Assembly (NCBI RefSeq): GCF_037023755.1
Contig: NZ_CP146100.1
Location: 6,416,501-6,480,500 of the forward strand
DNA: 64,000 bases
Direction: 5' to 3'
Origin: Saccharopolyspora sp. SCSIO 74807
GTDB lineage: Bacteria; Actinomycetota; Actinomycetes; Mycobacteriales; Pseudonocardiaceae
A program made the translations under genes and the position numbers. A model generated the notes under the pieces. The model did no database searches. It was not told the DNA's origin and worked only from the letters and a program-made list of their open reading frames with translations. Below are positions 1 through 64,000 of this stretch, in pieces. Within the stretch, counting starts at the first letter, position 1. Every line of letters starts with the position of its first letter.

Positions 1-1
1 C

Positions 2-742
2 ACCGTGCACGACCTCGCCGAGGCCGTCACCGACGCGGACCTGGTGCAGGAGAACGGACCGGAGCGACTCGAGTCCAAACAGGACCTTTTCGCCGAAATC
101 GCCCGGCTGGCACCGGATGAAGCGGTGCTGGCCTCGTCCAGCTCCGGCATCGTCGCCTCCGAGATCGCCGCGAAACTGTCCGAACAGGACGCTGCCCGCG
201 TGTTGATCGCGCACCCCTTCAACCCGCCGCACGTGGTGCCGCTGGTGGAGATCGTGCCGGGCCAGCGCACCGCGGAGCCGGTGATCACCCGGGCGATCGA
301 GTTCTACCGCACGCTCGGGAAGACCCCGGTGCGCGAGCACAAGGAGGTCTCCGGTTTCGTCGCCAACCGGTTGCAGAGCGCGCTGATGCAGGAGGCGATC
401 TCGCTGGTGCTGGACGGCGTGGTCAGCGCCGACGAGCTGGACACCGTGATGAAGTCCTCGCTCGGCGGCCGCTACGCGACCGTCGGCCCGTTCGAGAGCT
501 TCCACCTCGGCGGCGGCCCCGGCGGCATCCGGCACATGATGCAGCACCTCGGCCACGGCATGGCCCGGCGCTGGGGCGATCTCGGCCACCCGGCGCTGAC
601 CTCCGGCGCGATCGAGGAGATCGCCGGGCAGACCGAGTCCGCCTACGGCTCCGGCCCGGAGGCGTACCGGGCGCGTTCCCAGCGGCGCGACCGCAAGCAC
701 CTGGCGCTGCGCGCAGCGCTGCACGACGAATCTGCGAGGTAA
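2..742 (+). CDS. 3-hydroxyacyl-CoA dehydrogenase family protein (5' end outside window)
   Basis: The reading frame is open from the first bases, so the N-terminus, which would hold the NAD-binding GxGxxG loop, lies outside the window. The visible 246 residues contain the end of the Rossmann domain, the family signature AHPFNPPHVVPLVEIVPG near residues 68-85, and the all-helical C-terminal domain beginning at GFVANRLQSAL. Enzymes of this family oxidise the 3-hydroxy group of acyl-CoA (or of hydroxy acids, as in lambda-crystallin/L-gulonate dehydrogenases) with NAD+. Only two bases separate the stop codon from the downstream acyl-CoA dehydrogenase start, so the two form an operon for fatty-acid or related acyl-CoA oxidation. 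The exact substrate cannot be read from sequence. Confidence 0.88.
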   Translation, partial: TVHDLAEAVTDADLVQENGPERLESKQDLFAEIARLAPDEAVLASSSSGIVASEIAAKLSEQDAARVLIAHPFNPPHVVPLVEIVPGQRTAEPVITRAIEFYRTLGKTPVREHKEVSGFVANRLQSALMQEAISLVLDGVVSADELDTVMKSSLGGRYATVGPFESFHLGGGPGGIRHMMQHLGHGMARRWGDLGHPALTSGAIEEIAGQTESAYGSGPEAYRARSQRRDRKHLALRAALHDESAR

Positions 743-744
743 CA

Positions 745-1929
745 ATGCCCAGGAAGGCCAACTCCGAACCCGACTTCTTCGGCTACGCCGAGCTGCTCAG
801 CGACGCCGAGCGGGCCGAGCTCGCCGAGATCCGCGACTACCTGCAGCGCGAGATCGCCCCGATCGCCAATGCCGCATGGGAACGAGCCGAGTTCCCGCCC
901 GAGGCGATCGGCAAGTTCGCCAAGCTGCGGCTGGCGGGCTACTCGTACCCGGAGTTCGGCGACGGCAAGCAGCGCAGCCCGCTGTTCCCCGGTTTCCTGA
1001 GCATCGAGCTCAACCGCGTCGATCCGTCGCTGGCGGTTTTCGCCGGAGTGCACAACAACCTCGCCATGGGCAGCATCTACGGCGGCGGTGACCAGGCGCA
1101 GCGGGACCGCTGGATGCCGCAGCTGATCGGCATGGACAAGATCGGCGCGTTCGCGCTGACCGAACCCGAAGGCGGCTCGGACGTCGCTGGCGGGATGCGC
1201 ACCACGGCACGCCGCGACGGCGATGAGTGGGTGCTCGACGGTGCCAAGCGCTGGATCGGCAACGGCACCTTCGCCGACGTGATCGTGGTCTGGGCCCGCG
1301 ATGTCGCCGACAACCAGGTGAAGGGCTTCGTCGTCGGCCACGACAGTCCCGGCGTCACCGCCACCAAGATCGAAGGCAAGGTCGCGCTGCGCACCGTGCA
1401 GAACGCCGACATCGTGCTGGACGGCGCCCGGGTTCCGGAGGCCGACCGGCTGCAGAACATCGACAGCTTCCGGGACACCGCGAAAGTCCTCGCCCGCACC
1501 CGCGGCGGCGTGGCGTGGCAGGCGCTCGGAGTGGCGCTGCGGGCTTACGAACTGGCCCGCGAGTACGCGGTCGGCCGCGAGCAGTTCGGCAAACCCATCG
1601 GCGGCTTCCAGATGATCCAGGACCTGCTGGTGAAGATGCTCGGCAACGTCACCGCGATGTTCGGCATGGTGGTGCGGCTCAACCAGCTCACCGCCGAAGG
1701 CAAGGCGGGTGCGGATCAGGCCGCGCTGGCCAAGGCGTTCACCACCACGCGGATGCGCGAAGTCGTGGCGTGGGCGCGGGAATTGTTCGGTGGCAACGGG
1801 ATCGTGCTGGACTACGAGGTCGCGAAGTTCTTCGCCGACGCCGAGGCGATCTACTCCTTCGAGGGCAGCCGCGAGATGAACACGCTCATCGTCGGCAAGT
1901 CCATCACCGGGCTGAGCGCTTTCACGTGA
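745..1929 (+). CDS. Acyl-CoA dehydrogenase
   Basis: 394 residues, the usual length for the family. It catalyses FAD-dependent alpha-beta dehydrogenation of acyl-CoA and passes electrons to electron-transfer flavoprotein. Visible features are the ALTEPEGGSD flavin/substrate motif near residue 135, the GREQFGKPIGGFQ motif near 275, and the C-terminal YSFEGSREMNTLIVGKS segment. Glu373 in that segment aligns with the catalytic base of glutaryl-CoA-type dehydrogenases. The start ATG at 745 follows the upstream stop directly. A strong hairpin terminator lies nine bases after the stop, so this is the last gene of its operon. Confidence 0.92.
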   Translation: MPRKANSEPDFFGYAELLSDAERAELAEIRDYLQREIAPIANAAWERAEFPPEAIGKFAKLRLAGYSYPEFGDGKQRSPLFPGFLSIELNRVDPSLAVFAGVHNNLAMGSIYGGGDQAQRDRWMPQLIGMDKIGAFALTEPEGGSDVAGGMRTTARRDGDEWVLDGAKRWIGNGTFADVIVVWARDVADNQVKGFVVGHDSPGVTATKIEGKVALRTVQNADIVLDGARVPEADRLQNIDSFRDTAKVLARTRGGVAWQALGVALRAYELAREYAVGREQFGKPIGGFQMIQDLLVKMLGNVTAMFGMVVRLNQLTAEGKAGADQAALAKAFTTTRMREVVAWARELFGGNGIVLDYEVAKFFADAEAIYSFEGSREMNTLIVGKSITGLSAFT

Positions 1930-1937
1930 GGTACTCC

Positions 1938-1971
1938 GTGACGGGCTGCCGCTGAACCGGCAGCCCGTCAC
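1938..1971 (+). terminator. Hairpin terminator after acyl-CoA dehydrogenase
   Basis: A perfect 14-bp stem (GTGACGGGCTGCCG and its complement) with a 6-base loop starts nine bases past the stop codon. There is no clear T-run, which is common for actinobacterial terminators. Confidence 0.8.
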
Positions 1972-2124
1972 GACCGGGCTGTTCGCTTCCGGTCGTTCAC
2001 CGCGAGGATGTGCGGTCAGCGGGCCGGACGCGGGTGCCGTGCCCCGGCGGTCTCCGCAGGCGGCCCACCGTCCACAGTGTCCGGACACGGACTCCGGCGA
2101 CAAGGTTCCGGAAACCGCGGACGC

Positions 2125-3237
2125 TCAGGCGGTTTCCACGTCCGGCAGCTCGACGTCCCAGCGCAGCAGTTCGCCGGGATCGTCGTCCGGTGCGTCGATG
2201 TGCCGCTGGTGCAGCCGCTCGACGTCTTCCGGGCGCTCGGCGTGGCCGGCGTCGATCGCCATGGACATGCGGGCGCTGCGGGCCGCGTTGCGCTCCATGC
2301 GGGGCCGCCGCAACCGCTCGTAGACGTCGAGATCGCGGTCGCGCAGTGCTTTGCCCAGCAGCACCGCGTCCTCCAGCGCCATCGCGGCGCCCTGCCCGGT
2401 CGCCGGTGAGGCCGCGTGCGCGGCGTCGCCCAGCAGCAGCATCCGGCCGTCGCGCCACCTCGGAAGCGGCACCAGGTCCCGGGCGTTGGTGGCCAGCACT
2501 TCGTCCGCGGCCTCGACGACGTCCGCCGCAGGCGTCGCGTCCGGCCGCAGCGCGGCGAGCAGCCGAGCACGCCGCGAAGCCGCCGGCTCGCCGGGGTCCA
2601 GCGGCGGCGCGGCCAGCCGTGCGAACCAGAACGTCCGGCGCTGCGGCGAAACGGCGTAACCGAAGTTCACCGCGCTCCCGGTGATCATCTCGATGCGCCC
2701 CGGCTCGTGCGGCACTTCCGCGCCGGTCCCGTAGAAGACTTGCTGCCCCACGTAACGCGGCGGACCCGGATCGATCTGCGCCCGCACGGCGGAGTTCAGC
2801 CCGTCCGCGCCGAGCAGCAGATCCCCGTGCACCTCCCGTCCGTCGGCCAGCCGCACCGAAACCCCGTCGCCGTCCTGCGAAGCGGCGGCGAACCGAGCGT
2901 CGTGCTCCACCCGAAGCCCGCGCCGCAGCATCTCGGCCCGCAGTTCCGCGACCAGCTCGGCCCGCCGCAGACACAGGTGACCGTCCAGCGCCGACACCGC
3001 GCGTTCCGCTCCGTCGGCGCTGAGGAAACGCGCCGTCTCCAGCCGGAATCCGGCCGTCGGCGAAACCCCGAGCTGATGCAGCGCCCGCATCCCGTTGCCC
3101 GCCAGCACGAGGAACGCCCCGGCGTCGACCGCGTCCTGCGGCGCCGCTTCGAGCACCCGGACGCCGATCCCGGCCGCATCCAACGCCAGCGCCGCGGCCG
3201 CACCCGCGACGCCACCTCCGACTACAACGGCCTCCAC
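2125..3237 (-). CDS. FAD-dependent monooxygenase (PHBH-type)
   Basis: About 370 residues with the three fingerprints of group A flavin hydroxylases: the N-terminal dinucleotide motif VVGGGVAGAAAAL near residue 5, the GADGLNSAVR (DG) motif near 150, and the GDAAHAASPATGQGAAMALEDA FAD-ribityl motif near 275 (given here as key residues GDAAH and GQGA). The enzyme would hydroxylate an aromatic or similar ring using NAD(P)H and O2; the substrate is unknown. The GTG start at 3237 is chosen because a GGGGGA ribosome site lies eight bases upstream and the protein then begins right at the first beta strand; an upstream in-frame GTG at 3276 is possible. It stands alone between two other minus-strand genes. 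Confidence 0.85.
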   Translation of the reverse strand: MEAVVVGGGVAGAAAALALDAAGIGVRVLEAAPQDAVDAGAFLVLAGNGMRALHQLGVSPTAGFRLETARFLSADGAERAVSALDGHLCLRRAELVAELRAEMLRRGLRVEHDARFAAASQDGDGVSVRLADGREVHGDLLLGADGLNSAVRAQIDPGPPRYVGQQVFYGTGAEVPHEPGRIEMITGSAVNFGYAVSPQRRTFWFARLAAPPLDPGEPAASRRARLLAALRPDATPAADVVEAADEVLATNARDLVPLPRWRDGRMLLLGDAAHAASPATGQGAAMALEDAVLLGKALRDRDLDVYERLRRPRMERNAARSARMSMAIDAGHAERPEDVERLHQRHIDAPDDDPGELLRWDVELPDVETA

Positions 3238-3313
3238 GGCGACTCCCCCAAGGCGATCAGCGACGTCGCGAGCCACGGTAGCGGCCCGCCGTCCCCGCCT
3301 GCCGAAGCGGTGA

Positions 3314-4834
3314 TCAGTTCGCCGGGACGGGCTTGCGCTGCCCCTCGGAGACCTCCACGACGTGGACCGGGTGGTTCCGCGGCTCCCCGGTCTCGGCGTC
3401 GAACCAGAACAGCCCGCCCGCGCCGGTCACCTCGTTGTCCGGCCCGAGCTGGCGGAGGCTGTTCAGCACGCTGCGCGACGACGGCGGCGCGCCGGCGAGC
3501 TTGCCGCCCGTGGCGTTGGTGATGGCGGTACCCGCCGCGAGCATCGCGTCGTACTCCATGATCGCCCAACCGTTGGCCAGGTCGGCTTTCGGGAAGTCGC
3601 GGAGGAACGATCCCTCGAAGTCCCGGTAGTTCTGCCCGAGCGGGTCGGGCGAGGCGCGCAACGCGTCCGGGTCGGCCAGCGCCGCGTAGACCACCTTGAC
3701 GCCCTCCGGCACCTCGGCCGGGCGCAGGCCGGCCGCGTCGGAGCCGGTGACCACGGTGAGACCGCTGCCGCACTCGAGTTCGCTCACCCGCTCCAGGAAG
3801 TCCGGCAGCAGCGAAGCGCGCCCGCCGTAGAGCAGCCCGCCGCGACCGCACACCTGCCGGGCCACCAGATTCAGCTGGTTGCGGATCGACCCGGGGTCCG
3901 AGTCGCCGCCGAACACCACCGGCGGCCCCTGCTGGACCTTCCCCGTGAACGCATCCCGCAGCGAGTTCGCCAGACCGTAGGTGTAGAAGTCCGCGCGGTT
4001 GGCGTCCCGCACCAGCGCGTACTCTCCGCCGGGCTGCGCCGCGTCGAGGTATTCGTCCAGCTTCTGCGCCTCCGCTCCGTTGCTCGGGCTCGCCCGGAAC
4101 AGCCCCTCGATCCGGCCGCCGCCGGACACGGTGGAATCCACGCCCTCCACCTGCCCGGTCGCGTCGAGGCCGTTGGCGGTGAGCACCGCGCCCACCATCG
4201 GCAGCTCCGCGCGGTCCAGCGCCCGCGCGCCCTGCAACGTCTCGACCACGCTCACCCCGAGTCCGGTCACCGCGACGAGCGGGTGCCGATCGTCCTTCAT
4301 CCGCACCAGCTGCCCGGTCACCGCCTGCCAGCCCTGTTCACCGGAGCCCTCGTTGGCCAGCACGACGCGCAGCGCCGGGCCGCTCCTGGCCGCGTTCAGG
4401 TGTTCCTGCGCCTTGGCGGCGCCTTCGGCCAGCGCCGCCACCTGGTCCTGCGAGGCCGGGCTGAATTCCTGGTCGGGGCGCGGCACGGGAATCAGCACCG
4501 CGACCGTGACCGCCGAACGATCCGGATCGCCCGTCGCCAAGGCGTTCTGCTCGCCGATCAGGTCGACGGCATCCCGGAGCCGCTCGTTGCCGAACGTGGA
4601 GGAGTCGGAGATTCCGATGCACCGCTCCACGTGCTCGTGATCGACTTGGTCAGGATCGACCCACCAGCCGCTGCCGCAATGCACCCGGGCGGCCAGCGCC
4701 CACCCGCGCGCGTACCAGCCGATCCCCGCGGCCAGGACCAGCACCACCACCGCGGCCGCAGCCACGATTCGGCGGTTCCGCCGTCTGCGGGTCTCCGTCC
4801 GCGGCTGCGGCGGAGTGAATCCGTCGTGCGCCAT
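3314..4834 (-). CDS. Membrane-anchored periplasmic-binding-like receptor protein
   Basis: 506 residues. There is a short cytoplasmic basic stretch (RRRRNRR near residue 17), one transmembrane helix at about 24-44, and a large extracytoplasmic domain. The domain reads like a type I periplasmic-binding (branched-chain amino-acid receptor) fold: an alternating Rossmann pattern with segments such as VTVAVLIPVPRP, PLVAVTGLGVSVVETL and LTVVTGSDAAGL. Cys residues near 53, 66, 329 and 353 could form disulfides outside the cell. It is not an ordinary lipoprotein because there is no lipobox. The gene follows the NTPase gene with a gap of 15 bases, so the two are cotranscribed. A signal-sensing role coupled to the NTPase is inference. 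Confidence 0.7.
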   Translation of the reverse strand: MAHDGFTPPQPRTETRRRRNRRIVAAAAVVVLVLAAGIGWYARGWALAARVHCGSGWWVDPDQVDHEHVERCIGISDSSTFGNERLRDAVDLIGEQNALATGDPDRSAVTVAVLIPVPRPDQEFSPASQDQVAALAEGAAKAQEHLNAARSGPALRVVLANEGSGEQGWQAVTGQLVRMKDDRHPLVAVTGLGVSVVETLQGARALDRAELPMVGAVLTANGLDATGQVEGVDSTVSGGGRIEGLFRASPSNGAEAQKLDEYLDAAQPGGEYALVRDANRADFYTYGLANSLRDAFTGKVQQGPPVVFGGDSDPGSIRNQLNLVARQVCGRGGLLYGGRASLLPDFLERVSELECGSGLTVVTGSDAAGLRPAEVPEGVKVVYAALADPDALRASPDPLGQNYRDFEGSFLRDFPKADLANGWAIMEYDAMLAAGTAITNATGGKLAGAPPSSRSVLNSLRQLGPDNEVTGAGGLFWFDAETGEPRNHPVHVVEVSEGQRKPVPAN

Positions 4835-4849
4835 CAGCTTCCCCCTGAT

Positions 4850-6856
4850 TCACCGGTATCGGTCCGCTTCCGCGCGGAACGCCTCCAGGCCCTCCCCGGA
4901 ACGGGGCGCGATCTGGTCCAGGTCGGCGGCGATCTCGCCGCGCAGCTCGCGACCCGGCACCAGCAGCGGGTCCGCGGCCGTCCACACCGCCACCACCAGG
5001 CGGGCCACGGCCGCCAACAGCGCACCGGGATGGGAGTCGGACCCGTTCGCCGCATCGGCCCACCTGGTCAGCTCGCGCACCCTCCCGACCGGCGAGCCGC
5101 CCGGTTCGAGCTCGTTCGGGGCCGCGCAGACCGCGTGCAGCCGGCGCAGCCACTCGTGCGCGTCGACCTCCTTCAGCAACGCGGTCATCCGCTCCGCGAC
5201 CGGCCGCACCTCGCCTGCCGCCAGCCGGTGGTGCAGCGCGCCGACCTCGTCGCCGTGGTTCTCGCAGTACCGGCGCAGCCAGCCGTGCACCGACGACCAG
5301 TCCGCGGCGTCCGCTTCGGTGCGCGCAGCGAGCCGCCGCAGCAGCAGGGTGCGCTGAACCCGCGGCATGGTGCGGTGAGCAGCCGCGTCGACGCTGCTCC
5401 ACAACGCCGCGCTGAAGACCTCCTGCTGCCGGTTCTGCACCTCCGGCGCCAGCGCGCTCTGGTTGACCAGCTGCAGCGCCTGCTCCAGATCGCGGGCCGC
5501 GGATGTGGTGATCAGCGCGGCGGCCGCTTCCTCGGAACCGGCGAGCAGCTCGGCCAGCAGCAGCTCCTCCAGCGGTACCGGTTCCTCCCGGGATGACGGG
5601 CGGACCGGGCAGGGCAGCAGCGAGCCCAGCTGCGCCTCTGCGAGCCCCTGCTCGGCCAGGGCGTCCAGCACCCGCCGGGTGGACAGCGCGTGCCCGCCGG
5701 TGAACCGGTGCACCGCCGCGGTGACCTGCCGCTGCCGCACCTTCGGCCCGAGCGCGGCGACCATGTTCCCCACCGCGCCTTGCGAGAGGTCGTCCAGCCG
5801 CACCGAATACCGGCTCGGCGCCCGCACTCCCCCGCGCACCGCGTCGGCGTAGCAGGCCGACTCGATCGAGGCGACCGCGGCACCGGGACCGCGCGCGGAC
5901 AGGTCCGTGCGGCTGGTCGCCACCACGGTGAGCGGGTCGGGCTCGATGCCGTGCGCTCGCCGCTCACGGGCTCCGGTGAGCCCGTCCAGCAGCGCCAGCC
6001 CGGCAGGCGTGTCCACGTTGTCCAGCAGCACCGTGCAATTGAGCGTGCGGGCCTCGGCCCGCCGTCCGCGGGCGAAGCCCTCCCGCAGGTCCGCCAGGAA
6101 CGCCGCCCACAGCAGCTCGCCGACCTCGTCACCGCCCTCGGCGGCGGGCTCGTGCGCTTTGTGGTTGAGGTCGACCAGCACGTCGATCGGGCGCAGGCTC
6201 AACCCGCGGTCCTGCTCGCCGTACCAGTCCCGGCCCACCGCGGGATTCCCGCGGCTGCTGCGGACGGAGTTCACCGCGGACACGATCCAACCGGGCAGTC
6301 GCTGCGCGACGGTCTGGACGGGTGCGTCCTGCAGGCCCGGCACCGTGGTCAGCAGTTCTCCGGCCAGCTCGCCCAGGTAGTCGGGCGGGTCCGGGATCCG
6401 CGAATAGGTCCGCAGCGCCTCGTCGATCTGATTGCGGGCCTTCTCCCACTGCGCGACCTCGATCTGCGGCTCCAGCGCCAGCTGCCCGGTGATGAGCCGG
6501 GCGAACTCCACCGCGCCGTAGCGCGGGCACGGCCTGCTGAGCTGGAAGGCCAGCGCGGCCAGCACCTGCGGCATCCTGGCCGCTCCGCGCTCCTCGCCGT
6601 CCGGGTGGTCGCGTTCGAGCCGCGCGCAGTCCAGCCGGGCGAACGGGATCCGCTCGCGGCACCGGTTCGCGAGATCCGCGAGCAATGCGGTCTTCCCGCT
6701 GCCCCGCGCGCCGGTGAACACCAGCACCGGCACCCGCCTGCTCGCGGGCCGACCGTCGTGCTCCGGCCGCTCCAGCATCTCCCGGACGAGGGCGATCTCC
6801 CGATCCCTGCCGTGCAACGGCACCTGCGTGGCGTAGCGCTCAGCATCCCGAGCCAT
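4850..6856 (-). CDS. Large P-loop NTPase paired with receptor-like protein
   Basis: About 668 residues. A Walker A motif, GARGSGKT, is at residues 49-56 and a Walker B-like CTVLLDNVD lies near residue 265, followed by a sensor-like segment VVATSRTDLSARG. The C-terminal half is helical and leucine/alanine-rich with no recognised domain. This looks like a STAND/AAA-type ATPase with a long helical tail. ATG 6856 is preferred over GTG 6862 because the run of Gs (AGGGGGG) sits six bases before it. Its partner gene, 15 bases downstream, encodes a membrane-anchored solute-receptor-like protein, so the two may form a sensing module; the function is unknown. Confidence 0.72.
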   Translation of the reverse strand: MARDAERYATQVPLHGRDREIALVREMLERPEHDGRPASRRVPVLVFTGARGSGKTALLADLANRCRERIPFARLDCARLERDHPDGEERGAARMPQVLAALAFQLSRPCPRYGAVEFARLITGQLALEPQIEVAQWEKARNQIDEALRTYSRIPDPPDYLGELAGELLTTVPGLQDAPVQTVAQRLPGWIVSAVNSVRSSRGNPAVGRDWYGEQDRGLSLRPIDVLVDLNHKAHEPAAEGGDEVGELLWAAFLADLREGFARGRRAEARTLNCTVLLDNVDTPAGLALLDGLTGARERRAHGIEPDPLTVVATSRTDLSARGPGAAVASIESACYADAVRGGVRAPSRYSVRLDDLSQGAVGNMVAALGPKVRQRQVTAAVHRFTGGHALSTRRVLDALAEQGLAEAQLGSLLPCPVRPSSREEPVPLEELLLAELLAGSEEAAAALITTSAARDLEQALQLVNQSALAPEVQNRQQEVFSAALWSSVDAAAHRTMPRVQRTLLLRRLAARTEADAADWSSVHGWLRRYCENHGDEVGALHHRLAAGEVRPVAERMTALLKEVDAHEWLRRLHAVCAAPNELEPGGSPVGRVRELTRWADAANGSDSHPGALLAAVARLVVAVWTAADPLLVPGRELRGEIAADLDQIAPRSGEGLEAFRAEADRYR

Positions 6857-7145
6857 GCCCACCCCCCTGCGGTAGCACCGAATTCCGGGTCCACCGATTC
6901 CCCAGAAACCGACCCGGCGGAAGAAGAAGTGGGAGCGTACTGACCGCGCAAAACCGCGGTCAACGATTAATCAGCAGAAAGAACCGTTCGGCCCAGCGGC
7001 TTGTTGAAATAGCCATCGCGGACTGCGGCATTAGTGGGACGGACGGGAATATGCCGCGGTTGTCCGGCCGGATCACACGTAACGCGAAAGGCCGCTGCAC
7101 CCTCAAGCCGCGCGGCGGACGCCCGTGGCCTCCGCCGCGCCGACC

Positions 7146-9302
<2,157 letters not shown>

Positions 9303-9393
9303 GTGTCCGAGGGTACGAGCCCCCACCGACACGACGCCCGGACCTGATGTTCGCCCCTCCCGTGAGAGGCGTCTCGCGACTTATGGTTGCCAC

Positions 9394-9957
9394 GTGACCA
9401 CGCAACGCGAGATCGCGGAAAACCTCGGGCTGCCGGTGCACCCGCCGAAGGTCGAGCTGTTCGACCTGGTGCGGGGCACCAACACCGACCCCAAGCAGAT
9501 CGTTCGTCACGTGGCCGAATACCGGGTGGAGCCGTTCGGGCTCTACCTCGCCCGGCCGGTCCCCGACCACCCGAAGCTGCGGGCGCTGGAATCCTGGCTG
9601 CTGCCGGACCACCGCCTGCGGATCACCCGCTGGAACTTCCTGCCCGGCCAATCGAACGGCTGGGACTTCTACGTCGACGTCGCAGCCATCGAACCGGGCC
9701 CGGACCACTGGCGCACCGTCGACCACTACCTCGACGTGCAGGTCGCGGAGGGCCGGACCGCGGAGCTGCTGGACGTGGACGAGTACCTGCTCGCGGTGCG
9801 GGCGGAACTGCTCGACGAGCGGACCGCGGAGCACGCGATGCGCGCGGCGTGCGCGGCGATGGACGGGCTGGCCCGGTACGGCTACCGGCTCGCCGACTGG
9901 CTCCGTTCCGAAGGCGTCGCGCTGAGCTGGCGCGGGCAGCCGTCGCAAGGAACCTGA
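9394..9957 (+). CDS. DUF402 domain protein
   Basis: 187 residues, divergent from uvrB. The core reads NGWDFYVDVAAIEPG, then DHYLDVQVAEG and LLDVDEYL. This acidic pattern is typical of the DUF402/FomD-like fold, whose characterised members are metal-dependent nucleoside di/triphosphate or nucleotidyl-ester hydrolases. GTG 9394 is the first start that keeps the N-terminus out of the uvrB promoter region. A second, shorter DUF402-like gene follows 139 bases downstream on the same strand. Confidence 0.75.
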   Translation: MTTQREIAENLGLPVHPPKVELFDLVRGTNTDPKQIVRHVAEYRVEPFGLYLARPVPDHPKLRALESWLLPDHRLRITRWNFLPGQSNGWDFYVDVAAIEPGPDHWRTVDHYLDVQVAEGRTAELLDVDEYLLAVRAELLDERTAEHAMRAACAAMDGLARYGYRLADWLRSEGVALSWRGQPSQGT

Positions 9958-10096
9958 TTTCGACCGATAGCACTACCGCTGAACCGGTGATCATCGCGCG
10001 GGCGGCCGAATCGGTACCCGGCGAACGCGCGAAAGTTATGTTAAAGGACGGTACTGAGGATCACATCGGCGGAAATCGACGTTACTGTTTGAGGCC

Positions 10097-10603
10097 GTGG
10101 GTACCGCAGTCGCTCCTCAGTTGGTCGACGTGATCGACCTGTTCAGTGCGCAACGTTCCCATTCCTCCGGTTCCAGCGTCCCGCTGAATCGCTGCCAAGT
10201 GGAGCCGTGGGGCTTGTCGGTGGAGTGCGCGACGCCGGCGGACCCGGTGCACGAGGGCGAGGTGAGCTGGCTGCTGCCGGACCACGGCCTGCGGCTCACG
10301 CGGCGCCGCGCCCGGCACTGGACCACCCGGCGCGAACCCAGCACGATCACCGCCGCGCTGATCGAGCACGACACGCGATCGTGGGTCACCACGGACCTGC
10401 TGCTCGGGCTGCAGGTGCCGGACCACGGTTCGGCCCGCATCGTGCATGCCGAGGAGTTCGCCACCGCGGTCTCGGCGGGCATGATCCGGCTCAACCAGGC
10501 CGATTATGCGCTGCACACGGTGTACCGGCTGTTCGTCGAGCTGAGCAGGCACCGGGACGTCAGCCGGTGGCTCGCGCACCTCGGGATCTTCGACCTGTGG
10601 TGA
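10097..10603 (+). CDS. DUF402-like protein, second copy
   Basis: 168 residues. It shares the layout of the upstream DUF402 protein: the N-terminal CxVEPWGLSVE segment resembles RVEPFGLYLA, SWLLPDHGLRLTR resembles SWLLPDHRLRITR, and an acidic VTTDLLLGLQVPDHG and HAEEFATAV region follows. It is therefore a diverged tandem duplicate, and it has lost part of the WDFYVD core, so enzymatic activity is doubtful. The start GTG 10097 lies in a short intergenic region. It converges on the coaE gene, with only ten bases between stops. Confidence 0.65.
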   Translation: MGTAVAPQLVDVIDLFSAQRSHSSGSSVPLNRCQVEPWGLSVECATPADPVHEGEVSWLLPDHGLRLTRRRARHWTTRREPSTITAALIEHDTRSWVTTDLLLGLQVPDHGSARIVHAEEFATAVSAGMIRLNQADYALHTVYRLFVELSRHRDVSRWLAHLGIFDLW

Positions 10604-10613
10604 GCCGCGCCGG

Positions 10614-11810
10614 TCAGTCCGGCGCCACCCAGCCGACGCGCGAGGCCCATTCCTGCGCGCTCGGCAAGGCTTCGACGAACCACGGTTCCTTCGCCGCCGC
10701 GTAGCGCTCATGATCCGGGTCTTCGGCGAACCGCTGGGCCAGCTCCCGCTTAACCCTGGAGTAGTCCGCCCGAGCCGCCTCGTCGTCCCGCAACCAGTCG
10801 CGGAACAGCAGCGCGACCCGCTGCCCCGGGGATCCCTGGACCCGCAGGTGCAGGTTCACCGGGGAGCCCGGGTCCGCCGCGTTGTGGTAGCGCTTGAGCC
10901 ACTGGTCCGGATCGGGGGCGAACGAGTGCGGGTGGTCGCGCCGGATCCCGTCGTCGACCGGGAATCCCGCCTCCCCCAAGGCTTCCGCGATGGCGTCGGC
11001 GTCGTCCAGCGACCGGACGGTCAGCTGCAGATCGATGACGTCCTTCGCTGGCAGCCCGGGGACCGCGGTCGAACCGACGTGGTCGACCCGCACCGCTTTG
11101 TCCCCCGCCGCCTGCCGGATCCGGGCACCGAGCCGCCGCGCGGTCCGCGGCCACTCCGGGTCCGGTTCGACGATCCGCGGCGGCCGTTGCGGGGCGCGCC
11201 GTCCCGTGCGCACGTTCTGCTCGAAGGGAACCAGCCGCTGCGACCACAACCGGTCTACCTCGGCCACCAGGTCCTGCACCGGCCCGGAGTTGTCCAGCCA
11301 CACGTCGGCCGCCTCGCGGCGTTGCTCGTCGGTCGCCTGCGAGCGGATCCGCGCCCGCGCGTCCTCGATGTCCAAGCCCCGGTCGACCAACCGCCGCACC
11401 CGGTCCTGTTCGGGGGCGTCCACGATGAGCACGAGGTGGTAATTCGGCGCGTAACCGTTCTCGACCAGCAGCGGAACGTCGTGCACCACGACCGCGTCCG
11501 CGGGCGCCTGCGCCATCCGCTCGGCGGTCAACGCGCCGATCCTGGGGTGCGTGATCGCGTTCAGGTCGGCCCGCGCCTGGTCGTCGCCGAACACCTTCTT
11601 CGCCATCGCCGGCCGGTCCAGCGCGCCTTCCGGCGTCACGATGTCCGGCCCGAAGCGATCCACCAGCTCGGCCAGGCCCGCACTGCCCGGCTCCACCACT
11701 TGCCGCGCCAGCTTGTCCGCGTCGATGAGCACCGCACCGCACTGCACCAGCCGCGCCGCCACCGTCGACTTGCCCGATCCGATCCCGCCGCTGAGGCCCA
11801 CCCGCAACAT
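10614..11810 (-). CDS. coaE: Dephospho-CoA kinase fused to GrpB/UPF0157 domain
   Basis: 398 residues. Residues 1-195 are CoaE, which phosphorylates the 3' hydroxyl of dephospho-CoA in the last step of CoA synthesis: P-loop GLSGGIGSGKST at about 5-16, then DADKLAR, ITHPRI and VVVHDVPLLVENGY. Residues from about 215 form a GrpB/UPF0157 nucleotidyltransferase-like domain (VDHVGSTAVPGLPAKDVIDLQ). This fusion is known in actinobacteria. ATG 11810 is chosen because GGCAGG lies about nine bases upstream; ATG 11819 is an alternative. It lies downstream of rpsA in the same orientation but is separated from it by a strong terminator. Confidence 0.95.
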   Translation of the reverse strand: MLRVGLSGGIGSGKSTVAARLVQCGAVLIDADKLARQVVEPGSAGLAELVDRFGPDIVTPEGALDRPAMAKKVFGDDQARADLNAITHPRIGALTAERMAQAPADAVVVHDVPLLVENGYAPNYHLVLIVDAPEQDRVRRLVDRGLDIEDARARIRSQATDEQRREAADVWLDNSGPVQDLVAEVDRLWSQRLVPFEQNVRTGRRAPQRPPRIVEPDPEWPRTARRLGARIRQAAGDKAVRVDHVGSTAVPGLPAKDVIDLQLTVRSLDDADAIAEALGEAGFPVDDGIRRDHPHSFAPDPDQWLKRYHNAADPGSPVNLHLRVQGSPGQRVALLFRDWLRDDEAARADYSRVKRELAQRFAEDPDHERYAAAKEPWFVEALPSAQEWASRVGWVAPD

Positions 11811-11928
11811 GCGGCCCATCCTGCCAGCCCTCGATACCGGCCCCGAAGTTCGCACTTCAGCCCACGCGGCTGCGGTTCCGTCGAGCGACCACCTGCGCAG
11901 CACGAACTCGACAACGGCCGGACGCGAA

Positions 11929-11962
11929 ACGGCCCCGCACCTGCGGACAGGTGCGGGGCCGT
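11929..11962 (-). terminator. rpsA terminator hairpin
   Basis: A perfect 15-bp stem (ACGGCCCCGCACCTG and its complement) with a 4-base loop lies about 35 bases past the rpsA stop and before coaE. On the minus strand it is followed by GTTT. Confidence 0.8.
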
Positions 11963-11997
11963 GCGCTATCCGTACCGGGTCGACCGGTCTGCGCGGA

Positions 11998-13533
11998 TCA
12001 GGCGCCGCCGGAGAGCTTCTCCCGCAGCGCGGCGAGCTGCGCGTCGCTGGCCAGCGAGCCCGCGTCCTCCTGCTGCTCGGACGAGGAGGCCGCGGACGAG
12101 TAGTTCCCGCCGCCCTGCGCCTCGCCGGAGCCGGCAGCGGCACCGCCGCCGCCACCCCCGCCGGAGGCACTCTCGGCAGCAGCTTCCGCGTCGGCCTCGG
12201 CGGCCTTCTGGACCTGCTTCATGTGCTGCTCGTAGCGGGACAGCGCCTCGGAGTACTGCCGCTCCCACTCCTCGCGCTGGGTCTCGTAGCCCTCCTGCCA
12301 CTCCGCGGTCTCCGGGTCGAAGCCCTCGGGGTAGATGTAGTTGCCCTCGTTGTCGTACTCGGCGGCCATGCCGTACTGCGTGGGGTCGAACTCGGAGTCC
12401 GGCGTGAAGCCCTCGTTGGCCTGCTTCAGCGACAGCGAGATCCGGCGGCGGTCCAGGTCGATGTCGATGACCTTGATCATCACGTCGTCGCCGACCTGCA
12501 CGACCTGCTCCGGGATCTCCACGTGGCGCTCGGCCAGCTCGGAGATGTGCACCAGGCCCTCGATGCCCTCGTCGACCCGGACGAACGCGCCGAACGGCAC
12601 CAGCTTGGTGACCTTGCCCGGCACGATCTGGCCGATCGCGTGGGTGCGGGCGAACTGCCGCCACGGGTCTTCCTGCGTCGCCTTCAGCGACAGCGAGACG
12701 CGCTCGCGGTCCATCTCGACGTTGAGGACCTCGACCGTGACCTCCTGGCCGACCTCGACGACCTCGCTCGGGTGGTCGATGTGCTTCCAGGACAGCTCGG
12801 AGACGTGCACCAGACCGTCGACACCACCGAGGTCCACGAACGCACCGAAGTTGACGATGGAGGACACCACGCCCTTGCGGACCTGGCCGTTCTGCAGCTG
12901 GTTGAGGAACTCGCTGCGCACCTCGGACTGCGTCTGCTCCAGCCAGGCGCGACGGGACAGCACCACGTTCTTGCGGTTCTTGTCCAGCTCGATGATCTTG
13001 GCTTCGAGCTCGCGGCCGACGTAGGGCTGCAGGTCCCGGACGCGGCGCATCTCGACCAGCGACGCGGGCAGGAAGCCGCGCAGCCCGATGTCGAGGATGA
13101 GGCCGCCCTTGACGACCTCGATGACGGTGCCGCGCACCGGCTCGTCCTTCTCCTTGAGCTCCTCGATCGTGCCCCAGGCGCGCTCGTACTGGGCGCGCTT
13201 CTTGGACAGGATCAGGCGGCCTTCCTTGTCCTCCTTCTGGAGGACCAGGGCCTCGACGAAGTCGCCGACCGCGACGACCTCGGCCGGGTCCACGTCGTGC
13301 TTGATCGACAGTTCCCGGGACGGGATGACGCCCTCGGTCTTGTAACCGATGTCGAGCAGCACCTCGTCGCGGTCGACCTTGACGATGGTGCCCTCGACGA
13401 TGTCGCCGTCGTTGAAGTACTTGATGGTTTGGTCGACGGCGGCGAGGAAGTCCTCCTCCGTCCCGACGTCGTTGACCGCGACCTGCGGCTTGGTAGCGGC
13501 TGCAGCCGGGACGGTGGTGGTGTCGGTGGACAT
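11998..13533 (-). CDS. rpsA: 30S ribosomal protein S1
   Basis: 511 residues. S1 helps the ribosome bind and unfold mRNA. Four S1/OB-fold repeats are visible at about 35-105 (GDIVEGTIVKVDRDEVLLDIGYK), 120-185, 205-275 (VRKGVVSSIVNFGAFVDLGG) and 290-360 (VPGKVTKLVPFGAFVRVDEG), shown here by key segments. The C-terminal tail is glycine/alanine-rich and disordered, as usual in actinobacteria, and ends in a helix LASDAQLAALREKL. The four-domain length matches actinobacterial S1 rather than the six-domain E. coli protein. It is monocistronic, with its own terminator. Confidence 0.97.
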   Translation of the reverse strand: MSTDTTTVPAAAATKPQVAVNDVGTEEDFLAAVDQTIKYFNDGDIVEGTIVKVDRDEVLLDIGYKTEGVIPSRELSIKHDVDPAEVVAVGDFVEALVLQKEDKEGRLILSKKRAQYERAWGTIEELKEKDEPVRGTVIEVVKGGLILDIGLRGFLPASLVEMRRVRDLQPYVGRELEAKIIELDKNRKNVVLSRRAWLEQTQSEVRSEFLNQLQNGQVRKGVVSSIVNFGAFVDLGGVDGLVHVSELSWKHIDHPSEVVEVGQEVTVEVLNVEMDRERVSLSLKATQEDPWRQFARTHAIGQIVPGKVTKLVPFGAFVRVDEGIEGLVHISELAERHVEIPEQVVQVGDDVMIKVIDIDLDRRRISLSLKQANEGFTPDSEFDPTQYGMAAEYDNEGNYIYPEGFDPETAEWQEGYETQREEWERQYSEALSRYEQHMKQVQKAAEADAEAAAESASGGGGGGGAAAGSGEAQGGGNYSSAASSSEQQEDAGSLASDAQLAALREKLSGGA

Positions 13534-14134
13534 CAGGTGGGTTGCTCCGGTACGGATAGTTTTGTCGGTTGCCTGTGCGGTTCACCCCGCAGCGGCCGGC
13601 GGCTCGCCACCGGCCGATCCGGCAGACCTTCCAGCCTGGCAGACCACCCGGCGCGCACCGGCGCCGACCCCTTCGGGGTTGCGCCCTGGATCTTAGACTC
13701 CGGAGCCGACACCGCGACGAGCGGAACCGGCGAGAACCACGTCCCCGGTACGGCTCAGCCTTGCTGATCGGCCCCAGTTCGCTGCGTCGGCGGGTCTCCG
13801 CCGACGATCCCTGGTCGCTGCGGCCCGCCCAGTCCGGTTCCGGGAGTCCGATTCCGGGCAGCCGGTGCCGGTTCCGCGCGGGCCGCCTCTGGTCGAACGC
13901 TGAACCCCCCACCGGTAATCCCGATCAGGGCACGGCTCCCGACCTGGTAGTTCCGTCCGTCCCGGTCGTGGCGGTGATCGCTCGGTCGGATCAGCGGCGG
14001 ACCGGGCCGTGGCGGGTTTCCCAGCCGGAATGCACGGAGACGTTAAGACCCACGGCGCGGGCGGTATCGTACGCGGCCGTGCGATCGCCGGGCAAACCAC
14101 ATACCGGCGCAGTTGGCGAATCACAGGACTGGCG
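13534..14134. other. 601-bp intergenic region between rpsA and a divergent methyltransferase
   Basis: No coding frame here is convincing; the long open frames are by-products of high GC. The region must hold the rpsA promoter and leader (minus strand) and the promoter of the methyltransferase gene (plus strand). No structured RNA or repeat was recognised. Confidence 0.6.
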
Positions 14135-15037
14135 ATGCCGAACCAGGAACCCGATGCCGCCGGATCTCCGACCGGCCCGGCGCAGAACGAACCACCGGAC
14201 GGTGGTTCCGAGCACGCTGCCGCGGAACTCGCGCTGGGCACCACGGGTGTGAGCAAGCGCACCGCGGGCACGGTCGAATCCCGCTTGGCGAGCCGGGCGT
14301 GGTGGGACGCCGACGCGGACGATTACCAGGCCGAGCACGGCGAATTCCTCGGCGCCGAAGACTTCGTCTGGTGCCCGGAGCGCCTCCGGGAAGCCGATGC
14401 GGGCCTGCTCGGCGACGTCGCGGGAAAGCGCGTCCTGGAGGTCGGCTGCGGCTCGGCGTCGTGTTCGCGCTGGCTGGCCCGCCGAGGTGCGGAACCGGTG
14501 GCGTTGGACATTTCCGCCGGCATGTTGCGGCACGCGCGCGACGGCGCAGCGGCCACCGGCGTGGAAGTGCCGCTGGTGCAGGCCAGCGCGGACCTGCTGC
14601 CGTTCGCCGCGGGCAGCTTCGACCTGGCGTGCTCCGCGTTCGGCGGGGTGCCGTTCGTGGCGGACTCCGGCGCGGTGTTCGGCGAGGTCGCGCGGGTGCT
14701 GCGGCCCGGCGGGCGCTGGGTGTTCTCGGTGACTCATCCGATGCGGTGGATCTTCCCGGACGATCCCGGCCCCGGCGGGCTCACCGTCACCCAGCCCTAC
14801 TTCGACCGCACTCCGTACCTGGAGGTCAACGGGCTCGGGCAGGCCACCTACGTGGAGCACCACCGCACGCTCGGCGACTACGTGCGCCAGCTCGCCGCAG
14901 CCGGCTTGCGGCTGGTGGATCTGATCGAGCCGGAGTGGCCGAAGGGCGCCACGCACACCTGGGGCCAGTGGAGCCCGCTGCGCGGCAAGCTCTTCCCCGG
15001 CACCGCGATCTTCTGCTGCACGCTCGACGAGCAGTAG
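14135..15037 (+). CDS. Class I SAM-dependent methyltransferase
   Basis: 300 residues. The SAM-binding motif I is VLEVGCGSASCSRWLARRG near residue 105, motif II is PVALDISAGML, and the later AGSFDLACSAFGGVPF and VLRPGGRWVFSVTHP segments match the methyltransferase-11 family. The first 50 residues are a low-complexity, probably disordered extension. The later part (WIFPDDPGPGG, then YFDRTPYLEV) resembles the common actinobacterial methyltransferase near rpsA/polA. The substrate is unknown. ATG 14135 has a CAGGA site eight bases upstream. Confidence 0.85.
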   Translation: MPNQEPDAAGSPTGPAQNEPPDGGSEHAAAELALGTTGVSKRTAGTVESRLASRAWWDADADDYQAEHGEFLGAEDFVWCPERLREADAGLLGDVAGKRVLEVGCGSASCSRWLARRGAEPVALDISAGMLRHARDGAAATGVEVPLVQASADLLPFAAGSFDLACSAFGGVPFVADSGAVFGEVARVLRPGGRWVFSVTHPMRWIFPDDPGPGGLTVTQPYFDRTPYLEVNGLGQATYVEHHRTLGDYVRQLAAAGLRLVDLIEPEWPKGATHTWGQWSPLRGKLFPGTAIFCCTLDEQ

Positions 15038-15101
15038 CCCGGTCCCGCGCCGCGGCTGCCAGAATCCGGGTCACCCCGGCACGACAGGAGGTTCGGCGGA
15101 C

Positions 15102-16034
15102 GTGGGCGGCGCGCAGGATCTGGTGGACCGGCAGTGCGCGCGGTTCCGCGGGCTGGATCCGCAGCTGCCGGACGACTACCTGTTGCCCAAGGGCGACCCG
15201 CTGATGGCCCGCTTGCCCGGTGGCGAGCCGGTGGCGGGCCTGGTGGCGCACACCCACAATCCGCCCGGTTCGGCGCAGAGCCTGTGGCAGGCGTCGGACG
15301 TCTTCGAGCTCTTCCCGCTGCTGGGTGATCACCCGCGCGCCGGCATGGACGGCGTGCTGGGGGCCTGGCGGGAGTGGCTGGCGGCTCGTTCGATCCCCGC
15401 CGAGGACTCGTCCTGCGTGGTCACTTGGCCCAGCCGGGACGTGCAGGCCACCCGGGCGCTGCTGGATCACGGTTTCGCGCCGCTGTCCTGCATGGCGATC
15501 CGCCCGCCGACCCCGGACACCGTTACGGAACTACCTGGTACCGTAAAAGTGCGCCGCGCCGGACGGGCCGATCTGGACGCCGTCGTCGAACTCGCGATCG
15601 CCGAGCACGATTACGCCGCCCTCGTCGGCACGTCGGTGCCCCGCCCGGGAGCCGGTGACCTCAAGCGCATCGCCGCGCGCCAGCGGCTGCACTCCGGCAC
15701 CGACCCGGTGTGGCTGGCCGAACAGGACGGGACGCCGATCGCGCTCGCCGAATGCGGCTGGGTCGACACCGCCCGCCAGCCCGGCGGGCACCGGTTGCGC
15801 CGGGGGCTGTGGGCCTACGTGAACTGCTTGTCGGTGCACGAGCAGGCCCGCGGGGGCGGCGTGGGGCAGCGGCTGATGGCCGTGGCGCACGAGGAGTTCG
15901 TCCGCGCCGGAGCCGTCGGCAGCTTCCTCTACTACAACCCGCCGAATCCGCTGTCCTCGGTGTTCTGGCCGCGCCAGGGCTACCGGCCGCTGTGGACCAT
16001 GTGGGAGGTGCGCCCCGCGACCGCGCTGCGCTGA
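15102..16034 (+). CDS. GNAT family N-acetyltransferase
   Basis: 310 residues. The C-terminal half has the GNAT acetyl-CoA motif A: LSVHEQARGGGVGQRLMAVA near residue 245, matching the R/Q-x-x-G-x-G/A pattern, with the downstream FLYYNPPNPLSSVFWPRQGY segment. The N-terminal half may be a second, diverged GNAT-like fold (VVTWPSRDVQATRALLDHGF). GTG 15102 is preceded by AGGAGG about eleven bases upstream. The acetylated substrate is unknown. It is followed by the ABC-like gene after 33 bases. Confidence 0.82.
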   Translation: MGGAQDLVDRQCARFRGLDPQLPDDYLLPKGDPLMARLPGGEPVAGLVAHTHNPPGSAQSLWQASDVFELFPLLGDHPRAGMDGVLGAWREWLAARSIPAEDSSCVVTWPSRDVQATRALLDHGFAPLSCMAIRPPTPDTVTELPGTVKVRRAGRADLDAVVELAIAEHDYAALVGTSVPRPGAGDLKRIAARQRLHSGTDPVWLAEQDGTPIALAECGWVDTARQPGGHRLRRGLWAYVNCLSVHEQARGGGVGQRLMAVAHEEFVRAGAVGSFLYYNPPNPLSSVFWPRQGYRPLWTMWEVRPATALR

Positions 16035-16067
16035 TCTCCCACGCCGAGAAGGAGTCGAGACGACGTC

Positions 16068-16712
16068 GTGGAGATCGCCGCAGAAGCAGTCGAAGTCGTC
16101 GGCGCGCACAGCACCTTGCTCGCGCCCACCTCGATGCGCGTGTCCAGCGGAGAACTGCTGGTCGTGACCGGTGAACCGAACTCCGGGCACACCGCATTGG
16201 CACTGGCGCTGTCCGGCAGGCTGCGTCCCGCCCGCGGTTCGGTGCGGATCGACGGCCGCGCCGACCCGAAGGCGCTGCGCCGCGCCGTCGCGGTCGTCGA
16301 CGCGCCGGAGATCACCGAGCCGGAGCCGAGCGTGCCGGTGCGGACCGTGGTCGCCGAGGGGCTCAGCCTCGCCGGCCGCCGCGCCGGACGCGCCGCGGTG
16401 CGTTCCTGGCTGGCCGCGCACGAGCTGGCCGAGCACACCTCGACCCGGATGGAGAACCTGCCCGCCGCCGAACGCACCCGGCTGCTGATCGACCTGGCGT
16501 GCGCCGCGAAGCGCACCACCGCGCTGGTGCTGGACAGCCCGGACCGGCACGGCGGCGACCCGCACGCCTGGTACGAGCTCGCGCGGCGGGAAAGCCGCAG
16601 GCAGCGCGCGGTGGTCGTGCTGTGCTCCGCGCATTCCGCCGACCGGCTCGCCCTCGTCCCCCAAGCTCGCATCGGCGCGGACGGCCGCGCCGCCGAAGAA
16701 GGTGCCCGATGA
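16068..16712 (+). CDS. Degenerate ABC-type ATPase subunit
   Basis: 214 residues with the layout of an ABC transporter ATPase: an N-terminal beta region, then a P-loop position reading TGEPNSGHTALALALSG at about residue 34-50, a Walker B-like TTALVLDSPDRHGG near 155, and a C-terminal ALVPQARIGADG strand. The P-loop lysine is His (SGHTA instead of SGKST), the signature LSGGQ is replaced by MENLPAAERTRL, and the Walker B glutamate is absent (DSPD). Hydrolysis is therefore unlikely. Its stop overlaps the start of the YhgE/Pip-like gene (ATGA), which implies translational coupling. It may be a non-catalytic regulatory subunit. Confidence 0.7.
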   Translation: MEIAAEAVEVVGAHSTLLAPTSMRVSSGELLVVTGEPNSGHTALALALSGRLRPARGSVRIDGRADPKALRRAVAVVDAPEITEPEPSVPVRTVVAEGLSLAGRRAGRAAVRSWLAAHELAEHTSTRMENLPAAERTRLLIDLACAAKRTTALVLDSPDRHGGDPHAWYELARRESRRQRAVVVLCSAHSADRLALVPQARIGADGRAAEEGAR

Positions 16713-18775
16713 CCACGTTCCGCCTGACCATGACCGAGCTGCGCAGGCTCACCTCCGGCAGGTTGCCGCGACTGGCCCTGGTCGCCATCACGCTGGTGCC
16801 GCTGCTGTACGGCGCGATGTACCTCTACGCCAACTGGGACCCCTACAACCGGCTCGACTCGGTGCCCGCCGCAGTCGTGATCGACGACGCGGGCGGGCAG
16901 CGCCAGGACGGCAGCACGCTCAACGCGGGTGACCGCGTTTACGACGAACTGGCCGGTTCCGGTTCCTTCGACTGGCACCGCACCGGCGAACGCGACGCCG
17001 AGCAGGGCGTGCAGCAGGGCCGCTACACGTTCGCGCTGGTTGTGCCGAAGGACTTCTCGGCCGCGCTGCTCTCGCCGGGGGAGTTCGAGCCGCGGCAGGC
17101 GCAGCTGCGGCTGGTCACCAACGACACGAACAACTACTTGATCTCCACCATCGCCGACAAGGTCGCCGGTGAGGTGCGCAAGGCCGTGGCCGGCGACGCG
17201 GGCACCGAAGCCGCCGACCAGCTGCTGCTCGGCTTCGGCACGGTGCACGACAAGACCGTGCAGGCCGCCGACGGTGCCGGGAAGCTCGCCGACGGCGCGA
17301 CGCAGCTGCGCGACGGCATCGGCACCGCCGAGCAGGGCACCGGTCAGCTCTCCGCCGGGGCGCACCGGCTGCTGGACGGCCAGCAGCAGCTGGTGGACGG
17401 ATCAGGGCAGCTAGTCGACGGCACCGGGCGGCTCAGCGCCGGAGCCGATCAGCTGCACAACGGGCTGCAGCAACTGCAGCAGCGCACCGCACCGCTGCCG
17501 GAGCAGACCGCGAAGCTCGCCGACGGCGCCGACAAGGTCGCCGACGGCAACGAGAAGCTCGCGGGCACCGCGGACAAGCTCGGCGAAGCCTCGCAGCGGT
17601 TCGTCGACAACCTCGAGCAGAACAAGACCCGCATCGCGAACCAATTGCGCTCCACCGGCGCCGACGAACAGACCGTGCAGCGCGTGCTGGACGGCCTGGA
17701 CCAGCTGAACCAGCCGATCACCGACACGAACGACCAGGTGCAGGGCCAGATCGGGCAGCTGGACGCGCTCGCCGACGGTTCCCGCCAGGTCGCCGACGGC
17801 AACCGGAAGCTCGCCGAATCGACGCCCGCGCTCACCGGCGCCATCGGGCAGCTCACCGACGGGTCCGGAACGCTCTCCGGCGGTGCCGCCCAGCTGGGCT
17901 CCGGTGCCCAGCGGTTGCACACCGGGCAGCAGCAGGCGCTCGACGGAACCGGTGCGCTCACCGACGGCGCGGACCGGCTCGATGGCGGTGCGCAGCAGCT
18001 CGCCGACGGCTCCGGGAAGCTCGAGAACGGTTCGCACACCCTCGCCGACGAACTCGGCAAGGGCGCCAAGGACATCCCGGACCTCGACGACAAGACCAGG
18101 ACGGACACCGCGCGGACCATCGGCGACCCGGTCGCGGTGGACAACCAGGCGCAGGTCAAGGCGGCCACCTACGGCGCGGGGCTCGCCCCGTTCTTCATGG
18201 GCCTGGCGTTGTGGATCGGCGGGTTCGTGCTGTTCCTGATCATGCGTCCGCTGTCGCAGCGCGCGCTGGCAGGCGGGGTGGCGCCGTGGAAGATCGCCTT
18301 CGGCGGCTGGCTGCCCGCGGCGATCGTGGGTGCGGCGCAGGCGGTGCTGCTCTACCTCGTGGTGGTGTTCGGAGTCGGCGTGCAGCCCGCGCACCCGTGG
18401 CTGACGGTCGGGTTCCTACTGCTCACATCATTCGCGTTCACCGCGGTGGTGCACGCGCTGAACGCAGCGTTCGGAGCGCGCGGGAAGTTCATCGCGCTGG
18501 TGATCCTGGTGCTGCAACTGGTCACCGCGGGCGGCACGTTCCCGTGGCAGACCACGCCGGCACCGCTGCACCCGCTGCACAACGTGCTGCCGCTGAGCTA
18601 CGTGGTGACCGGCCTGCGGCACCTGCTCTACGGCGGCCAAGACCTGGCCGCGGCGGGCACGTCGGCGTGGGTGCTGGTGGCTTACTTGGCGGCGGGCCTG
18701 CTGCTGAGCACCGCGGCCGCGTGGCGCCAGCGGGTGTGGACACCAGCCCGGTTGAAACCCGAACTGTCCTTGTGA
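16709..18775 (+). CDS. YhgE/Pip family membrane protein
   Basis: 688 residues. One transmembrane helix lies at about 19-41, followed by a long extracytoplasmic region, then about five helices from 480 to 680, ending in a basic tail. The middle region has more than twenty short repeats of the form LADGAxQLxxG, which is typical of the YhgE/Pip family (phage-infection protein) and related ABC-2-type transporters such as ESX-associated or lipid exporters. The C-terminal part resembles the ABC-2 permease fold. The start overlaps the preceding gene's stop. A strong bidirectional hairpin follows. Confidence 0.88.
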   Translation: MTTFRLTMTELRRLTSGRLPRLALVAITLVPLLYGAMYLYANWDPYNRLDSVPAAVVIDDAGGQRQDGSTLNAGDRVYDELAGSGSFDWHRTGERDAEQGVQQGRYTFALVVPKDFSAALLSPGEFEPRQAQLRLVTNDTNNYLISTIADKVAGEVRKAVAGDAGTEAADQLLLGFGTVHDKTVQAADGAGKLADGATQLRDGIGTAEQGTGQLSAGAHRLLDGQQQLVDGSGQLVDGTGRLSAGADQLHNGLQQLQQRTAPLPEQTAKLADGADKVADGNEKLAGTADKLGEASQRFVDNLEQNKTRIANQLRSTGADEQTVQRVLDGLDQLNQPITDTNDQVQGQIGQLDALADGSRQVADGNRKLAESTPALTGAIGQLTDGSGTLSGGAAQLGSGAQRLHTGQQQALDGTGALTDGADRLDGGAQQLADGSGKLENGSHTLADELGKGAKDIPDLDDKTRTDTARTIGDPVAVDNQAQVKAATYGAGLAPFFMGLALWIGGFVLFLIMRPLSQRALAGGVAPWKIAFGGWLPAAIVGAAQAVLLYLVVVFGVGVQPAHPWLTVGFLLLTSFAFTAVVHALNAAFGARGKFIALVILVLQLVTAGGTFPWQTTPAPLHPLHNVLPLSYVVTGLRHLLYGGQDLAAAGTSAWVLVAYLAAGLLLSTAAAWRQRVWTPARLKPELSL

Positions 18776-18786
18776 ACCGGACGAGG

Positions 18787-18818
18787 AAGGGGCCGGAGGT
18801 GCGCACCTCCGGCCCCTT
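18787..18818. terminator. Bidirectional terminator
   Basis: A perfect 16-bp inverted repeat (AAGGGGCCGGAGGTGC and its complement), followed by TT on the plus strand, lies between the convergent YhgE-like and VOC genes. It can serve both. Confidence 0.85.
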
Positions 18819-18830
18819 TTGCCGCGCGAC

Positions 18831-19244
18831 TCAATCGGTGACGGCGGACGCCTCGGCTTCTTCGTCGTAGCGGGCGACCTCGAGCAGGTTGCCGTCCGGG
18901 TCCCGCAGGTACAGCGACGTGATCGGACCGGCCGCACCGGTGCGCCCCACCGGGCCTTCCTCGATCCGGACGTCGTTGGCGCGCAGGTGCTCCTGAACCT
19001 CGCTGATCGGCTGCTCGGTGACCAGGCACAGGTTCGCCGAGCCGGGAACCGGGTGCGTGGCGGTGGGTTCCACCAGTTCGCTGGCCGCGTGCAGCTTGAT
19101 GGTCTGGTCGCCGAAGCTCACCGCACGGCGGTCGCCGGGGAAGGTCACCGTCCGCATCCCGAGGATCCGCTCGTAGAACTCCGCAGCCCGATCGACATCG
19201 GCCACGGTGAGCACCAGGTGGTCCACTCTGTCGATGTTGATCAT
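18831..19244 (-). CDS. VOC family protein (glyoxalase/dioxygenase fold)
   Basis: 137 residues with two beta-alpha-beta-beta-beta halves. The first half is DHLVLTVADVDRAAEFYERIL and the second ends in SLYLRDPDGNLLEVARYDE, the usual VOC metal-ligand Glu strand. His9 and Glu near 126 are likely metal ligands. Members are glyoxalases, epimerases, ring-cleaving dioxygenases or antibiotic-binding proteins; nothing here decides which. ATG 19244 is well placed behind AGGAGGAAA. Confidence 0.85.
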   Translation of the reverse strand: MINIDRVDHLVLTVADVDRAAEFYERILGMRTVTFPGDRRAVSFGDQTIKLHAASELVEPTATHPVPGSANLCLVTEQPISEVQEHLRANDVRIEEGPVGRTGAAGPITSLYLRDPDGNLLEVARYDEEAEASAVTD

Positions 19245-19496
19245 TTTCCTCCTCCGGGGCGTCGAGCCCCGGTTCGCCGGGCGCGCACCGCGCACCGCAG
19301 TCGTCGGCATCCGTTGTTCCGCAAAGGAGGCAGGCTATCCCCCGTATCACCCGAAAGGCTCAGCTGGGGCCCGCCTGCTCGCGTCCCGCCATCTCAATGG
19401 CTGGGACGCGCTCGGCGCGGGCGAATGATCGTTTCGTGATCGACCCGAAATCCGCCGACCGGCCCGCCGGTTCCGCGGAACCCGGGTCCGCCCGGC

Positions 19497-22187
19497 TCAG
19501 TGCGCCGCGGCGTCCCAGGATCCGCCGACACCGACCGAGACCTCCAGCGGAACGTCCAGCGGATGCGCCGCCCCCATCTGCTCCCGCACGATCCGCTCCA
19601 CCTCGGCCCGCTCGCCCTCGGCCAGTTCGATGATCAGCTCGTCGTGCACCTGCAGCAGCATCCGCGAGCGCAGCCCCGACTCCGCCAGCGCGCGGTGCAC
19701 GCCCAGCATCGCCACCTTGATGATGTCGGCCGCACTGCCCTGGATCGGCGCGTTCAGCGCCATGCGCTCCGCCATTTCCCGGCGCTGCCGGTTGTCGCTG
19801 AGCAGGTCCGGCAGGTAGCGGCGACGGCCCAGGATCGTCGCGGTGTAGCCGTCCTCCCGTGCCTTCGCCACCACCTCGTGTAGGTAGTCCCGCACCCGGC
19901 CGAAGCGGGCGAAGTAGGCGTCCATCTGCGCCTTCGCCTCCTCCGCCGAGATCCGCAGCTGCTGCGCGAGCCCGTATGCGGAGAGCCCGTAGGCCAGCCC
20001 GTAGGACATGGCTTTCACCCGGCGCCGCAGCTCCTGGTCGACCTCCCCGATCGGCACCCCGAACGCCTGCGAGGCCACGAAGCTGTGCAGGTCCTCACCG
20101 GTGCGGAACGCCTCGATGAGACCTTCGTCGCCGGACAGGTGCGCCATGATCCGCATCTCGATCTGGCTGTAGTCGGCGGTCATCAGCTGCGCGTAGCCGC
20201 CGCCGACGACGAAGACCTCCCGGATCCGGCGGCCTTCCTCGGTGCGGATCGGGATGTTCTGCAGGTTCGGCTCGGTCGAGGACAACCGGCCGGTCGCGGC
20301 GATGGTCTGGTTCAGCGTGGTGTGGATGCGGCCGTCCGCGGCGATGGACTTGACCAGCCCTTCCACCGTGGTCTTGAGCCGGGTGGCGTCCCGGTGCTCC
20401 AGCAGGTGCTGCAGGAACGGGTGCTCGGTCTTCTCGTAGAGCCCTTGCAGCGCTTCCGCGTCGGTGGTGTAGCCGGTCTTGGTGCGCTTGGTCTTCGGCA
20501 TCCCGAGTTCGTCGAACAGCACCACCTGCAGCTGCTTCGGCGAGCCGAGGTTGATCTCCTTGCCGATCACCGCGTAGGCCTCCTGCGCGGCCTGCTTGAC
20601 CCGCCCGGCGAAGTGCGCGCCGAGCTCGTCGAGCCGCCACGCGTCGACCGCGATGCCCGCGGCCTCCAGCTCGCCGATCACCTCCAGCAGCGGCAGTTCC
20701 AGGTCGGTGAGCAGCCCGGCGCTGTCGATCGCGGAGAGCTCGGAGTCCAGCGCGTCCGCCAGTTCGCCCACCGCGCGCGCCCGGACCAGCTCGGCGGCCG
20801 CCGCGTTCGCCTTCTCCTGCTCCTCGTCGGCGAGCAGGGACAGCTGGCCATCGCCGCCGTCCTGCTCGGCCCGCAGCTCGCGCTGCAGGTAGCGCACCAC
20901 CAGATCGGGCAGGTCGAACGACCGCTGCCCGGGCCGCACCAGGTAGGCGGCCAGCGCGGTGTCGCTGGTCAGGCCCGCCAGTTCCCAGCCGCGGTTGCGG
21001 ATCGCGTGCAGCGGGCCTTTGACGTCGTGCGCGGCCTTCGGCAGCGCCGGGTCGGCCAGCCAGTCCACCAGCGCCTTCTCGTCGTCCGGGGTGAGCTCGG
21101 TGACGTCGGCGTACACACCGGCTCCGTGCTGGTTGACCAGCGCCAGGGTGCGCAGGTCACCGCCGCCGGTGCTCCAGGTACCGGTGCAGGTCATCCCGAC
21201 GCGCGCGCCGTCGGCGGCGTGCTCGCCGAGCCATCCGGCCAGCGCACCGGGCTCCACGGGACCGCCGGTGACCTCGAAGCCTTCCTCGACTTCGGGTTCG
21301 GCCGAGGAGAGCGTCGCGAACAGCCGCTCCCGCAGCACCCGGAACTCCAGGTCGTCGAACAGCCGGTGCACCGCGTCCCGGTCCCACTGGGCGAGCACCA
21401 GCTCGTCCGGGGCCACCCCCAGCGGCACCTCCTTGACCAGCTCGGTCAGTTCCCGGTTCAGCTGCACGGCCGCGAGGTGTTCCCGCAGCGCGTCGCCCGC
21501 TTTGCCCTTGACCTCGTCGACCCGGTCGACCAGCTCGTCCAGCGAACCGAACTGCTGGATCCACTTGGTCACGGTCTTCTCCCCGACTCCGGGGATCTTC
21601 GGCAGGTTGTCCGATGGGTCCCCGCGCAGCGCGGCGAAATCCGGGTACTGCTGCGGCGAGAGGCCGTACTTGTCCTGCACGGCCTGCGGGGTGAAGCGGG
21701 TGAGCTCGGAGACGCCCTTGGTCGGGTACAGCACCGTGACCTGGTCGTCGACCAGCTGCAGGGAGTCGCGGTCGCCGGTGCAGATGGAAACCCGGAAGCC
21801 TTCCGCGGTGGCCTGCTCGGTCAGCGTCGCGATCACGTCGTCGGCCTCGAAGCCCTCCATGCTCAGCACCGGCACCGAAAGCGCGCCCAGCACGTCCTGG
21901 ATCAGGCTGACCTGCCCGCGGAACTCGTCCGGGGTGGTGCTGCGATTCGCCTTGTAGTCGGCGAACTTCTCGCTGCGGAAGGTTTTGCGGGACACGTCGA
22001 AGGCGACCGCGAAGTGCGTGGGCTGCTCGTCGCGCAGCAGGTTGATCAGCATCGAGGTGAAGCCGTAGACCGCGTTGGTGTGCTGGCCGGTGCCGGTTTG
22101 GAAGTTCTCCTTCGGCAGGGCGTAGAACGCTCGGTAGGCCATGGAGTGGCCGTCGATCAGCAGCAGTCGTCGGTCTTCTGAAGCCAT
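19497..22187 (-). CDS. polA: DNA polymerase I
   Basis: 896 residues. Domains in order: an N-terminal 5'-3' exonuclease with FEADDVIATL and GEKTVTKWIQQFG; a central 3'-5' exonuclease-like fold (about 310-500), probably inactive as in other actinobacterial PolA proteins; and a C-terminal family A polymerase with motif A DYSQIEMRIMAHLSGD, O-helix RRRVKAMSYGLAYG and motif C LLQVHDELIIE. It fills repair gaps and removes RNA primers. GTG 22190 directly precedes ATG 22187; either could start. The neighbours (thioesterase and ANTAR regulator) are the conserved actinobacterial context. Confidence 0.97.
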   Translation of the reverse strand: MASEDRRLLLIDGHSMAYRAFYALPKENFQTGTGQHTNAVYGFTSMLINLLRDEQPTHFAVAFDVSRKTFRSEKFADYKANRSTTPDEFRGQVSLIQDVLGALSVPVLSMEGFEADDVIATLTEQATAEGFRVSICTGDRDSLQLVDDQVTVLYPTKGVSELTRFTPQAVQDKYGLSPQQYPDFAALRGDPSDNLPKIPGVGEKTVTKWIQQFGSLDELVDRVDEVKGKAGDALREHLAAVQLNRELTELVKEVPLGVAPDELVLAQWDRDAVHRLFDDLEFRVLRERLFATLSSAEPEVEEGFEVTGGPVEPGALAGWLGEHAADGARVGMTCTGTWSTGGGDLRTLALVNQHGAGVYADVTELTPDDEKALVDWLADPALPKAAHDVKGPLHAIRNRGWELAGLTSDTALAAYLVRPGQRSFDLPDLVVRYLQRELRAEQDGGDGQLSLLADEEQEKANAAAAELVRARAVGELADALDSELSAIDSAGLLTDLELPLLEVIGELEAAGIAVDAWRLDELGAHFAGRVKQAAQEAYAVIGKEINLGSPKQLQVVLFDELGMPKTKRTKTGYTTDAEALQGLYEKTEHPFLQHLLEHRDATRLKTTVEGLVKSIAADGRIHTTLNQTIAATGRLSSTEPNLQNIPIRTEEGRRIREVFVVGGGYAQLMTADYSQIEMRIMAHLSGDEGLIEAFRTGEDLHSFVASQAFGVPIGEVDQELRRRVKAMSYGLAYGLSAYGLAQQLRISAEEAKAQMDAYFARFGRVRDYLHEVVAKAREDGYTATILGRRRYLPDLLSDNRQRREMAERMALNAPIQGSAADIIKVAMLGVHRALAESGLRSRMLLQVHDELIIELAEGERAEVERIVREQMGAAHPLDVPLEVSVGVGGSWDAAAH

Positions 22188-22253
22188 CACGCCGCCGAAG
22201 TCTAGGCTGAGCCACCGACAGCACGTGCGGCGAGGCGCGAGGAGAGGTGAAGC

Positions 22254-22685
22254 GTGACCGCGACCGAGGATGAGCAGGCGGGCAACGCCGGGATGGACCA
22301 GGTGCAGGCCCCGGACAGCGGCCAGTTGCAGCGGCGGATGGGCATCGAATTCGTCGAGTGGTCACCGGAACGTGTGGTGGCGACGATGCCGGTGGAGGGC
22401 AACCGCCAGCCCTACGGCCTGCTGCACGGCGGGGCAAACGCGGTGCTTGCCGAGTCGGTCGGTTCCATCGCGGCCGCGCTGCACGCGGGCGAGGACCGGA
22501 TCGCGATGGGCCTGGAGCTGTCCTGCACGCACCACCGCGGCCCCACCGAAGGAGTCGTGACCGGTACCGCGACCCCGCTGCATCGGGGCCGCAGCACCGC
22601 GACTTACGAGATCGCGATCGTCGACGAGCGGGACAAGCGGACCTGCACGGCGCGGCTGACCTGCGTGCTGCGCGACCGGCCCTGA
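22254..22685 (+). CDS. PaaI-type hotdog thioesterase
   Basis: 143 residues. The hotdog fold is visible in PYGLLHGGANAVLAESVGS, which carries the family's catalytic HGG segment with the acidic residue further along the helix, and in the two later strands GVVTGTATPLHRGRSTATYEI and CTARLTCVL. It would hydrolyse an acyl- or aryl-CoA. GTG 22254 is preceded by GAGGAGAGG. It is divergent from polA and convergent with pdtaR, an arrangement common in actinobacteria. Confidence 0.88.
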   Translation: MTATEDEQAGNAGMDQVQAPDSGQLQRRMGIEFVEWSPERVVATMPVEGNRQPYGLLHGGANAVLAESVGSIAAALHAGEDRIAMGLELSCTHHRGPTEGVVTGTATPLHRGRSTATYEIAIVDERDKRTCTARLTCVLRDRP

Positions 22686-22721
22686 TCACGACCGGCGCTG
22701 ATCACGACCGGCGCTGATCAC
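22682..22721. repeat. 16-bp tandem repeat between convergent stops
   Basis: The unit CTGATCACGACCGGCG occurs twice in full and half a third time. It spans the thioesterase stop codon and the pdtaR stop codon. Confidence 0.8.
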
Positions 22722-23356
22722 TCGAGGTTGTCCAGCACCGCCTGGGCCACGGCCTTCATCGTGGTCCGGCGGTCCATGGCGGTGCGCTGCAGCCAGCGGA
22801 AGGATTCCGGCTCGGAGAGGTTGTGCTTGCTCATCAGCAGGCCCTTGGCGCGCTCGATGGTCTTGCGCGCCTCCAGCCGCTCGCTGAGGTCGGCGACCTC
22901 GGCCTCCAGCGCCTGCACTTCGGTGAACCGGGACACCGCGAGTTCGACCGCGGGCACCAGGTCCCGCTTCGCGAACGGCTTGACCAGGTAGGCCATCGCC
23001 CCCGCGTCGCGGGCGCGCTCGACCAGGTCGCGCTGGCTGAACGCGGTGAGGATCACCACCGGCGCGATCCGCTCCCCCGCGATGTTCGATGCGGCCTCGA
23101 TCCCGTCCATCTTCGGCATCTTGATGTCCAGGATCACCAGGTCCGGCCGCAGCTCCTCGGCCAGCCGCACGGCTTCCTGCCCGTCCCCGGCCTCGCCGAC
23201 GACCTGGTATCCCTCTTCTTTGAGCATCTCCACCAGATCGAGTCTGATCAACGCCTCGTCCTCGGCCACGAGTACGCGACGTTCGACGGGCTTGGCCTCG
23301 CGTGGGTCCTCGGCAGCCGGCGTGGTCACCGGGTCCTCCTGGGGTAGTTCTGACAC
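22718..23356 (-). CDS. pdtaR: ANTAR-domain response regulator (PdtaR-like)
   Basis: 212 residues. A receiver domain (residues about 28-140) has the acidic pair in VLVAEDEALIR, the phospho-acceptor Asp in LVILDIKMPKMDG, Thr in VILTAFSQ and Lys in YLVKPFAKRDL. A short coiled linker leads to a C-terminal ANTAR RNA-binding domain (about 150-205) with KTIERAKGLLMSKHNLSEPESFRWLQRTAM, whose key residues are the A-K-G-L-L-M and the F-R-W-L-Q. It should act after phosphorylation as an antiterminator on hairpin pairs in mRNA leaders, as Rv1626/PdtaR does. The cognate kinase is not in the window. Confidence 0.93.
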   Translation of the reverse strand: MSELPQEDPVTTPAAEDPREAKPVERRVLVAEDEALIRLDLVEMLKEEGYQVVGEAGDGQEAVRLAEELRPDLVILDIKMPKMDGIEAASNIAGERIAPVVILTAFSQRDLVERARDAGAMAYLVKPFAKRDLVPAVELAVSRFTEVQALEAEVADLSERLEARKTIERAKGLLMSKHNLSEPESFRWLQRTAMDRRTTMKAVAQAVLDNLE

Positions 23357-23476
23357 GGTCCAGTGCGTTGGTCACCGGAAAGTTCAGCTTACCGGCCACA
23401 CCCGAAGGCCGAGATGACCAGGGAGGGTGACCATGCCGACACCGGTTCGACCATCCGCCCGGCCCGACCTGCGTGA

Positions 23477-26239
23477 TCATCCGCGAGTCGCCCAGTGGTC
23501 CGCGGCGTCCGCCAGGGCCCGCCGGATCCGTTCCTGCTCCCGGCTTCCCGTGGTCGGCAGCCGCAGGATCGGCATGTCGTGCTCCCGGAAGATCGCGTCC
23601 TTGACCCCGTCCCGCTCCAGTTGGGCCGGGTTGTCCTCGTGGTACTTGAAGCCGTCGACCTCGATCGCCAGCAGCGCCTGGTTCGTCACGCGGTTGTAGA
23701 CGACGAAATCGACCGAAGAGCGGTGCTTGACGAGTGTCCGTTGCCGCTGCGTGAGCCGGCTCTGGTCGGGGAACAGGTTCTTCAGCAGGACCTGGGGCAC
23801 CGCGGTGAGGTGCTCGTTTCCCTCCTCGCCGAGGATTTCGCCGAGCACCGTCCACGCGATGTTCTCGGAGGGGTACTCGGTCCGGCGCAGGGTTCGTTTT
23901 CTCAACGCCTCCAACCGCTGCGAGAAATCCTGGTAGAGCAGGTCGAAGATCGAGATGATCGAGCTGTCCGCCACGCCATCGCCGAGGTCCTGGTAGCGGA
24001 TGTAGCCGACCAGATCCCGGATGTGGCGGCTGAGCGGCATCATGTCGTGGTTGGTGACCAGGACGAACCGCTGCTTCGCCCGGGACACCGCCACGTTGAT
24101 CAGCTTCGGCTCGTCCACGAACGGCAGCCCGGTCCGGCCGTACCGGGTCTCGTCGAGGACCGTGGTCAGCACGACCATCTCCTTCTGCCTGCCCTGGAAC
24201 TTGTGCACGGTGTTGACGTCGATCCCGTCGAGGACGTCACCCGCCTTGTCGCTCTGCAACCGGTACGGGGTCGTGACGCCGATGTCCGCATCCGCGATTC
24301 CGCCGCGGTGCTGCGGGATCACCTCGGCTTCGATGACGTCCACCTCGCGCTGGTTCGAGCGGCCCCCTTCGCGGTGCTTGCGCATGTGGTTGCCCTCGGC
24401 AGTGCGCCACACGAGCATCGAGCGCTCGGCGCCGCCGCTGGTGTACGGGATGAGCTCGTTGTCGTAGAACTTCTTGTTGCAAAAACCGATGATCGCCGGG
24501 GAACACCGGTAGTGCTCCCGCAGCAGCGTTCGCGGGAGCGCGTCGTCGCCGTGGATTTCCCGCAGCGAGTCCAGGAGGCTGTTGCGGCAGTCGTAAGCGG
24601 GACTCGGCGGTTGGAGGTCCTCCGCCGGCTTCGGTGCGATCGGGGCCAGTTGCCGCGCGTCTCCGACCACGACGAGATTGCGGCAGCACGCCAGCGCCAG
24701 CCCGGCGACGATCGGGTCGACCTGCGAAGCCTCGTCGATGATCAGGTAGTCGAGCAGGACTCCGCTCGCTATGCTGTCCGCGAGCGAGTGGCAGGTGCTC
24801 AGCACGACCGGGTAGTCCGCGAGGAAGTCCTGGAACTCGTTGCCCCGCTTGTACTTGTCCTGCCGATAGGTCTTGCGCGGACGGTTCCGGTACCGAGAAC
24901 CGAGTTCGGCGCGCAGGGCCCGGATCGAAAGATCCCGGTGCTCTTCCGCGAGCGCCCCGAATTCCGCCCGCTCCAGGCCGTCGTCGAGTCGGCGGAGCTG
25001 TTCGTCCAACTCGGCGATCCGCTTTTCGTAGTACGCGCGCTGGAGCCGCACGACCACGTCGGTGTCCCCGGGGTCGATCCCGCGCAGCGATCCGTATTTG
25101 AAGTACTTCCGGATCCGCCGCAGCAGCCCCGGCCGGGCACCGTTGCGTTCCAGGTCGCTTTCGGCCAGGTAGTCCAGGACGCGGGCGGACGAGCGGCGCA
25201 GCAGCGGCAGCCCTTCCAGGTCGGGTAGCTCCTCACGGCGCAGGTGCTGCTCGAAGTGCCGCAGTTCCAGCCGGTACGCCTCGACCTCCTGGCGGAGCTC
25301 GGCGCTGCGCCGCTCGTCCCGCTGCAACCGGCGCAGCCGATCGTCCACTTCGGCCAGCCGCGCGGGATCGGGGTTTTCCGGGGTCTCGGCGGCGAATGCG
25401 CGAACCTGCTCGTTGCGGGTGGTCTGGCCGGCGAAGAACTTCGCTTGCTTGTCCTTGTTTCCGAGGTTGGCGAGCACGTGCCCGAAGCCGAGCTCGGCGA
25501 GCTTCTCCTGCACGTTGTCCACGGCGGCGTTGGTGTGCGAGACCACTGCCACGGTTTCGCGCCGGACGACGACGTTCGCGATCAGGTTCAGGATCGTCTC
25601 GGTCTTGCCGGTGCCTGGCGGGCCTTCGATGACCGACAGGTCGTGGGTGAGCGCCCCGTCCACCGCCGCGCGCTGGCTGAGGTTGCAGCGGAACGGAAAG
25701 ATCGGGGCGGTGCCCGCCTCCCGGGTCCGGATCGGGGCGGCCGAGAGGTAGGAACGCAGCGCGCTCTCCGGATGGATGAACTCCAACCTTTCGTACGGGC
25801 GCCGCAACGGATCACCCGCGGGGAGCCCCGCCACGACCGCGTTCCAGTAGTCGCGCACCCCGGCCTCGAGTCCTGTCGGCGGAGGGCAGTTCAGCACCCG
25901 CACCTGGGCCGCCGGATAGCAGCGGTGGTCCTCACCCCGCTGCGTCCGGTAGAAGACCCGAGACCACGCACCTTCCGCTCCGGAGAACGTGCAGACCTCC
26001 ACGGCGCTCGACCACACGGCGCCGTTCACCTCGACCCGCTCGTGTTCACCGACGACTACCTGCTCCGGACCGGCGAGGATCGAAACGCGCTCCGGGCGGT
26101 ACGCGTACCGGCGGCCACCGTTGAACACGATGCCGACCTTCCCGTCGGCCGAATCGTGTCCGGACACATCTCGCGTCTGGTCCTGGAACCGCCCGGACTG
26201 ATCTTGGATCAGGACGGCTTCGCAACGTGGATCGATCAC
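23477..26239 (-). CDS. SF1 helicase with C-terminal nuclease-like domain
   Basis: 920 residues. An N-terminal 200-residue domain of unknown fold precedes an SF1B (Upf1/Dna2-like) helicase: Walker A EGPPGTGKTETI near 205, VVSHTNAAVDN (motif Ib region), a long coiled-coil insertion at about 290-430, the DEAD-like LIIDEASQVDP near 530, VVVGDARQLAPI (motif III), TVHKFQGRQKEMVV (motif V) and NVAVSRAKQRFVLVTN (motif VI). The last 80 residues (VDFVVYNRVTNQALLAIEVDGFKYHE) resemble a DUF2726/PD-(D/E)xK nuclease with the pattern D...ExDG. GTG 26239 has GGAG eight bases upstream. It may act in DNA repair or phage defence; it stops just short of the attB tRNA gene. Confidence 0.82.
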   Translation of the reverse strand: MIDPRCEAVLIQDQSGRFQDQTRDVSGHDSADGKVGIVFNGGRRYAYRPERVSILAGPEQVVVGEHERVEVNGAVWSSAVEVCTFSGAEGAWSRVFYRTQRGEDHRCYPAAQVRVLNCPPPTGLEAGVRDYWNAVVAGLPAGDPLRRPYERLEFIHPESALRSYLSAAPIRTREAGTAPIFPFRCNLSQRAAVDGALTHDLSVIEGPPGTGKTETILNLIANVVVRRETVAVVSHTNAAVDNVQEKLAELGFGHVLANLGNKDKQAKFFAGQTTRNEQVRAFAAETPENPDPARLAEVDDRLRRLQRDERRSAELRQEVEAYRLELRHFEQHLRREELPDLEGLPLLRRSSARVLDYLAESDLERNGARPGLLRRIRKYFKYGSLRGIDPGDTDVVVRLQRAYYEKRIAELDEQLRRLDDGLERAEFGALAEEHRDLSIRALRAELGSRYRNRPRKTYRQDKYKRGNEFQDFLADYPVVLSTCHSLADSIASGVLLDYLIIDEASQVDPIVAGLALACCRNLVVVGDARQLAPIAPKPAEDLQPPSPAYDCRNSLLDSLREIHGDDALPRTLLREHYRCSPAIIGFCNKKFYDNELIPYTSGGAERSMLVWRTAEGNHMRKHREGGRSNQREVDVIEAEVIPQHRGGIADADIGVTTPYRLQSDKAGDVLDGIDVNTVHKFQGRQKEMVVLTTVLDETRYGRTGLPFVDEPKLINVAVSRAKQRFVLVTNHDMMPLSRHIRDLVGYIRYQDLGDGVADSSIISIFDLLYQDFSQRLEALRKRTLRRTEYPSENIAWTVLGEILGEEGNEHLTAVPQVLLKNLFPDQSRLTQRQRTLVKHRSSVDFVVYNRVTNQALLAIEVDGFKYHEDNPAQLERDGVKDAIFREHDMPILRLPTTGSREQERIRRALADAADHWATRG

Positions 26240-26525
26240 GCTGGTCTCCTCGGTGCGGAGCTCACCGGCGCCGCACGACCGCGGGCGACAGCCCCGGTAA
26301 CGCGACGCGGCACGGCCACCGGGCACTACAGCAGACGATCGACGCCACCTCCGGCGAATGCACCGACATCACCCGATCGGCGCCCGGTCGGCGATCACTG
26401 CGGACCGGACCGTCCCGCCGAGAGCGCGCCCAGCCGAAGCCAGGGGCTCGTAGACGCCCTGCGCAGGCCACATGCGAACCCCGCCCACAACCTTTGATCA
26501 AGCCCACGCTAGGCTGTTCCCTCAA

Positions 26526-26599
26526 GCCCCCGTAGCCCAACCGGCAGAGGCGGCGGACTCAAAATCCGTACAGTGTCCGTTCGAATCGGACCGGGGGCA
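26526..26599 (+). tRNA. tRNA-Leu (CAA), attachment site
   Basis: A complete cloverleaf is visible: acceptor GCCCCCG (26526-26532) paired with CGGGGGC (26592-26598), discriminator A at 26599, anticodon loop CTCAAAA (26558-26564) with anticodon CAA, and T-arm GTCCG-TTCGAAT-CGGAC (26575-26591). The CCA end is not encoded. The variable loop is only five bases (ACAGT), whereas most leucine tRNAs have a long variable arm. Its 3' half is the attL copy of the integrated element. Confidence 0.93.
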
Positions 26600-26600
26600 C
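26556..26600 (+). repeat. attL: 45-bp direct repeat, left copy
   Basis: These 45 bases (from GACTCAAAATCCGT in the anticodon arm to the base after the discriminator) recur without mismatch at 38721-38765. The copy next to int completes the tRNA gene, so it is the attL half. Confidence 0.93.
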
Positions 26601-26656
26601 CCCGCCTGAACAGGCGTTACAACCGAACACAGCGATCATGGAACTGATCCGTGGGC

Positions 26657-26688
26657 ATGGCCTTGGGCACGAGTATACTCAAGGCCAT
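26657..26688 (+). promoter_or_regulatory. Inverted repeat over the int promoter and start codon
   Basis: ATGGCCTTG (26657-26665) and CAAGGCCAT (26680-26688) form a perfect 9-bp inverted repeat around a TATACT -10-like box (26674-26679). The right arm overlaps the int start codon. This looks like an operator that could shut off integrase expression. Confidence 0.6.
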
Positions 26689-27949
26689 GAGTGCTGCTCG
26701 CCCGAACTCGCGGCCCAAGGGCAACATCGAGGAGCGCGGCGGCGCGCTTCGCGTACGGCTATACGCCGGGACCGACCCCGTCACCGGTCGACAGAGCTAC
26801 CTCCGCGCCACCATCCCCGGCACGAACAAGGCCGCCTGGGATAAGGCAGACGCGAAGCTCGCCGAGTTCCGCACGCAAGTGGCCAAGCAGCGGTCGGCGC
26901 AGTCCTCGGTGAAGCTCAGTTACGCGCTCGATGAGTGGCTGCGGACGACAGAGCTTGCTGAGAGCACACGGCACACGTACGAGGGCTACGTCTCGCGCAC
27001 GATCGAACCGGCACTCGGCGGCGTCGCGGTGAACAAGCTGACCGCCCGAATGCTGGAAACCTTCTACACGGAGTTGCGCCGCTGCCGTGCCCGCTGCAAC
27101 GGCAAGCCCAGCATCGAGAAGCACGCCAAAGCAGACGAGCACGACTGCGCGGAAGCAGGCTGCAAACCGCACTCGTGCAAGCCGATGGGCAACTCCACCG
27201 TTCGCCAGATTCACGCCATCCTCAGCGGCACGCTCGACGCCGCCGAACGCTGGGACTGGATCAGCTCCAACCCGGCACGGGTCGCACGCAAGCCGAAGCA
27301 GAAACGACCTGAACCCGACCCGCCCACTCCGGCCGAAGCCGCACGGCTCTCGGAAAGGGCGTTCGAGATGGACGAGGACTGGGGAACGCTGGTGTGGCTG
27401 GCCATGACGACCGGGATGCGCCGCGGCGAACTCGTCGGACTCCGCTTCTCACGAGTCGACTTGGACGAAGAGGTGATCGACCTCCGCCGCAACTGGGTCC
27501 GCGGTGTCGAGAAGGGCACCAAAACTCACCAGAACCGCCGCATAGCCCTCGACTCCGAAACCGTGACGCTGCTCAAGGAACACAAGGAGCGAGTGCGCGA
27601 GCGCGTCGAGCGGATCGGCGCCAGCTTCACGGAAGACCTGTTCGTCTTCGGCGGCAGGAAGACCCCGGATCACTCCGAGCCCTACTCCCCCAACGCCATC
27701 ACCCAGCGGTACAAGGACATGGCGACCCGGCTCGGCATCTCCACTCACCTCCACTCGCTGCGCCACTACTCCGCCACCGAACTACTCACCGCCGGAGTCG
27801 ACCTCCCCACCGTCTCCGGCCGCCTCGGCCACGGCGGCGGAGGCGCAACCACACTCCGCGTCTATGCGGCGTGGGTAGCCGCATCCGACCGGAAGGCAGC
27901 CGAAATCCTCGGAAGCAGGATGCCCAAGCGAAACAAGCCTGCCGAGTAA
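26687..27949 (+). CDS. int: Tyrosine integrase of the AICE
   Basis: 420 residues. An N-terminal AP2-like arm-binding region (GALRVRLYAGTDPVTGRQ), a SAM-like core-binding domain with the DEWLRTTELAESTRHTYEGYV helix, and a catalytic domain: Arg in TTGMRRGELVGL near 245, His-Leu-Arg-His in LHSLRHYSATELL near 355, GHGG near 382 and the nucleophile Tyr in LRVYAAW near 392. A Cys/His-rich insertion (about 128-165) may bind zinc; it is common in actinobacterial integrases. ATG 26687 is chosen because a -10-like box lies eight bases upstream, which suggests a leaderless or short-leader mRNA; ATG 26651 is an alternative. It inserts and excises the element at tRNA-Leu. Confidence 0.95.
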   Translation: MSAARPNSRPKGNIEERGGALRVRLYAGTDPVTGRQSYLRATIPGTNKAAWDKADAKLAEFRTQVAKQRSAQSSVKLSYALDEWLRTTELAESTRHTYEGYVSRTIEPALGGVAVNKLTARMLETFYTELRRCRARCNGKPSIEKHAKADEHDCAEAGCKPHSCKPMGNSTVRQIHAILSGTLDAAERWDWISSNPARVARKPKQKRPEPDPPTPAEAARLSERAFEMDEDWGTLVWLAMTTGMRRGELVGLRFSRVDLDEEVIDLRRNWVRGVEKGTKTHQNRRIALDSETVTLLKEHKERVRERVERIGASFTEDLFVFGGRKTPDHSEPYSPNAITQRYKDMATRLGISTHLHSLRHYSATELLTAGVDLPTVSGRLGHGGGGATTLRVYAAWVAASDRKAAEILGSRMPKRNKPAE

Positions 27950-28094
27950 CCCAGACTTGCACCTGCGCCAACCGGACGCATGTCATCACGCTTCTAGCGG
28001 CTTGACGCGAACAGCTTTCGATAGATGCCGCACACCTGTCAGTCCCCGCCGGTACCGTCCGCAACGAGTGATCACATAAACAAGGATGGAACCA

Positions 28095-28763
28095 ATGGCG
28101 CGAAAACCAATCGTCATCGGGGAACGATTTTTTGCACTCAAGAAGGACGCCGAGCAAGAGTGCCGTTCAATACTCTACAGATATCGGCCGGGCGATACTG
28201 TATCAACCCCCGAAGACGAGAGGCTCCTTCTTGATGTATTGAATATGCATCCCGACAGGGATCGAAAAGTGGGGCACGGCATCGATCACTTTGAGGTTCG
28301 GGAAAATCCGCAGATCCAACGCAAGCGAACGATATACCTGGTCCGCAGCGACGGGTCGGAAACGGATTTTTCTTACCTGAAGTGTTTAACTCCCCCAAGT
28401 CAAGCAAAGTTGGCGAAAGCGACCCTCCGCAGGGCTGTCGTTCCACAGATCAACGAGTTCATCCGCGAAACATACCAAAGATGTGGGGCGCTAACCTGTG
28501 CAATCACCGGGGAAGCGCTCGATCGCAGCCAAGCACACGTTGACCACTACAATCCGACTTTCGACATGCTAAGCAAAGCGTTTGCCGATTCAGAAGGGGG
28601 CTGGGATGCCATATCCACAAAAAGTTCCGATGGCATGATCGGAAAAGAGATCGCTGATCCTGACCAGGCGGGCCGCTGGGATAGGTATCATCGCGACTTT
28701 TCTTCGCTGCGGATCGTATCAGTACAATCCAATCTATCGCTGCTTCGTCAGAGCGCACGGTAA
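28095..28763 (+). CDS. DCL/DUF3223 protein with HNH-like C-terminus
   Basis: 222 residues. The N-terminal half matches the DCL (DUF3223) family: DAEQECRSILYRYRPGDTVSTPEDERLLLDVLNMHP, then HFEVRENPQIQRKRTIYLVRSDGSETDFSY, described here by its ends and key residues. The second half has a C-x-x-TGE turn followed by HVDHYNPTF, resembling an HNH nuclease core but lacking a clear second Cys pair. DCL proteins in plants act in rRNA maturation; bacterial ones are uncharacterised. ATG 28095 has AAGGA eight bases upstream. Codon use is visibly less GC-rich than its neighbours, which marks it as acquired cargo. Confidence 0.7.
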   Translation: MARKPIVIGERFFALKKDAEQECRSILYRYRPGDTVSTPEDERLLLDVLNMHPDRDRKVGHGIDHFEVRENPQIQRKRTIYLVRSDGSETDFSYLKCLTPPSQAKLAKATLRRAVVPQINEFIRETYQRCGALTCAITGEALDRSQAHVDHYNPTFDMLSKAFADSEGGWDAISTKSSDGMIGKEIADPDQAGRWDRYHRDFSSLRIVSVQSNLSLLRQSAR

Positions 28764-28799
28764 GCAATCTATTTGACGGCGAACGTAGCCACGACACTT

Positions 28800-28832
28800 C
28801 GGATGGCCGGTGCTCCACGCACCGGCCATCCG
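28800..28832. terminator. Hairpin between DCL and Nudix genes
   Basis: A perfect 13-bp stem (CGGATGGCCGGTG and its complement) with a 7-base loop starts 37 bases after the DCL stop and ends 12 bases before the Nudix start. It probably terminates the upstream gene. Confidence 0.75.
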
Positions 28833-28844
28833 TAGTCTTCCCCC

Positions 28845-29423
28845 GTGAGCACTGAGCGCGGAGCATGGCAGGTGTACGGGGAGCGGACGATCTACGACAA
28901 CCGGTATGTCCGGTTGGGGCTGGTGGATGTCGAGCCGCCGGACGGGCGGCGGTTCGAGCATCACGTGGTCCACCTGGACCGGGTCGCGGTGGCGCTGATC
29001 GTCAACGAGCGCGACGAAGTGCTGATGCTATGGCGCTACCGGTTCGCCACAGATGAGTGGGGTTATGAGCTGTTGGGCGGCATCGTTGACGGGGACGAGG
29101 AGTCCACGGCGACGGCACTGCGTGAGACAAGCGAGGAGAGCGGTTGGGAACCGCTCGGCGAGCCGGAGCACCTGGTGAGCTTCGAGCCGATTCCGGGCAT
29201 GGTCACGGCTCAGTTCGATGTCTACCTGTGGCGCGGCGCGAAGCACATCGGCGACCCGACCGACGAAGAGGAAGCCGGAACCATCGAGTGGGTTCCGCTG
29301 GACCGGGTCATCGAGCTGACGCAGCAGCGCAAGCTGCTCGGGTCCGGGACGTTGGTCGCGTTGCTGTACTACCTGGCCTCACGTGGAGCCGCCGGGAAGG
29401 ATCAAGCCGCTGAGTCGCCGTAG
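28845..29423 (+). CDS. Nudix hydrolase (candidate plasmid immunity factor)
   Basis: 192 residues. The Nudix box is complete at about residues 79-101: GG(x5)E, then REx2-SEESGW, with key residues Gly79, Glu87, Arg95, Glu96 and the EE pair. ADP-ribose-pyrophosphatase-like features (YELLGGIVDGDE; VSFEPIPGMVTAQFDVYL) surround it. In pSAM2 the Pif protein is a Nudix protein that blocks redundant transfer between element-bearing cells, and AICEs often carry one; the same role here is inference. Its end overlaps the convergent regulator gene by 45 bp. Confidence 0.85.
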   Translation: MSTERGAWQVYGERTIYDNRYVRLGLVDVEPPDGRRFEHHVVHLDRVAVALIVNERDEVLMLWRYRFATDEWGYELLGGIVDGDEESTATALRETSEESGWEPLGEPEHLVSFEPIPGMVTAQFDVYLWRGAKHIGDPTDEEEAGTIEWVPLDRVIELTQQRKLLGSGTLVALLYYLASRGAAGKDQAAESP

Positions 29424-30506
29424 CTGGCGGTCGGACTTGATCTGCGAGGCCAGGCGTCGCGCTTGCCGGGAGTGTTCGAGCGCGGCGTCTCGGTCTCCGG
29501 CCGCGGCGTGGGCGTACGCGAGGTCCACGAGGATTCCAGTGCGGGCGCGGGTGAATGCTTCGGGTAGCCGTGGCAGTGCGTCGGTGAGTTGGTCGATCGC
29601 TTCCGGCTCGCCGAGCTTGCTCAATGCGTTGCCGCGCCACCGGTCCAGGTGTGCGCCAGCGAGGAATAGGAACGGCAGCGCGGGGTCTGTCGCTTCGGCG
29701 GGCAAGAGCTGGTCGGCTTCGTCGAACGCGCGCAGCGCCCCGTCTCGGTGCCCGAGAGCGGAGAGTCCTTCCCCATGCGCGGCCGCGAGCCAAGCGCGCA
29801 GCAAGGGCGGTGCAGCTTCCGATGCCAGCTCGCGGGCGGCGGCGAGTTGTTCGGCGGCTGCGGCCGTCTCGCCGATGTCGATGAGCACGAATGCCTGTTC
29901 TGCGGTCGCGTGTGCGACCAGTGGAGCGGATAGGGCTTCGCGGGCGGCGGTTTTGGCGCGTTCGTAGTGCTCCCACGCCTGCCCGTGCGCGCTGCGGTCG
30001 AGTGCTTCCCATCCGGCCAATGTGGACGCTTCGGTGAGCACGCCCGCGAGCGTTTCGCGGTGCCCGGTCAGGGTGCTGTACCCGAGCAGGCTTCCCACAT
30101 GGTCGATGTTGCTCCGGAGCTGGTCGAGCATGGTGACGCCGCCGAAACGGCGATCGATTTGCCGGGCGTGGTCGACCTGCTGGCGAAAGACCTCCACCAT
30201 CTCCGGATCGACCCGACGCGCGATGGCGATCCGGTTGCGCAGCTCGGCTAGATCTTCGTCGTCCGGCTCGGACGGGAAGCCCATCTCCTCGTCGGTGCGC
30301 CCGTAGACCTCGCGGAACAGGCGCCGGTACGGCTCGCTGACCGACTCGTGCCCGTTCTCCCAACGGGAGAGCTTCGTTTTCAGGCTGGTCGGCGTCATGA
30401 TCGGAATCCTGAGCCGTTCCCCGCGCTGACCGAGCATCCGAATCACGTCATCGGCCGAGTAGCCGAGCTGTCTGCGCACCGCTTGCAAGCGGGTTTTCGG
30501 ACTCAT
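29379..30506 (-). CDS. XRE-type regulator with TPR-like C-terminus (A)
   Basis: 375 residues. The N-terminus is a helix-turn-helix (TRLQAVRRQLGYSADDVI, then LKTKLSRWENGHESV, residues about 5-55). A helical TPR-like domain follows (about 130-375) with QIDRRFGGVTMLDQL, ASTLAGWEALDRSAHGQAW and VAHATAEQAFVLIDIGE. The C-terminal domain is clearly homologous to the regulator at 35819-36961. Such proteins often repress transfer genes and may respond to a ligand or peptide. GTTAA-rich repeats lie 36-67 bases upstream of its start. Confidence 0.82.
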   Translation of the reverse strand: MSPKTRLQAVRRQLGYSADDVIRMLGQRGERLRIPIMTPTSLKTKLSRWENGHESVSEPYRRLFREVYGRTDEEMGFPSEPDDEDLAELRNRIAIARRVDPEMVEVFRQQVDHARQIDRRFGGVTMLDQLRSNIDHVGSLLGYSTLTGHRETLAGVLTEASTLAGWEALDRSAHGQAWEHYERAKTAAREALSAPLVAHATAEQAFVLIDIGETAAAAEQLAAARELASEAAPPLLRAWLAAAHGEGLSALGHRDGALRAFDEADQLLPAEATDPALPFLFLAGAHLDRWRGNALSKLGEPEAIDQLTDALPRLPEAFTRARTGILVDLAYAHAAAGDRDAALEHSRQARRLASQIKSDRQLRRLSGLILPGGST

Positions 30507-30541
30507 CGCACCATCCCCCGATATGCGACCTGACCTGCGAA

Positions 30542-30573
30542 GTTAATTGCGGTTAATGGGCTCGTGGTTAACC
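30542..30573 (-). promoter_or_regulatory. GTTAA repeats upstream of regulator A
   Basis: GTTAAT at 30542, GTTAAT at 30552 and the palindrome GGTTAACC at 30566-30573 lie 36-67 bases upstream of the regulator start. They are AT-rich for this DNA and are likely promoter or operator sequence, perhaps autoregulatory. Confidence 0.4.
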
Positions 30574-30677
30574 GGCGCCATCTGTGAAAACGCGCTCGAC
30601 TGCCGTTTCTTGGAGGCATGGACAGCGCACACGGAACGGCCCACCGGGGCAGGCCGGTTGATCGCCGAAGCGGTCGG

Positions 30678-31061
30678 CTATCCGCCTTGCCCGCTGCCAC
30701 GGCCGGTCTCGGCGGGGAGTCGCGAGTTCAGCTCGTCGAGTTTTTCGGTGATCTGGCGAAGGTGCTGCTCGATGGCGGTCAGCCGGCTGGGTACGTCGTC
30801 TTTGCTGGACAGTGGTTCGCCGGCCGCGGGTGGTGTGCGTCGGTCCAGGACTGCGGAGAGGTGTTCGGCGTGCCAGCCCAGCGCCAGCGAGAGGGCTTCG
30901 AGCGTGCGCGCGCTCCGCCGCCGCTCAACGGTGTTGTGCTGCAACTCGCGCACGATCGCTTGCGACACGTGCGAGCGCTCGGCCAGCTCGCGTTGCCGCA
31001 TACCGAGTTCGCTCACGCGCTGGTTGATCGCGTGAGCGACCGCAGTCCAGTCCTCCGTCAC
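30678..31061 (-). CDS. Small XRE-family regulator divergent from xis
   Basis: 127 residues. The helix-turn-helix is clear: QRVSELGMRQRELAERSHVS, then QAIVRELQH (residues about 14-45), followed by LEALSLALGWHAEHL. A C-terminal helix (RLTAIEQHLRQITEKLDELN) is likely a coiled coil for dimerisation. GTG 31061 is chosen because GGAGG lies five bases upstream; longer starts exist. It is divergent from the excisionase operon with a 16-bp palindrome between them, so it is the likely repressor of the transfer/excision operon. Confidence 0.82.
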   Translation of the reverse strand: MTEDWTAVAHAINQRVSELGMRQRELAERSHVSQAIVRELQHNTVERRRSARTLEALSLALGWHAEHLSAVLDRRTPPAAGEPLSSKDDVPSRLTAIEQHLRQITEKLDELNSRLPAETGRGSGQGG

Positions 31062-31157
31062 GTATTCCTCCGCGTTCCGCCTCAGCGCCGAGATTAGCGC
31101 GGAGTTCATTCGACTCAGCAACCCCACGCGAAAGACGAGGCACTTCGCGCTCACTGA

Positions 31158-31173
31158 AAGCTGATATCAGCTT
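31158..31173. promoter_or_regulatory. 16-bp palindromic operator between regulator and xis
   Basis: AAGCTGATATCAGCTT is a perfect palindrome in the 161-bp divergent region. It lies 50 bases before the excisionase start and 97 bases before the regulator start, a typical operator position. Confidence 0.65.
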
Positions 31174-31222
31174 CTTGTTCCGCCGAAATCCTTGCCTTTT
31201 GCGATTCTCTGGAGATCCCGCA

Positions 31223-31504
31223 ATGGAACAGAACTCCGAGAACGCCGGGCGACCGACGTTCTACACAGTTCGGGAAGCGGCGCGGATCATGCGCTGCAAC
31301 CCCTCGACGCTGTACCGGGCGATCCGGGAGAACGCCTTCCCCGCCGTCCGGGTCCGCACCCGCTACGTCGTCCCGAGCGTCGCCGTGGACCAGCTCGCCG
31401 CCGAGGCGAGCGAGTCCGGGGCTCGCGTGGACGTGGCTCAGATGGCCGCCGAACGCCGGACCGCTCGCGACGTGGCGCGGCTGAACGGGGGTGCGCCGTG
31501 GTGA
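31223..31504 (+). CDS. xis: Excisionase (MerR-like HTH)
   Basis: 93 residues. It has the short winged-helix of the excisionase/BldC type: FYTVREAARIMRCNPSTLYRAIRENAFPAVRVR (residues about 13-45), with recognition helix PSTLYRAIRE. Excisionases bend att DNA so that Int can excise the element. ATG 31223 has GGAG eight bases upstream. It is the first gene of a tightly overlapped operon: its TGA overlaps the whiB start. Confidence 0.85.
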   Translation: MEQNSENAGRPTFYTVREAARIMRCNPSTLYRAIRENAFPAVRVRTRYVVPSVAVDQLAAEASESGARVDVAQMAAERRTARDVARLNGGAPW

Positions 31505-31839
31505 CCCCCGAGGAGAACGAACGGCTCGCCCGGTTGGACCTGCTGCGGTCCCTGCCGCTGGGCGCACTCACCGACGTGGTCACGCAGAACGGCCGCTGCC
31601 TGTGGGAGTTCACCGAGGGCGATCCGCCTGACGTGTCCGGCAGTGCCGAACCGGATCGGGAGTTGGCCGCGCGGCTGTGCGCGGGCTGCCCGGTTCGTGA
31701 CGAGTGCTTGGAACTGGAATTTCGCTCCGCAGGGGCCGAAACGGTCGGCGTGTGGGGCGCACTGTCCGAAGAGGACCGCCGTGCGCTCTACCCGATGTGG
31801 CGGGCTCGCCGCGAGGCCGAAAGGGGTGACTGGGAATGA
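31501..31839 (+). CDS. WhiB-family iron-sulfur protein
   Basis: 112 residues. Four conserved cysteines occur as C33 (GRCLWEF) and the trio CAGCPVRDEC near 60-69, the [4Fe-4S] cluster pattern of WhiB. GVWGALSEEDRRAL is the family G(V/I)WGG turn with Ala in place of the last Gly, and a basic tail (MWRARREAER) follows. WhiB proteins usually control transcription by binding the main sigma factor; element-borne copies may tune transfer. GTG 31501 overlaps the xis stop. Confidence 0.88.
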   Translation: MTPEENERLARLDLLRSLPLGALTDVVTQNGRCLWEFTEGDPPDVSGSAEPDRELAARLCAGCPVRDECLELEFRSAGAETVGVWGALSEEDRRALYPMWRARREAERGDWE

Positions 31840-32165
31840 CGCTGCAACTGACTCCGGTCCAAGTGCTCGCGGTGGTCGGTGCGCTGCTCGTCCTGGTCGG
31901 TGTGTGGCGTGCGAGCGCCCGTGCCTCGCGGAAGGCCGCGGAAACCGCACGCACCGGGGCGCGGTTGGTGTCTCTCACCGGGCGGGTTGTGGCGACGGCA
32001 GGGGCGATCGTGCTCGTGCAGTGGTTAGTGATCATGCACTCGGGCGGAGGGACGGCCCTGTTCACGGTGCTGGGGATTCCGGCGGTGCTGGCGTCCTACA
32101 CGCTCACCAAGGCACTGACGGTCACGACGCCGGAGCCTCCGCACCACCGGAGCCGGAAGCGATGA
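31836..32165 (+). CDS. Small Spd-like membrane protein
   Basis: 109 residues with two or three hydrophobic helices (about 10-24, 52-68 and 74-92) and a basic, histidine-rich tail. It overlaps whiB and the next gene by ATGA. Position and topology match the Spd (plasmid spread) proteins that accompany TraB in actinomycete elements; there is no sequence motif to prove it. Confidence 0.65.
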   Translation: MTLQLTPVQVLAVVGALLVLVGVWRASARASRKAAETARTGARLVSLTGRVVATAGAIVLVQWLVIMHSGGGTALFTVLGIPAVLASYTLTKALTVTTPEPPHHRSRKR

Positions 32166-32875
32166 GCGGCCAAGCATCGCGGGGCGGGCGGCACGCGCCG
32201 CCCGCCCCCTCCGGGGCCGAACCGGTCGAGCACGTGCGGCGGCAGGTGGACCGGTTGTGCTGGACGGGAATCCTGCTCGGGCTCGCGTTCACCATGACCA
32301 ACGTCCAGAGCTTCGCGGCCGGAGACGCCGCGGTGTGGTCGCTGCGGTGGTCGGCAGCGTGGCTGCTCGATCCGATGGTGTCGCTGGTCCTGCTGGCGAT
32401 CCTGCGCGCCGAGCAGATCACCGCCCGCTACGGCGTGCACACCGGCGGATGGGTCCGCGGCGCGAAGTGGTTCACGCTCGCGGCCACCTACGTCATGAAC
32501 ACGTGGGAGGCGTTCGCGGACTCCTCCGCCGCGATGGTCGTGCTGCATTCTGTGCCGCCCCTGGTGGTGTTCGTGGCCGCCGAGGCGGTCACCGACCTAC
32601 GCGACAAGCTCGGCGAAGTCGCCGCACTCGCCGCAATGAACGCACCGAAATCGCCCAAGACACCGGAACGGCCGGAACCCGTGCAACGCGCCGAGCAGGC
32701 CGCACGGCGCACTTCGGCCGACGAGTACCTGAACCGCGCGCGCCAGGCGTGGCAGCCCGACGTGACCGTGACTCCCGCCTGGATTCGCGACGTCACCGGC
32801 TGCTCGCGCGGCCTGTCCTCCCGACTGGCCGCCGCGCTCGCGGAGGAAGTGAACACCGAACGGGGCAACTCATGA
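32162..32875 (+). CDS. DUF2637 (SpdB-like) membrane protein
   Basis: 237 residues. Three or four transmembrane helices span about 33-135, with the family segments LLDPMVSLVLLAILRAEQI and WFTLAATYVMNTWEAFADSS. A soluble helical C-terminal region (DEYLNRARQAWQPDVTVTPAWI) may be a winged-helix-like tail. DUF2637/Spd proteins are thought to form the channel or septal contact used by TraB during intramycelial spread. The start and stop overlap the neighbouring genes. Confidence 0.82.
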   Translation: MSGQASRGGRHAPPAPSGAEPVEHVRRQVDRLCWTGILLGLAFTMTNVQSFAAGDAAVWSLRWSAAWLLDPMVSLVLLAILRAEQITARYGVHTGGWVRGAKWFTLAATYVMNTWEAFADSSAAMVVLHSVPPLVVFVAAEAVTDLRDKLGEVAALAAMNAPKSPKTPERPEPVQRAEQAARRTSADEYLNRARQAWQPDVTVTPAWIRDVTGCSRGLSSRLAAALAEEVNTERGNS

Positions 32876-34977
32876 ACCCATCGGACGAGACGCATCGCGA
32901 TCCCGTGAACGAGGTGGAACGGAAGGTGTTCGACGCCGAGATAGTGGACGAACCGCGCCGTGAACGGGCACGACGGTTCGCGAAGTGGTGGCTGAACTCT
33001 CCGCGCGTGCCCTCCCGGTTGAAGTCCTGGCCGCTGCTGCGGCAAGCACTCCTGGACGCCGCCGCATGGGTGCTGCGTTCACCGTGGACATTCCTGCGAG
33101 CCGTGGTCCGCGGCGCGGTGTTGGTCGTGCGCCAGTGGCGGCGGTGGGTGCGCGTGCACGACTACCGCGAGGCCGCCGAGGAGTCCGAGAAGCTGGCGGA
33201 CAAGTTCCTGGAAATCCGCTCGCTGACGCTGTTCCGCTGGAAGGTCACCGGAAGTGTCGCACTCGCCGCAGTCGGCGCAGGCGTGGTTCTCAGTGTCCTG
33301 TTCGGACTGTCGGCACTGTGGGCAGTGTTGGCTGCTGTCGCTGTGGTATTCGCGGTGACCGGTCGCCGCAAGGAAGGCGCACCGGGCCGGAAGCCGGTTC
33401 TCGCGGGTCCGCGTTCGCTGACGTGGACGATGGACCCGCAAGTCCTGGTCGACGCCTTCCGGGACGCGAAGCTGATCGGCAAGGACGAATCGCTGCGCCT
33501 GGTCGAACGAGCGGCGCGTTCCGGCGACGGTTGGGCGATCACCGTGGACCTGCCAGCCACTCGCAAAGCCGCGGACGTGGTCAAGAACAGGGAAGCACTC
33601 GCCTCCGCACTCGCCGTGGACGAAGTGCAGCTCATCGCCGAACGAGTCCGCGGCAAAGGCGGGCACGCAGGACGGGTGTTCCTGTGGGTTGCCGACGACG
33701 ACCCCTACTCCGGACCGCCGCCGAAGTGCCCGCTGCTCGAAGTGGACTCGTGGGATGCGTGGCGACCGGTCCCGTTCGGCCGCGACGCGCGAAACCGGCG
33801 GATAGACCTGCCGTTGGTGTGGACATCCCTGGTCGTCGGTGCGATTCCACGGCAAGGCAAGACGTTCGCTACCCGACTCGCGGTCGCCGGCTTGGTCCTC
33901 GACCCGTACGTGCGGCTGTACGTCTTCGACGGCAAAGGCGGAAAGGACTGGGAAGCCGCAGCGGAAGTCGCGCACCGCTTCGTGTGCGGCGACGAGGACC
34001 GACACGTAGCGGCGGTCCGAGACTTCCTCATCGAGCTGGTCGGCGAAGTGCAGCAACGCTACACGCGCATGTCCAAACTGGACGACGACCTGTGTTCCGA
34101 ATCGAAGATCACGCGGACGATCTCGCGGGACGGCGACCTCGGGATGCCCGTCACCGCAGTGGTCTTGGACGAGGTGCAAGTCTTCCTCGATGACCCGTCG
34201 CCCGAGGAAGTCGGCGGCAAGAAGACGACTCGCGGCGCCTACATCGCGGACCTGCTGGCCTACCTCGCCCGGAAGGGTCCAGCCGCCGGGATCGTCGTCA
34301 TCCTGGCTACTCAGCGGCCGGACTCCAACACGATTCCGTCCCGGCTCCGCTCGGTGCTCGGCTCGCGCTTCGCCCTGCGGGTGATGGACTGGCGAGACTC
34401 GAACATCGTGCTCGGCGAACAGATGAACACCCGTGGCTTTGACGCCTCCACACTGCTCCCGAGCCACAAAGGGGTAGGCATTCTGCGGCCGGACGGCGAG
34501 GCGGACGGCACCGGCGACGTACTCGCCATGACCGTGCGGACGTACTACCTGCCCAACCCCGAATGGCGAACCATCTGCAACCGAGGCCGGAAGCTGCGCG
34601 AGGCAGCGGGCACCCTCACCGGCCACGCAGCAGGCGACACCACGAGTGGCGCGGTCGACTCCTCTGCGGTCGCGCACGCGCTCGGCGCGGTTCCCGCCGA
34701 ACCGGCCGAGCTGCCCGACCCGCTCGGCGCGATCCTCGACTACCTCGGCGACGACTTGGAGACCCGCGAGTTCGTACCGACCGCCGAACTCACCGACGCA
34801 CTCGGCATGGAACCAACCGCATTCGGCCGCCGGATGGGCGATCTCGGATGCCAGCCACGCCGAGGACGACTCGTCGGTGACGACGGCACCGCCCGGCAGG
34901 TTCGCGGCTACTACAGCGCCGACCTCCGAGCCGTCATCGAGGAACACCGAACGGGCACCGACGAGGGCGGGACATAG
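32872..34977 (+). CDS. traB: TraB/FtsK-type DNA translocase
   Basis: 701 residues. Basic N-terminal region, two transmembrane helices at about 122-163, then an FtsK/SpoIIIE motor: Walker A GAIPRQGKTFATRLAVAG near 323, Walker B AVVLDEVQVFLDD near 430, and ILATQRPDSNTIPSRLRS. The C-terminus (about 625-690) is a winged-helix domain (REFVPTAELTDALGMEPTAF) like the TRS-recognising domain of TraB proteins. One such hexameric motor moves double-stranded element DNA to the recipient. The gene ends the xis-whiB-spd operon with ATGA overlaps. Candidate recognition octamers straddle its stop codon. Confidence 0.93.
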   Translation: MNPSDETHRDPVNEVERKVFDAEIVDEPRRERARRFAKWWLNSPRVPSRLKSWPLLRQALLDAAAWVLRSPWTFLRAVVRGAVLVVRQWRRWVRVHDYREAAEESEKLADKFLEIRSLTLFRWKVTGSVALAAVGAGVVLSVLFGLSALWAVLAAVAVVFAVTGRRKEGAPGRKPVLAGPRSLTWTMDPQVLVDAFRDAKLIGKDESLRLVERAARSGDGWAITVDLPATRKAADVVKNREALASALAVDEVQLIAERVRGKGGHAGRVFLWVADDDPYSGPPPKCPLLEVDSWDAWRPVPFGRDARNRRIDLPLVWTSLVVGAIPRQGKTFATRLAVAGLVLDPYVRLYVFDGKGGKDWEAAAEVAHRFVCGDEDRHVAAVRDFLIELVGEVQQRYTRMSKLDDDLCSESKITRTISRDGDLGMPVTAVVLDEVQVFLDDPSPEEVGGKKTTRGAYIADLLAYLARKGPAAGIVVILATQRPDSNTIPSRLRSVLGSRFALRVMDWRDSNIVLGEQMNTRGFDASTLLPSHKGVGILRPDGEADGTGDVLAMTVRTYYLPNPEWRTICNRGRKLREAAGTLTGHAAGDTTSGAVDSSAVAHALGAVPAEPAELPDPLGAILDYLGDDLETREFVPTAELTDALGMEPTAFGRRMGDLGCQPRRGRLVGDDGTARQVRGYYSADLRAVIEEHRTGTDEGGT

Positions 34978-35027
34978 CCGTCACGCACCTGTCCACGGCG
35001 GGACAACCCGTCACGGGACGCGGGACA
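34967..35027 (+). repeat. Three GCGGGACA octamers: candidate clt/TRS transfer site
   Basis: GCGGGACA occurs at 34967, 34998 and 35020, with the related CGGGACG at 35014 and GGGACG at 35073. TraB proteins of actinomycete plasmids bind clusters of 8-bp TRS repeats near traB. The position fits, but binding is inference. Confidence 0.55.
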
Positions 35028-35066
35028 GGCAAGGACCGGCGCTGACGTGGTCAAACGACGAAGAAG

Positions 35067-35110
35067 ACGGGTGGGACGGGTCCAAGCGACCTGTCCCACC
35101 CGTCCGTTTT
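35067..35110. terminator. Intrinsic terminator downstream of traB
   Basis: A 15-bp stem (ACGGGTGGGACGGGT against ACCTGTCCCACCCGT, one G-T pair) with a 7-base loop is followed by CCGTTTT on the plus strand. It closes the transfer operon and could also serve the convergent small genes. Confidence 0.8.
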
Positions 35111-35160
35111 CACCGCCCAGCGCCCCGCTCCGAGGCAGCACGCTGAGCCTGTCCCGGCGT

Positions 35161-35349
35161 CTACAACTTCCGCAGTCCGTCCAGTACCCATCGGAGCAAA
35201 GCGGGCGACGGACGGCCGTCTACAGCCTTCGGCGGTTCGGGTTCCGGGCAGGGGCGAACGAAGGTGATCGTCGGAAGGTCCGCGTTCAGATCGCCGCACC
35301 ACGCAGTGACGTACCCGCCGCGCTCGCGCGAGTGCTGGCCGCCGGACAT
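35161..35349 (-). CDS. Small hypothetical protein (62 aa)
   Basis: 62 residues beginning MSGGQHSRERGGYVTAW, with a proline/glutamate-rich middle (FVRPCPEPEPPK) and a helical end (PALLRWVLDGLRKL). The function is not recognised. Its ATG comes two bases after the stop of the next minus-strand gene, which supports it as the second gene of a small operon. It converges with traB across a terminator. Confidence 0.55.
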   Translation of the reverse strand: MSGGQHSRERGGYVTAWCGDLNADLPTITFVRPCPEPEPPKAVDGRPSPALLRWVLDGLRKL

Positions 35350-35351
35350 GC

Positions 35352-35552
35352 TCAACCACTCGGCTGCTCGATCACGGTGCACCGGTCCGCCCGCGACAGC
35401 AGAACCGCCGCAAGGCGTTCCAACGCTTTGGCAAGCTCCCGATGCGCTTCACCGTCGAGCCGGTCTTCCGGAATCCGGTGCGCGGCGTCATCGAGAGCCC
35501 ACTGCGCTTGCCGGAGCAACACAGCCACCGCGGCAGCGTCATCCGCGCCCAT
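35352..35552 (-). CDS. Small helical hypothetical protein (66 aa)
   Basis: 66 residues, almost entirely helical (AVAVLLRQAQWALDDAAHRI and AHRELAKALERLAAVLLSRA). The start ATG 35552 has an excellent AGGAGGTGG site six bases upstream. Small proteins of this kind are common beside tra genes in AICEs; the function is unknown. Confidence 0.65.
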   Translation of the reverse strand: MGADDAAAVAVLLRQAQWALDDAAHRIPEDRLDGEAHRELAKALERLAAVLLSRADRCTVIEQPSG

Positions 35553-35690
35553 ACGGCTCCACCTCCTGGAAGACAAACGGTCACTGGGTGCCCAGCTATG
35601 GATCACGGTCGGAGCCGACGTTCGGGGGACCGCCGACCCCGACCGTGACCGGGCGCCTGGCGACGGCTGAGAGGCGGAACGCAGTCACCA

Positions 35691-35753
35691 GGCGGTTCGG
35701 ATGACCGCCCGCAAGCGGTCCATGTCAAACTGAAACCAGCTTGCCGAACCGCC
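35691..35753. promoter_or_regulatory. Spaced inverted repeat upstream of regulator B
   Basis: GGCGGTTCGG (35691-35700) and its exact complement CCGAACCGCC (35744-35753) flank 43 bases in the divergent region between the small minus-strand genes and regulator B. This may be an operator pair for looping or a leader hairpin. Confidence 0.4.
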
Positions 35754-35818
35754 GACATCAGCGGAACGACACAAGCACGACATGAACACGACTTCCGCAC
35801 GGGGGACGGGAGGACACA

Positions 35819-36961
35819 GTGCGCCCCTACCGCACACTGCTCGAACAGAAGATCAGAGAACGCCGGATGACCTTGGAGGAGTTCGCGGCCTACGCCGAGG
35901 GGTTCGCCCGGGAACACGGCGAGCCAGGAACCCTCAGCCTCCGTCACCTGCAACGCCTGGTCGCAGGCAAAGGCCCGAAAGGCCAACCCCTCGGCCCGAT
36001 CCGCCCAGCGACCGCGCGCCTCCTGGAACGCATCTTCGAGACGGACAGCAGCGACCTCCTGTCCTCCCCCATGCAGGCCGTCGCCCCACCCGATGACGAC
36101 GCCGCCGAACTCCGGGAACGAATCCAGAAGGCAAAGCGTGTCGATGCAGGCATGTTGCAGAGCCTCCGCGGCCAACTCAACTCTATACGTCGCACCGACC
36201 GCCAATTCGGCGCGATCGTCACGCACACCGAAGTCTTAGCGAGGATATCTCAGGTCCGCGACCTATTCACGTATAGCCTCACCGTCACCACTCGCCGAGA
36301 ACTCGCCATTCTCTTATCAGAGATGCACACTCTAGCAGGATGGCAGGCGCTCGACACTGGCCACCGCTCCGTTTCATGGCGCCACTACGAAGAAGCCAAA
36401 CAAGCAGCCCTAGAAACCGAGGAAATTTCCTACCATGTTCACGCTACAGCTGAACAAGCTTTCACCTTGATCGACCTCAACTACACCACCACAGCGGTTC
36501 ATCTGCTCGAATCGACACTCCGAGCAGCCGAACGCCGCTGCCCACAACTCCTACGCGCTTGGCTTGTTGCCGCCCACGGAGAGACATTAGCAGCCGATCG
36601 ACAACCGGACCAATCTCGAAAGCAGTTTGACGAAGCCGAACATCAACTCCCACGAGAAAGCGTTCCAAAAGAGGGACCGTACATAGTTCTCGATAGGAAT
36701 CACCTTACACGCTGGCGTGGCCACTCGGTATCCCAATCAGACCGTGTGGGCTCTTTCAGCTTGCTAACCAATGCACTGAAGGGCCTGGATCCGACATTCA
36801 TCCGCGCAGAGTCCGCCCTTAGAGTTGACCTAGCAAGCGCACTAATTGCACTGCACGAGATCGATAAAGCCTCTGGGCAGCTCGACAAGGCAAGCAAGAT
36901 GGCTTACAACTTGGGGTCCATTAGGCAACTAAGACGAATTAGCGCGCTGCGGACTGTTTAG
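35819..36961 (+). CDS. Regulator with TPR-like C-terminus (B)
   Basis: 380 residues. The N-terminus has a helix-turn-helix-like stretch (LLEQKIRERRMTLEEFAAYAEG, then LSLRHLQRLVAG). The C-terminal domain parallels regulator A: RRTDRQFGAIVTHTEVL matches QIDRRFGGVTMLDQL; MHTLAGWQALDTGHRSVSW matches ASTLAGWEALDRSAHGQAW; VHATAEQAFTLIDLNYT matches VAHATAEQAFVLIDIGE. The two are paralogues. From about 36200 the gene becomes less GC-rich with more A/T-ending codons, so the C-terminal half looks recently acquired or less ameliorated. Confidence 0.78.
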   Translation: MRPYRTLLEQKIRERRMTLEEFAAYAEGFAREHGEPGTLSLRHLQRLVAGKGPKGQPLGPIRPATARLLERIFETDSSDLLSSPMQAVAPPDDDAAELRERIQKAKRVDAGMLQSLRGQLNSIRRTDRQFGAIVTHTEVLARISQVRDLFTYSLTVTTRRELAILLSEMHTLAGWQALDTGHRSVSWRHYEEAKQAALETEEISYHVHATAEQAFTLIDLNYTTTAVHLLESTLRAAERRCPQLLRAWLVAAHGETLAADRQPDQSRKQFDEAEHQLPRESVPKEGPYIVLDRNHLTRWRGHSVSQSDRVGSFSLLTNALKGLDPTFIRAESALRVDLASALIALHEIDKASGQLDKASKMAYNLGSIRQLRRISALRTV

Positions 36962-37039
36962 GTACTACTTGCCGAAGCAAATACTAAAGGTTGGCACCGC
37001 GCCGGTGATGGCCCACAGGACTAATGCGATCATGGCATA

Positions 37040-38530
37040 GTGCGTGAGTTCAGGTTGAGACGATTGCGTCGGCAGATGCGCTGGCTTCCCCGTGTTTTCT
37101 GGCTACGTCGTTTAGGCGTGGCACTCGTGGTTGTTGGCTTGGCATGCGGGCTACCCGTGGATTGGCTTGCACTATTGCGGTCAACAGAACATGCGCTCTT
37201 GCGCATAGGATTCCCTGGGGCGCTGGCAGGAACAGGATTGGCACTGCTTGTTATAGCCACCATAGCCAACAAGGCTTTGCGGCCTAATAGGAATCCCACT
37301 AACTCGCAGCCGGAAGTGCGCCCCCTTCGATGGTGGTGGGTACTGCTTGTGGCCTTGAGCATTACGGCGGTCAGTGGCCTCGTGCTGCTCAAGCTGCTCG
37401 ACGTCGCCGCCCAGGCTCCGCCCGCAGAGATCGCCAAGATTCGAATCGAGGCGGTTCGGACTACATTGACTTTGGCTGCGGGTCTGGTCGGTGTTGTTGC
37501 ACTGGTGTTTACCTCTCGTCGGCAGTGGCTCGCCGAGCATTCGCAGCGCCACACCGAGAGCGATGCGGCTGAGCAACGAGCGACCGATCTTTATAGCGCG
37601 GCAGCAGCGCAATTAGATTCGGACAAAGCTCCTGTTCGCTTGGCAGGACTTTACACACTGGAAAGAATTGGACAGGTAAACAAAAGCCAAAGGCAGACAG
37701 TAATTAACCTACTGTGTGCTTACCTTAGAGTTCATTTTACTCATCCGAATGAACCAAACGACGGCGCGCTAAGCAAGCCCGCGGATGCATCCGCACAGGA
37801 ACCCTTTTTGATCGATTTGGCGCCCACCCTAGCAGCAGCTGCAGGACTATCGCTAGATGGAGTTGAACGCCAGGAAGGGGAACTCGAAGTCCGCCGAGCC
37901 GCTCAAAATTTGATCTGCAGTCATCTTCGTCCAGATTTCTGGGACAAAAATGGCCGCCCTGGCGGCAGAGATTTTTGGGGAGATCTGAGAATCGACCTGT
38001 CTAGTGCAGTTCTTCACGACTGGGACGCATCGAGATGCTCGATACATGGTAACTTCTCGAAAGCTCAGTTCCATGGTGAAACAAGATTCTCCCGCGCACA
38101 TGTATCCTCCTCGAACTTTTCCGGCGCGAAATTTTTCGGCGAAGTCAGGTTTGGCGACCGTTTTCATAAGGGTGGCCAATTCGAAGGGATAGTGAGCTTC
38201 ATGAGAGCTCGATTTTATGATGTTGCTTCCTTCGAGGGATTAACCATCGAGGAGTCGGCGAACTTCCTAGAGGCAGAATTTGAACGAAGCGTCAAATTTG
38301 ACGAAAAGTTACACGCGAAAAAGGTAGACCTATACGGTGCACGAGTTCGCAGAGACCCCAAAGGAAAACTACCAGAGCCCACCTGGCCTAGCGGTTGGAA
38401 GCTTACAGGACCGGTGGAGTCCCCTGAGGGGAAAGCTGGCCGCTGGGATGAGTTTGTTCCTCAAGCTTTTCCTGGCCCGTTGGTCTGGGATCCGCTTTCC
38501 TCAGATTCCAGCGGAGAACGCCGGGAATAG
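37040..38530 (+). CDS. Membrane protein with pentapeptide-like repeats (cargo)
   Basis: 496 residues. Four hydrophobic helices lie at about 22-45, 55-75, 95-118 and 135-155. The C-terminal half has pentapeptide-style repeats with a central Phe or Leu: FSKAQFHGETRFSRAHV, SNFSGAKFFGEVRFGD, FEGIVSFMRARFYDVASFEG and ANFLEAEFERSVKFDEKL. The fold is a right-handed beta helix; such tails can be binding or toxin/immunity surfaces. The codon use is AT-richer than the core genes, and it is the last gene before attR, so it is cargo. The function is unknown. The GTG start lacks a strong ribosome site. Confidence 0.72.
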   Translation: MREFRLRRLRRQMRWLPRVFWLRRLGVALVVVGLACGLPVDWLALLRSTEHALLRIGFPGALAGTGLALLVIATIANKALRPNRNPTNSQPEVRPLRWWWVLLVALSITAVSGLVLLKLLDVAAQAPPAEIAKIRIEAVRTTLTLAAGLVGVVALVFTSRRQWLAEHSQRHTESDAAEQRATDLYSAAAAQLDSDKAPVRLAGLYTLERIGQVNKSQRQTVINLLCAYLRVHFTHPNEPNDGALSKPADASAQEPFLIDLAPTLAAAAGLSLDGVERQEGELEVRRAAQNLICSHLRPDFWDKNGRPGGRDFWGDLRIDLSSAVLHDWDASRCSIHGNFSKAQFHGETRFSRAHVSSSNFSGAKFFGEVRFGDRFHKGGQFEGIVSFMRARFYDVASFEGLTIEESANFLEAEFERSVKFDEKLHAKKVDLYGARVRRDPKGKLPEPTWPSGWKLTGPVESPEGKAGRWDEFVPQAFPGPLVWDPLSSDSSGERRE

Positions 38531-38720
38531 GAAAACCTACGAATAAAGGGCACCTGCGGCTTGAGGAGATCGGCACGCCACGCACGCGGAACGCGCGTGT
38601 GGGTACCCGTGGGCATGGACATGGGCATGAACGAACGCCACCGATGCCCTCAAAACGACGCTTCCACCACCGATCCGGTTCTTCTGCCGCAGGACAACAC
38701 CAGAGCCACACCGCTCGGCC

Positions 38721-38765
38721 GACTCAAAATCCGTACAGTGTCCGTTCGAATCGGACCGGGGGCAC
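38721..38765 (+). repeat. attR: 45-bp direct repeat, right copy
   Basis: Exact copy of 26556-26600 (tRNA-Leu 3' half). The sequence to its left no longer matches the tRNA (C replaces G just before it), so no functional tRNA is encoded here. It ends the element about 190 bases after the pentapeptide gene. Confidence 0.93.
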
Positions 38766-38862
38766 ATACAGCATCGTCACGACACCGTTCTGGTCGTGAA
38801 CTGCGCATATCCGCACAGGTCAGCATCGTTCGTCGTCGGCGCGGCCGTGCCGGTGGTACGCG

Positions 38863-39588
38863 ATGATCGCCGATCGAGACACGGTCATCCGGGCCCTGAC
38901 GGGGATCATCGGAACCGTCATCGCGCTGACCTTTCTGTTCGGGTTCGGCAACGTCTTCAGCCTCGGACTGCGACTCGGGGTGCCGGTCTACGTGGCCCCA
39001 CTGGTCGCACCAGCCGTCGATCTCTCCGTCCTCGGCTTGTTGATCGGCACCCGCTACCTCGCGCTACACGGAGCGTCTCGGGAGCAACTGCGCCCTGCCC
39101 GTCGGCTGCTGTTGGGCGCCAGTGAGCACCCGAAGGTGGAGGTCGGGGGAGCTTACTCGAACACAAAGGACCAGGTCAGCGCCCTGGAAATACTGCGGAC
39201 GAAGCTGCCGGACCTGGCTACACCGCCCCAGTCGACACCGAAGCGGGCAAAGCCCGGCCGCAATCGGCGCCTCCCCGACGCGCAGGTGCAGCAACTGATC
39301 GAGGGCTACAAGTCCGGCGCAACCGTCTACGAACTGGGTGATCAATTCGGCATCGAGCGCCGCACAGTAAGCGCGATCCTGCACCGCCACGGGGTTCCGA
39401 TGCGTCGCCACGGCCTGTCCGAGGAGCAGGTCGACAACGCCGTTCGGTTCTACAACCAGGGGTGGTCGCTGGCCCCGATCGCCGCACGCATGAACGTCGC
39501 CGCCGACACCGTCCGCCAACGCCTGCACGAACGCGGCGTCGCCATCCGTGACACCCAGGGACAGCCTCGGGCCGGTGACACCCGATGA
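38863..39588 (+). CDS. Membrane-fragment/HTH hybrid protein
   Basis: 241 residues. Residues 1-70 hold two hydrophobic helices ([40 protein letters not shown]) like the first part of a DUF2637/SpdB protein. Residues about 110-230 hold two resolvase-type helix-turn-helix units: [20 protein letters not shown] followed by [12 protein letters not shown], and [20 protein letters not shown] followed by [12 protein letters not shown]. It overlaps the next gene by ATGA. It may be a natural membrane-linked regulator or a fusion made by deletion between an spd gene and a recombinase-type gene. Confidence 0.65.
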
Positions 39589-40385
39589 CCAGCACGCCAT
39601 CCCCAACAAGCCCCACCCCCGATCGATCACTGCACCTGCAATGCGCGTGCACGCTCCTGGTAGCCGTCGGCGCGGCCTACGTCTCCTACCGGCACGGCCG
39701 CGAGTTCGCCCTACGGTTCGGCGCCGACGAGACCACCGCAACTCTCTGGCCGCTCATCGTTGATGGCTTGTTGACGATGGCGACCATCGAGCTGTGGAAA
39801 ACCGGTCACCGTCATCGCGCCACCGGGCAATGGAAAGCATGGTTGTCCTTCGTTCTCGGCATCGGACTCTCCCTATGCGCCAACATCGCTTCCGCACCCG
39901 AGCTGAACTCCTTCTCCATCGCCGTCGCCGCCTGCCCACCCCTAGCACTGCTGCTATCGGTCGAACTACTCAACCAGGCTCTCAAGCGGCGCCACGCGGA
40001 GACAGCGAGCGGCATCGGTCACCAGTCAGACGAGAACGCATCACCAGAGCCGCACTCACCGGACATGGGTGAAACCCGCTCGTTGCCAGAGGAGTCCGGG
40101 GCGAGTGCCGAGGTGCCAGCGCTGCGCACGGTCGTGAACAACGCGCCTGGTCACAGCACCAACAGCCACGATGCTGACTCAGGATTTCCGCACGATGAGG
40201 ATGCTGATCCGCTGCGCGAAGAAGCCCACAGGCTCGACGTCGAACACTGGAACCTGCACCAGCGCCCGATCTCAGCCGACACCCTCCGCCGCAAGCTCAA
40301 TATCGGCTCGAAACGAGCCCGCACCCTTACCCACCACATCCGCCAACACCGCCAACCAACTGCAGCGCTGCCAGCGGCGCGATGA
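39585..40385 (+). CDS. DUF2637 (SpdB-like) membrane protein, second copy
   Basis: 266 residues. Four hydrophobic segments (about 20-38, 50-66, 86-104 and 110-126) carry the family features [18 protein letters not shown] and [21 protein letters not shown] disordered acidic linker leads to a C-terminal winged-helix-like end ([20 protein letters not shown]), which suggests DNA or partner binding. Being a second DUF2637 gene beyond attR, it indicates a decayed or neighbouring mobile element. Confidence 0.8.
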
Positions 40386-40492
40386 GCACGTCCGCATCGG
40401 TTCTGGAGGCCGACACCACGGCGCAGTCCGACCAGATGTGTGCGTCGACGATCCCATTGCAAGTTCGCGACGGCGGAGGACCGCGGCCACAT

Positions 40493-40751
40493 GCGGTCGT
40501 CGCATCCTCCTCATGAGGGTCAACGCCACAGTACGAATCCCCCGCGGTTTCGCGGCGCAGTTCGTCGTTGCGATCCTCGCCGGTCCTGGAGGGCCGACGC
40601 CACGGTCGAGGGTTTCCACGTCGTCGTCGCGGCGCTTCGAGTTGCGATCCTCGCCGGTCCTAGAGGGCCGACGCCATTTTCGCTCGGGCGCACGATCTCG
40701 GTCTGCCCGCCGTCGTTGCGATCCTCGCCGGCCCTGGAGGATGAGAAACCG
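40493..40751 (-). CRISPR. Orphan, short CRISPR-like array
   Basis: Four repeats spaced exactly 74 bp apart: a degenerate one ending at 40529, two good ones at 40567-40603 and 40641-40677 (two differences between them), and one at 40715-40751 that diverges in its last third. The repeat is 37 bp, beginning GTTGCGATCCTCGCCGG; read on the minus strand it ends in GAGGATCGCAAC, like CRISPR repeat 3' handles. The three intervening spacers are each 37 bp and unrelated to one another. A further weak repeat-like stretch ends at 40419. There are no cas genes in the window. The array lies between the DUF2637 gene and a STAND gene. Confidence 0.65.
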
Positions 40752-40821
40752 CCTACGGGGACCAGTACCCTGCGGTAATCTTGCTGTCACGATCAGTATC
40801 GGACCGGGGAAAGGCACGCCA

Positions 40822-42912
40822 GTGGCCGACATCGGGGCATGCAACAACGTTTCGGACACTGCAGGAGTGATCATCCAGGGTAATGGCGTTGGCCCTATTA
40901 CGTTCGCTGCGCCAGCGATGCCGTACGTCGGACCACCACAACCTTTGGCGCCACCGGACTACTTTGTCGATCGCGAGGATCAATTCCGAGACATCCGCGA
41001 GCTAGCGGACACCACGGGACCGTCCTGCCCACGTCCGCCGGTGGGAGTTGTTGCCGGTATACGCGGGGTTGGGAAGACCGCACTCCTGCGCAAAGCTGGC
41101 GCTGATCTTAGCGGTTCCTTCAGCGACGGGATCTTACATGTCGCGTACGGACCCCACGAAAAAACGCCACATGACGCCATGGCACGGATGCTGGCACAAA
41201 TGCACTTCCCACAAGATCGCGTCCCATCAGACACTGCAATGCGGGCTGATTGCCTGCGTGCCATGCTCGCCAGAAAACGGGTCGTGATACTTCTCGACAA
41301 TGTCACCAACCCAGAACAAGTGACGAGCGTATTGCCGACTTCCGGGACAGCATTGGTTCTGGTCGCAACAGACAGGCCAGCGTTATTAGAAGATCTCTAC
41401 GTTGACGGGGCACTTCCCCTGGACCTGAGACAGTTGGACTCCGACGATGCGGTCGATCTGCTGTTTCAGATTTGCTCCGAATGCCCTATCAAAAAAGACT
41501 CGGCGGAAGTGAAAGAGCTCGCGGCGCTATGCGGCTGTCTGCCCTTGGCACTGCGTATCGTCGGGGCACAGTTGGTGATGCGACCGTGGTTGACCGTGTC
41601 GGATCTCGTTGAAGAGCTACGTACTTCGGGTTCTCGTACCGAGCGTAAGGTCCTCGCCCAGCTGTCCGCCGCATTCGACCTGGTTTACAGAAATCTGACG
41701 AAAACACAGAAGGAAGTGTACAGAGCACTTGGATTATTCCGTGGCTCACATTTCAGCGCAGAGCCCCTTGCCGCCATGCTGAAACGCGATGTGAAGTCCG
41801 TCCGGGACGATCTACGCGAACTGCACCTCACTTGTGTAGTGAACTGGCAGCAAGACGAATTGTATTCGATCCATAGGCTTGTTCGACTGCACGCCTGCCG
41901 CGTATCCCAGGTCGAGGATTCCAAACGCCGGCGCTCGAGGATGCTTCGGCGAGCAGTTAACTGGTGGCATTTCGGTACGAGAGTATGCGACGTCACACTC
42001 TCCGGTACGGAGCGACTGCGCATCACGGAGCCGACAGACATACCCACAATCGACCGAGAGTACGCTTGGTCGTGGTTCAACCGGGAGCAGAGCAACATCG
42101 CCGCCATGATCGAAGCCGCCGCCGTGAAAGGGTGGCATCGTCGAGTCTGGCAGCTTTTCGAGGCGTTCTTTCCTTTTCTCGACCTCCGTCGTCCCCTCTC
42201 CGTCTGGCTCCAGACCGCCCTCTTGGCGGTCGATGCGGCGAAGCATGACGATCACCGTGCGGCCGAAGCGCGGTGCCGCTGCCTGCTGGCTAAGGTCTAC
42301 CAAGAGTACGAAAAGTACTCGGATGCCCGTGAAGAACTTGAGAACGCTGCGGCCTTGGCGGCGAATTGTGGCGAACGATTGATCGCTTCTATCCATGATT
42401 TTACGGGAAATCTTGCGCTACGGGAGAAGCGGCCCGGCGATGCGCTTGAGCACTTCCTCGCGTCGCTCGAGATCAATATTCGTCTAGGACGGAGGCGCGG
42501 CACAGCCATGCAGACCTGGTTCGTCGGCCGCGCCCTTCGGGACTTGGGCAGGCACGACGAAGCGGAGGAACGATTCGCCGCTGCCCATCAAGGAATACTC
42601 GACGCCGGATCACCCGACCTCGCACCAAGAGTATTGATCGATATTGCGGTGCTTCGAGCTGATCGCGGCTACGTCAACGAAACCAGAGCCCTTCTCGACC
42701 AGGCACAGGAACAGGCGACCAAGTTCGGCAATCTCACCGTTGAAGCCGATGTGGTGATGTTGCGCGCTGAGCTGGCCGGGCGTTGTGGCGATGCAGCCGC
42801 CGAATCAGCCTACCGCAATGAAGCTGCACGTCTATTTGAACGCATGGGAAGCCCTCGAGCCGCACATATCCTCGCGAATTTGCGAACGGATACTCACGAA
42901 GCTACGCCCTGA
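40822..42912 (+). CDS. STAND (NB-ARC-like) ATPase with TPR-like C-terminus
   Basis: 696 residues. A short leader with a GNGVGPITF turn precedes an NB-ARC core: Walker A GIRGVGKTALL near residue 80, Walker B RVVILLDNVTNPEQ near 155, and the GLPL-like CGCLPLALRIVG near 240. A winged-helix part (FDLVYRNLTKTQKEVYRALGLF) follows, then a helical TPR-like region (about 450-690; ARCRCLLAKVYQEYEKYSDA). GTG 40822 is chosen because GGGGAAAGG lies ten bases upstream and the longer frame would read through the CRISPR-like array. STAND proteins are regulators or phage-sensing effectors; no effector domain is recognised. Confidence 0.82.
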   Translation: MADIGACNNVSDTAGVIIQGNGVGPITFAAPAMPYVGPPQPLAPPDYFVDREDQFRDIRELADTTGPSCPRPPVGVVAGIRGVGKTALLRKAGADLSGSFSDGILHVAYGPHEKTPHDAMARMLAQMHFPQDRVPSDTAMRADCLRAMLARKRVVILLDNVTNPEQVTSVLPTSGTALVLVATDRPALLEDLYVDGALPLDLRQLDSDDAVDLLFQICSECPIKKDSAEVKELAALCGCLPLALRIVGAQLVMRPWLTVSDLVEELRTSGSRTERKVLAQLSAAFDLVYRNLTKTQKEVYRALGLFRGSHFSAEPLAAMLKRDVKSVRDDLRELHLTCVVNWQQDELYSIHRLVRLHACRVSQVEDSKRRRSRMLRRAVNWWHFGTRVCDVTLSGTERLRITEPTDIPTIDREYAWSWFNREQSNIAAMIEAAAVKGWHRRVWQLFEAFFPFLDLRRPLSVWLQTALLAVDAAKHDDHRAAEARCRCLLAKVYQEYEKYSDAREELENAAALAANCGERLIASIHDFTGNLALREKRPGDALEHFLASLEINIRLGRRRGTAMQTWFVGRALRDLGRHDEAEERFAAAHQGILDAGSPDLAPRVLIDIAVLRADRGYVNETRALLDQAQEQATKFGNLTVEADVVMLRAELAGRCGDAAAESAYRNEAARLFERMGSPRAAHILANLRTDTHEATP

Positions 42913-43013
42913 CTCAGCACAGGAGCCACCGAAAGCAATACGTATGCCGGTCGCTACCTTCAGCGTGCGAGCTTGATCAGGTCGTTTTGGAAGTATTGGT
43001 TGATGGAGAGTAG

Positions 43014-43314
43014 TCATTCACGCATGTTGCGCCACCGGTCGACTTCTTCTCCCGCGAGACACAGGACGGGGCGGCCGTGACGTGTCTGCGGGCCGGTGGT
43101 CCACAGCGCGAATACGTCGGTGACATCTTCGCCCGCGGCGACCGGAATTCGAGTCGCCGTTCAATGCGCGCCCGATGACCAGGCAGGGGTTGACCGCGAC
43201 CAGACGCCAGCGATCTTGTGCCCGTGCGATCCGCCATGCTTGCTGATCGGCGAGGTCTTCGAATAGCTGTAGGGCTCCCGGGTCAGCGACGAGGTCGTGT
43301 TAGAGGTGCCTCAC
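43014..43314 (-). pseudogene. Frameshifted remnant of a small hypothetical gene
   Basis: Two frames must be joined to give a coherent protein: GALQLFEDLADQQAWRIARA then WRLVAVNPCLVIGRALNG in one, and, after a shift near 43140, EDVTDVFALWTTGPQTRHGR then VLCLAGEEVDRWRNMRE in another. An in-frame TAA also lies just after the likely GTG start (43314). The family is not recognised. Confidence 0.5.
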
Positions 43315-43501
43315 GTGCATCGTGGACGGGGTCGGTACGGCTGGAGCGGGCCAGCGCGTCAGCGCCGGCTTTCATGCCATCGACGCCACCTAGGTCGAAG
43401 AGGTGGCGGAGGAACCGTAGCCGCAGCCACAGGCACATCGGCTTGACGACGGCGATCAGCAGACTCAACGAAAGCGCCAAGATGGCGAGAGGCTGGTTCA
43501 C
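43283..43501 (-). CDS. Small membrane protein (72 aa)
   Basis: 72 residues: one hydrophobic helix at about residues 4-22 (PLAILALSLSLLIAVVKPM), then a basic amphipathic stretch (LRLRFLRHLFDLGGVDG) and a hydrophilic tail. GTG 43501 has GGAGGG seven bases upstream, a good site in a region otherwise lacking genes. It overlaps the start of the downstream pseudogene, so the two were probably an operon. The function is unknown. Confidence 0.5.
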   Translation of the reverse strand: MNQPLAILALSLSLLIAVVKPMCLWLRLRFLRHLFDLGGVDGMKAGADALARSSRTDPVHDAREAPLTRPRR

Positions 43502-44162
43502 GGATTCCCTCCGGCTGCTCAACGTAGCCGAAGAAAACCTCACTGGAGCATCTCCAAGTGCGAGGGGTCCTCCGGCTGCGTCCAGGCATGCTGAACTAAC
43601 CGGAGGTCTCTCCCACCAGCTGCCGGAGCTAGCCGGGACACCGGGCAGTCGAACCAACGGTCGCTGCCGCGTTGACGATGCCGCCGCGAAGGAATACTCC
43701 CCTCCACACGTGCTGCCGACGTTACAACGTTCGCAACGATCACGTCCAGGCAAGACTAGGAGGGGTAATGCATCCCTTTGCGTGCCCGGACACCTCCACA
43801 CGCTCGTGAGTGCCACCGCCGGCGTGCCAAGTCTCGCTCCAGCCAGCTCCGGAATGACCGCTCCACCCGGCTAGCACACCGCCAACTGGTCAATCCTCAG
43901 CGACGTCCCGCAAGCGAAGTTCGTATACAGCAAGATGCGTTTGCCTACGCCTTTGCAATCGGAGATGACCGCACCGGTGTAACCGGAATCGACTCCCGCT
44001 CCTCCGCAAACAAGTACCGATAGGCCACTGAGGATGGTCACGCTGTCACGGTAGCGAGCGACGCGCTACGTGCGGCGTTTCGGCGGAGGGGACGGTCGCC
44101 CTGTCGGCGGTCGGTTCGCGGGCAGTACATGCGTACTGTGTAGCGGCTGGGGGTGGTCGCTG
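43502..44162. other. 661-bp stretch without a recognisable gene
   Basis: Open frames here have no coherent protein features. The region must contain the promoter of the STAND gene starting at 44163. No repeats or RNA structures were recognised. Confidence 0.55.
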
Positions 44163-46313
44163 ATGTGTGCCGACGAGGCGTCTCCCGTGGGGAATTCGGT
44201 TGCTGGCCGTGTCCACGGTCATGTCGTCCAGACCGGTGTGGTCCACGGTGGGGTTCACCTTCATGCGTCCCAGTTGCCGGTAGCGCCTCCTCGGCAGTGG
44301 GCTCCCCCGCCGCCGCACTTCACCAACCGCAGTGCCGAACTCGATGAGCTAGGCGCGTCCCTGAGCCAGGTTGGAGAGCGGGGCGGATTGATCACGTTAT
44401 CCGGCTTGGGCGGTGCGGGCAAGACCGCTTTGGCGTTGCAATGGCTGCATACGATCGGAGCACGGTTCTCGGACGGGCATCTGTACGCCGACCTCACCGG
44501 GGATGTCCGGGGCCCGGTTGATCCTGGTGTAGTGCTGGGTGGGTTCCTGCGTGCGTTCGGGGTCGCCGGCGAAGACCTCCCCGACGGCCTCGAGCAGCGT
44601 GTCGGTTGGTTTCGCTCGTTGCTCGCGGACAAGAAGGTCGCGATCCTGCTCGACAACGCGGCCACGGCTGCGCAGGTGCGGGTGCTGCTGCCGCCGTCCT
44701 CGCAGAGCGTGGTGCTGGTGACGAGTCGTCGTCGGCTCGGAAGCCTGTTGGCCGATGGGGCCCGCTTCATCCACGTCGGCCCGTTGTCCACACAGGACGG
44801 TGCGCGTCTTCTCGAAGACACGCTCGGCCCGGGACGGATCGCGAACGAGTCGGAACAGACCGAGGAGTTGGCCCGTCTGTGTGGTGGTCTGCCGATCGCC
44901 CTATCTGTGATCGCGGCGCGTTTGGTGACACGGCGGCGATTACGGGTCAGCGACGTGGTCAGGGCGCTTCGGGCCGAACAGGATCGGCTCGCCCTGTTGT
45001 CTCGAGACGATGAAGTGGCGGTAGAGCCCGTGTTCGATCTGTCCTACGACGCACTGAGCCTGCAGGCACAAGGGATGTACCGAGTTCTCGGACTCCATCC
45101 CGGTACAGAGTTCCCCCTCGAGGTGGCCGCTGCCGCCACGAACACACCGATACAGCACGCCGAAGACTTGATCGATGAGCTGGTCGAGGCAAGCCTGGTG
45201 GACGAGGTAGGCCATGACCGGTTTCGCTTTCACGATTTGGTGCGCCTGCACGCCCGGCGCCTCGCGGAGACCCGTGAATCACCGCCCGCCCAAGCGCAAG
45301 TCGTGTTGCGGATCGCGGAGTACTACCTGCTCGCCGCGCAGGCCACCTGGCCGGTCACCACCGGACATTTGCGGGGCACCGACTACCAGTGCGCGACCGC
45401 TCCCCCACAGGTTCCACGCTTCTCCGCACGTCTCGAAGCACTGGAGTGGCTGGACACCGAACGGGCCAGCATGCTCGCGACCATCGCCGCCGCCTGCGAG
45501 CACCAATGGTGGGCCGCGGCGTACCAGTTGAGTTACGCGCTCTGGCCGCTGTTTCGTTTCCATGGCCACCATGACGACTGGCGTCGAGCCGACGAACTCG
45601 CGATCCAGGCCGCCCAAGCACTGGACCATGCCGAATGGGAAGCACGCGCGAGACGTCGGCTGGCCGTGCTCGAACAGCGTGTCGGGCACCACGAAGACGC
45701 CGCACGCCTGCTGGACCGATGCATGCCACTGTTCCAGTCCCTCGACGACGCCTACGGCGTCGCCAGCATCCACGACGCTCGCGCCGTACTCGCGCTCGAG
45801 AGCGGCCAGCCCCAGCGCGCGCTGGAACATGCCCGGCGAGCCCACGAACACTTCACCGCACTTGGCCATGCACGCAAGATTGCCTTGGCCGAGTTGCTGC
45901 TCGGCCAAGCACACCTGGCTACCGGGTCCGTGGACGAAGGACTCCGGCTCATGCAGAACGGACGCCACGCGTTGGCCGAGTTCGCCCAGCAGGACCCGTT
46001 CCACCATGCCCGGGCTGACCTCGTCGTCGCTCAAGCATTGACCACCACCGGCGACATCGACGCAGCAGCGCCCTTGGTGGATGCCGGCAGCCGGGCCATG
46101 GAGGAGCTGCGGTCGCGACCGGGACGTGCCCTCGCGCACCGCGCCCAGGCTGACCTCGCCCGCGCGCGTGGCGATCTTGCCCAGGCGCGGGCGCATTTCG
46201 CCGAGGCGATCAGCTTGTTCGAGCACCTCGGCGATGCCACCGCCGAGGTGCTGTCGCGCCAACTCGACGAGCTCAACCGGAAACAGGACTCCGGTCCCAC
46301 CGACCCACGGTGA
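44163..46313 (+). CDS. STAND (NB-ARC) ATPase with TPR domain
   Basis: 716 residues. The N-terminal leader has the repeated His/Val/Gly pattern GRVHGHVVQTGVVHGGVHLH seen in many actinobacterial STAND proteins. NB-ARC core: Walker A LSGLGGAGKTALALQW near 80, Walker B KVAILLDNAAT near 155, sensor VVLVTSRRRLGSL, and LCGGLPIALSVIAARLV. A winged helix (FDLSYDALSLQAQGMYRVLGLHP) and TPR repeats (about 430-700) follow. It resembles AfsR without its DNA-binding domain. ATG 44163 follows a GGGGGTGG stretch. Its 3' end overlaps the convergent kinase gene by 41 bp. Confidence 0.85.
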   Translation: MCADEASPVGNSVAGRVHGHVVQTGVVHGGVHLHASQLPVAPPRQWAPPPPHFTNRSAELDELGASLSQVGERGGLITLSGLGGAGKTALALQWLHTIGARFSDGHLYADLTGDVRGPVDPGVVLGGFLRAFGVAGEDLPDGLEQRVGWFRSLLADKKVAILLDNAATAAQVRVLLPPSSQSVVLVTSRRRLGSLLADGARFIHVGPLSTQDGARLLEDTLGPGRIANESEQTEELARLCGGLPIALSVIAARLVTRRRLRVSDVVRALRAEQDRLALLSRDDEVAVEPVFDLSYDALSLQAQGMYRVLGLHPGTEFPLEVAAAATNTPIQHAEDLIDELVEASLVDEVGHDRFRFHDLVRLHARRLAETRESPPAQAQVVLRIAEYYLLAAQATWPVTTGHLRGTDYQCATAPPQVPRFSARLEALEWLDTERASMLATIAAACEHQWWAAAYQLSYALWPLFRFHGHHDDWRRADELAIQAAQALDHAEWEARARRRLAVLEQRVGHHEDAARLLDRCMPLFQSLDDAYGVASIHDARAVLALESGQPQRALEHARRAHEHFTALGHARKIALAELLLGQAHLATGSVDEGLRLMQNGRHALAEFAQQDPFHHARADLVVAQALTTTGDIDAAAPLVDAGSRAMEELRSRPGRALAHRAQADLARARGDLAQARAHFAEAISLFEHLGDATAEVLSRQLDELNRKQDSGPTDPR

Positions 46314-47223
46314 CGCGCACCGGGTTGCGGGATCGCAGCACGGCCAGATCCGCCGGACTCAGCGACACCCCCGACGGAAAGCGGTGCCCGATGCGCCATC
46401 CGGCGTAGAGCACCGCGTCGGGCAAGGCTTCCACGGCATTTCCCGTCGCCAGCCAGCCATGCAGGAATGAGGCGAACAGGGAATCGCCAGCGCTAGAGGT
46501 GTTGCACACGCCCAAGGGAGCGACGGCCTCGGCACTGACCATCCTTCCGTCCCGCAGTCCCAACAGGCACCCCTGCGCACCGCGACCGACCGCAGCCATC
46601 AGACAACCCGGATAGCGGCGAAAGATCTGCGAGATCCATTTCTCCGGGGTCGTGGGAAGGCGTTCATGGCTGCAGAAGACGATGTCGGCGACTTCCAGCC
46701 ATGGTCCGTAGTAGTCCTCGTTGACGTCGGCGATCACATTGACGTCCACAGCGATCGGCACGCCACGCAGTACCGCCCTCGGCAGCAGCGGTCGGGTGAA
46801 CTCAGTGCTGGTCAACACCGCGAGGTCAGCCCCGCGCAGTGCCTCGGCGAACACCTCCTCGGGGTACTGGATCGCTGCGACGCTGGCCATGTGCGAGAAC
46901 ACCATCCGCTGGCCATCAGGGGCGACCAACACAGCTGCTAAAGCGGACGACGTGCCCTCGAGGACCGTCGGTCCGTCCAGGGCGTGCTCACGGAGTTGAT
47001 CGCGGATCAGTCGTCCGGGCCCGTCGGAACCGATCACCGTGCACAGCTCCACGTCGTCGCCCAGCCCGGCCAAGATCGTTGCAATGTGCCCCCCGGCCCC
47101 ACCGACACCGGCTTCTAACCATCGGGGACGCCACGGCCCCTGGCCCGGATCGACCGGCAGATCCTGCACTCCGACATTGATCGCGAGACTTGCTGTCCCC
47201 GCTACCACGACCTTGCTGCCCAT
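46273..47223 (-). CDS. PfkB-family carbohydrate/nucleoside kinase
   Basis: 316 residues, ribokinase fold. The N-terminal GVGGAGGHIATILAGLGDDVEL is the sugar-binding PfkB-1 motif with the unusual GGAGGH, and DGPGRLIRDQLREHALDG follows. The C-terminal signature reads NTSSAGDSLFASFLHGWL near residue 240: the catalytic Asp and following Ser are kept, but the usual D-T-x-G-A-G-D has Asn first and Ser before AGD. The substrate (sugar, nucleoside or other alcohol) is unknown. ATG 47223 sits behind AGAGGTGA. It is convergent and overlapping with the STAND gene. Confidence 0.82.
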   Translation of the reverse strand: MGSKVVVAGTASLAINVGVQDLPVDPGQGPWRPRWLEAGVGGAGGHIATILAGLGDDVELCTVIGSDGPGRLIRDQLREHALDGPTVLEGTSSALAAVLVAPDGQRMVFSHMASVAAIQYPEEVFAEALRGADLAVLTSTEFTRPLLPRAVLRGVPIAVDVNVIADVNEDYYGPWLEVADIVFCSHERLPTTPEKWISQIFRRYPGCLMAAVGRGAQGCLLGLRDGRMVSAEAVAPLGVCNTSSAGDSLFASFLHGWLATGNAVEALPDAVLYAGWRIGHRFPSGVSLSPADLAVLRSRNPVRVTVGRWDRSPVSG

Positions 47224-47619
47224 GCCGTTCACCTCTTCCGCCCCCTCACCGCAGAGAGATCATCGCCGCGGTGGCGGTGCTACGAGCCGGATTTCTGACC
47301 GGCTAAGGTTCACTCGCCGTGTTGGACACACCGCCGTCACTCCATTCCCGGTTCCGGAAAATCCGCACCTCATCGCAGCCCTTGTTGATATTGAACGAGC
47401 AACTTAAATGATCATTTAATGCATTCAGAGAAGGCGGGATTATTCCGTGTTTTGGTAGCTCTCAACGGGGTGGCAAAACGCTGTCAGTCGGCGTACAAAC
47501 CGTTTGGTTCCCTCGAACACGTTCACGTGTTTACTGCGATCAGGGGCTGCCGCCTCCGTCGATGCCGAGGACACTCGGCAGTCACGGGGAGATACCTCGG
47601 CCAGCGGAAGGGGGCGCTG

Positions 47620-49446
47620 GTGGACTTCCGAATCTGCGGCCGCGTACAGGCCCGGCTCGGCGATGCAGCGCCACAGGAATGGCGCTCGGCCAGAGTGCGG
47701 GGCCTGCTCGGCGCGCTGCTGACCAGCGCGGGCAAGACCGTGCTGACCGGCACACTCGTGGATTGGTTGTGGGGCCCCGATGAGGACCCGCAGCATCCTC
47801 CCAAGAGCTTGCACAACTACGTCAGCCGGCTTCGTGCCGTCTTGCGGGTGATGAAGCCGCCGTACGAGGTCGAGTTCGTCGAGCACGGTTACCGCATCGA
47901 CGTCGACCGTGACCGCGTCGACTACCACCGTGCCCGGCGGCTGTTGTCCCACGGTCGCTCCGCTTTGCGCGAGCACGATTACGTCCACGCCCGCCACCTG
48001 TTGCTGGAGTCCCTTGAGCTCGCTGAGCAGCCGCCGCTACTGGAGCTCGACACACCGCGTGCTGTCGAGTTCCGGCGCTCTACCCAGAACAACCTCGTGC
48101 TTCCGGTTCTCAACACCCTGGCCGAAAGCCACCTCGGCCTCGACGAGCCGGACGCGGTGCTGGCACTGCTGGATGAGCTGCCAGCTGAGTTCGGCCTGAA
48201 CGTCACGCTGCTCAAACGCCGCCTGGACGCGCTCTGGGCCCTGCACCGTCACGACGAGGCGACCGGTCACTTCCTCGACACCTACCGGACGCTGCGTAAG
48301 CAGGGATTGGAGGAGGAAGCCGCCGATCTGCGCGCCTACGGCCAGCCCACCTCTCCCGCAGTGCCCGCGCCACGCCCTCCGGTCGAGGATCTCCCCCACT
48401 ACCGCTGCACCCCGCAGCGTCTCCCGCACGACCGGACCGACCTGGTCGGCCGACAGCACCTCTTGTCCACTTTGGACGAAAAAACCGACCAGGGCCGTGC
48501 CTCGAAACTCATCGTGCTCACCGGTACCGCGGGGATCGGTAAGACCGCCCTCGCCTTGCGTTGGGCGCACCTCGACCGCGATCGCTACCCCGGCGGTCGG
48601 CTGTATGTCGACCTGCACGGCTTCTCCCGCGAACCCAGCCTCGACTCCAACACCCTGACCAGGCGACTGCTCAACGACTTCCAATCACCCGCCGACACAC
48701 TGGGCGACAGCGAACAGCAGCGAACGCGGCTGTCTCGACTACTGGCCGGACGACATACCCTGCTCGTCCTCGACAACCTCGCGGACCCATCGCAGATCAG
48801 CCCGCTACTCGATCTCGTCCCCGACGCCCTGGTGTTGGTGACCAGCCGCCACCACCACAATCACCTCGCGAACGACTGGGGCGCCGAGGAAATCCACGTC
48901 CCCACCCTCACCAACGCAGACGCCACAGCATGGCTGCACGACACCATCGGTACCCGGGTCGGAACCGAACGCGAGGCATTCGAGTCCCTAGTGTCCTTGA
49001 GCGCCGGCATCCCGTTGGCACTGCGCATCATCGGCAAGTACGCCCATGATCGGCCCCGAACCCCGCTCACCGAGATCGTCGACATCCTGCGCACCGAACA
49101 CCGACTGCTGTCCATGGGCGATGCCAGCGATCCCGAGCACACCAGCCTGCACGCCAGTTTCCAACTGTCTTACCGAAACCTGCGCGGACCGACACAGCAG
49201 CTGTTTCATCTCCTCGGACTACACCCCACAGCACAAATCACGCTCGGAGCTGCCACCGCGCTCACCGACGAAACCCGCGCGACCACCCGCACCCTGCTCG
49301 ACGAACTGATCCAGGCCAACCTTCTCGACCAAGAACACGGCCGTTACGCGTTGCACGACCTTCTGCACGAATTCGCCACCGACACCGTAAAGACCGCACA
49401 GACGACCGAGAACCAGACGGCAGCCCGGCTGCGTCTACTGCAGTGA
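47620..49446 (+). CDS. SARP-type regulator with NB-ARC, lacking TPR tail
   Basis: 608 residues. An OmpR-like winged helix (about 1-90; LLGALLTSAGKTVLTGTLVDWLW and SLHNYVSRLRAVL), a BTAD domain (about 95-240; DRVDYHRARRLLSHG), then an NB-ARC ATPase: Walker A LTGTAGIGKTALALRW near 300, Walker B HTLLVLDNLADPSQ near 382, and LSAGIPLALRIIGKYA. It stops right after the winged-helix part (ALHDLLHEFATD), so the TPR sensor typical of AfsR-type SARPs is missing. GTG 47620 is chosen over upstream starts because GGAAGGGGG lies five bases before it and the SARP fold begins there. SARPs activate secondary-metabolite genes. Confidence 0.83.
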   Translation: MDFRICGRVQARLGDAAPQEWRSARVRGLLGALLTSAGKTVLTGTLVDWLWGPDEDPQHPPKSLHNYVSRLRAVLRVMKPPYEVEFVEHGYRIDVDRDRVDYHRARRLLSHGRSALREHDYVHARHLLLESLELAEQPPLLELDTPRAVEFRRSTQNNLVLPVLNTLAESHLGLDEPDAVLALLDELPAEFGLNVTLLKRRLDALWALHRHDEATGHFLDTYRTLRKQGLEEEAADLRAYGQPTSPAVPAPRPPVEDLPHYRCTPQRLPHDRTDLVGRQHLLSTLDEKTDQGRASKLIVLTGTAGIGKTALALRWAHLDRDRYPGGRLYVDLHGFSREPSLDSNTLTRRLLNDFQSPADTLGDSEQQRTRLSRLLAGRHTLLVLDNLADPSQISPLLDLVPDALVLVTSRHHHNHLANDWGAEEIHVPTLTNADATAWLHDTIGTRVGTEREAFESLVSLSAGIPLALRIIGKYAHDRPRTPLTEIVDILRTEHRLLSMGDASDPEHTSLHASFQLSYRNLRGPTQQLFHLLGLHPTAQITLGAATALTDETRATTRTLLDELIQANLLDQEHGRYALHDLLHEFATDTVKTAQTTENQTAARLRLLQ

Positions 49447-49704
49447 GGCCGACAAGCTCCACCGTAGGCTGCAGGATCCCCACTGGATCACCATCAGCGA
49501 GCGCCTTCGCACCCTCGGAGTCACCGGCTTCTAAAACCCTCTCCGGTCCTTCATGGACTCGACACCGTCCTAGGTGGACCCGGCACCATGTCGTGATCCA
49601 CGCCATGTAATGATCTTGCTTACCCGGCGACGCCGGTCCCCGCCAGGGGCACGAACAAACCGCGCCGCGCGCGGGCGAGAAAGATCACGGAGAGTACGAC
49701 CACG

Positions 49705-49830
49705 ATGACGCGTACCCTGCGCCTCGTAAGCGCACTGGCCGCCCTCGGCATCATTGGCCTGGCACTGCTGCAGCCCACCATCCTCGAGGCCAGCCATGCC
49801 TTTACGCTCCTGTGGCTGGACCAATTCTAA
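49705..49830 (+). CDS. 41-residue hydrophobic peptide
   Basis: A short gene with a GGAGAG ribosome site about ten bases before its ATG and a strong terminator 18 bases after its stop. The product has a basic start (MTRTLRLV), a hydrophobic core (SALAALGIIGLALLQP) and a mixed tail ending LLWLDQF. It could be a single-pass membrane peptide, a secreted signal-peptide-like pheromone, or a toxin of a toxin-antitoxin pair. It lies 258 bases after the SARP gene. In between, an alternative frame ends at 49534 with ISERLRTLGVTGF, perhaps the tail of a lost gene. Confidence 0.55.
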   Translation: MTRTLRLVSALAALGIIGLALLQPTILEASHAFTLLWLDQF

Positions 49831-49848
49831 AACGCCACAACAAGAAAG

Positions 49849-49872
49849 GGCCGACGTTTCGGAACGTCGGCC
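49849..49872 (+). terminator. Terminator after the small peptide gene
   Basis: A perfect 10-bp stem (GGCCGACGTT and its complement) with a TCGG tetraloop is followed by GTTTC, 18 bases after the peptide stop. Confidence 0.85.
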
Positions 49873-49909
49873 GTTTCACTTCCCGCCCATCACCGCAGAT
49901 CTAGATGTG

Positions 49910-50120
49910 CTACTGACGTTGGCCGTTGACCGGCTGGACCTTCGACTTCTGTAGCAGCCTTTCATAGGGGGTTTATCCTCCGAAGCTGCCGTGGGGTCGG
50001 TCGTAGTTGTAGTAGTCTTGCCATTCTTGAGCTCGTCGTTAAACACGGCGGCGTCGTCGATGAAGACGCCGCCGAGCAGGCGGTAGAACTCCTCCGCGTC
50101 GATGCGGTGTGAGCGTTCGA
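49910..50120 (-). pseudogene. IS481-type transposase remnant (3' end)
   Basis: Joining two minus-strand frames gives a typical IS481 transposase C-terminus: NVERSHRIDAEEFYRLLGG then VFIDDAAVFNDELK, and, after a frameshift near 50030, WQDYYNYDRPHGSFGG, a stop codon (TAA for the expected Gln), and TPYERLLQKSKVQPVNGQRQ. The 5' two thirds, with the DDE residues except the last region, are missing. It abuts a broken MFS gene. Confidence 0.75.
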
Positions 50121-50390
50121 CGTTCTCCGACGCCCGCGGACGCAAGCCGCTGGTGCTGGCCGGGCTCTCCGTCACCACGATCAGGCACCGCGGCACTGGG
50201 TTTCAACGGCTCGGTGCCGGTGTTCCTGGCGATCTCGCTGGTCGCCGGGGTGGGCGCGGGCCTGCTCAACCCGGCACGAACGCGGCCGTGGCTGACCTGA
50301 TCGGCGCGCAGAACAAGGGCGGACCGGTACCGGCCGCGTTCCAGATGGCCGCCGATGTCGGAGCGATCCTCGGACCGCTGATCCCCGATC
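50119..50390 (+). pseudogene. MFS transporter fragment
   Basis: Pieces of one MFS protein are spread over two frames: FSDARGRKPLVLAGLSV (motif A, D-x-x-GRKP), then GSVPVFLAISLVAGVGAGLL in another frame, then AAVADLIGAQNKGGPVPAAF and ADVGAILGPLI back in the first. The 5' part was lost at the junction with the IS481 remnant and the 3' part ends before fmdB. It may once have served the formamidase locus. Confidence 0.65.
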
Positions 50391-50481
50391 CAGCGACCGC
50401 ACCTGCGCGCCAGGGCCTTCGACCCGGCACCGAGACCGCAGCGGTGCTGCAATGTGGCCAGGAGCCAGGAAAGGGGCGCGC

Positions 50482-50763
50482 GTGGCGGTATACCAATTCC
50501 GATGCGAGGCGCACGGCGTCTTCGACACCTCGCACCCGATCGGCACCGCGCCACCGAGCAGACCGTGCCCCACGTGCCGGGCGGCCGCGGCTCGGGTCTG
50601 GTCCGCACCGCACCTCGCGTCGTCGCCGGCGCGGATGGCGCTGATCGAGCACACCGAGCGGACCGGTGAACGGCCCGAGGTGGTCTCCGATCCCCCTCCA
50701 GCGCGGTGTCGCGGTCGCAACGTCACCACTGATCCGAAGCATCGGCTCTTGCCGCGGCCGTGA
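50482..50763 (+). CDS. fmdB: FmdB-family zinc-ribbon protein
   Basis: 93 residues. The N-terminus has the FmdB pattern: aromatic start VYQFRC, then C-x-x-C in RPCPTCRAAAARVW, giving a small zinc ribbon with Cys at about 9 and the pair near 34 and 37 (the first pair is CEAH, so a His may replace one Cys). FmdB was named as a regulator encoded beside formamidase. GTG 50482 is preceded by GGAAAGGGG. It lies 230 bases upstream of the formamidase gene, on the same strand. Confidence 0.8.
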   Translation: MAVYQFRCEAHGVFDTSHPIGTAPPSRPCPTCRAAAARVWSAPHLASSPARMALIEHTERTGERPEVVSDPPPARCRGRNVTTDPKHRLLPRP

Positions 50764-50993
50764 CGGAGGTGGTCGGCGAACATGGACGGGCGGCGGGGCT
50801 GCACGCTTCCGTCCCGGATCAGCGCGCGCTGCCGCTCGCCCCAAATACCGTCCACATCGGACGTTCGGGCGCGATTGCCGCGCAGCGATCAAGTCGCAGT
50901 TTCCCGTTCGAGGACCGGGCACCCAGAGTCGTCCGGCTTCCCGCGCGGTCGCACGAATGCCGCTCCAGTCCCGAATGAGAAAGGCAGCCCGCC

Positions 50994-52247
50994 ATGCCCG
51001 AGGTCGTCTTCCCACTCGATTCCACCCGGAGCTTCCCGGACCAGCAGCTCGTCGGCCACAACCGCTACCACCCGGACATCCCCGCCGCGGTCCACGTCCG
51101 ACCCGGCGAGCAGTTCCGGATGCACTGCCGGGAATGGTTCGACGGTGCCATCCGCAACGACGACTCCGCCGACGACATCCGCGAAGCACCGATATCGAAG
51201 GTGCACGCCCTTTCCGGACCGGTCGCGATCGAGGGTGCCGCGCCGGGCGACCTGCTGGTCGTCGACATCCTCGACGTCGGACCACTGCCGCAAGAGGACT
51301 CCGGGCCGCTGGCCGGTCAGGGCTGGGGCTACACCGGCATCTTCGCCAAACGCAACGGCGGATCGTTCCTGGTCGAGCAGTTCCCGGACGCGTACAAGGC
51401 GGTGTGGGACTTCACCGGCCAGACAGCCACATCACGGCACATCCCGGAGGTTTCGTTCACCGGCATCACCCACCCCGGTCTGATGGCCACCGCGCCGTCG
51501 GCGGATCTGCTCGCGAAGTGGAACTCCCGCGAAGCCGCCCTGATCGCGACCGACCCGGACCGCGTACCGCCGCTGGCTCTGCCGCCCGAGCCCGACGACG
51601 CGATCCTCGGGTCACTGACGGGAGCCGACCACGACCGGGTCGCCGCCGAAGCCGCCCGCACCGCACCGCCGCGGGAGAACGGCGGCAACCAGGACATCAA
51701 GAACCTGACCCGCGGCACCCGGGTCTTCTACCCGGTCTTCGTGCCGGGAGCGAACTTCTCGGTCGGCGACCTGCACTTCTCCCAAGGCGACGGGGAAATC
51801 ACCTTCTGCGGCGGAATCGAGATGGGCGGCTACCTGGACCTGCACGTCGACCTGATCAAAGGCGGAATGCAGACTTACGGAGTCGCTGAGAACGCGATCT
51901 TCCTGCCCGGCAACACCGACCCGCAGTACAGCGAGTGGCTCGCGTTCTCCGGCACGTCCGTGACGCTCGACGGCGAGCAGCGATACCTGGACTCCCAGCT
52001 GGCCTACCAACGCGCGTGCCTGCACGCGATCGACTACCTCAGCAAGTTCGGCTACAGCCCCGAACAAGCGTACCTGCTGCTCGGTGCCGCGCCGGTCGAG
52101 GGCAGGCTCTCCGGTGTCGTCGACATCCCCAACTCGTGCGCGACGATCTACCTGCCGACCGCCATCTTCGACTTCGACGTGCGCCCCTCGGCGAACGGCC
52201 CGCACCGCATAGATCCCGGCATCGGCGCACCCCGCTCGGCATCCTGA
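50994..52247 (+). CDS. fmdA: Formamidase (FmdA/AmdA family)
   Basis: 417 residues, the usual length. Formamidases cleave formamide to formate and ammonia. Family features: HNRYHPDIPAAVHVRPGEQF at the start, REWFDGAIRNDDSADDI, ISKVHALSGPVAIEGAAPGD, FTGITHPGLMATAPS, GGNQDIKNLTRGTRVFYPV, LHFSQGDGEITFCGGIEMGG, and QRACLHAIDYLSKFGYSPEQ near the end. The protein is intact, with AAAGG upstream of ATG 50994. Together with the downstream minus-strand amidohydrolase and aspA it points to use of amide nitrogen. Confidence 0.93.
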   Translation: MPEVVFPLDSTRSFPDQQLVGHNRYHPDIPAAVHVRPGEQFRMHCREWFDGAIRNDDSADDIREAPISKVHALSGPVAIEGAAPGDLLVVDILDVGPLPQEDSGPLAGQGWGYTGIFAKRNGGSFLVEQFPDAYKAVWDFTGQTATSRHIPEVSFTGITHPGLMATAPSADLLAKWNSREAALIATDPDRVPPLALPPEPDDAILGSLTGADHDRVAAEAARTAPPRENGGNQDIKNLTRGTRVFYPVFVPGANFSVGDLHFSQGDGEITFCGGIEMGGYLDLHVDLIKGGMQTYGVAENAIFLPGNTDPQYSEWLAFSGTSVTLDGEQRYLDSQLAYQRACLHAIDYLSKFGYSPEQAYLLLGAAPVEGRLSGVVDIPNSCATIYLPTAIFDFDVRPSANGPHRIDPGIGAPRSAS

Positions 52248-52421
52248 CCCAGGCGCGGAAGCCGGGCGGGCCGGCACGACCTCGCTCCAAGCGGCGCTGA
52301 ACATGCAGCTCAACGACCGCGCTTCCCACTTGAGCGGCGAGTGAATGGCTCGGGACAGACACCGGATCCGCCTCCGCAGTCGTTGGAGATCCTCTGTCGG
52401 CCGCCGACGGACCGCGCGGCG

Positions 52422-53585
52422 TCAGGGGATTCGGCCTGCTGACACGTCGAGGGCGGTCCACGCGAGTGCGGTGGCGGCGTCCAGCAGGGCCTTCTCGGCG
52501 GCACCTCCGATGCAGTGGGCGGCGAACTCGGGTTGGTGGTTCAACGCGGGCAGCGAGCCGATCCCGACGTAGGGGTGGATCGCGGGAACCACCTGCGAGA
52601 CGTTGCCCATGTCGGTGGACGCGCGGTTCATCCGCCGTCCCGGTGAGTCCGGGTCGGAGGTGCGGCCGAGCCGCTCCGCGTTGCGGATGTAGGCCTCCAG
52701 TGCCGGGCGGAAGGTGCGGAACTCGGCGTAGGGCTTGCTCTCCGGCGTGGATTCGAAGGAACTCCCCGTCGCCAGCGCCCCCGCCTCGAAGCAGCGCCGG
52801 ACCCGCTGCTCGGTCTCGGCCAGCTGCTCCGAGTTCTCCGCCCGGACGTACCACCGGCCCTCGGTGCGGGCCGGGATGGCGTTCGGCGCCTCGCCGCCGT
52901 TGGTCAGCACACCGTGCACCCGGACCGTGGACGGCAATTGCTGCCGCAGCAGCCCGATCGCGACCTGCGCGACGGTGAAGGCGTCCGCGGCGTTCACGCC
53001 GTGCTCCGGATAGGCCGCGGCGTGGGCCGCCTTGCCCTGGAACGACACGTGGGAGTGCGACACCGCGAACGGCTCGGCCTCCGCGACGTCGACCGGGGCC
53101 GGATGCGCCATCATCGCCAGGTCCAGTCCGGCGAACGCGCCGCGCTCCAGCAGCTCGATCTTGCCGCCACCGCCCTCCTCGGCGGGCGTGCCGTAGACCT
53201 CGATCGTGAGCCCCGCGGCTTCCGCGAGCGGAGCCAGCGCCCGCGCGGCTCCCGCGGTGATCGCCGCGATCAGGTTGTGCCCGCAGGCGTGCCCCAGGCC
53301 GGGCAGCGCGTCGTACTCCGCGCAGAGCCCCAGCCGGAACGGTCCGCTGCCGTAGGTCGCGAGGAACGCGGTTTCGAGGCCGAGGTAGGCGGGCGTGACG
53401 GCGAATCCGGCTTCTTCCAAGGTTTCCGCCACCCAGCGCGCCGAGCGGTGCTCCTGCCACGCCGTTTCCGGATGGGCGTGGAGCGTTTCGGACAGCCGGA
53501 CGAGTCGTTCGGCGTCCGCGGTCACGCAGCGGGCCGCGCGCTCCTTCGCCGCCTCGGCGCCCGACCCCGCCATGTCGCCGCCCAT
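52422..53585 (-). CDS. M20 family amidohydrolase
   Basis: 387 residues. Metallo-aminoacylase fold: ETLHAHPETAWQEHRSARWV near residue 35, CAEYDALPGLGHACGHN (about 95-110) with the metal-binding Asp, His and Cys of the AbgB/IAA-amino-acid hydrolase branch, YGTPAEEGGGGK (Glu pair), MMAHP, and a dimerisation domain in the middle. The C-terminal HCIGGAAEKAL matches AbgB-like proteins. It would cleave an N-acyl-amino acid; the operon's aspartate lyase suggests the amino acid could be aspartate (inference). Its ATG overlaps the DUF1028 stop (TGATG), so translation is coupled. Confidence 0.9.
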   Translation of the reverse strand: MGGDMAGSGAEAAKERAARCVTADAERLVRLSETLHAHPETAWQEHRSARWVAETLEEAGFAVTPAYLGLETAFLATYGSGPFRLGLCAEYDALPGLGHACGHNLIAAITAGAARALAPLAEAAGLTIEVYGTPAEEGGGGKIELLERGAFAGLDLAMMAHPAPVDVAEAEPFAVSHSHVSFQGKAAHAAAYPEHGVNAADAFTVAQVAIGLLRQQLPSTVRVHGVLTNGGEAPNAIPARTEGRWYVRAENSEQLAETEQRVRRCFEAGALATGSSFESTPESKPYAEFRTFRPALEAYIRNAERLGRTSDPDSPGRRMNRASTDMGNVSQVVPAIHPYVGIGSLPALNHQPEFAAHCIGGAAEKALLDAATALAWTALDVSAGRIP

Positions 53586-54253
53586 CACTCGTCCCCGGGC
53601 ACGCCGTACGACGGCGCGGACGCGGGGTTGAGCCCGCGGGTCACGTAGTCGTCGCGCTGCGGGAGCCACACGTCGAGCAGCGCCCGCAGGTCGGAGACGG
53701 GCGTTTCGCTCCAGTCGACCCGCAGATCGGTCTCGCACCACGGCACCTCGCGGACCACGGCGAGTCCGGCGGAGTGCACCGGTCCCGCCTCTCCCCCGGC
53801 GGACAGCCCGGCGGAGAGGGCGTGCAGCAACCGTTCCTCCAGCTCGCCCGTCGACCCCTCGAAGGAGTCGACGATCGCGTCGACGACCTGCGGTGAAGAC
53901 AGCATGTTCCCGGCCGCGACGACGCGCGTGCCGACGCGGTGGTGGTGCACGCCGAGCGACTCGGATCCGGAGTGGGCGGCGCCGCTGCCGTTCAGCCCGA
54001 GGACGGTGAGCTGGCGGTGCTCGATCAGCTCGCGGTCGCGCACCACCGCTTCCAGCGCCCCGCGCGCATCGCCGCTGTCCTCCAGCGCGTCCAGCAGCGC
54101 CGTGCCGAGCCGCGGGTCGGTGACGTTCTGCGACGCGGCGCCGCCGACGCCGGCGCGCAGGTGGATGCAACGGGCGGCCACGGCGGGGCTCGACGAGGTC
54201 ACGGCCATTCCCACGGCGCCGCGGGAGTCGTTGGCCAGCACGGAGAAAGTCAC
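53585..54253 (-). CDS. DUF1028 family protein (Ntn-hydrolase-like)
   Basis: 222 residues. Starts MTFSVLANDSRGAVGMAVTS, then VAARCIHLRAGVGGAASQNV and DPRLGTALLDAL, then HHHRVGTRVVAAGNMLSSPQ and VDAIVDSFEG. This is the DUF1028 pattern, related to Ntn hydrolases and often found beside RidA and M20 genes. The activity is unknown. It overlaps the RidA stop (GTGA) and the M20 start. Confidence 0.88.
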   Translation of the reverse strand: MTFSVLANDSRGAVGMAVTSSSPAVAARCIHLRAGVGGAASQNVTDPRLGTALLDALEDSGDARGALEAVVRDRELIEHRQLTVLGLNGSGAAHSGSESLGVHHHRVGTRVVAAGNMLSSPQVVDAIVDSFEGSTGELEERLLHALSAGLSAGGEAGPVHSAGLAVVREVPWCETDLRVDWSETPVSDLRALLDVWLPQRDDYVTRGLNPASAPSYGVPGDE

Positions 54254-54717
54254 TGATCACCCTCCGGGATGACGGCGATGGCATCGACCTCGACCAGCCA
54301 CTCGGGCCGGGCCAGCGCGGAGACCACGAGCCCGGTGGAGATCGGGTGCACTCCCCGGGTCCAGCGCCCGATGGTGCGGTAGACGGTCTCGCGGTAGCGC
54401 GGGTCGACGATGTAGATCGTGAGCTTGACCAGGTGCTCCATCCGGGCACCCGCTTCGTTCAGCAGCAGGTCGATGTTGGCCATCGCCTGTTCCGTCTGCG
54501 CGGCCGGGTCGCCGATGCCGACCGACTCGCTGGTGTCGAGGTCCTGCCCGATCTGGCCCCGCACGTAGACGGTGCCGCCCGCTACGACGGCCTGGCACAG
54601 GTCGTTGTCGAGGTTCTGCTCCGGGTAGGTGTCGCTGGTGTTGAACGGCCTGATCCGCTTGTGGCCACCGGCGACGATCGGCGCCTTCGCCCGGCGGGGT
54701 TCGCTCGTGGAGGTCAT
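54250..54717 (-). CDS. RidA/YjgF family protein
   Basis: 155 residues. RidA-family proteins hydrolyse reactive enamine/imine intermediates, releasing ammonia. Features: RPFNTSDTYPEQNLDNDLCQ, then VAGGTVYVRGQIGQDL, AQTEQAMANIDLLLNEAGAR, VKLTIYIVDPRYRETVYRTI and VVSALARPEWLVEVDAIAVI. The Arg of the usual C-terminal P-R-x-x-x-E motif is replaced by the ARPEWLVEVDA form. In the operon it could handle imines made by the flavin monooxygenase. Confidence 0.9.
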   Translation of the reverse strand: MTSTSEPRRAKAPIVAGGHKRIRPFNTSDTYPEQNLDNDLCQAVVAGGTVYVRGQIGQDLDTSESVGIGDPAAQTEQAMANIDLLLNEAGARMEHLVKLTIYIVDPRYRETVYRTIGRWTRGVHPISTGLVVSALARPEWLVEVDAIAVIPEGDQ

Positions 54718-54727
54718 CGGCTGCTCC

Positions 54728-55999
54728 TCAGTTCCCGGCCGATCCGGCTTCGGCCTTGTCGTAGGCGAGGTACGCGCGCCGGGTCGCGATGTGGTCGGCC
54801 ACGTACCTCGCGTCGTGCCACACGCCCCAGATGAAGCTCGACCCGCGCCGGGACAGCCAGGGCAGCCCCAGGAAGTACACGCCGGGCTCGGCGGACACGC
54901 CGCGGCGGTGCTGCGGCCTGCCGCCTTCGTCGAAGGCGTCGACCTGCAGCCAGCTGTAGTCGGCGGCGAAACCGGTGGCCCAGACGATCGAGGTCACGCC
55001 GGCCTCGGCCAGGTCGAGTTCGCGCAGCGGGTCGGTGGCGCACGCCGGGAGCGGCCCGAGTTCGTGCGCTTCCGGTTCCGCGGGCAGGTCGAGCCCGTTG
55101 CGTTCGACGTACTCGTCGGCCGCCCGCAGCAGTTCGAGGTACTTCTGGTCGCCGAGCTCGATGTTCGCGGCGAGGTCCGGCTCGAAGCGCAGCGCGCCGC
55201 GCTCGTAGGACGCCGTCATGCCGACGAGTTCGACGCCGGTACCGACCAGCGCGCGGAAATCCACGGTGTGCCCGCCGCGGGCACCGCTGACCGCGATGGT
55301 CACGTGCGCGGCGCCCTCCGGAGGCGTCTCCGCGTCCCAGCGCCCGAGCACGCCGAGCCACCAGCAGAAGTCGCGCCCCCGGTACTCGCGCGGCGGGCGG
55401 TCGTGCGGACCGACCGAGAGGAACACGCGGCGGCCGGACCGGCGCAGCTCGTCGGCGATCTGGACCCCCGAGGATCCGGCGCCGACGACGAGGACCGCGC
55501 CCTGCGGCAGCTGCTCCGGGTTGCGGTACCCGCTGGAGTGGATCTGCTCGGTGACGGCGGAGTCCGGGACGATCGGCGGGATCACCGGCCGCTGGAACGG
55601 CCCGGTGGCCGCCACGACGAAGCGCGCGTCGATGACGCCTTCCGAGGTCCCCACCCGGAAGCCGGGCCGCCCGGCGTTCTTGCGCACCGAGGTGACCTCG
55701 ACACCGCACCGGATCGGCGCGTCGATCTTCTCCGCGTACGCGGCGAAGTAGTCCGCGATCTGGTCCTTGGACGCGAAGGCGTCGGGTGCGACGCCGGAGA
55801 ACTCCAGCCCCGGGAAGCGGTCGTGCCACGCGGGCCCGTTCGCGACCAGGGAGTCCCAGCGCTGCGAACGCCACCGCTCGGCGATGCGGTCCCGTTCCAG
55901 GACCACATGCGCCACACCGGCGGCGCCCAGGTGTTCGCTCATCGCCACTCCGGCCTGGCCCGCCCCTACGACGACCACTTCGGTCTGCTCACTCGGCAT
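54728..55999 (-). CDS. Flavin-containing monooxygenase
   Basis: 423 residues. FAD-binding VVVGAGQAGVAMSEHLG at about 9-25, a second NADPH-binding VLVVGAGSSGVQIADELRR near 170, WRSQRWDSLVANGPAWHDRF, and ATGFAADYSWLQ near 325. This is the single-component FMO/YUCCA-like branch that oxygenates amines or converts oxo acids and amides. ATG 55999 has GGAGG six bases upstream. It begins the minus-strand set FMO-RidA-DUF1028-M20 with spacings of 10 bp, then overlaps. A 17-bp box shared with the aspA promoter lies 84 bases upstream. Confidence 0.88.
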   Translation of the reverse strand: MPSEQTEVVVVGAGQAGVAMSEHLGAAGVAHVVLERDRIAERWRSQRWDSLVANGPAWHDRFPGLEFSGVAPDAFASKDQIADYFAAYAEKIDAPIRCGVEVTSVRKNAGRPGFRVGTSEGVIDARFVVAATGPFQRPVIPPIVPDSAVTEQIHSSGYRNPEQLPQGAVLVVGAGSSGVQIADELRRSGRRVFLSVGPHDRPPREYRGRDFCWWLGVLGRWDAETPPEGAAHVTIAVSGARGGHTVDFRALVGTGVELVGMTASYERGALRFEPDLAANIELGDQKYLELLRAADEYVERNGLDLPAEPEAHELGPLPACATDPLRELDLAEAGVTSIVWATGFAADYSWLQVDAFDEGGRPQHRRGVSAEPGVYFLGLPWLSRRGSSFIWGVWHDARYVADHIATRRAYLAYDKAEAGSAGN

Positions 56000-56082
56000 T
56001 CAAACCTCCATTCCGGCGGTAGCCATCTCGACGTCGAGTTGCCGCGCTGCCGCGAAGAAATCCTCGAGCACGGCACTAATTC

Positions 56083-56099
56083 CGTCCAACAGATGTTTT
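56083..56099 (-). promoter_or_regulatory. Shared 17-bp box upstream of the monooxygenase operon
   Basis: CGTCCAACAGATGTTTT here is identical to 59042-59058 upstream of aspA. It lies 84 bases before the FMO start in a 133-bp gap. It is a likely binding site for the LysR protein encoded at 59090-59998. Confidence 0.6.
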
Positions 56100-56132
56100 T
56101 GCTCTTCTGGTTCGATTTTTTCGATGCAACGT

Positions 56133-57485
56133 TCAGCCGTGCGCCGAGTCCGAGGCGGAAACGTCTTCGGGGCGCAGCAACGCGCATCCGGCGGTCTCCC
56201 GCAGCGACAACGCGGCGACGAGGCCGACGACGGCGAAGACCATCACGTACGGGCCGGGCACCAACGTGCTGCCGGTCGCCGAGATCAGCACGGTCATCAC
56301 GTACGGCACGGTGCCCGCGAACAACGCGGCGGTGATGTTGTAGCCGATCGACAGGCCGCTCTGGCGGGTGCGGGTCGGGAAGGTCTCGGCAGACCAAACC
56401 GCGTGGGTGCCGAGGATCGCCGCGAGGATCACGCCGAGCAGCAGGCTGGAGACCCAGGTCCCGAGCGGCCCGGTCCGCATGAGCAGGAATGCCGGCGTGG
56501 CCAGGACGAGCAGGCCCGCGTTGGCCCCGACGAAGACGGGTTTGCGCCCCACGCGGTCGGAAAGCAGCCCGAACGCGGGCACCAGCACCAGCCCCACCAA
56601 CGAGATCACAGTGGACAGCAGCGCGGCTCTGTCGGCCGCGTGCCCCAGGTAGTCGGTCTGGTAGGTGACCAGGTACGTCAGCACCATGTAGAAGGGCACG
56701 TGCATGGCCAGCATCAGGCCGGAAGCCTGGAACAACTGCCGCTTGTTCGAGCGCAGCAGGTCCCGGACCGGACTGCGCGGGACGGTGTCGTTGGCTTCCA
56801 GCGCCCGGTACTCGGGGGTGTCCTCGATCTTGTTGCGGATCAGGAACCCGATCACGCCCAGCGGCGCGGAGACCAGGAACGGGATGCGCCAGCCCCAGGA
56901 TGTGAGCTGGCCGTCGTCGAGGCCCGCGGACAGCAGGAAGAACACGAAGGAACCGGCGAGGAATCCCAGCAGGGAGCCGACCTCCAGCCAGCTGACGCCG
57001 AATCCGCGGCGGCGCCGCGGGGCGGTCTCGGCGAGGAAGCTCGCCGCGCTGCCGAACTCGCCGCCCGCCGCGAAGCCTTGGAACAACCGCAGGACCACCA
57101 GCAGGATCGGGGCGGTGATCCCGATCGAGGCGTAGCCGGGCAGCAGCCCGATCGTCAGGGTCGCCCCGGACATCAAGAAGATGACCAGGGAAAGGGTCCG
57201 CTTGCGGCCGATCCGGTCGCCGAGCGGACCGAACACCAGCGCACCGATCGGCCGGATGCCGAACGACACGGCGAACACGCCGAACACGGCCAGCAGCCCG
57301 GTCGTGCTGTTCCCGGCCGGGAAGAACACCGTCGCGACGGTATCGGCGAGATAGGCGTACGCGGCCCAGTCGAACCAGTGGACGAACACGCCGACGGCTC
57401 CCGCCACGACGCTTCGGCGCAAGGCGGCGACGTCGGCGGGCATCTCGATCCCCGTCGTCGCGACGCCGTTGTTGCTGGTGAGCAT
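56133..57485 (-). CDS. MFS transporter, metabolite:H+ symporter type
   Basis: 450 residues with twelve predicted helices. The first begins VAGAVGVFVHWFDWAAYAYL, then FGIRPIGALVFGPLGDRIGRK (motif A with GDRIGRK), RLFQGFAAGGEFGSAASFLA, and ETAPRRRRGF, all typical of the MHS branch (shikimate, citrate, proline/betaine symporters). It probably imports the compound catabolised by the flanking enzymes. ATG 57485 is placed five bases after AGGAGG; GTG 57491 overlaps that site and is less likely. It follows aspA after 64 bases on the same strand. Confidence 0.9.
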   Translation of the reverse strand: MLTSNNGVATTGIEMPADVAALRRSVVAGAVGVFVHWFDWAAYAYLADTVATVFFPAGNSTTGLLAVFGVFAVSFGIRPIGALVFGPLGDRIGRKRTLSLVIFLMSGATLTIGLLPGYASIGITAPILLVVLRLFQGFAAGGEFGSAASFLAETAPRRRRGFGVSWLEVGSLLGFLAGSFVFFLLSAGLDDGQLTSWGWRIPFLVSAPLGVIGFLIRNKIEDTPEYRALEANDTVPRSPVRDLLRSNKRQLFQASGLMLAMHVPFYMVLTYLVTYQTDYLGHAADRAALLSTVISLVGLVLVPAFGLLSDRVGRKPVFVGANAGLLVLATPAFLLMRTGPLGTWVSSLLLGVILAAILGTHAVWSAETFPTRTRQSGLSIGYNITAALFAGTVPYVMTVLISATGSTLVPGPYVMVFAVVGLVAALSLRETAGCALLRPEDVSASDSAHG

Positions 57486-57549
57486 TCGCACCTCCTTGTG
57501 CGGACGGGTGGCGGAGCCGGTGGCTTCGCGCCGTCGGAGTTCTGCGCCG

Positions 57550-59010
57550 TCAGAGCCCGGGGCGGCCGGTCACCGCGGCGGGATCGGTGAGCGCGCGCAG
57601 GTCCGCCTCGGTCAGCAGCTCGCGCTCGCGGATCAGGTCGAGCGCGCGCCTGCCGGTGTGGTGCGCCTCCAGCGCGATGGCGCAAGCGGTCTCGTGCCCG
57701 AGCGCGGGGCCGAGCGCCGTGACCAGCCCGGTGGAGGCGGCCACGGTCTCCGCGAGCCGGTCCCGCTCGGCGGTGATGCCGCGCACGCAGTGCTCGGTGA
57801 GGATGCCGATTCCCGCGGTGAGATGGGAAAAACCGGCGCCCAGGGTCCGGTAGATGATCGGTTCGAAGGCGTTGAGCTGGAGCTGGCCGCCCTCGGCGGC
57901 GAGCGTGACGGTCACGTCGCCGCCGATGACCTCGAAGGCGATCTGGTTGACCGCTTCGGGGATCACCGGGTTGACCTTGCCGGGCATGATGGACGATCCG
58001 GCCTGCCGCGCGGGCAGGTTGATCTCCCCCAGCCCGGCCCGCGGACCGGAGGACAGCAGGCGCAGGTCGTTGCAGATCTTGGACAGCTTCATGGCGAGCC
58101 GCTTGAGCGCTCCGGACAGTTGCACGAACACCCCGGCGTCCTGGGTGGCCTCGATGAGGTCGGGCGCCGAGACCAGCGTCGGGATACCCGTCAGGCGGCG
58201 CAGGTGCTCCACCGCGCGTTCCCGGTAGCCCGCACCGGCGTTGAGGCCGGTGCCGATGGCCGTGCCGCCGAGGTTGAGCTCGTGCAGCAGCAGCCGGGCC
58301 TCGGCCAGCCGCTGCTCCTCCTCGGCCGCGGTGGCGGCGAACGCCCCGAACTCCTGCCCCAGCGTCATGGGCACGGCGTCCTGGAGCTGGGTGCGGCCGA
58401 TCTTGAGCACGTCGGCGAATTCGGCGGCCTTGTCCTCGAAGCCGGCGCGCAACCCGCCCAGCGCGGCGAGGAGTTCGGCGATGTGCGCGTCCAGCGCCAG
58501 CTTCACCGCGGTCGGGTAGACGTCGTTGGTGCTCTGGCCCGCGTTGACGTGGTCGAGGGGGTGCAGGGCCGAGCACTCCCCGCGGGACCTCCCGAGCAGC
58601 TCCAGCGCCCGGTTGGCGATCACCTCGTTGCCGTTCATGTTCGTCGAGGTGCCCGCGCCGCCCTGGATGAGGTCGACGACGAACTGGTCGTGCAGCGCCC
58701 CGGACCGGATTTCCGCGCAGGCGTCCCCGATCGCCGAGGCGAGCGTGCCGTCCAAGGCGCCGACCTCGGAATTTGCGCGGGCCGCGGCGTGCTTGACCGC
58801 GGCCAGGGCTGCGATGAGGTGGGGCCGCGCGGCGAGCGTCTCCCCGGTGAGGGGGAAGTTGGCCACCGCGCGAGCGGTGTGCGCCCCGTAGTAGGCGTCC
58901 GCAGGAACGTCGATTTCGCCGAGCATGTCGTGCTCGGTGCGGTGCGCGGCGTTCCCCGCGGCGGTGCGCCGGTTGCGGTAGGTCGCCGACGCCGGGTCCT
59001 CGGGATTCAT
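57550..59010 (-). CDS. aspA: Aspartate ammonia-lyase
   Basis: 486 residues. It converts L-aspartate to fumarate and ammonia. Fumarase/aspartase signature GSSIMPGKVNPV near residue 330, STNMNGNEVIANRA near 115, the substrate segment GQSTNDVYPTAVK near 150, and GRTQLQDAVPMTLGQEF near 200. A 28-residue N-terminal extension precedes the conserved core (MLGEIDVPADAYYGAHTARA); Met29 is a possible internal start. It leads the aspA-transporter set and has the shared 17-bp box 32 bases upstream of its start. Confidence 0.9.
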   Translation of the reverse strand: MNPEDPASATYRNRRTAAGNAAHRTEHDMLGEIDVPADAYYGAHTARAVANFPLTGETLAARPHLIAALAAVKHAAARANSEVGALDGTLASAIGDACAEIRSGALHDQFVVDLIQGGAGTSTNMNGNEVIANRALELLGRSRGECSALHPLDHVNAGQSTNDVYPTAVKLALDAHIAELLAALGGLRAGFEDKAAEFADVLKIGRTQLQDAVPMTLGQEFGAFAATAAEEEQRLAEARLLLHELNLGGTAIGTGLNAGAGYRERAVEHLRRLTGIPTLVSAPDLIEATQDAGVFVQLSGALKRLAMKLSKICNDLRLLSSGPRAGLGEINLPARQAGSSIMPGKVNPVIPEAVNQIAFEVIGGDVTVTLAAEGGQLQLNAFEPIIYRTLGAGFSHLTAGIGILTEHCVRGITAERDRLAETVAASTGLVTALGPALGHETACAIALEAHHTGRRALDLIRERELLTEADLRALTDPAAVTGRPGL

Positions 59011-59041
59011 GCACGTCAGACTGAACCGACGCCCGTGAATA

Positions 59042-59085
59042 CGTCCAACAGATGTTTTCGTTGAACTCCATCTGAAAAGCAGATG
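59042..59085 (-). promoter_or_regulatory. aspA promoter region with shared box and CAGATG/CATCTG repeats
   Basis: The 17-bp box CGTCCAACAGATGTTTT (59042-59058) is followed by CATCTG at 59069 and CAGATG at 59080, giving inverted hexamers like a LysR binding region. It sits between aspA and the lysR stop. CATCTG also occurs upstream of lysR at 60016. Confidence 0.6.
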
Positions 59086-59089
59086 AGGC

Positions 59090-59998
59090 TCAGCCTCGGC
59101 AGGTCGCGCGCAGCAGCTCCATGACGGCCTGGGCGCGCGCGGTCTGGCGCACCCCGTCCACGACCGTGATCGTGACTTCCAGCGGAGGGCGCTGTCCGTG
59201 CAGGTCGAGCGCAACGACTTCCCCGCCGCCGTAGGTCTCGCTGGTCCGCGGCCGCTGGTTGAGGATCGAGTACCCGAGCCCCTGGGCGACCAGGGAACGC
59301 ACGGTCTCGTAGCTCTGGCTCCGGTAGCGCACGTCGGGTTCGGCACCCGAAGCGGCCACGAGCGCGCGGAAATAGTCCCGGCTGTAGGGCAGGTCGAGCA
59401 GCACCATCGGATCCGGCGCCAGTTCGGCGAGATCGACCGCGGCGCGATCGGCCAGACGATGACCGGCAGGGACGATCACGTGCGCCGGTGCTTGGTCGAT
59501 GGTCTCGCGGCGCAGGTCGGTCTCGGCCGGGGTGCTCAGGTCGTAGGTGAGCGCGAAGTCGATGCCACCCGCGCGCAACGATCGGTGCAGGTGTTCGGTC
59601 TCGGCTTCCACCACGTTCAGCTCGACTCCCGGGTAGCGGCTGTTGCACGCCGCGAACAGCGCGGGCAGGTAGTACGGCGCGAGCGTCACGAAGCAGCCGA
59701 TCGTCACCGGCCCCGTCAGCGAGCCCCCGCTACCGCGGGCTTCTGATTCGACTTCGCGGGCGCGGGCGAGCAGATCGCGAGCCTGGTGCAGCAGGCGCTC
59801 ACCGGCCGAAGTGACGGTCAAACCACGGGCGCGATGCCGGATGAACAGCTGGACGCGCAGTTCGTGCTCGAGGTTGGTGACGGCCGAGGAGACCGCTGAC
59901 TGGGCGATGCGCAGTTTGTCCGCGGCCGCGGTCATCGAACCGCACTCGGCGGCGATGACGAAGTAGCGCAGCTGGACGAGGGTGAAGCCCACGGACAT
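59090..59998 (-). CDS. LysR-family transcriptional regulator
   Basis: 302 residues. N-terminal winged helix: FTLVQLRYFVIAAECGSMTA then AADKLRIAQSAVSSAVTNLE and HELRVQLFIRHRARGLTVT (residues about 5-65). The effector domain starts near 90 (VTIGCFVTLAPYYLPALFAAC). LysR proteins bind a metabolite and activate nearby catabolic genes. It is encoded on the same strand just upstream of aspA, and boxes shared by the two downstream operons make it their likely regulator. It is intact. Confidence 0.92.
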   Translation of the reverse strand: MSVGFTLVQLRYFVIAAECGSMTAAADKLRIAQSAVSSAVTNLEHELRVQLFIRHRARGLTVTSAGERLLHQARDLLARAREVESEARGSGGSLTGPVTIGCFVTLAPYYLPALFAACNSRYPGVELNVVEAETEHLHRSLRAGGIDFALTYDLSTPAETDLRRETIDQAPAHVIVPAGHRLADRAAVDLAELAPDPMVLLDLPYSRDYFRALVAASGAEPDVRYRSQSYETVRSLVAQGLGYSILNQRPRTSETYGGGEVVALDLHGQRPPLEVTITVVDGVRQTARAQAVMELLRATCRG

Positions 59999-60324
59999 GG
60001 TCGAACCGGCCTTTGCATCTGAACTCTAGGGGTGGAGTGTGAAGCGCTTCGCCATCGTAGATCCGCTCAGCTGAGGTCAGCCGGTGCGGAGCGTCGCCGC
60101 GGGGGATTCAGGGGCGGCCGTGCACGTCCGGCATCTCTGCTGGGTCAACCCACATTCAGTCCCTGATCGAGATCACGACGAGTGCGTGTGCCCAGGCAAC
60201 GATCGAGACCGCGCCGTCTTCGCGACGCGCACCACGAACTCGACGAACCCGACAGCCCCTGCTCGCGAATACGTCAGGCGAGCAGTGCCCGCTGCGGCGT
60301 ATTCGGACGCTGGTTTGCCTTCTT
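59999..60324. other. 326-bp intergenic region
   Basis: It contains the lysR promoter region (with CATCTG at 60016, 18 bases upstream of its start) and nothing else recognisable. Open frames in it have no protein features. Confidence 0.6.
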
Positions 60325-60885
60325 TTAACGCGAGTTGTACTCGCTCCACGAGATTGACTGCGCAAGCGCGGCGTCGCGTTGGGCGCAGGCAGCGGCGAGG
60401 CACTGCGGATCGGTTGTCGGCTCGGCGCCGAGCCATGCACCGTCCGCGGCGTAGCGCATCGTCCACAGCCTGCGTGCGTCGATGAGCCAGAAGTCGCCAG
60501 CCGACACGTCAGCCGGCCACCGACCTCCGCGGACGGGGATGATCCGGACCTCCTCGCTCGATTGGACGTTGGGGGCATACGAGGCGAGTTCGAACCGTAC
60601 GTAGTCGCTCAGCGGCTCGGTCACCACATGCACGCGCTGAACCCGGCAACCCACAGCAACGGCCTGACGGGTGCGTACGCACCACTGCTCGAGTTCCGCC
60701 GTGACCGGGACACGGCCGGTGCGCCGCCACTCCGCAAATGCCTCGTCCCCGCTGCTACCGGAGTAGTTTTGCAACGTCTCCAGGCGAAACAACGAATAGC
60801 GGAACCCGGCGAGCTCCTCGCGGAGCTGGTCGATGCCCTGGCGCAGATCCGGCACGGACTGGTCCAAAATGGCCTCCGATTTCAT
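60325..60885 (-). CDS. DUF6879-like protein
   Basis: 186 residues. The pattern FRYSLFRLETLQNYSG, FAEWRRTGRVPVTAELEQWC, RVHVVTEPLSDYVRFELA, IIPVRGGRWPADVSAGDFWL and IDARRLWTMRYAADGAWLG matches the actinobacterial DUF6879 family, which usually sits beside XRE regulators. Here no such regulator is adjacent. The function is unknown. It is divergent from the RiPP remnant. Confidence 0.75.
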   Translation of the reverse strand: MKSEAILDQSVPDLRQGIDQLREELAGFRYSLFRLETLQNYSGSSGDEAFAEWRRTGRVPVTAELEQWCVRTRQAVAVGCRVQRVHVVTEPLSDYVRFELASYAPNVQSSEEVRIIPVRGGRWPADVSAGDFWLIDARRLWTMRYAADGAWLGAEPTTDPQCLAAACAQRDAALAQSISWSEYNSR

Positions 60886-60998
60886 CGTGGCTACCGCCCC
60901 TCGCCGGTCAGTTCAACCTGCATCGTCGCGCAGCGGGCGCAGCACTGGGTCCACACGGAGGGCGTCAAGTGGGGCTGCTTAGATCGCTCACTGCCGAG

Positions 60999-61373
60999 GT
61001 GATCTCTGACCAGACGCGAGCCCACCAACTCGCCGGCCTGGCTACCGGCAACACGCAGCGCCGCCACACCGCCGAAGCCGCCATGCTCGGCTGCCTGCGC
61101 GACTCGAACCAACTCGACCGCCTCGCCCACCGCGGCCTGTGCCACGGCACCGCCGGCCTTCTCCAGACCGCGTGGCGCATGGCCGCAGACTCCCGCACCC
61201 CCGACCTCGCCCACGAGCTACCAAAACTGGTCTCGCGACTGCTGAGCCAACTCCGATCTCCCGATGATCCCGAACTTCTCGATGGCGATGCCGGTGTGGC
61301 TCTCGCCTTGCACACCGCCGGAACCGGCACAGCCCCCGTCACGCGCTGGGACTCCTGCCTTCTGCTGACCTGA
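60999..61373 (+). pseudogene. 5'-truncated LanC-like cyclase
   Basis: About 124 residues that match only the last third of a LanC-like lanthionine cyclase: RGLCHGTAGLLQTAWRMAAD carries the zinc-ligand CHG motif, and LLDGDAGVALALHTAG and WDSCLLLT are the typical last helices. The N-terminal two thirds, including the first zinc cysteine, are missing. It is 26 bases upstream of the SpaB-C gene, so it is the decayed first gene of that operon. Confidence 0.7.
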
Positions 61374-61399
61374 CCGAGCACGACGAAAGAACGCGACGG

Positions 61400-62275
61400 A
61401 TGAACCACGGCATCGACCCGCTCGCTGCGGAGCCACCATGGCACCAAGTGCTCGTGCACTTCCACGACTACGCAGCTGCCAAGGAAACAGGAACGATCCA
61501 CATTGGACCGGAGATGGCACGTGCCGAATCCGAAGGGCTAATCGCAGCATGGTTCTTCATCCGCAAAAGCCCGAGCTGGCGTCTGCGCTTCCAACCCGCA
61601 CACCACGACATCGGCCAGGCCACTGCGGCCCTCATCCACGAACGGCTCGAAAAACTCCGAAGCGCCGGGCACATCGCCTGCTGGACCGAAACCATCTACG
61701 AACCGGAAACGTACGCCTTCGGCGGCACAGCAGGGATGCACGCTGCCCACCACCTGTTCCATGCCGACAGCCACCACATACTCGCCTACCTCGCCAACAC
61801 CGGCTCCGACACCCCTGACGCCCGCAGCGACCGACGGCGCGAACTCACCCTCTTGCTGTGCACGAACCTGATACGCGCCGCCGGGCAAGACTGGTACGAA
61901 CAAGGCGACGTCTGGGCGCGCGTCGCCGACATCCGCTCAGCACCACACGACACGTCGCCGGCGCGGCTGAACAATCGGGAATCCGGCCTGCGCCGCCTGA
62001 TCACCGCCGACACGAGCCCGACCAGCTCGCTCATGCGCGAAGGCGGATCGCTCGCACCGCTGTCTCCGTGGTTCGCTGCCTTCGCGCACGCTGGCCGAAC
62101 TCTGCGAGCGCTCGCCCACGGCGGCACGCTCAGCCGCGGCCTGCGGGCCGTCCTCGCCCACCACGTCATCTTCCACTGGAACCGCATCGGCGTGCCGCTC
62201 GCGACGCAATGCGCCCTCGCCAGCACAGCAAAAACAGCCGTACTGGGACGCGAGGAGAGGTCTCCGAGCAGATGA
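61400..62275 (+). CDS. Thiopeptide/lantibiotic-type SpaB C-terminal domain protein
   Basis: 291 residues. WHQVLVHFHDYAAAKETGTI at the start, AAWFFIRKSPSWRLRFQP, then YEPETYAFGGTAGMHAAHHL and DSHHILAYLANTG are the signature of the SpaB-C (elimination) domain of split LanB dehydratases, found alone in thiopeptide-type clusters. It would remove glutamate from glutamylated Ser/Thr in a precursor peptide, with a separate glutamylating partner that is absent here. ATG 61400 follows the truncated lanC. Its stop overlaps the next start (ATGA). Confidence 0.85.
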   Translation: MNHGIDPLAAEPPWHQVLVHFHDYAAAKETGTIHIGPEMARAESEGLIAAWFFIRKSPSWRLRFQPAHHDIGQATAALIHERLEKLRSAGHIACWTETIYEPETYAFGGTAGMHAAHHLFHADSHHILAYLANTGSDTPDARSDRRRELTLLLCTNLIRAAGQDWYEQGDVWARVADIRSAPHDTSPARLNNRESGLRRLITADTSPTSSLMREGGSLAPLSPWFAAFAHAGRTLRALAHGGTLSRGLRAVLAHHVIFHWNRIGVPLATQCALASTAKTAVLGREERSPSR

Positions 62276-63432
62276 CCAACACCGCGGGACAGGACCCGCT
62301 TTTCGTCACGGTCGCCGCCCGGTTTCCCCTGCTGCCCCGGAGCAGACCACCCGGCCAACACCTCCTCCGTCGCGTCCACGAACTCGCCGAACTCGTGGAA
62401 TCCGCAACGCAGGAACCCAGGGAACGCTCGGCAACCCGGGCGTCCGAAGCACTCAACAAGGCGGCACTGATCGCGAGCGACTGCGGACTTGCCGACCTCG
62501 CCCGTGCTCTGTGCTGGCGACAGTTCGAGATCTTCCACACCGCCGTGCCCCTCGCCGGCGAAGCCGCGAAGATGGCCCTCCAGCCACTGGTCAACCTCGG
62601 CCGACTGGCCACTCGCGACAGCGACCGCGCCTACGCCATCTTCACCAGCATCTTCGACGCCGTGACCAACCAGACGACGCAGAACATCGACGGCAGGGAC
62701 ATCGACTTCGGCAACTTCGTCGCCGACGCCCAGCAACATCATCACGAACTGCGGAGGTTCGCCTGGACCGTCCTACTGGCCGAGGGCACCCGCGCACTCA
62801 CCCAAGCCGGTCGCTGGACCGACGCCGTCCAGCACCTTCGGCGCTACCGCGGACTCGGAAAACGCCTTCTGGACGGCAGGCAGACCACGATCCTTGCTCA
62901 CGCCGCCGAGGGCGACTACGACAGCGCCGTCAACATGATCAAGACCAGCTCCACACCCGAACCGTGGGAACACGCGGTCTCGCACTGCCTCCACACGCTG
63001 TGCCTCCAGCTCGGCAACCACCGCGCCGACACCGACGCGATGGTCAACGCCTACTTCCACCTTCGGCCTTCGCCGGAACAGCAGGAATTCCGAACCCGCC
63101 TCGGCCTCTGTGTGATCGACCTAGCCGCGGACCTCAACCGTGCGGCCATGACGGCGGTGCTGGAGCGGGTGAACCAGGAAGCCGTCGCTGCCACCGACGC
63201 GCACATCGCATCGGACGTGCTCGCACACGAGCGGTGCAGACCTGCTCTCTCCGAGCACGACTTCGACACGTTGGTCGAGACCGTGGACTCCTCCGGGCTG
63301 AGCAGTGGGACGATGCCATCTCACCTGCTCGACGCACTCGTCACCTCAGTGAAGGCTGGTGAGGAACGCCTAGCCCGATGCCTTGGCCCAGGCCGCCCGG
63401 ACTTGATCACGAATTCTCGGGCGAACCGATGA
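62272..63432 (+). CDS. Helical protein coupled to the SpaB-C gene
   Basis: 386 residues, almost all helical and TPR-like: LADLARALCWRQFEIFHTAV, then GEAAKMALQPLVNLGRLATR, and AWTVLLAEGTRALTQAGRWT. Translation is coupled to the SpaB-C gene by ATGA, and a GAGGAGAGG site precedes the start. Proteins of this kind follow SpaB-C genes in several actinobacterial RiPP loci (recalled association); their role is not known. Confidence 0.7.
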   Translation: MTNTAGQDPLFVTVAARFPLLPRSRPPGQHLLRRVHELAELVESATQEPRERSATRASEALNKAALIASDCGLADLARALCWRQFEIFHTAVPLAGEAAKMALQPLVNLGRLATRDSDRAYAIFTSIFDAVTNQTTQNIDGRDIDFGNFVADAQQHHHELRRFAWTVLLAEGTRALTQAGRWTDAVQHLRRYRGLGKRLLDGRQTTILAHAAEGDYDSAVNMIKTSSTPEPWEHAVSHCLHTLCLQLGNHRADTDAMVNAYFHLRPSPEQQEFRTRLGLCVIDLAADLNRAAMTAVLERVNQEAVAATDAHIASDVLAHERCRPALSEHDFDTLVETVDSSGLSSGTMPSHLLDALVTSVKAGEERLARCLGPGRPDLITNSRANR

Positions 63433-63536
63433 TGCCGAGGAAGTGCGCGATGGGGCTTGGCAAGCTGAGCGGACGGCGTTTTTTCTGGGACGGAGACCTC
63501 GCCTAACGCTCGCTCACCGGCACAGACGGTACAAGT

Positions 63537-63998
63537 TCAGGTCAACGCCTCGAACTCTGACTCTTCTGAGGGAAAGTCCGATGGAAATATCGGCACGGCC
63601 AGCGTTCGCGAAAATACCGCTACCAGGAACTCGGTTACCGACCCGTCGAACTGCTCCCAGTGCGGTCCGCGTTCCTCATTCACAGCGACCGTCCACTCGT
63701 CCGGGTCCTTGTCGGGCTCGGTCATCCAGTAGCAAACGTCACCGTTGTCGGTGATCCCCCAGGGAAGGAGCTCCTCGTTTCCAGGTTCGAGGTCGAACGG
63801 TACGCTTTCTCCTTGCTCGCTCAGCGAGCGGAGCGCATCCAACCGAACCGATCGCTGCGTCAGGAGGTCGATGTTGGAGTTCTCTTCGTACGGTTGAAGG
63901 ACCAACAAGAACTCATCGAATGAACCCGCTCCGTAATCCGCGACAAGCCCCTTGTAGTCGCTGGGAAGCCGGAGGCCCAACTCACCTTCGACCTGATC
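63537..63998 (-). CDS. SMI1/KNR4 family protein (5' end outside window)
   Basis: The visible 153 residues run off the right edge: GLRLPSDYKGLVADYGAGSF, FLLVLQPYEENSNIDLLTQR, then LLPWGITDNGDVCYWMTEPD and WTVAVNEERGPHWEQFDGSV. This is the SMI1/KNR4 (SUKH) fold, often an immunity protein of polymorphic toxins, but also found alone. The frame is still open at 63998, so the real start is upstream of the window edge. Confidence 0.8.
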   Translation of the reverse strand, partial: DQVEGELGLRLPSDYKGLVADYGAGSFDEFLLVLQPYEENSNIDLLTQRSVRLDALRSLSEQGESVPFDLEPGNEELLPWGITDNGDVCYWMTEPDKDPDEWTVAVNEERGPHWEQFDGSVTEFLVAVFSRTLAVPIFPSDFPSEESEFEALT

Positions 63999-64000
63999 CC

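Follow-up and report, generated by a model that had tools for sequence, protein, structure and literature searches.

An AICE-like element without a recognisable replication initiator in the tRNA-Leu(CAA) gene of Saccharopolyspora sp. SCSIO 74807

Published definitions of AICEs require an integrase, a replication initiator and TraB (PMC3218068, PMC9513070), and pSAM2 mutants in the initiator or the origin are described as having lost transfer (PMC3218068). What, then, is the element that occupies the tRNA-Leu(CAA) gene of Saccharopolyspora sp. SCSIO 74807, and how did it come to use this target? We analysed a 64,000-nucleotide stretch of the chromosome (hereafter the window) together with related genomes. 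Our preferred reading, to which we give a probability of roughly two in three, is that of an integrated element of an AICE-like Pseudonocardiaceae family that has no recognisable Rep and acquired tRNA-Leu as its target when an int/att segment was exchanged.

Boundaries and gene content

A preliminary description had placed an element of ~12.2 kb between perfect 45-bp repeats of part of the tRNA-Leu gene, with int just inside one end and a TraB operon in the middle. All of these features were recovered: both repeats are exact, the integrase gene sits within the end next to the tRNA, and an FtsK/TraB-type operon occupies the middle (Table 1). The unit between the exact repeats is 12,165 bp long, and an alignment started at 26551 and 38716 gave 49 identical bases out of 50. 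The 32-bp att core matched exactly twice in the window and in 0 of 100 shuffles, ruling out a chance repeat. The tRNA-Leu sequence has a single further match in the whole genome (82% identical, at 2533817), and no third att copy or tandem element was found downstream within the window.

Table 1 Features of the element and its target gene
Feature	Position	Strand	Basis
tRNA-Leu(CAA), intact, target gene; 3' part is attL	26526-26601	+	Rfam tRNA 56.7 bits
attL, exact 45-bp repeat from the anticodon arm onward	26556-26600	+	
Tyrosine integrase, 420 aa from ATG 26687, reads away from tRNA	26687-27949	+	Pfam PF00589 5e-19, PF14659; relatives align from residue 1
Cargo, DUF3223 protein, matches PADLOC HamC2	28086-28763	+	
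NUDIX hydrolase, where the conserved backbone begins	28845-29423	+	
NsdA-family TPR regulator 1	29379-30506	-	NF053720 7e-47
Small HTH regulator, 127 aa	30678-31061	-	weak HTH matches in Pfam
Excisionase-like HTH_17 protein, 93 aa	31223-31504	+	PF12728, TIGR01764 above cut-off; PHROG excisionase
WhiB-like protein, 112 aa	31501-31839	+	PF02467 1e-10
Small hydrophobic, probably membrane, protein, 109 aa	31836-32165	+	sequence; kept in relatives; no Pfam match above cut-off
237-aa protein, long helices in low-confidence model, probably membrane	32162-32875	+	no Pfam match
FtsK/TraB-like DNA translocase, 701 aa, Walker A GAIPRQGKT	32872-34977	+	PF01580, PHROG FtsK, solved-FtsK profile, alignment
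Candidate clt: six ACCYGTC heptamers and 17-bp palindrome	34987-35104	.	
Small frame, similar frames in two relatives	35161-35382	-	no Pfam match
Second small frame, weak evidence for a gene	35352-35606	-	no Pfam match
NsdA-family protein 2	35819-36961	+	
Cargo: hydrophobic N-terminal part and pentapeptide repeats	37040-38530	+	PF13576 4.5e-12
attR, exact 45-bp repeat, end of element	38721-38765	+	

The empty-site search suggested in that description was run in related genomes and returned a matching tRNA-Leu junction in two congeners, G003 and G005, in which the intact tRNA-Leu joins directly to the homologue of window position 38766 onward; the letters of the junction comparison are gtacagcatcgtcac versus atacagcatcgtcac. 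The shared flank is short, reaching 39100 in G003 (78%) and 38841 in G005 (79%), and in G003 the piece matching the window after 38766 is present at three places. The same-species strain G001 has no such element at tRNA-Leu, but its downstream flank differs. The region from 38.8 kb has a DUF2637 gene; it begins with the sequence that flanks the empty junction in these two congeners, G003 and G005.

As in AICEs of the pSAM2, pSE211 and SLP1 type, a tyrosine integrase and att repeats at a tRNA are accompanied by an excisionase-like HTH protein, whose profile matches predict the excisionase/RDF of such elements, and by a single FtsK/TraB-like pump. NUDIX, NsdA-like XRE and WhiB genes are also known in AICEs (PMC3218068). 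The gene order att-int-nudix-xis-ftsK-att differs from the AICE order att-tra-rep-int-att: int lies at the tRNA side, reads inward and is separated from xis, which is placed within the ftsK operon. In the two sets of larger window ORFs scanned (10 and 5), none had a Pfam match to a relaxase or to the VirB4/VirD4-type machinery of a T4SS ICE. The DUF3223 cargo protein had no tblastn match in two backbone relatives, G1met and G3b.

The translocase matched PF01580, with 25.5 bits against a cut-off of 24 when the longer frame 32257-34974 was scanned. It also matched the PHROG FtsK profile at 2e-27 and the profile of a solved FtsK at 3e-6; its match to the NCBI plasmid_TraB model was weak (1e-4, 20.8 bits, cut-off 800). 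Through PF01580 it corresponds to the FtsK/SpoIIIE-type transfer protein (Tra/TraB) of AICEs, and its C-terminal region appears winged-helix-like. Both structure models were of low confidence (pLDDT 53.5 and 45.5).

ACCYGTC heptamers lie just 3' of ftsK at 34987, 35006, 35066 (-), 35075 (-), 35089 and 35098, with the palindrome at 35066-35104. Such an array was found at this place in 14 of 16 tyrosine-integrase elements and in none of 28 serine-recombinase relatives; within 300 bp, the former 14 have 4-8 heptamers and all 28 of the latter 0-1. The array of L022 contains a variant motif (GCCGTCC), and that of L071 lies beyond inserted cargo. We propose array and palindrome as a candidate clt. 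The clt of pWTY27, at the 3' end of traA, likewise consists of 7-bp repeats and inverted repeats (PMC3583192); the repeats there are TGACACC and CCCGCCC rather than ACCYGTC. A terminator scan found no terminator-like site, which speaks against the palindrome as a plain terminator; folded as RNA, it gives a strong stem (z -6.5), and it may have a role in transcription.

Replication genes and relatives

The element had been called a complete AICE. Its integrase, att sites and FtsK/TraB-type operon bear this out in part; profile searches found no RepSA, RepAM (DUF3631) or Prim-Pol gene inside it, and the gene order is different. Since published definitions need an initiator and none of these three families is present, the designation as complete is not supported. 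RepSA is also absent from the whole genome, in which all DUF3631 and Prim-Pol matches lie at least 1.4 Mb from the element. The relatives likewise lack a recognisable initiator as far as tested: among 15 class I genomes, no Rep gene was found in the related elements with RepSA and Prim-Pol searches in 14 and DUF3631 searches in 12 (the L023 and L097 genomes left out).

With a traB-like gene, an integrase and direct repeats and no Rep, the element would under current practice be a defective AICE (DAICE), the term that Choufa et al. (2022, PMC9513070) apply to rep-less elements, 6 of the 51 traB loci described there. In that case Rep was lost and the element is now passive or moved by a helper, for example by Prim-Pol or DUF3631 genes elsewhere in the genome. 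A DUF3631 match (2130585) indeed adjoins a Prim-Pol match (2132057) in the same chromosome, the same tRNA-Leu of G004 holds a Prim-Pol element, and for seven of 12 elements no second att copy was found within the available stretch. However, none of the three Rep families turned up in the related elements within the genomes searched (14 or, for DUF3631, 12), and a single loss in the recent past would not explain so broad a pattern. Moreover, no stop interrupts the aligned parts of int, ftsK, NsdA1, xis and spd in any of the 13 elements compared, among them the one in the window, and occupancy differs among strains, which speaks against an element that is not self-mobile. We therefore consider a defective AICE unlikely.

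The att copies deserve closer description. A second copy was found in five of the 12 elements searched: the window's, G1met (17.25 kb), G3b (12.46 kb), L070 (17.4 kb) and L071 (17.2 kb). L066, L067 and L096 had none despite more than 18 kb after the tRNA, and the stretches available for L065, L020, L022 and L023 may stop before the right border. A mismatch-tolerant rescan of nine elements again found a second copy in L070 and L071 only. Thus, not every relative is demonstrated as a bounded unit. Spread over several Pseudonocardiaceae genera, the relatives are a candidate for a lineage conserved without Rep, and one worth testing.

Alternatively, a backbone gene without a known family (one of the small frames, or the gene for the HTH or the 237-aa protein) could encode an undescribed initiator, the heptamer array being its origin rather than a clt. 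There is precedent in pWTY27, where RepA, described as a hypothetical protein, binds an iteron that contains repeats of 7 and 8 bp (PMC3583192), and no Pfam family matches the 237-aa protein. Yet that protein is hydrophobic, with long helices predicted by a poor model, and the other candidates are small HTH, WhiB or NUDIX proteins. pWTY27 additionally has a predicted primase/polymerase, which the element lacks, and the array abuts ftsK just as the pWTY27 clt abuts traA (PMC3583192). We regard this explanation as quite improbable. Least credible of all is a domesticated, immobile island whose FtsK works for the host: related serine-recombinase loci do look fixed, 19 of 28 having tRNA-Leu(GAG) in the fetched stretch, but G001, G003 and G005 lack the element at their tRNA-Leu(CAA), and its kin reside in other tRNAs.

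Integrase and ftsK histories conflict

tRNA-Leu had been considered a less familiar AICE target, which does not hold: PMC3218068 describes eight serine-recombinase AICEs in a Mycobacterium tRNA-Leu, by description alike in target and unlike in recombinase, and tRNA-Leu(CAA) lies beside int at five of 11 loci of integrase relatives. Integrase switching, too, is already in print. How the present backbone came to this target is best seen in G1met, a same-backbone element in tRNA-Met of strain G001. Compared in 200-bp steps from 28854 onward, the backbones are 92-98% identical in 33 of 36 (lowest 85%), whereas int reached only 76% in the stepwise comparison and the integrases are 73% identical. 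The chromosomal flanks of the two strains are 98.7% identical over 5 kb; taken together, these values suggest that the two elements were acquired separately.

Consistently, the ftsK tree joined the window element and G1met (support 100/99), and the int tree rejected this clade (p-AU 5e-65). Faster evolution of the integrase can be discarded as the explanation, for the identities reverse: G1met and G3b, both beside tRNA-Met, share 93% in the integrase and 82% in ftsK, and the window element and G1met share 73% and 97%, respectively. The excisionase-like protein is 99% identical between the tRNA-Leu and tRNA-Met elements, and the two targets share nearly the same anticodon arm. The integrase thus seems to have been exchanged, and the target tRNA changed, in the backbone common to both elements; from sequence comparison, we infer that the change was towards tRNA-Leu. 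On the int tree, targets do not form clean clades and require at least three changes, versus four on the ftsK tree.

Reciprocally, the genome carrying the window has an empty tRNA-Met junction (3150758-3151863 joined to 3151861-3151995), at which only the first 135 bp of the G001 right flank continue; the remainder matches elsewhere in the same genome. Within NsdA2, identity between the window element and G1met is at first 94% and, near 36054, drops to about 70%. The same drop occurs between G1met and G3b, and the right-hand breakpoint is therefore not unique to the window copy.

Proposed cycle and significance

In the reading that we favour, an AICE-like element lacking a recognisable Rep, the integrase and the excisionase-like protein would recombine attL with attR in the tRNA-Leu anticodon arm to yield a circle. 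The pump would bind the clt-like array 3' of its own gene and send double-stranded DNA into a recipient, with the NUDIX, WhiB, HTH and NsdA-like proteins probably acting in regulation or immunity. The window copy would have received its int and att segment, and with it the tRNA-Leu target, on a backbone most closely related to those of elements in tRNA-Met; in the circle, the swapped segment would be contiguous (cargo, attP, int, cargo). A comparable case is AICE family 03 of Choufa et al. (PMC9513070), in which one backbone is described with several sites and several integrases. There the sites are tRNA-Val versus rlmN and the excisionase differs too, whereas here two tRNAs are used and the xis-like gene is kept.

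More tentatively, and with less than even confidence, the family may be a conjugative integrative lineage of several Pseudonocardiaceae genera that possesses an FtsK/TraB pump and a clt array and no initiator of its own, sends excised circles as they are, and changes its landing site by the swap of one segment. Multigenomic hyphae would keep copies of the element in other chromosomes.

Screens for AICEs ask for a Rep gene, and replication is reported to be needed for pSAM2 transfer (PMC3218068, PMC9513070); a family without Rep is thereby either discarded or classed as defective. The heptamer array offers a concrete clt candidate, and one species with two strains and one backbone in two tRNAs provides a clean system for integrase exchange versus target choice. 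If the Rep-less family moves, the replication requirement would not be universal, and elements of this kind are being overlooked.

Boundaries and occupancy of the tRNA-Leu(CAA) site

The preliminary description had proposed a complete AICE (actinomycete integrative and conjugative element) between perfect 45-bp att repeats derived from tRNA-Leu, and the exact second repeat was confirmed. It copies the 3′ part of the tRNA, starting at the anticodon arm, and its 32-bp core occurred twice, versus 0 occurrences in 100 shuffles. Elsewhere in the genome (6.69 Mb in all, one contig), a single further place resembles the tRNA, at 2533817 with 82% identity. The gene company is AICE-like, since NUDIX, NsdA-like XRE and WhiB genes are reported in AICEs in passages of PMC3218068. 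Of four element proteins scanned with PADLOC, the DUF3223 cargo protein matched a model and the other three did not.

Features in and around the window element, genes in order from the tRNA
Feature	Position	Strand	Remark
tRNA-Leu(CAA)	26526-26601		only tRNA in the window (ARAGORN)
Window element	26556-38765		repeat-to-repeat length 12,165 bp
Integrase (int)			tyrosine type
DUF3223 cargo	28086-28763		matches PADLOC HamC2
NUDIX			
NsdA-like regulator		-	
HTH		-	
Excisionase-like (xis)			
WhiB			
Small hydrophobic protein (tm)			
Probable membrane protein (spd)			237 aa
FtsK-like translocase			
Palindrome	35066-35104		17 bp, amid six heptamers
Second NsdA-like gene	35819-36961		
Pentapeptide protein			
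attR	38721-38765		exact 45-bp repeat
NB-ARC/TPR proteins, BTAD/NB-ARC regulator	40171-49446		two and one
CRISPR-like layout	40567-40750		three 36-bp copies, 38-bp gaps, period 74; third degenerate

The tRNA region was matched in all six genus genomes searched. The search for empty sites in related genomes succeeded: in two congeners (G003 and G005), a homologue of the sequence from 38766 onward directly follows the tRNA, as attB would be expected to look. The shared flank is short, ending at 39100 in G003 and at 38841 in G005 (78-79% identity), and its 334-bp piece (38767-39100) occurs at three G003 places (G003:C1:2094046, 2115339 and 3059286); the empty-site argument therefore rests on the junction. 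In G001, tagged as the same species, the tRNA is followed by different sequence without the element, and in G002 pieces of an integrase and a NUDIX gene remain, likely a scar. G004 carries a 14-kb AICE-like unit with integrase, DUF3987 and Prim-Pol genes between two repeat copies (L012/L013), followed by a remnant of a window-type integrase. The site is a hotspot.

A shared plan and a candidate transfer locus

ftsK matches were found in 281 of 297 family genomes, and 40 neighbourhoods, no more than one from any genome, were chosen from the top of the matches listed. To these were added the window, integrase-relative loci and further copies from its own genome and congeners; leaving out eight loci (four duplicates, four without ftsK), 47 ftsK loci were compared. 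Of these, 16 encode a tyrosine integrase and 28 encode a serine recombinase, with three encoding neither. The plan int-(cargo)-NUDIX-NsdA-HTH-xis-whiB-tm-spd-ftsK is common to 15 of the 16 tyrosine-integrase elements, counting L093 and L100, where the stretch cuts off part of int. For 12 elements sharing the plan, a tRNA could be seen beside int: Leu(CAA) in five, Met(CAT) in six and Leu(TAG) in one. The aligned stretches of five genes were free of stops in 13/13 elements. Of 12 elements searched for an exact second att copy, five have one, including the window element; the available stretch of the other seven yielded none, even with mismatches allowed.

The 28 serine-recombinase loci (including L068, G000:C1:5310490) carry a related whiB-tm-spd-ftsK module without the heptamer array described below; tRNA-Leu(GAG) lies in the stretch of 19 of the 28. 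The module may have become fixed or domesticated, and one such locus is present in the window's own genome. Many of them match the N-terminal ~85 residues of the second NsdA-like protein, the remainder varying far more, a pattern that would fit a recombination boundary within the gene.

Directly 3′ of ftsK in the window, six ACCYGTC heptamers fall within 118 bp, where shuffling predicts 0.24 per 300 bp; elsewhere in the element, 198 steps of 300 bp were counted and none reached six. At least four heptamers within 300 bp were present in 14/16 tyrosine-integrase, 0/28 serine-type and 1/3 recombinase-less loci, counts that are not independent trials because the motif was chosen on these same elements, which are related by descent. 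Both exceptions are instructive. L071 has a cluster of seven heptamers, but past cargo inserted after ftsK. L022 keeps the palindrome layout with the motif GCCGTCC, and its FtsK C-terminal region reads FGRAMADLGC versus FGR[RQ]MG[ED]LGC in most. According to PMC3583192, the pWTY27 clt lies at the 3′ end of traA, where TraA binds 7-bp repeats and inverted repeats, and the C-terminal winged helix of TraB is cited as recognising 8-bp motifs. The window array resembles this clt in position and in both repeat types, and is a candidate clt.

Evidence for integrase exchange and a change of target

G001 carries the backbone of the window element in tRNA-Met. Over 28854-36054 the two are 92-98% identical in 33 of 36 200-bp steps (lowest 85%), falling to about 70% beyond 36054; their int genes share 76% DNA and 73% protein identity. 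Between the G001 element and G3b, another relative beside tRNA-Met, int and ftsK histories agree, with integrases 93% and ftsK 82% identical; identity also drops within their second NsdA-like gene. The window and G001 elements are sisters in the ftsK tree (100/99), a clade the int tree rejects (p-AU 4.9e-65); adding G3b, rejection is weak (0.024). By path, the integrases closest to the window's are L065, L066 and L067, all beside tRNA-Leu; the window integrase itself is placed ambiguously in the int tree. The ftsK tree rejects a clade of the window element with those three (8.6e-71). On the int tree, targets do not form clean clades and require at least three changes, against four on the ftsK tree. 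In the window lineage, Met to Leu would be the simpler direction.

The arm GCGGACTCA(A/T)AATCCGT is common to both tRNAs, and because the att repeats begin there, most of the att core is identical. In circular form, the segments that differ (NsdA2 end, cargo, att, int, cargo) would adjoin one another, so that a single exchange would suffice. Chromosomal flanks of the two strains are 98.7% identical over 5 kb, more than the backbones, which suggests separate acquisition. The tRNA-Met site is empty in the window strain: the left flank of the G001 element runs into the first 135 bp of the right flank, the remainder of which matches other places in the window genome. By eye, the G001 element (L058/L059, 22277-26048 of the joined stretch) encodes superfamily-I helicase-like and DarT-like cargo, possibly for defence.

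Replication initiators and a proposed transfer cycle

Completeness held for the att bounds, int and FtsK-like translocase, but not for a replication initiator, which passages of PMC3218068 and PMC9513070 require of AICEs: none was found among the window ORFs scanned. RepSA (PF20199), present in 23/31 genomes, had no match in the window genome, G003 or G004, and among the matches listed none lay within 0.7 Mb of any ftsK on the same contig. In the window genome, DUF3631 matched at 2.13 and 1.57 Mb and Prim-Pol at 5.02, 2.13 and 1.39 Mb, whereas the element occupies 6.44-6.46 Mb. Among the remaining tyrosine-integrase elements tested, initiator matches were on different contigs or more than 450 kb away; for L020 and L022, with contig numbers unmatched, positions differed by at least 70 kb. 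Coverage was 14/15 genomes for RepSA and Prim-Pol and 12/15 for DUF3631, several being drafts whose contig edges qualify absence. The same Pfam scan recognised Prim-Pol in the G004 element, so detection works on a true case.

In the proposed cycle, the element would be excised at the anticodon arm by Int with the excisionase-like protein, FtsK would pump double-stranded DNA starting at the heptamer array, and integration at tRNA-Leu would follow in the recipient. A copy might be retained through replication by the host or a helper, or the element might be lost from just one of several hyphal chromosomes. AICEs in tRNA-Leu and AICE integrase switching are already described in parts of PMC3218068 and PMC9513070, respectively. 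Among papers listed from an open-licence library, none dealt with this element family by title and abstract, and none combined AICE, Saccharopolyspora and tRNA. Set against that literature, the conserved family without a recognised Rep gene and with a clt-like array is a variant of AICEs.
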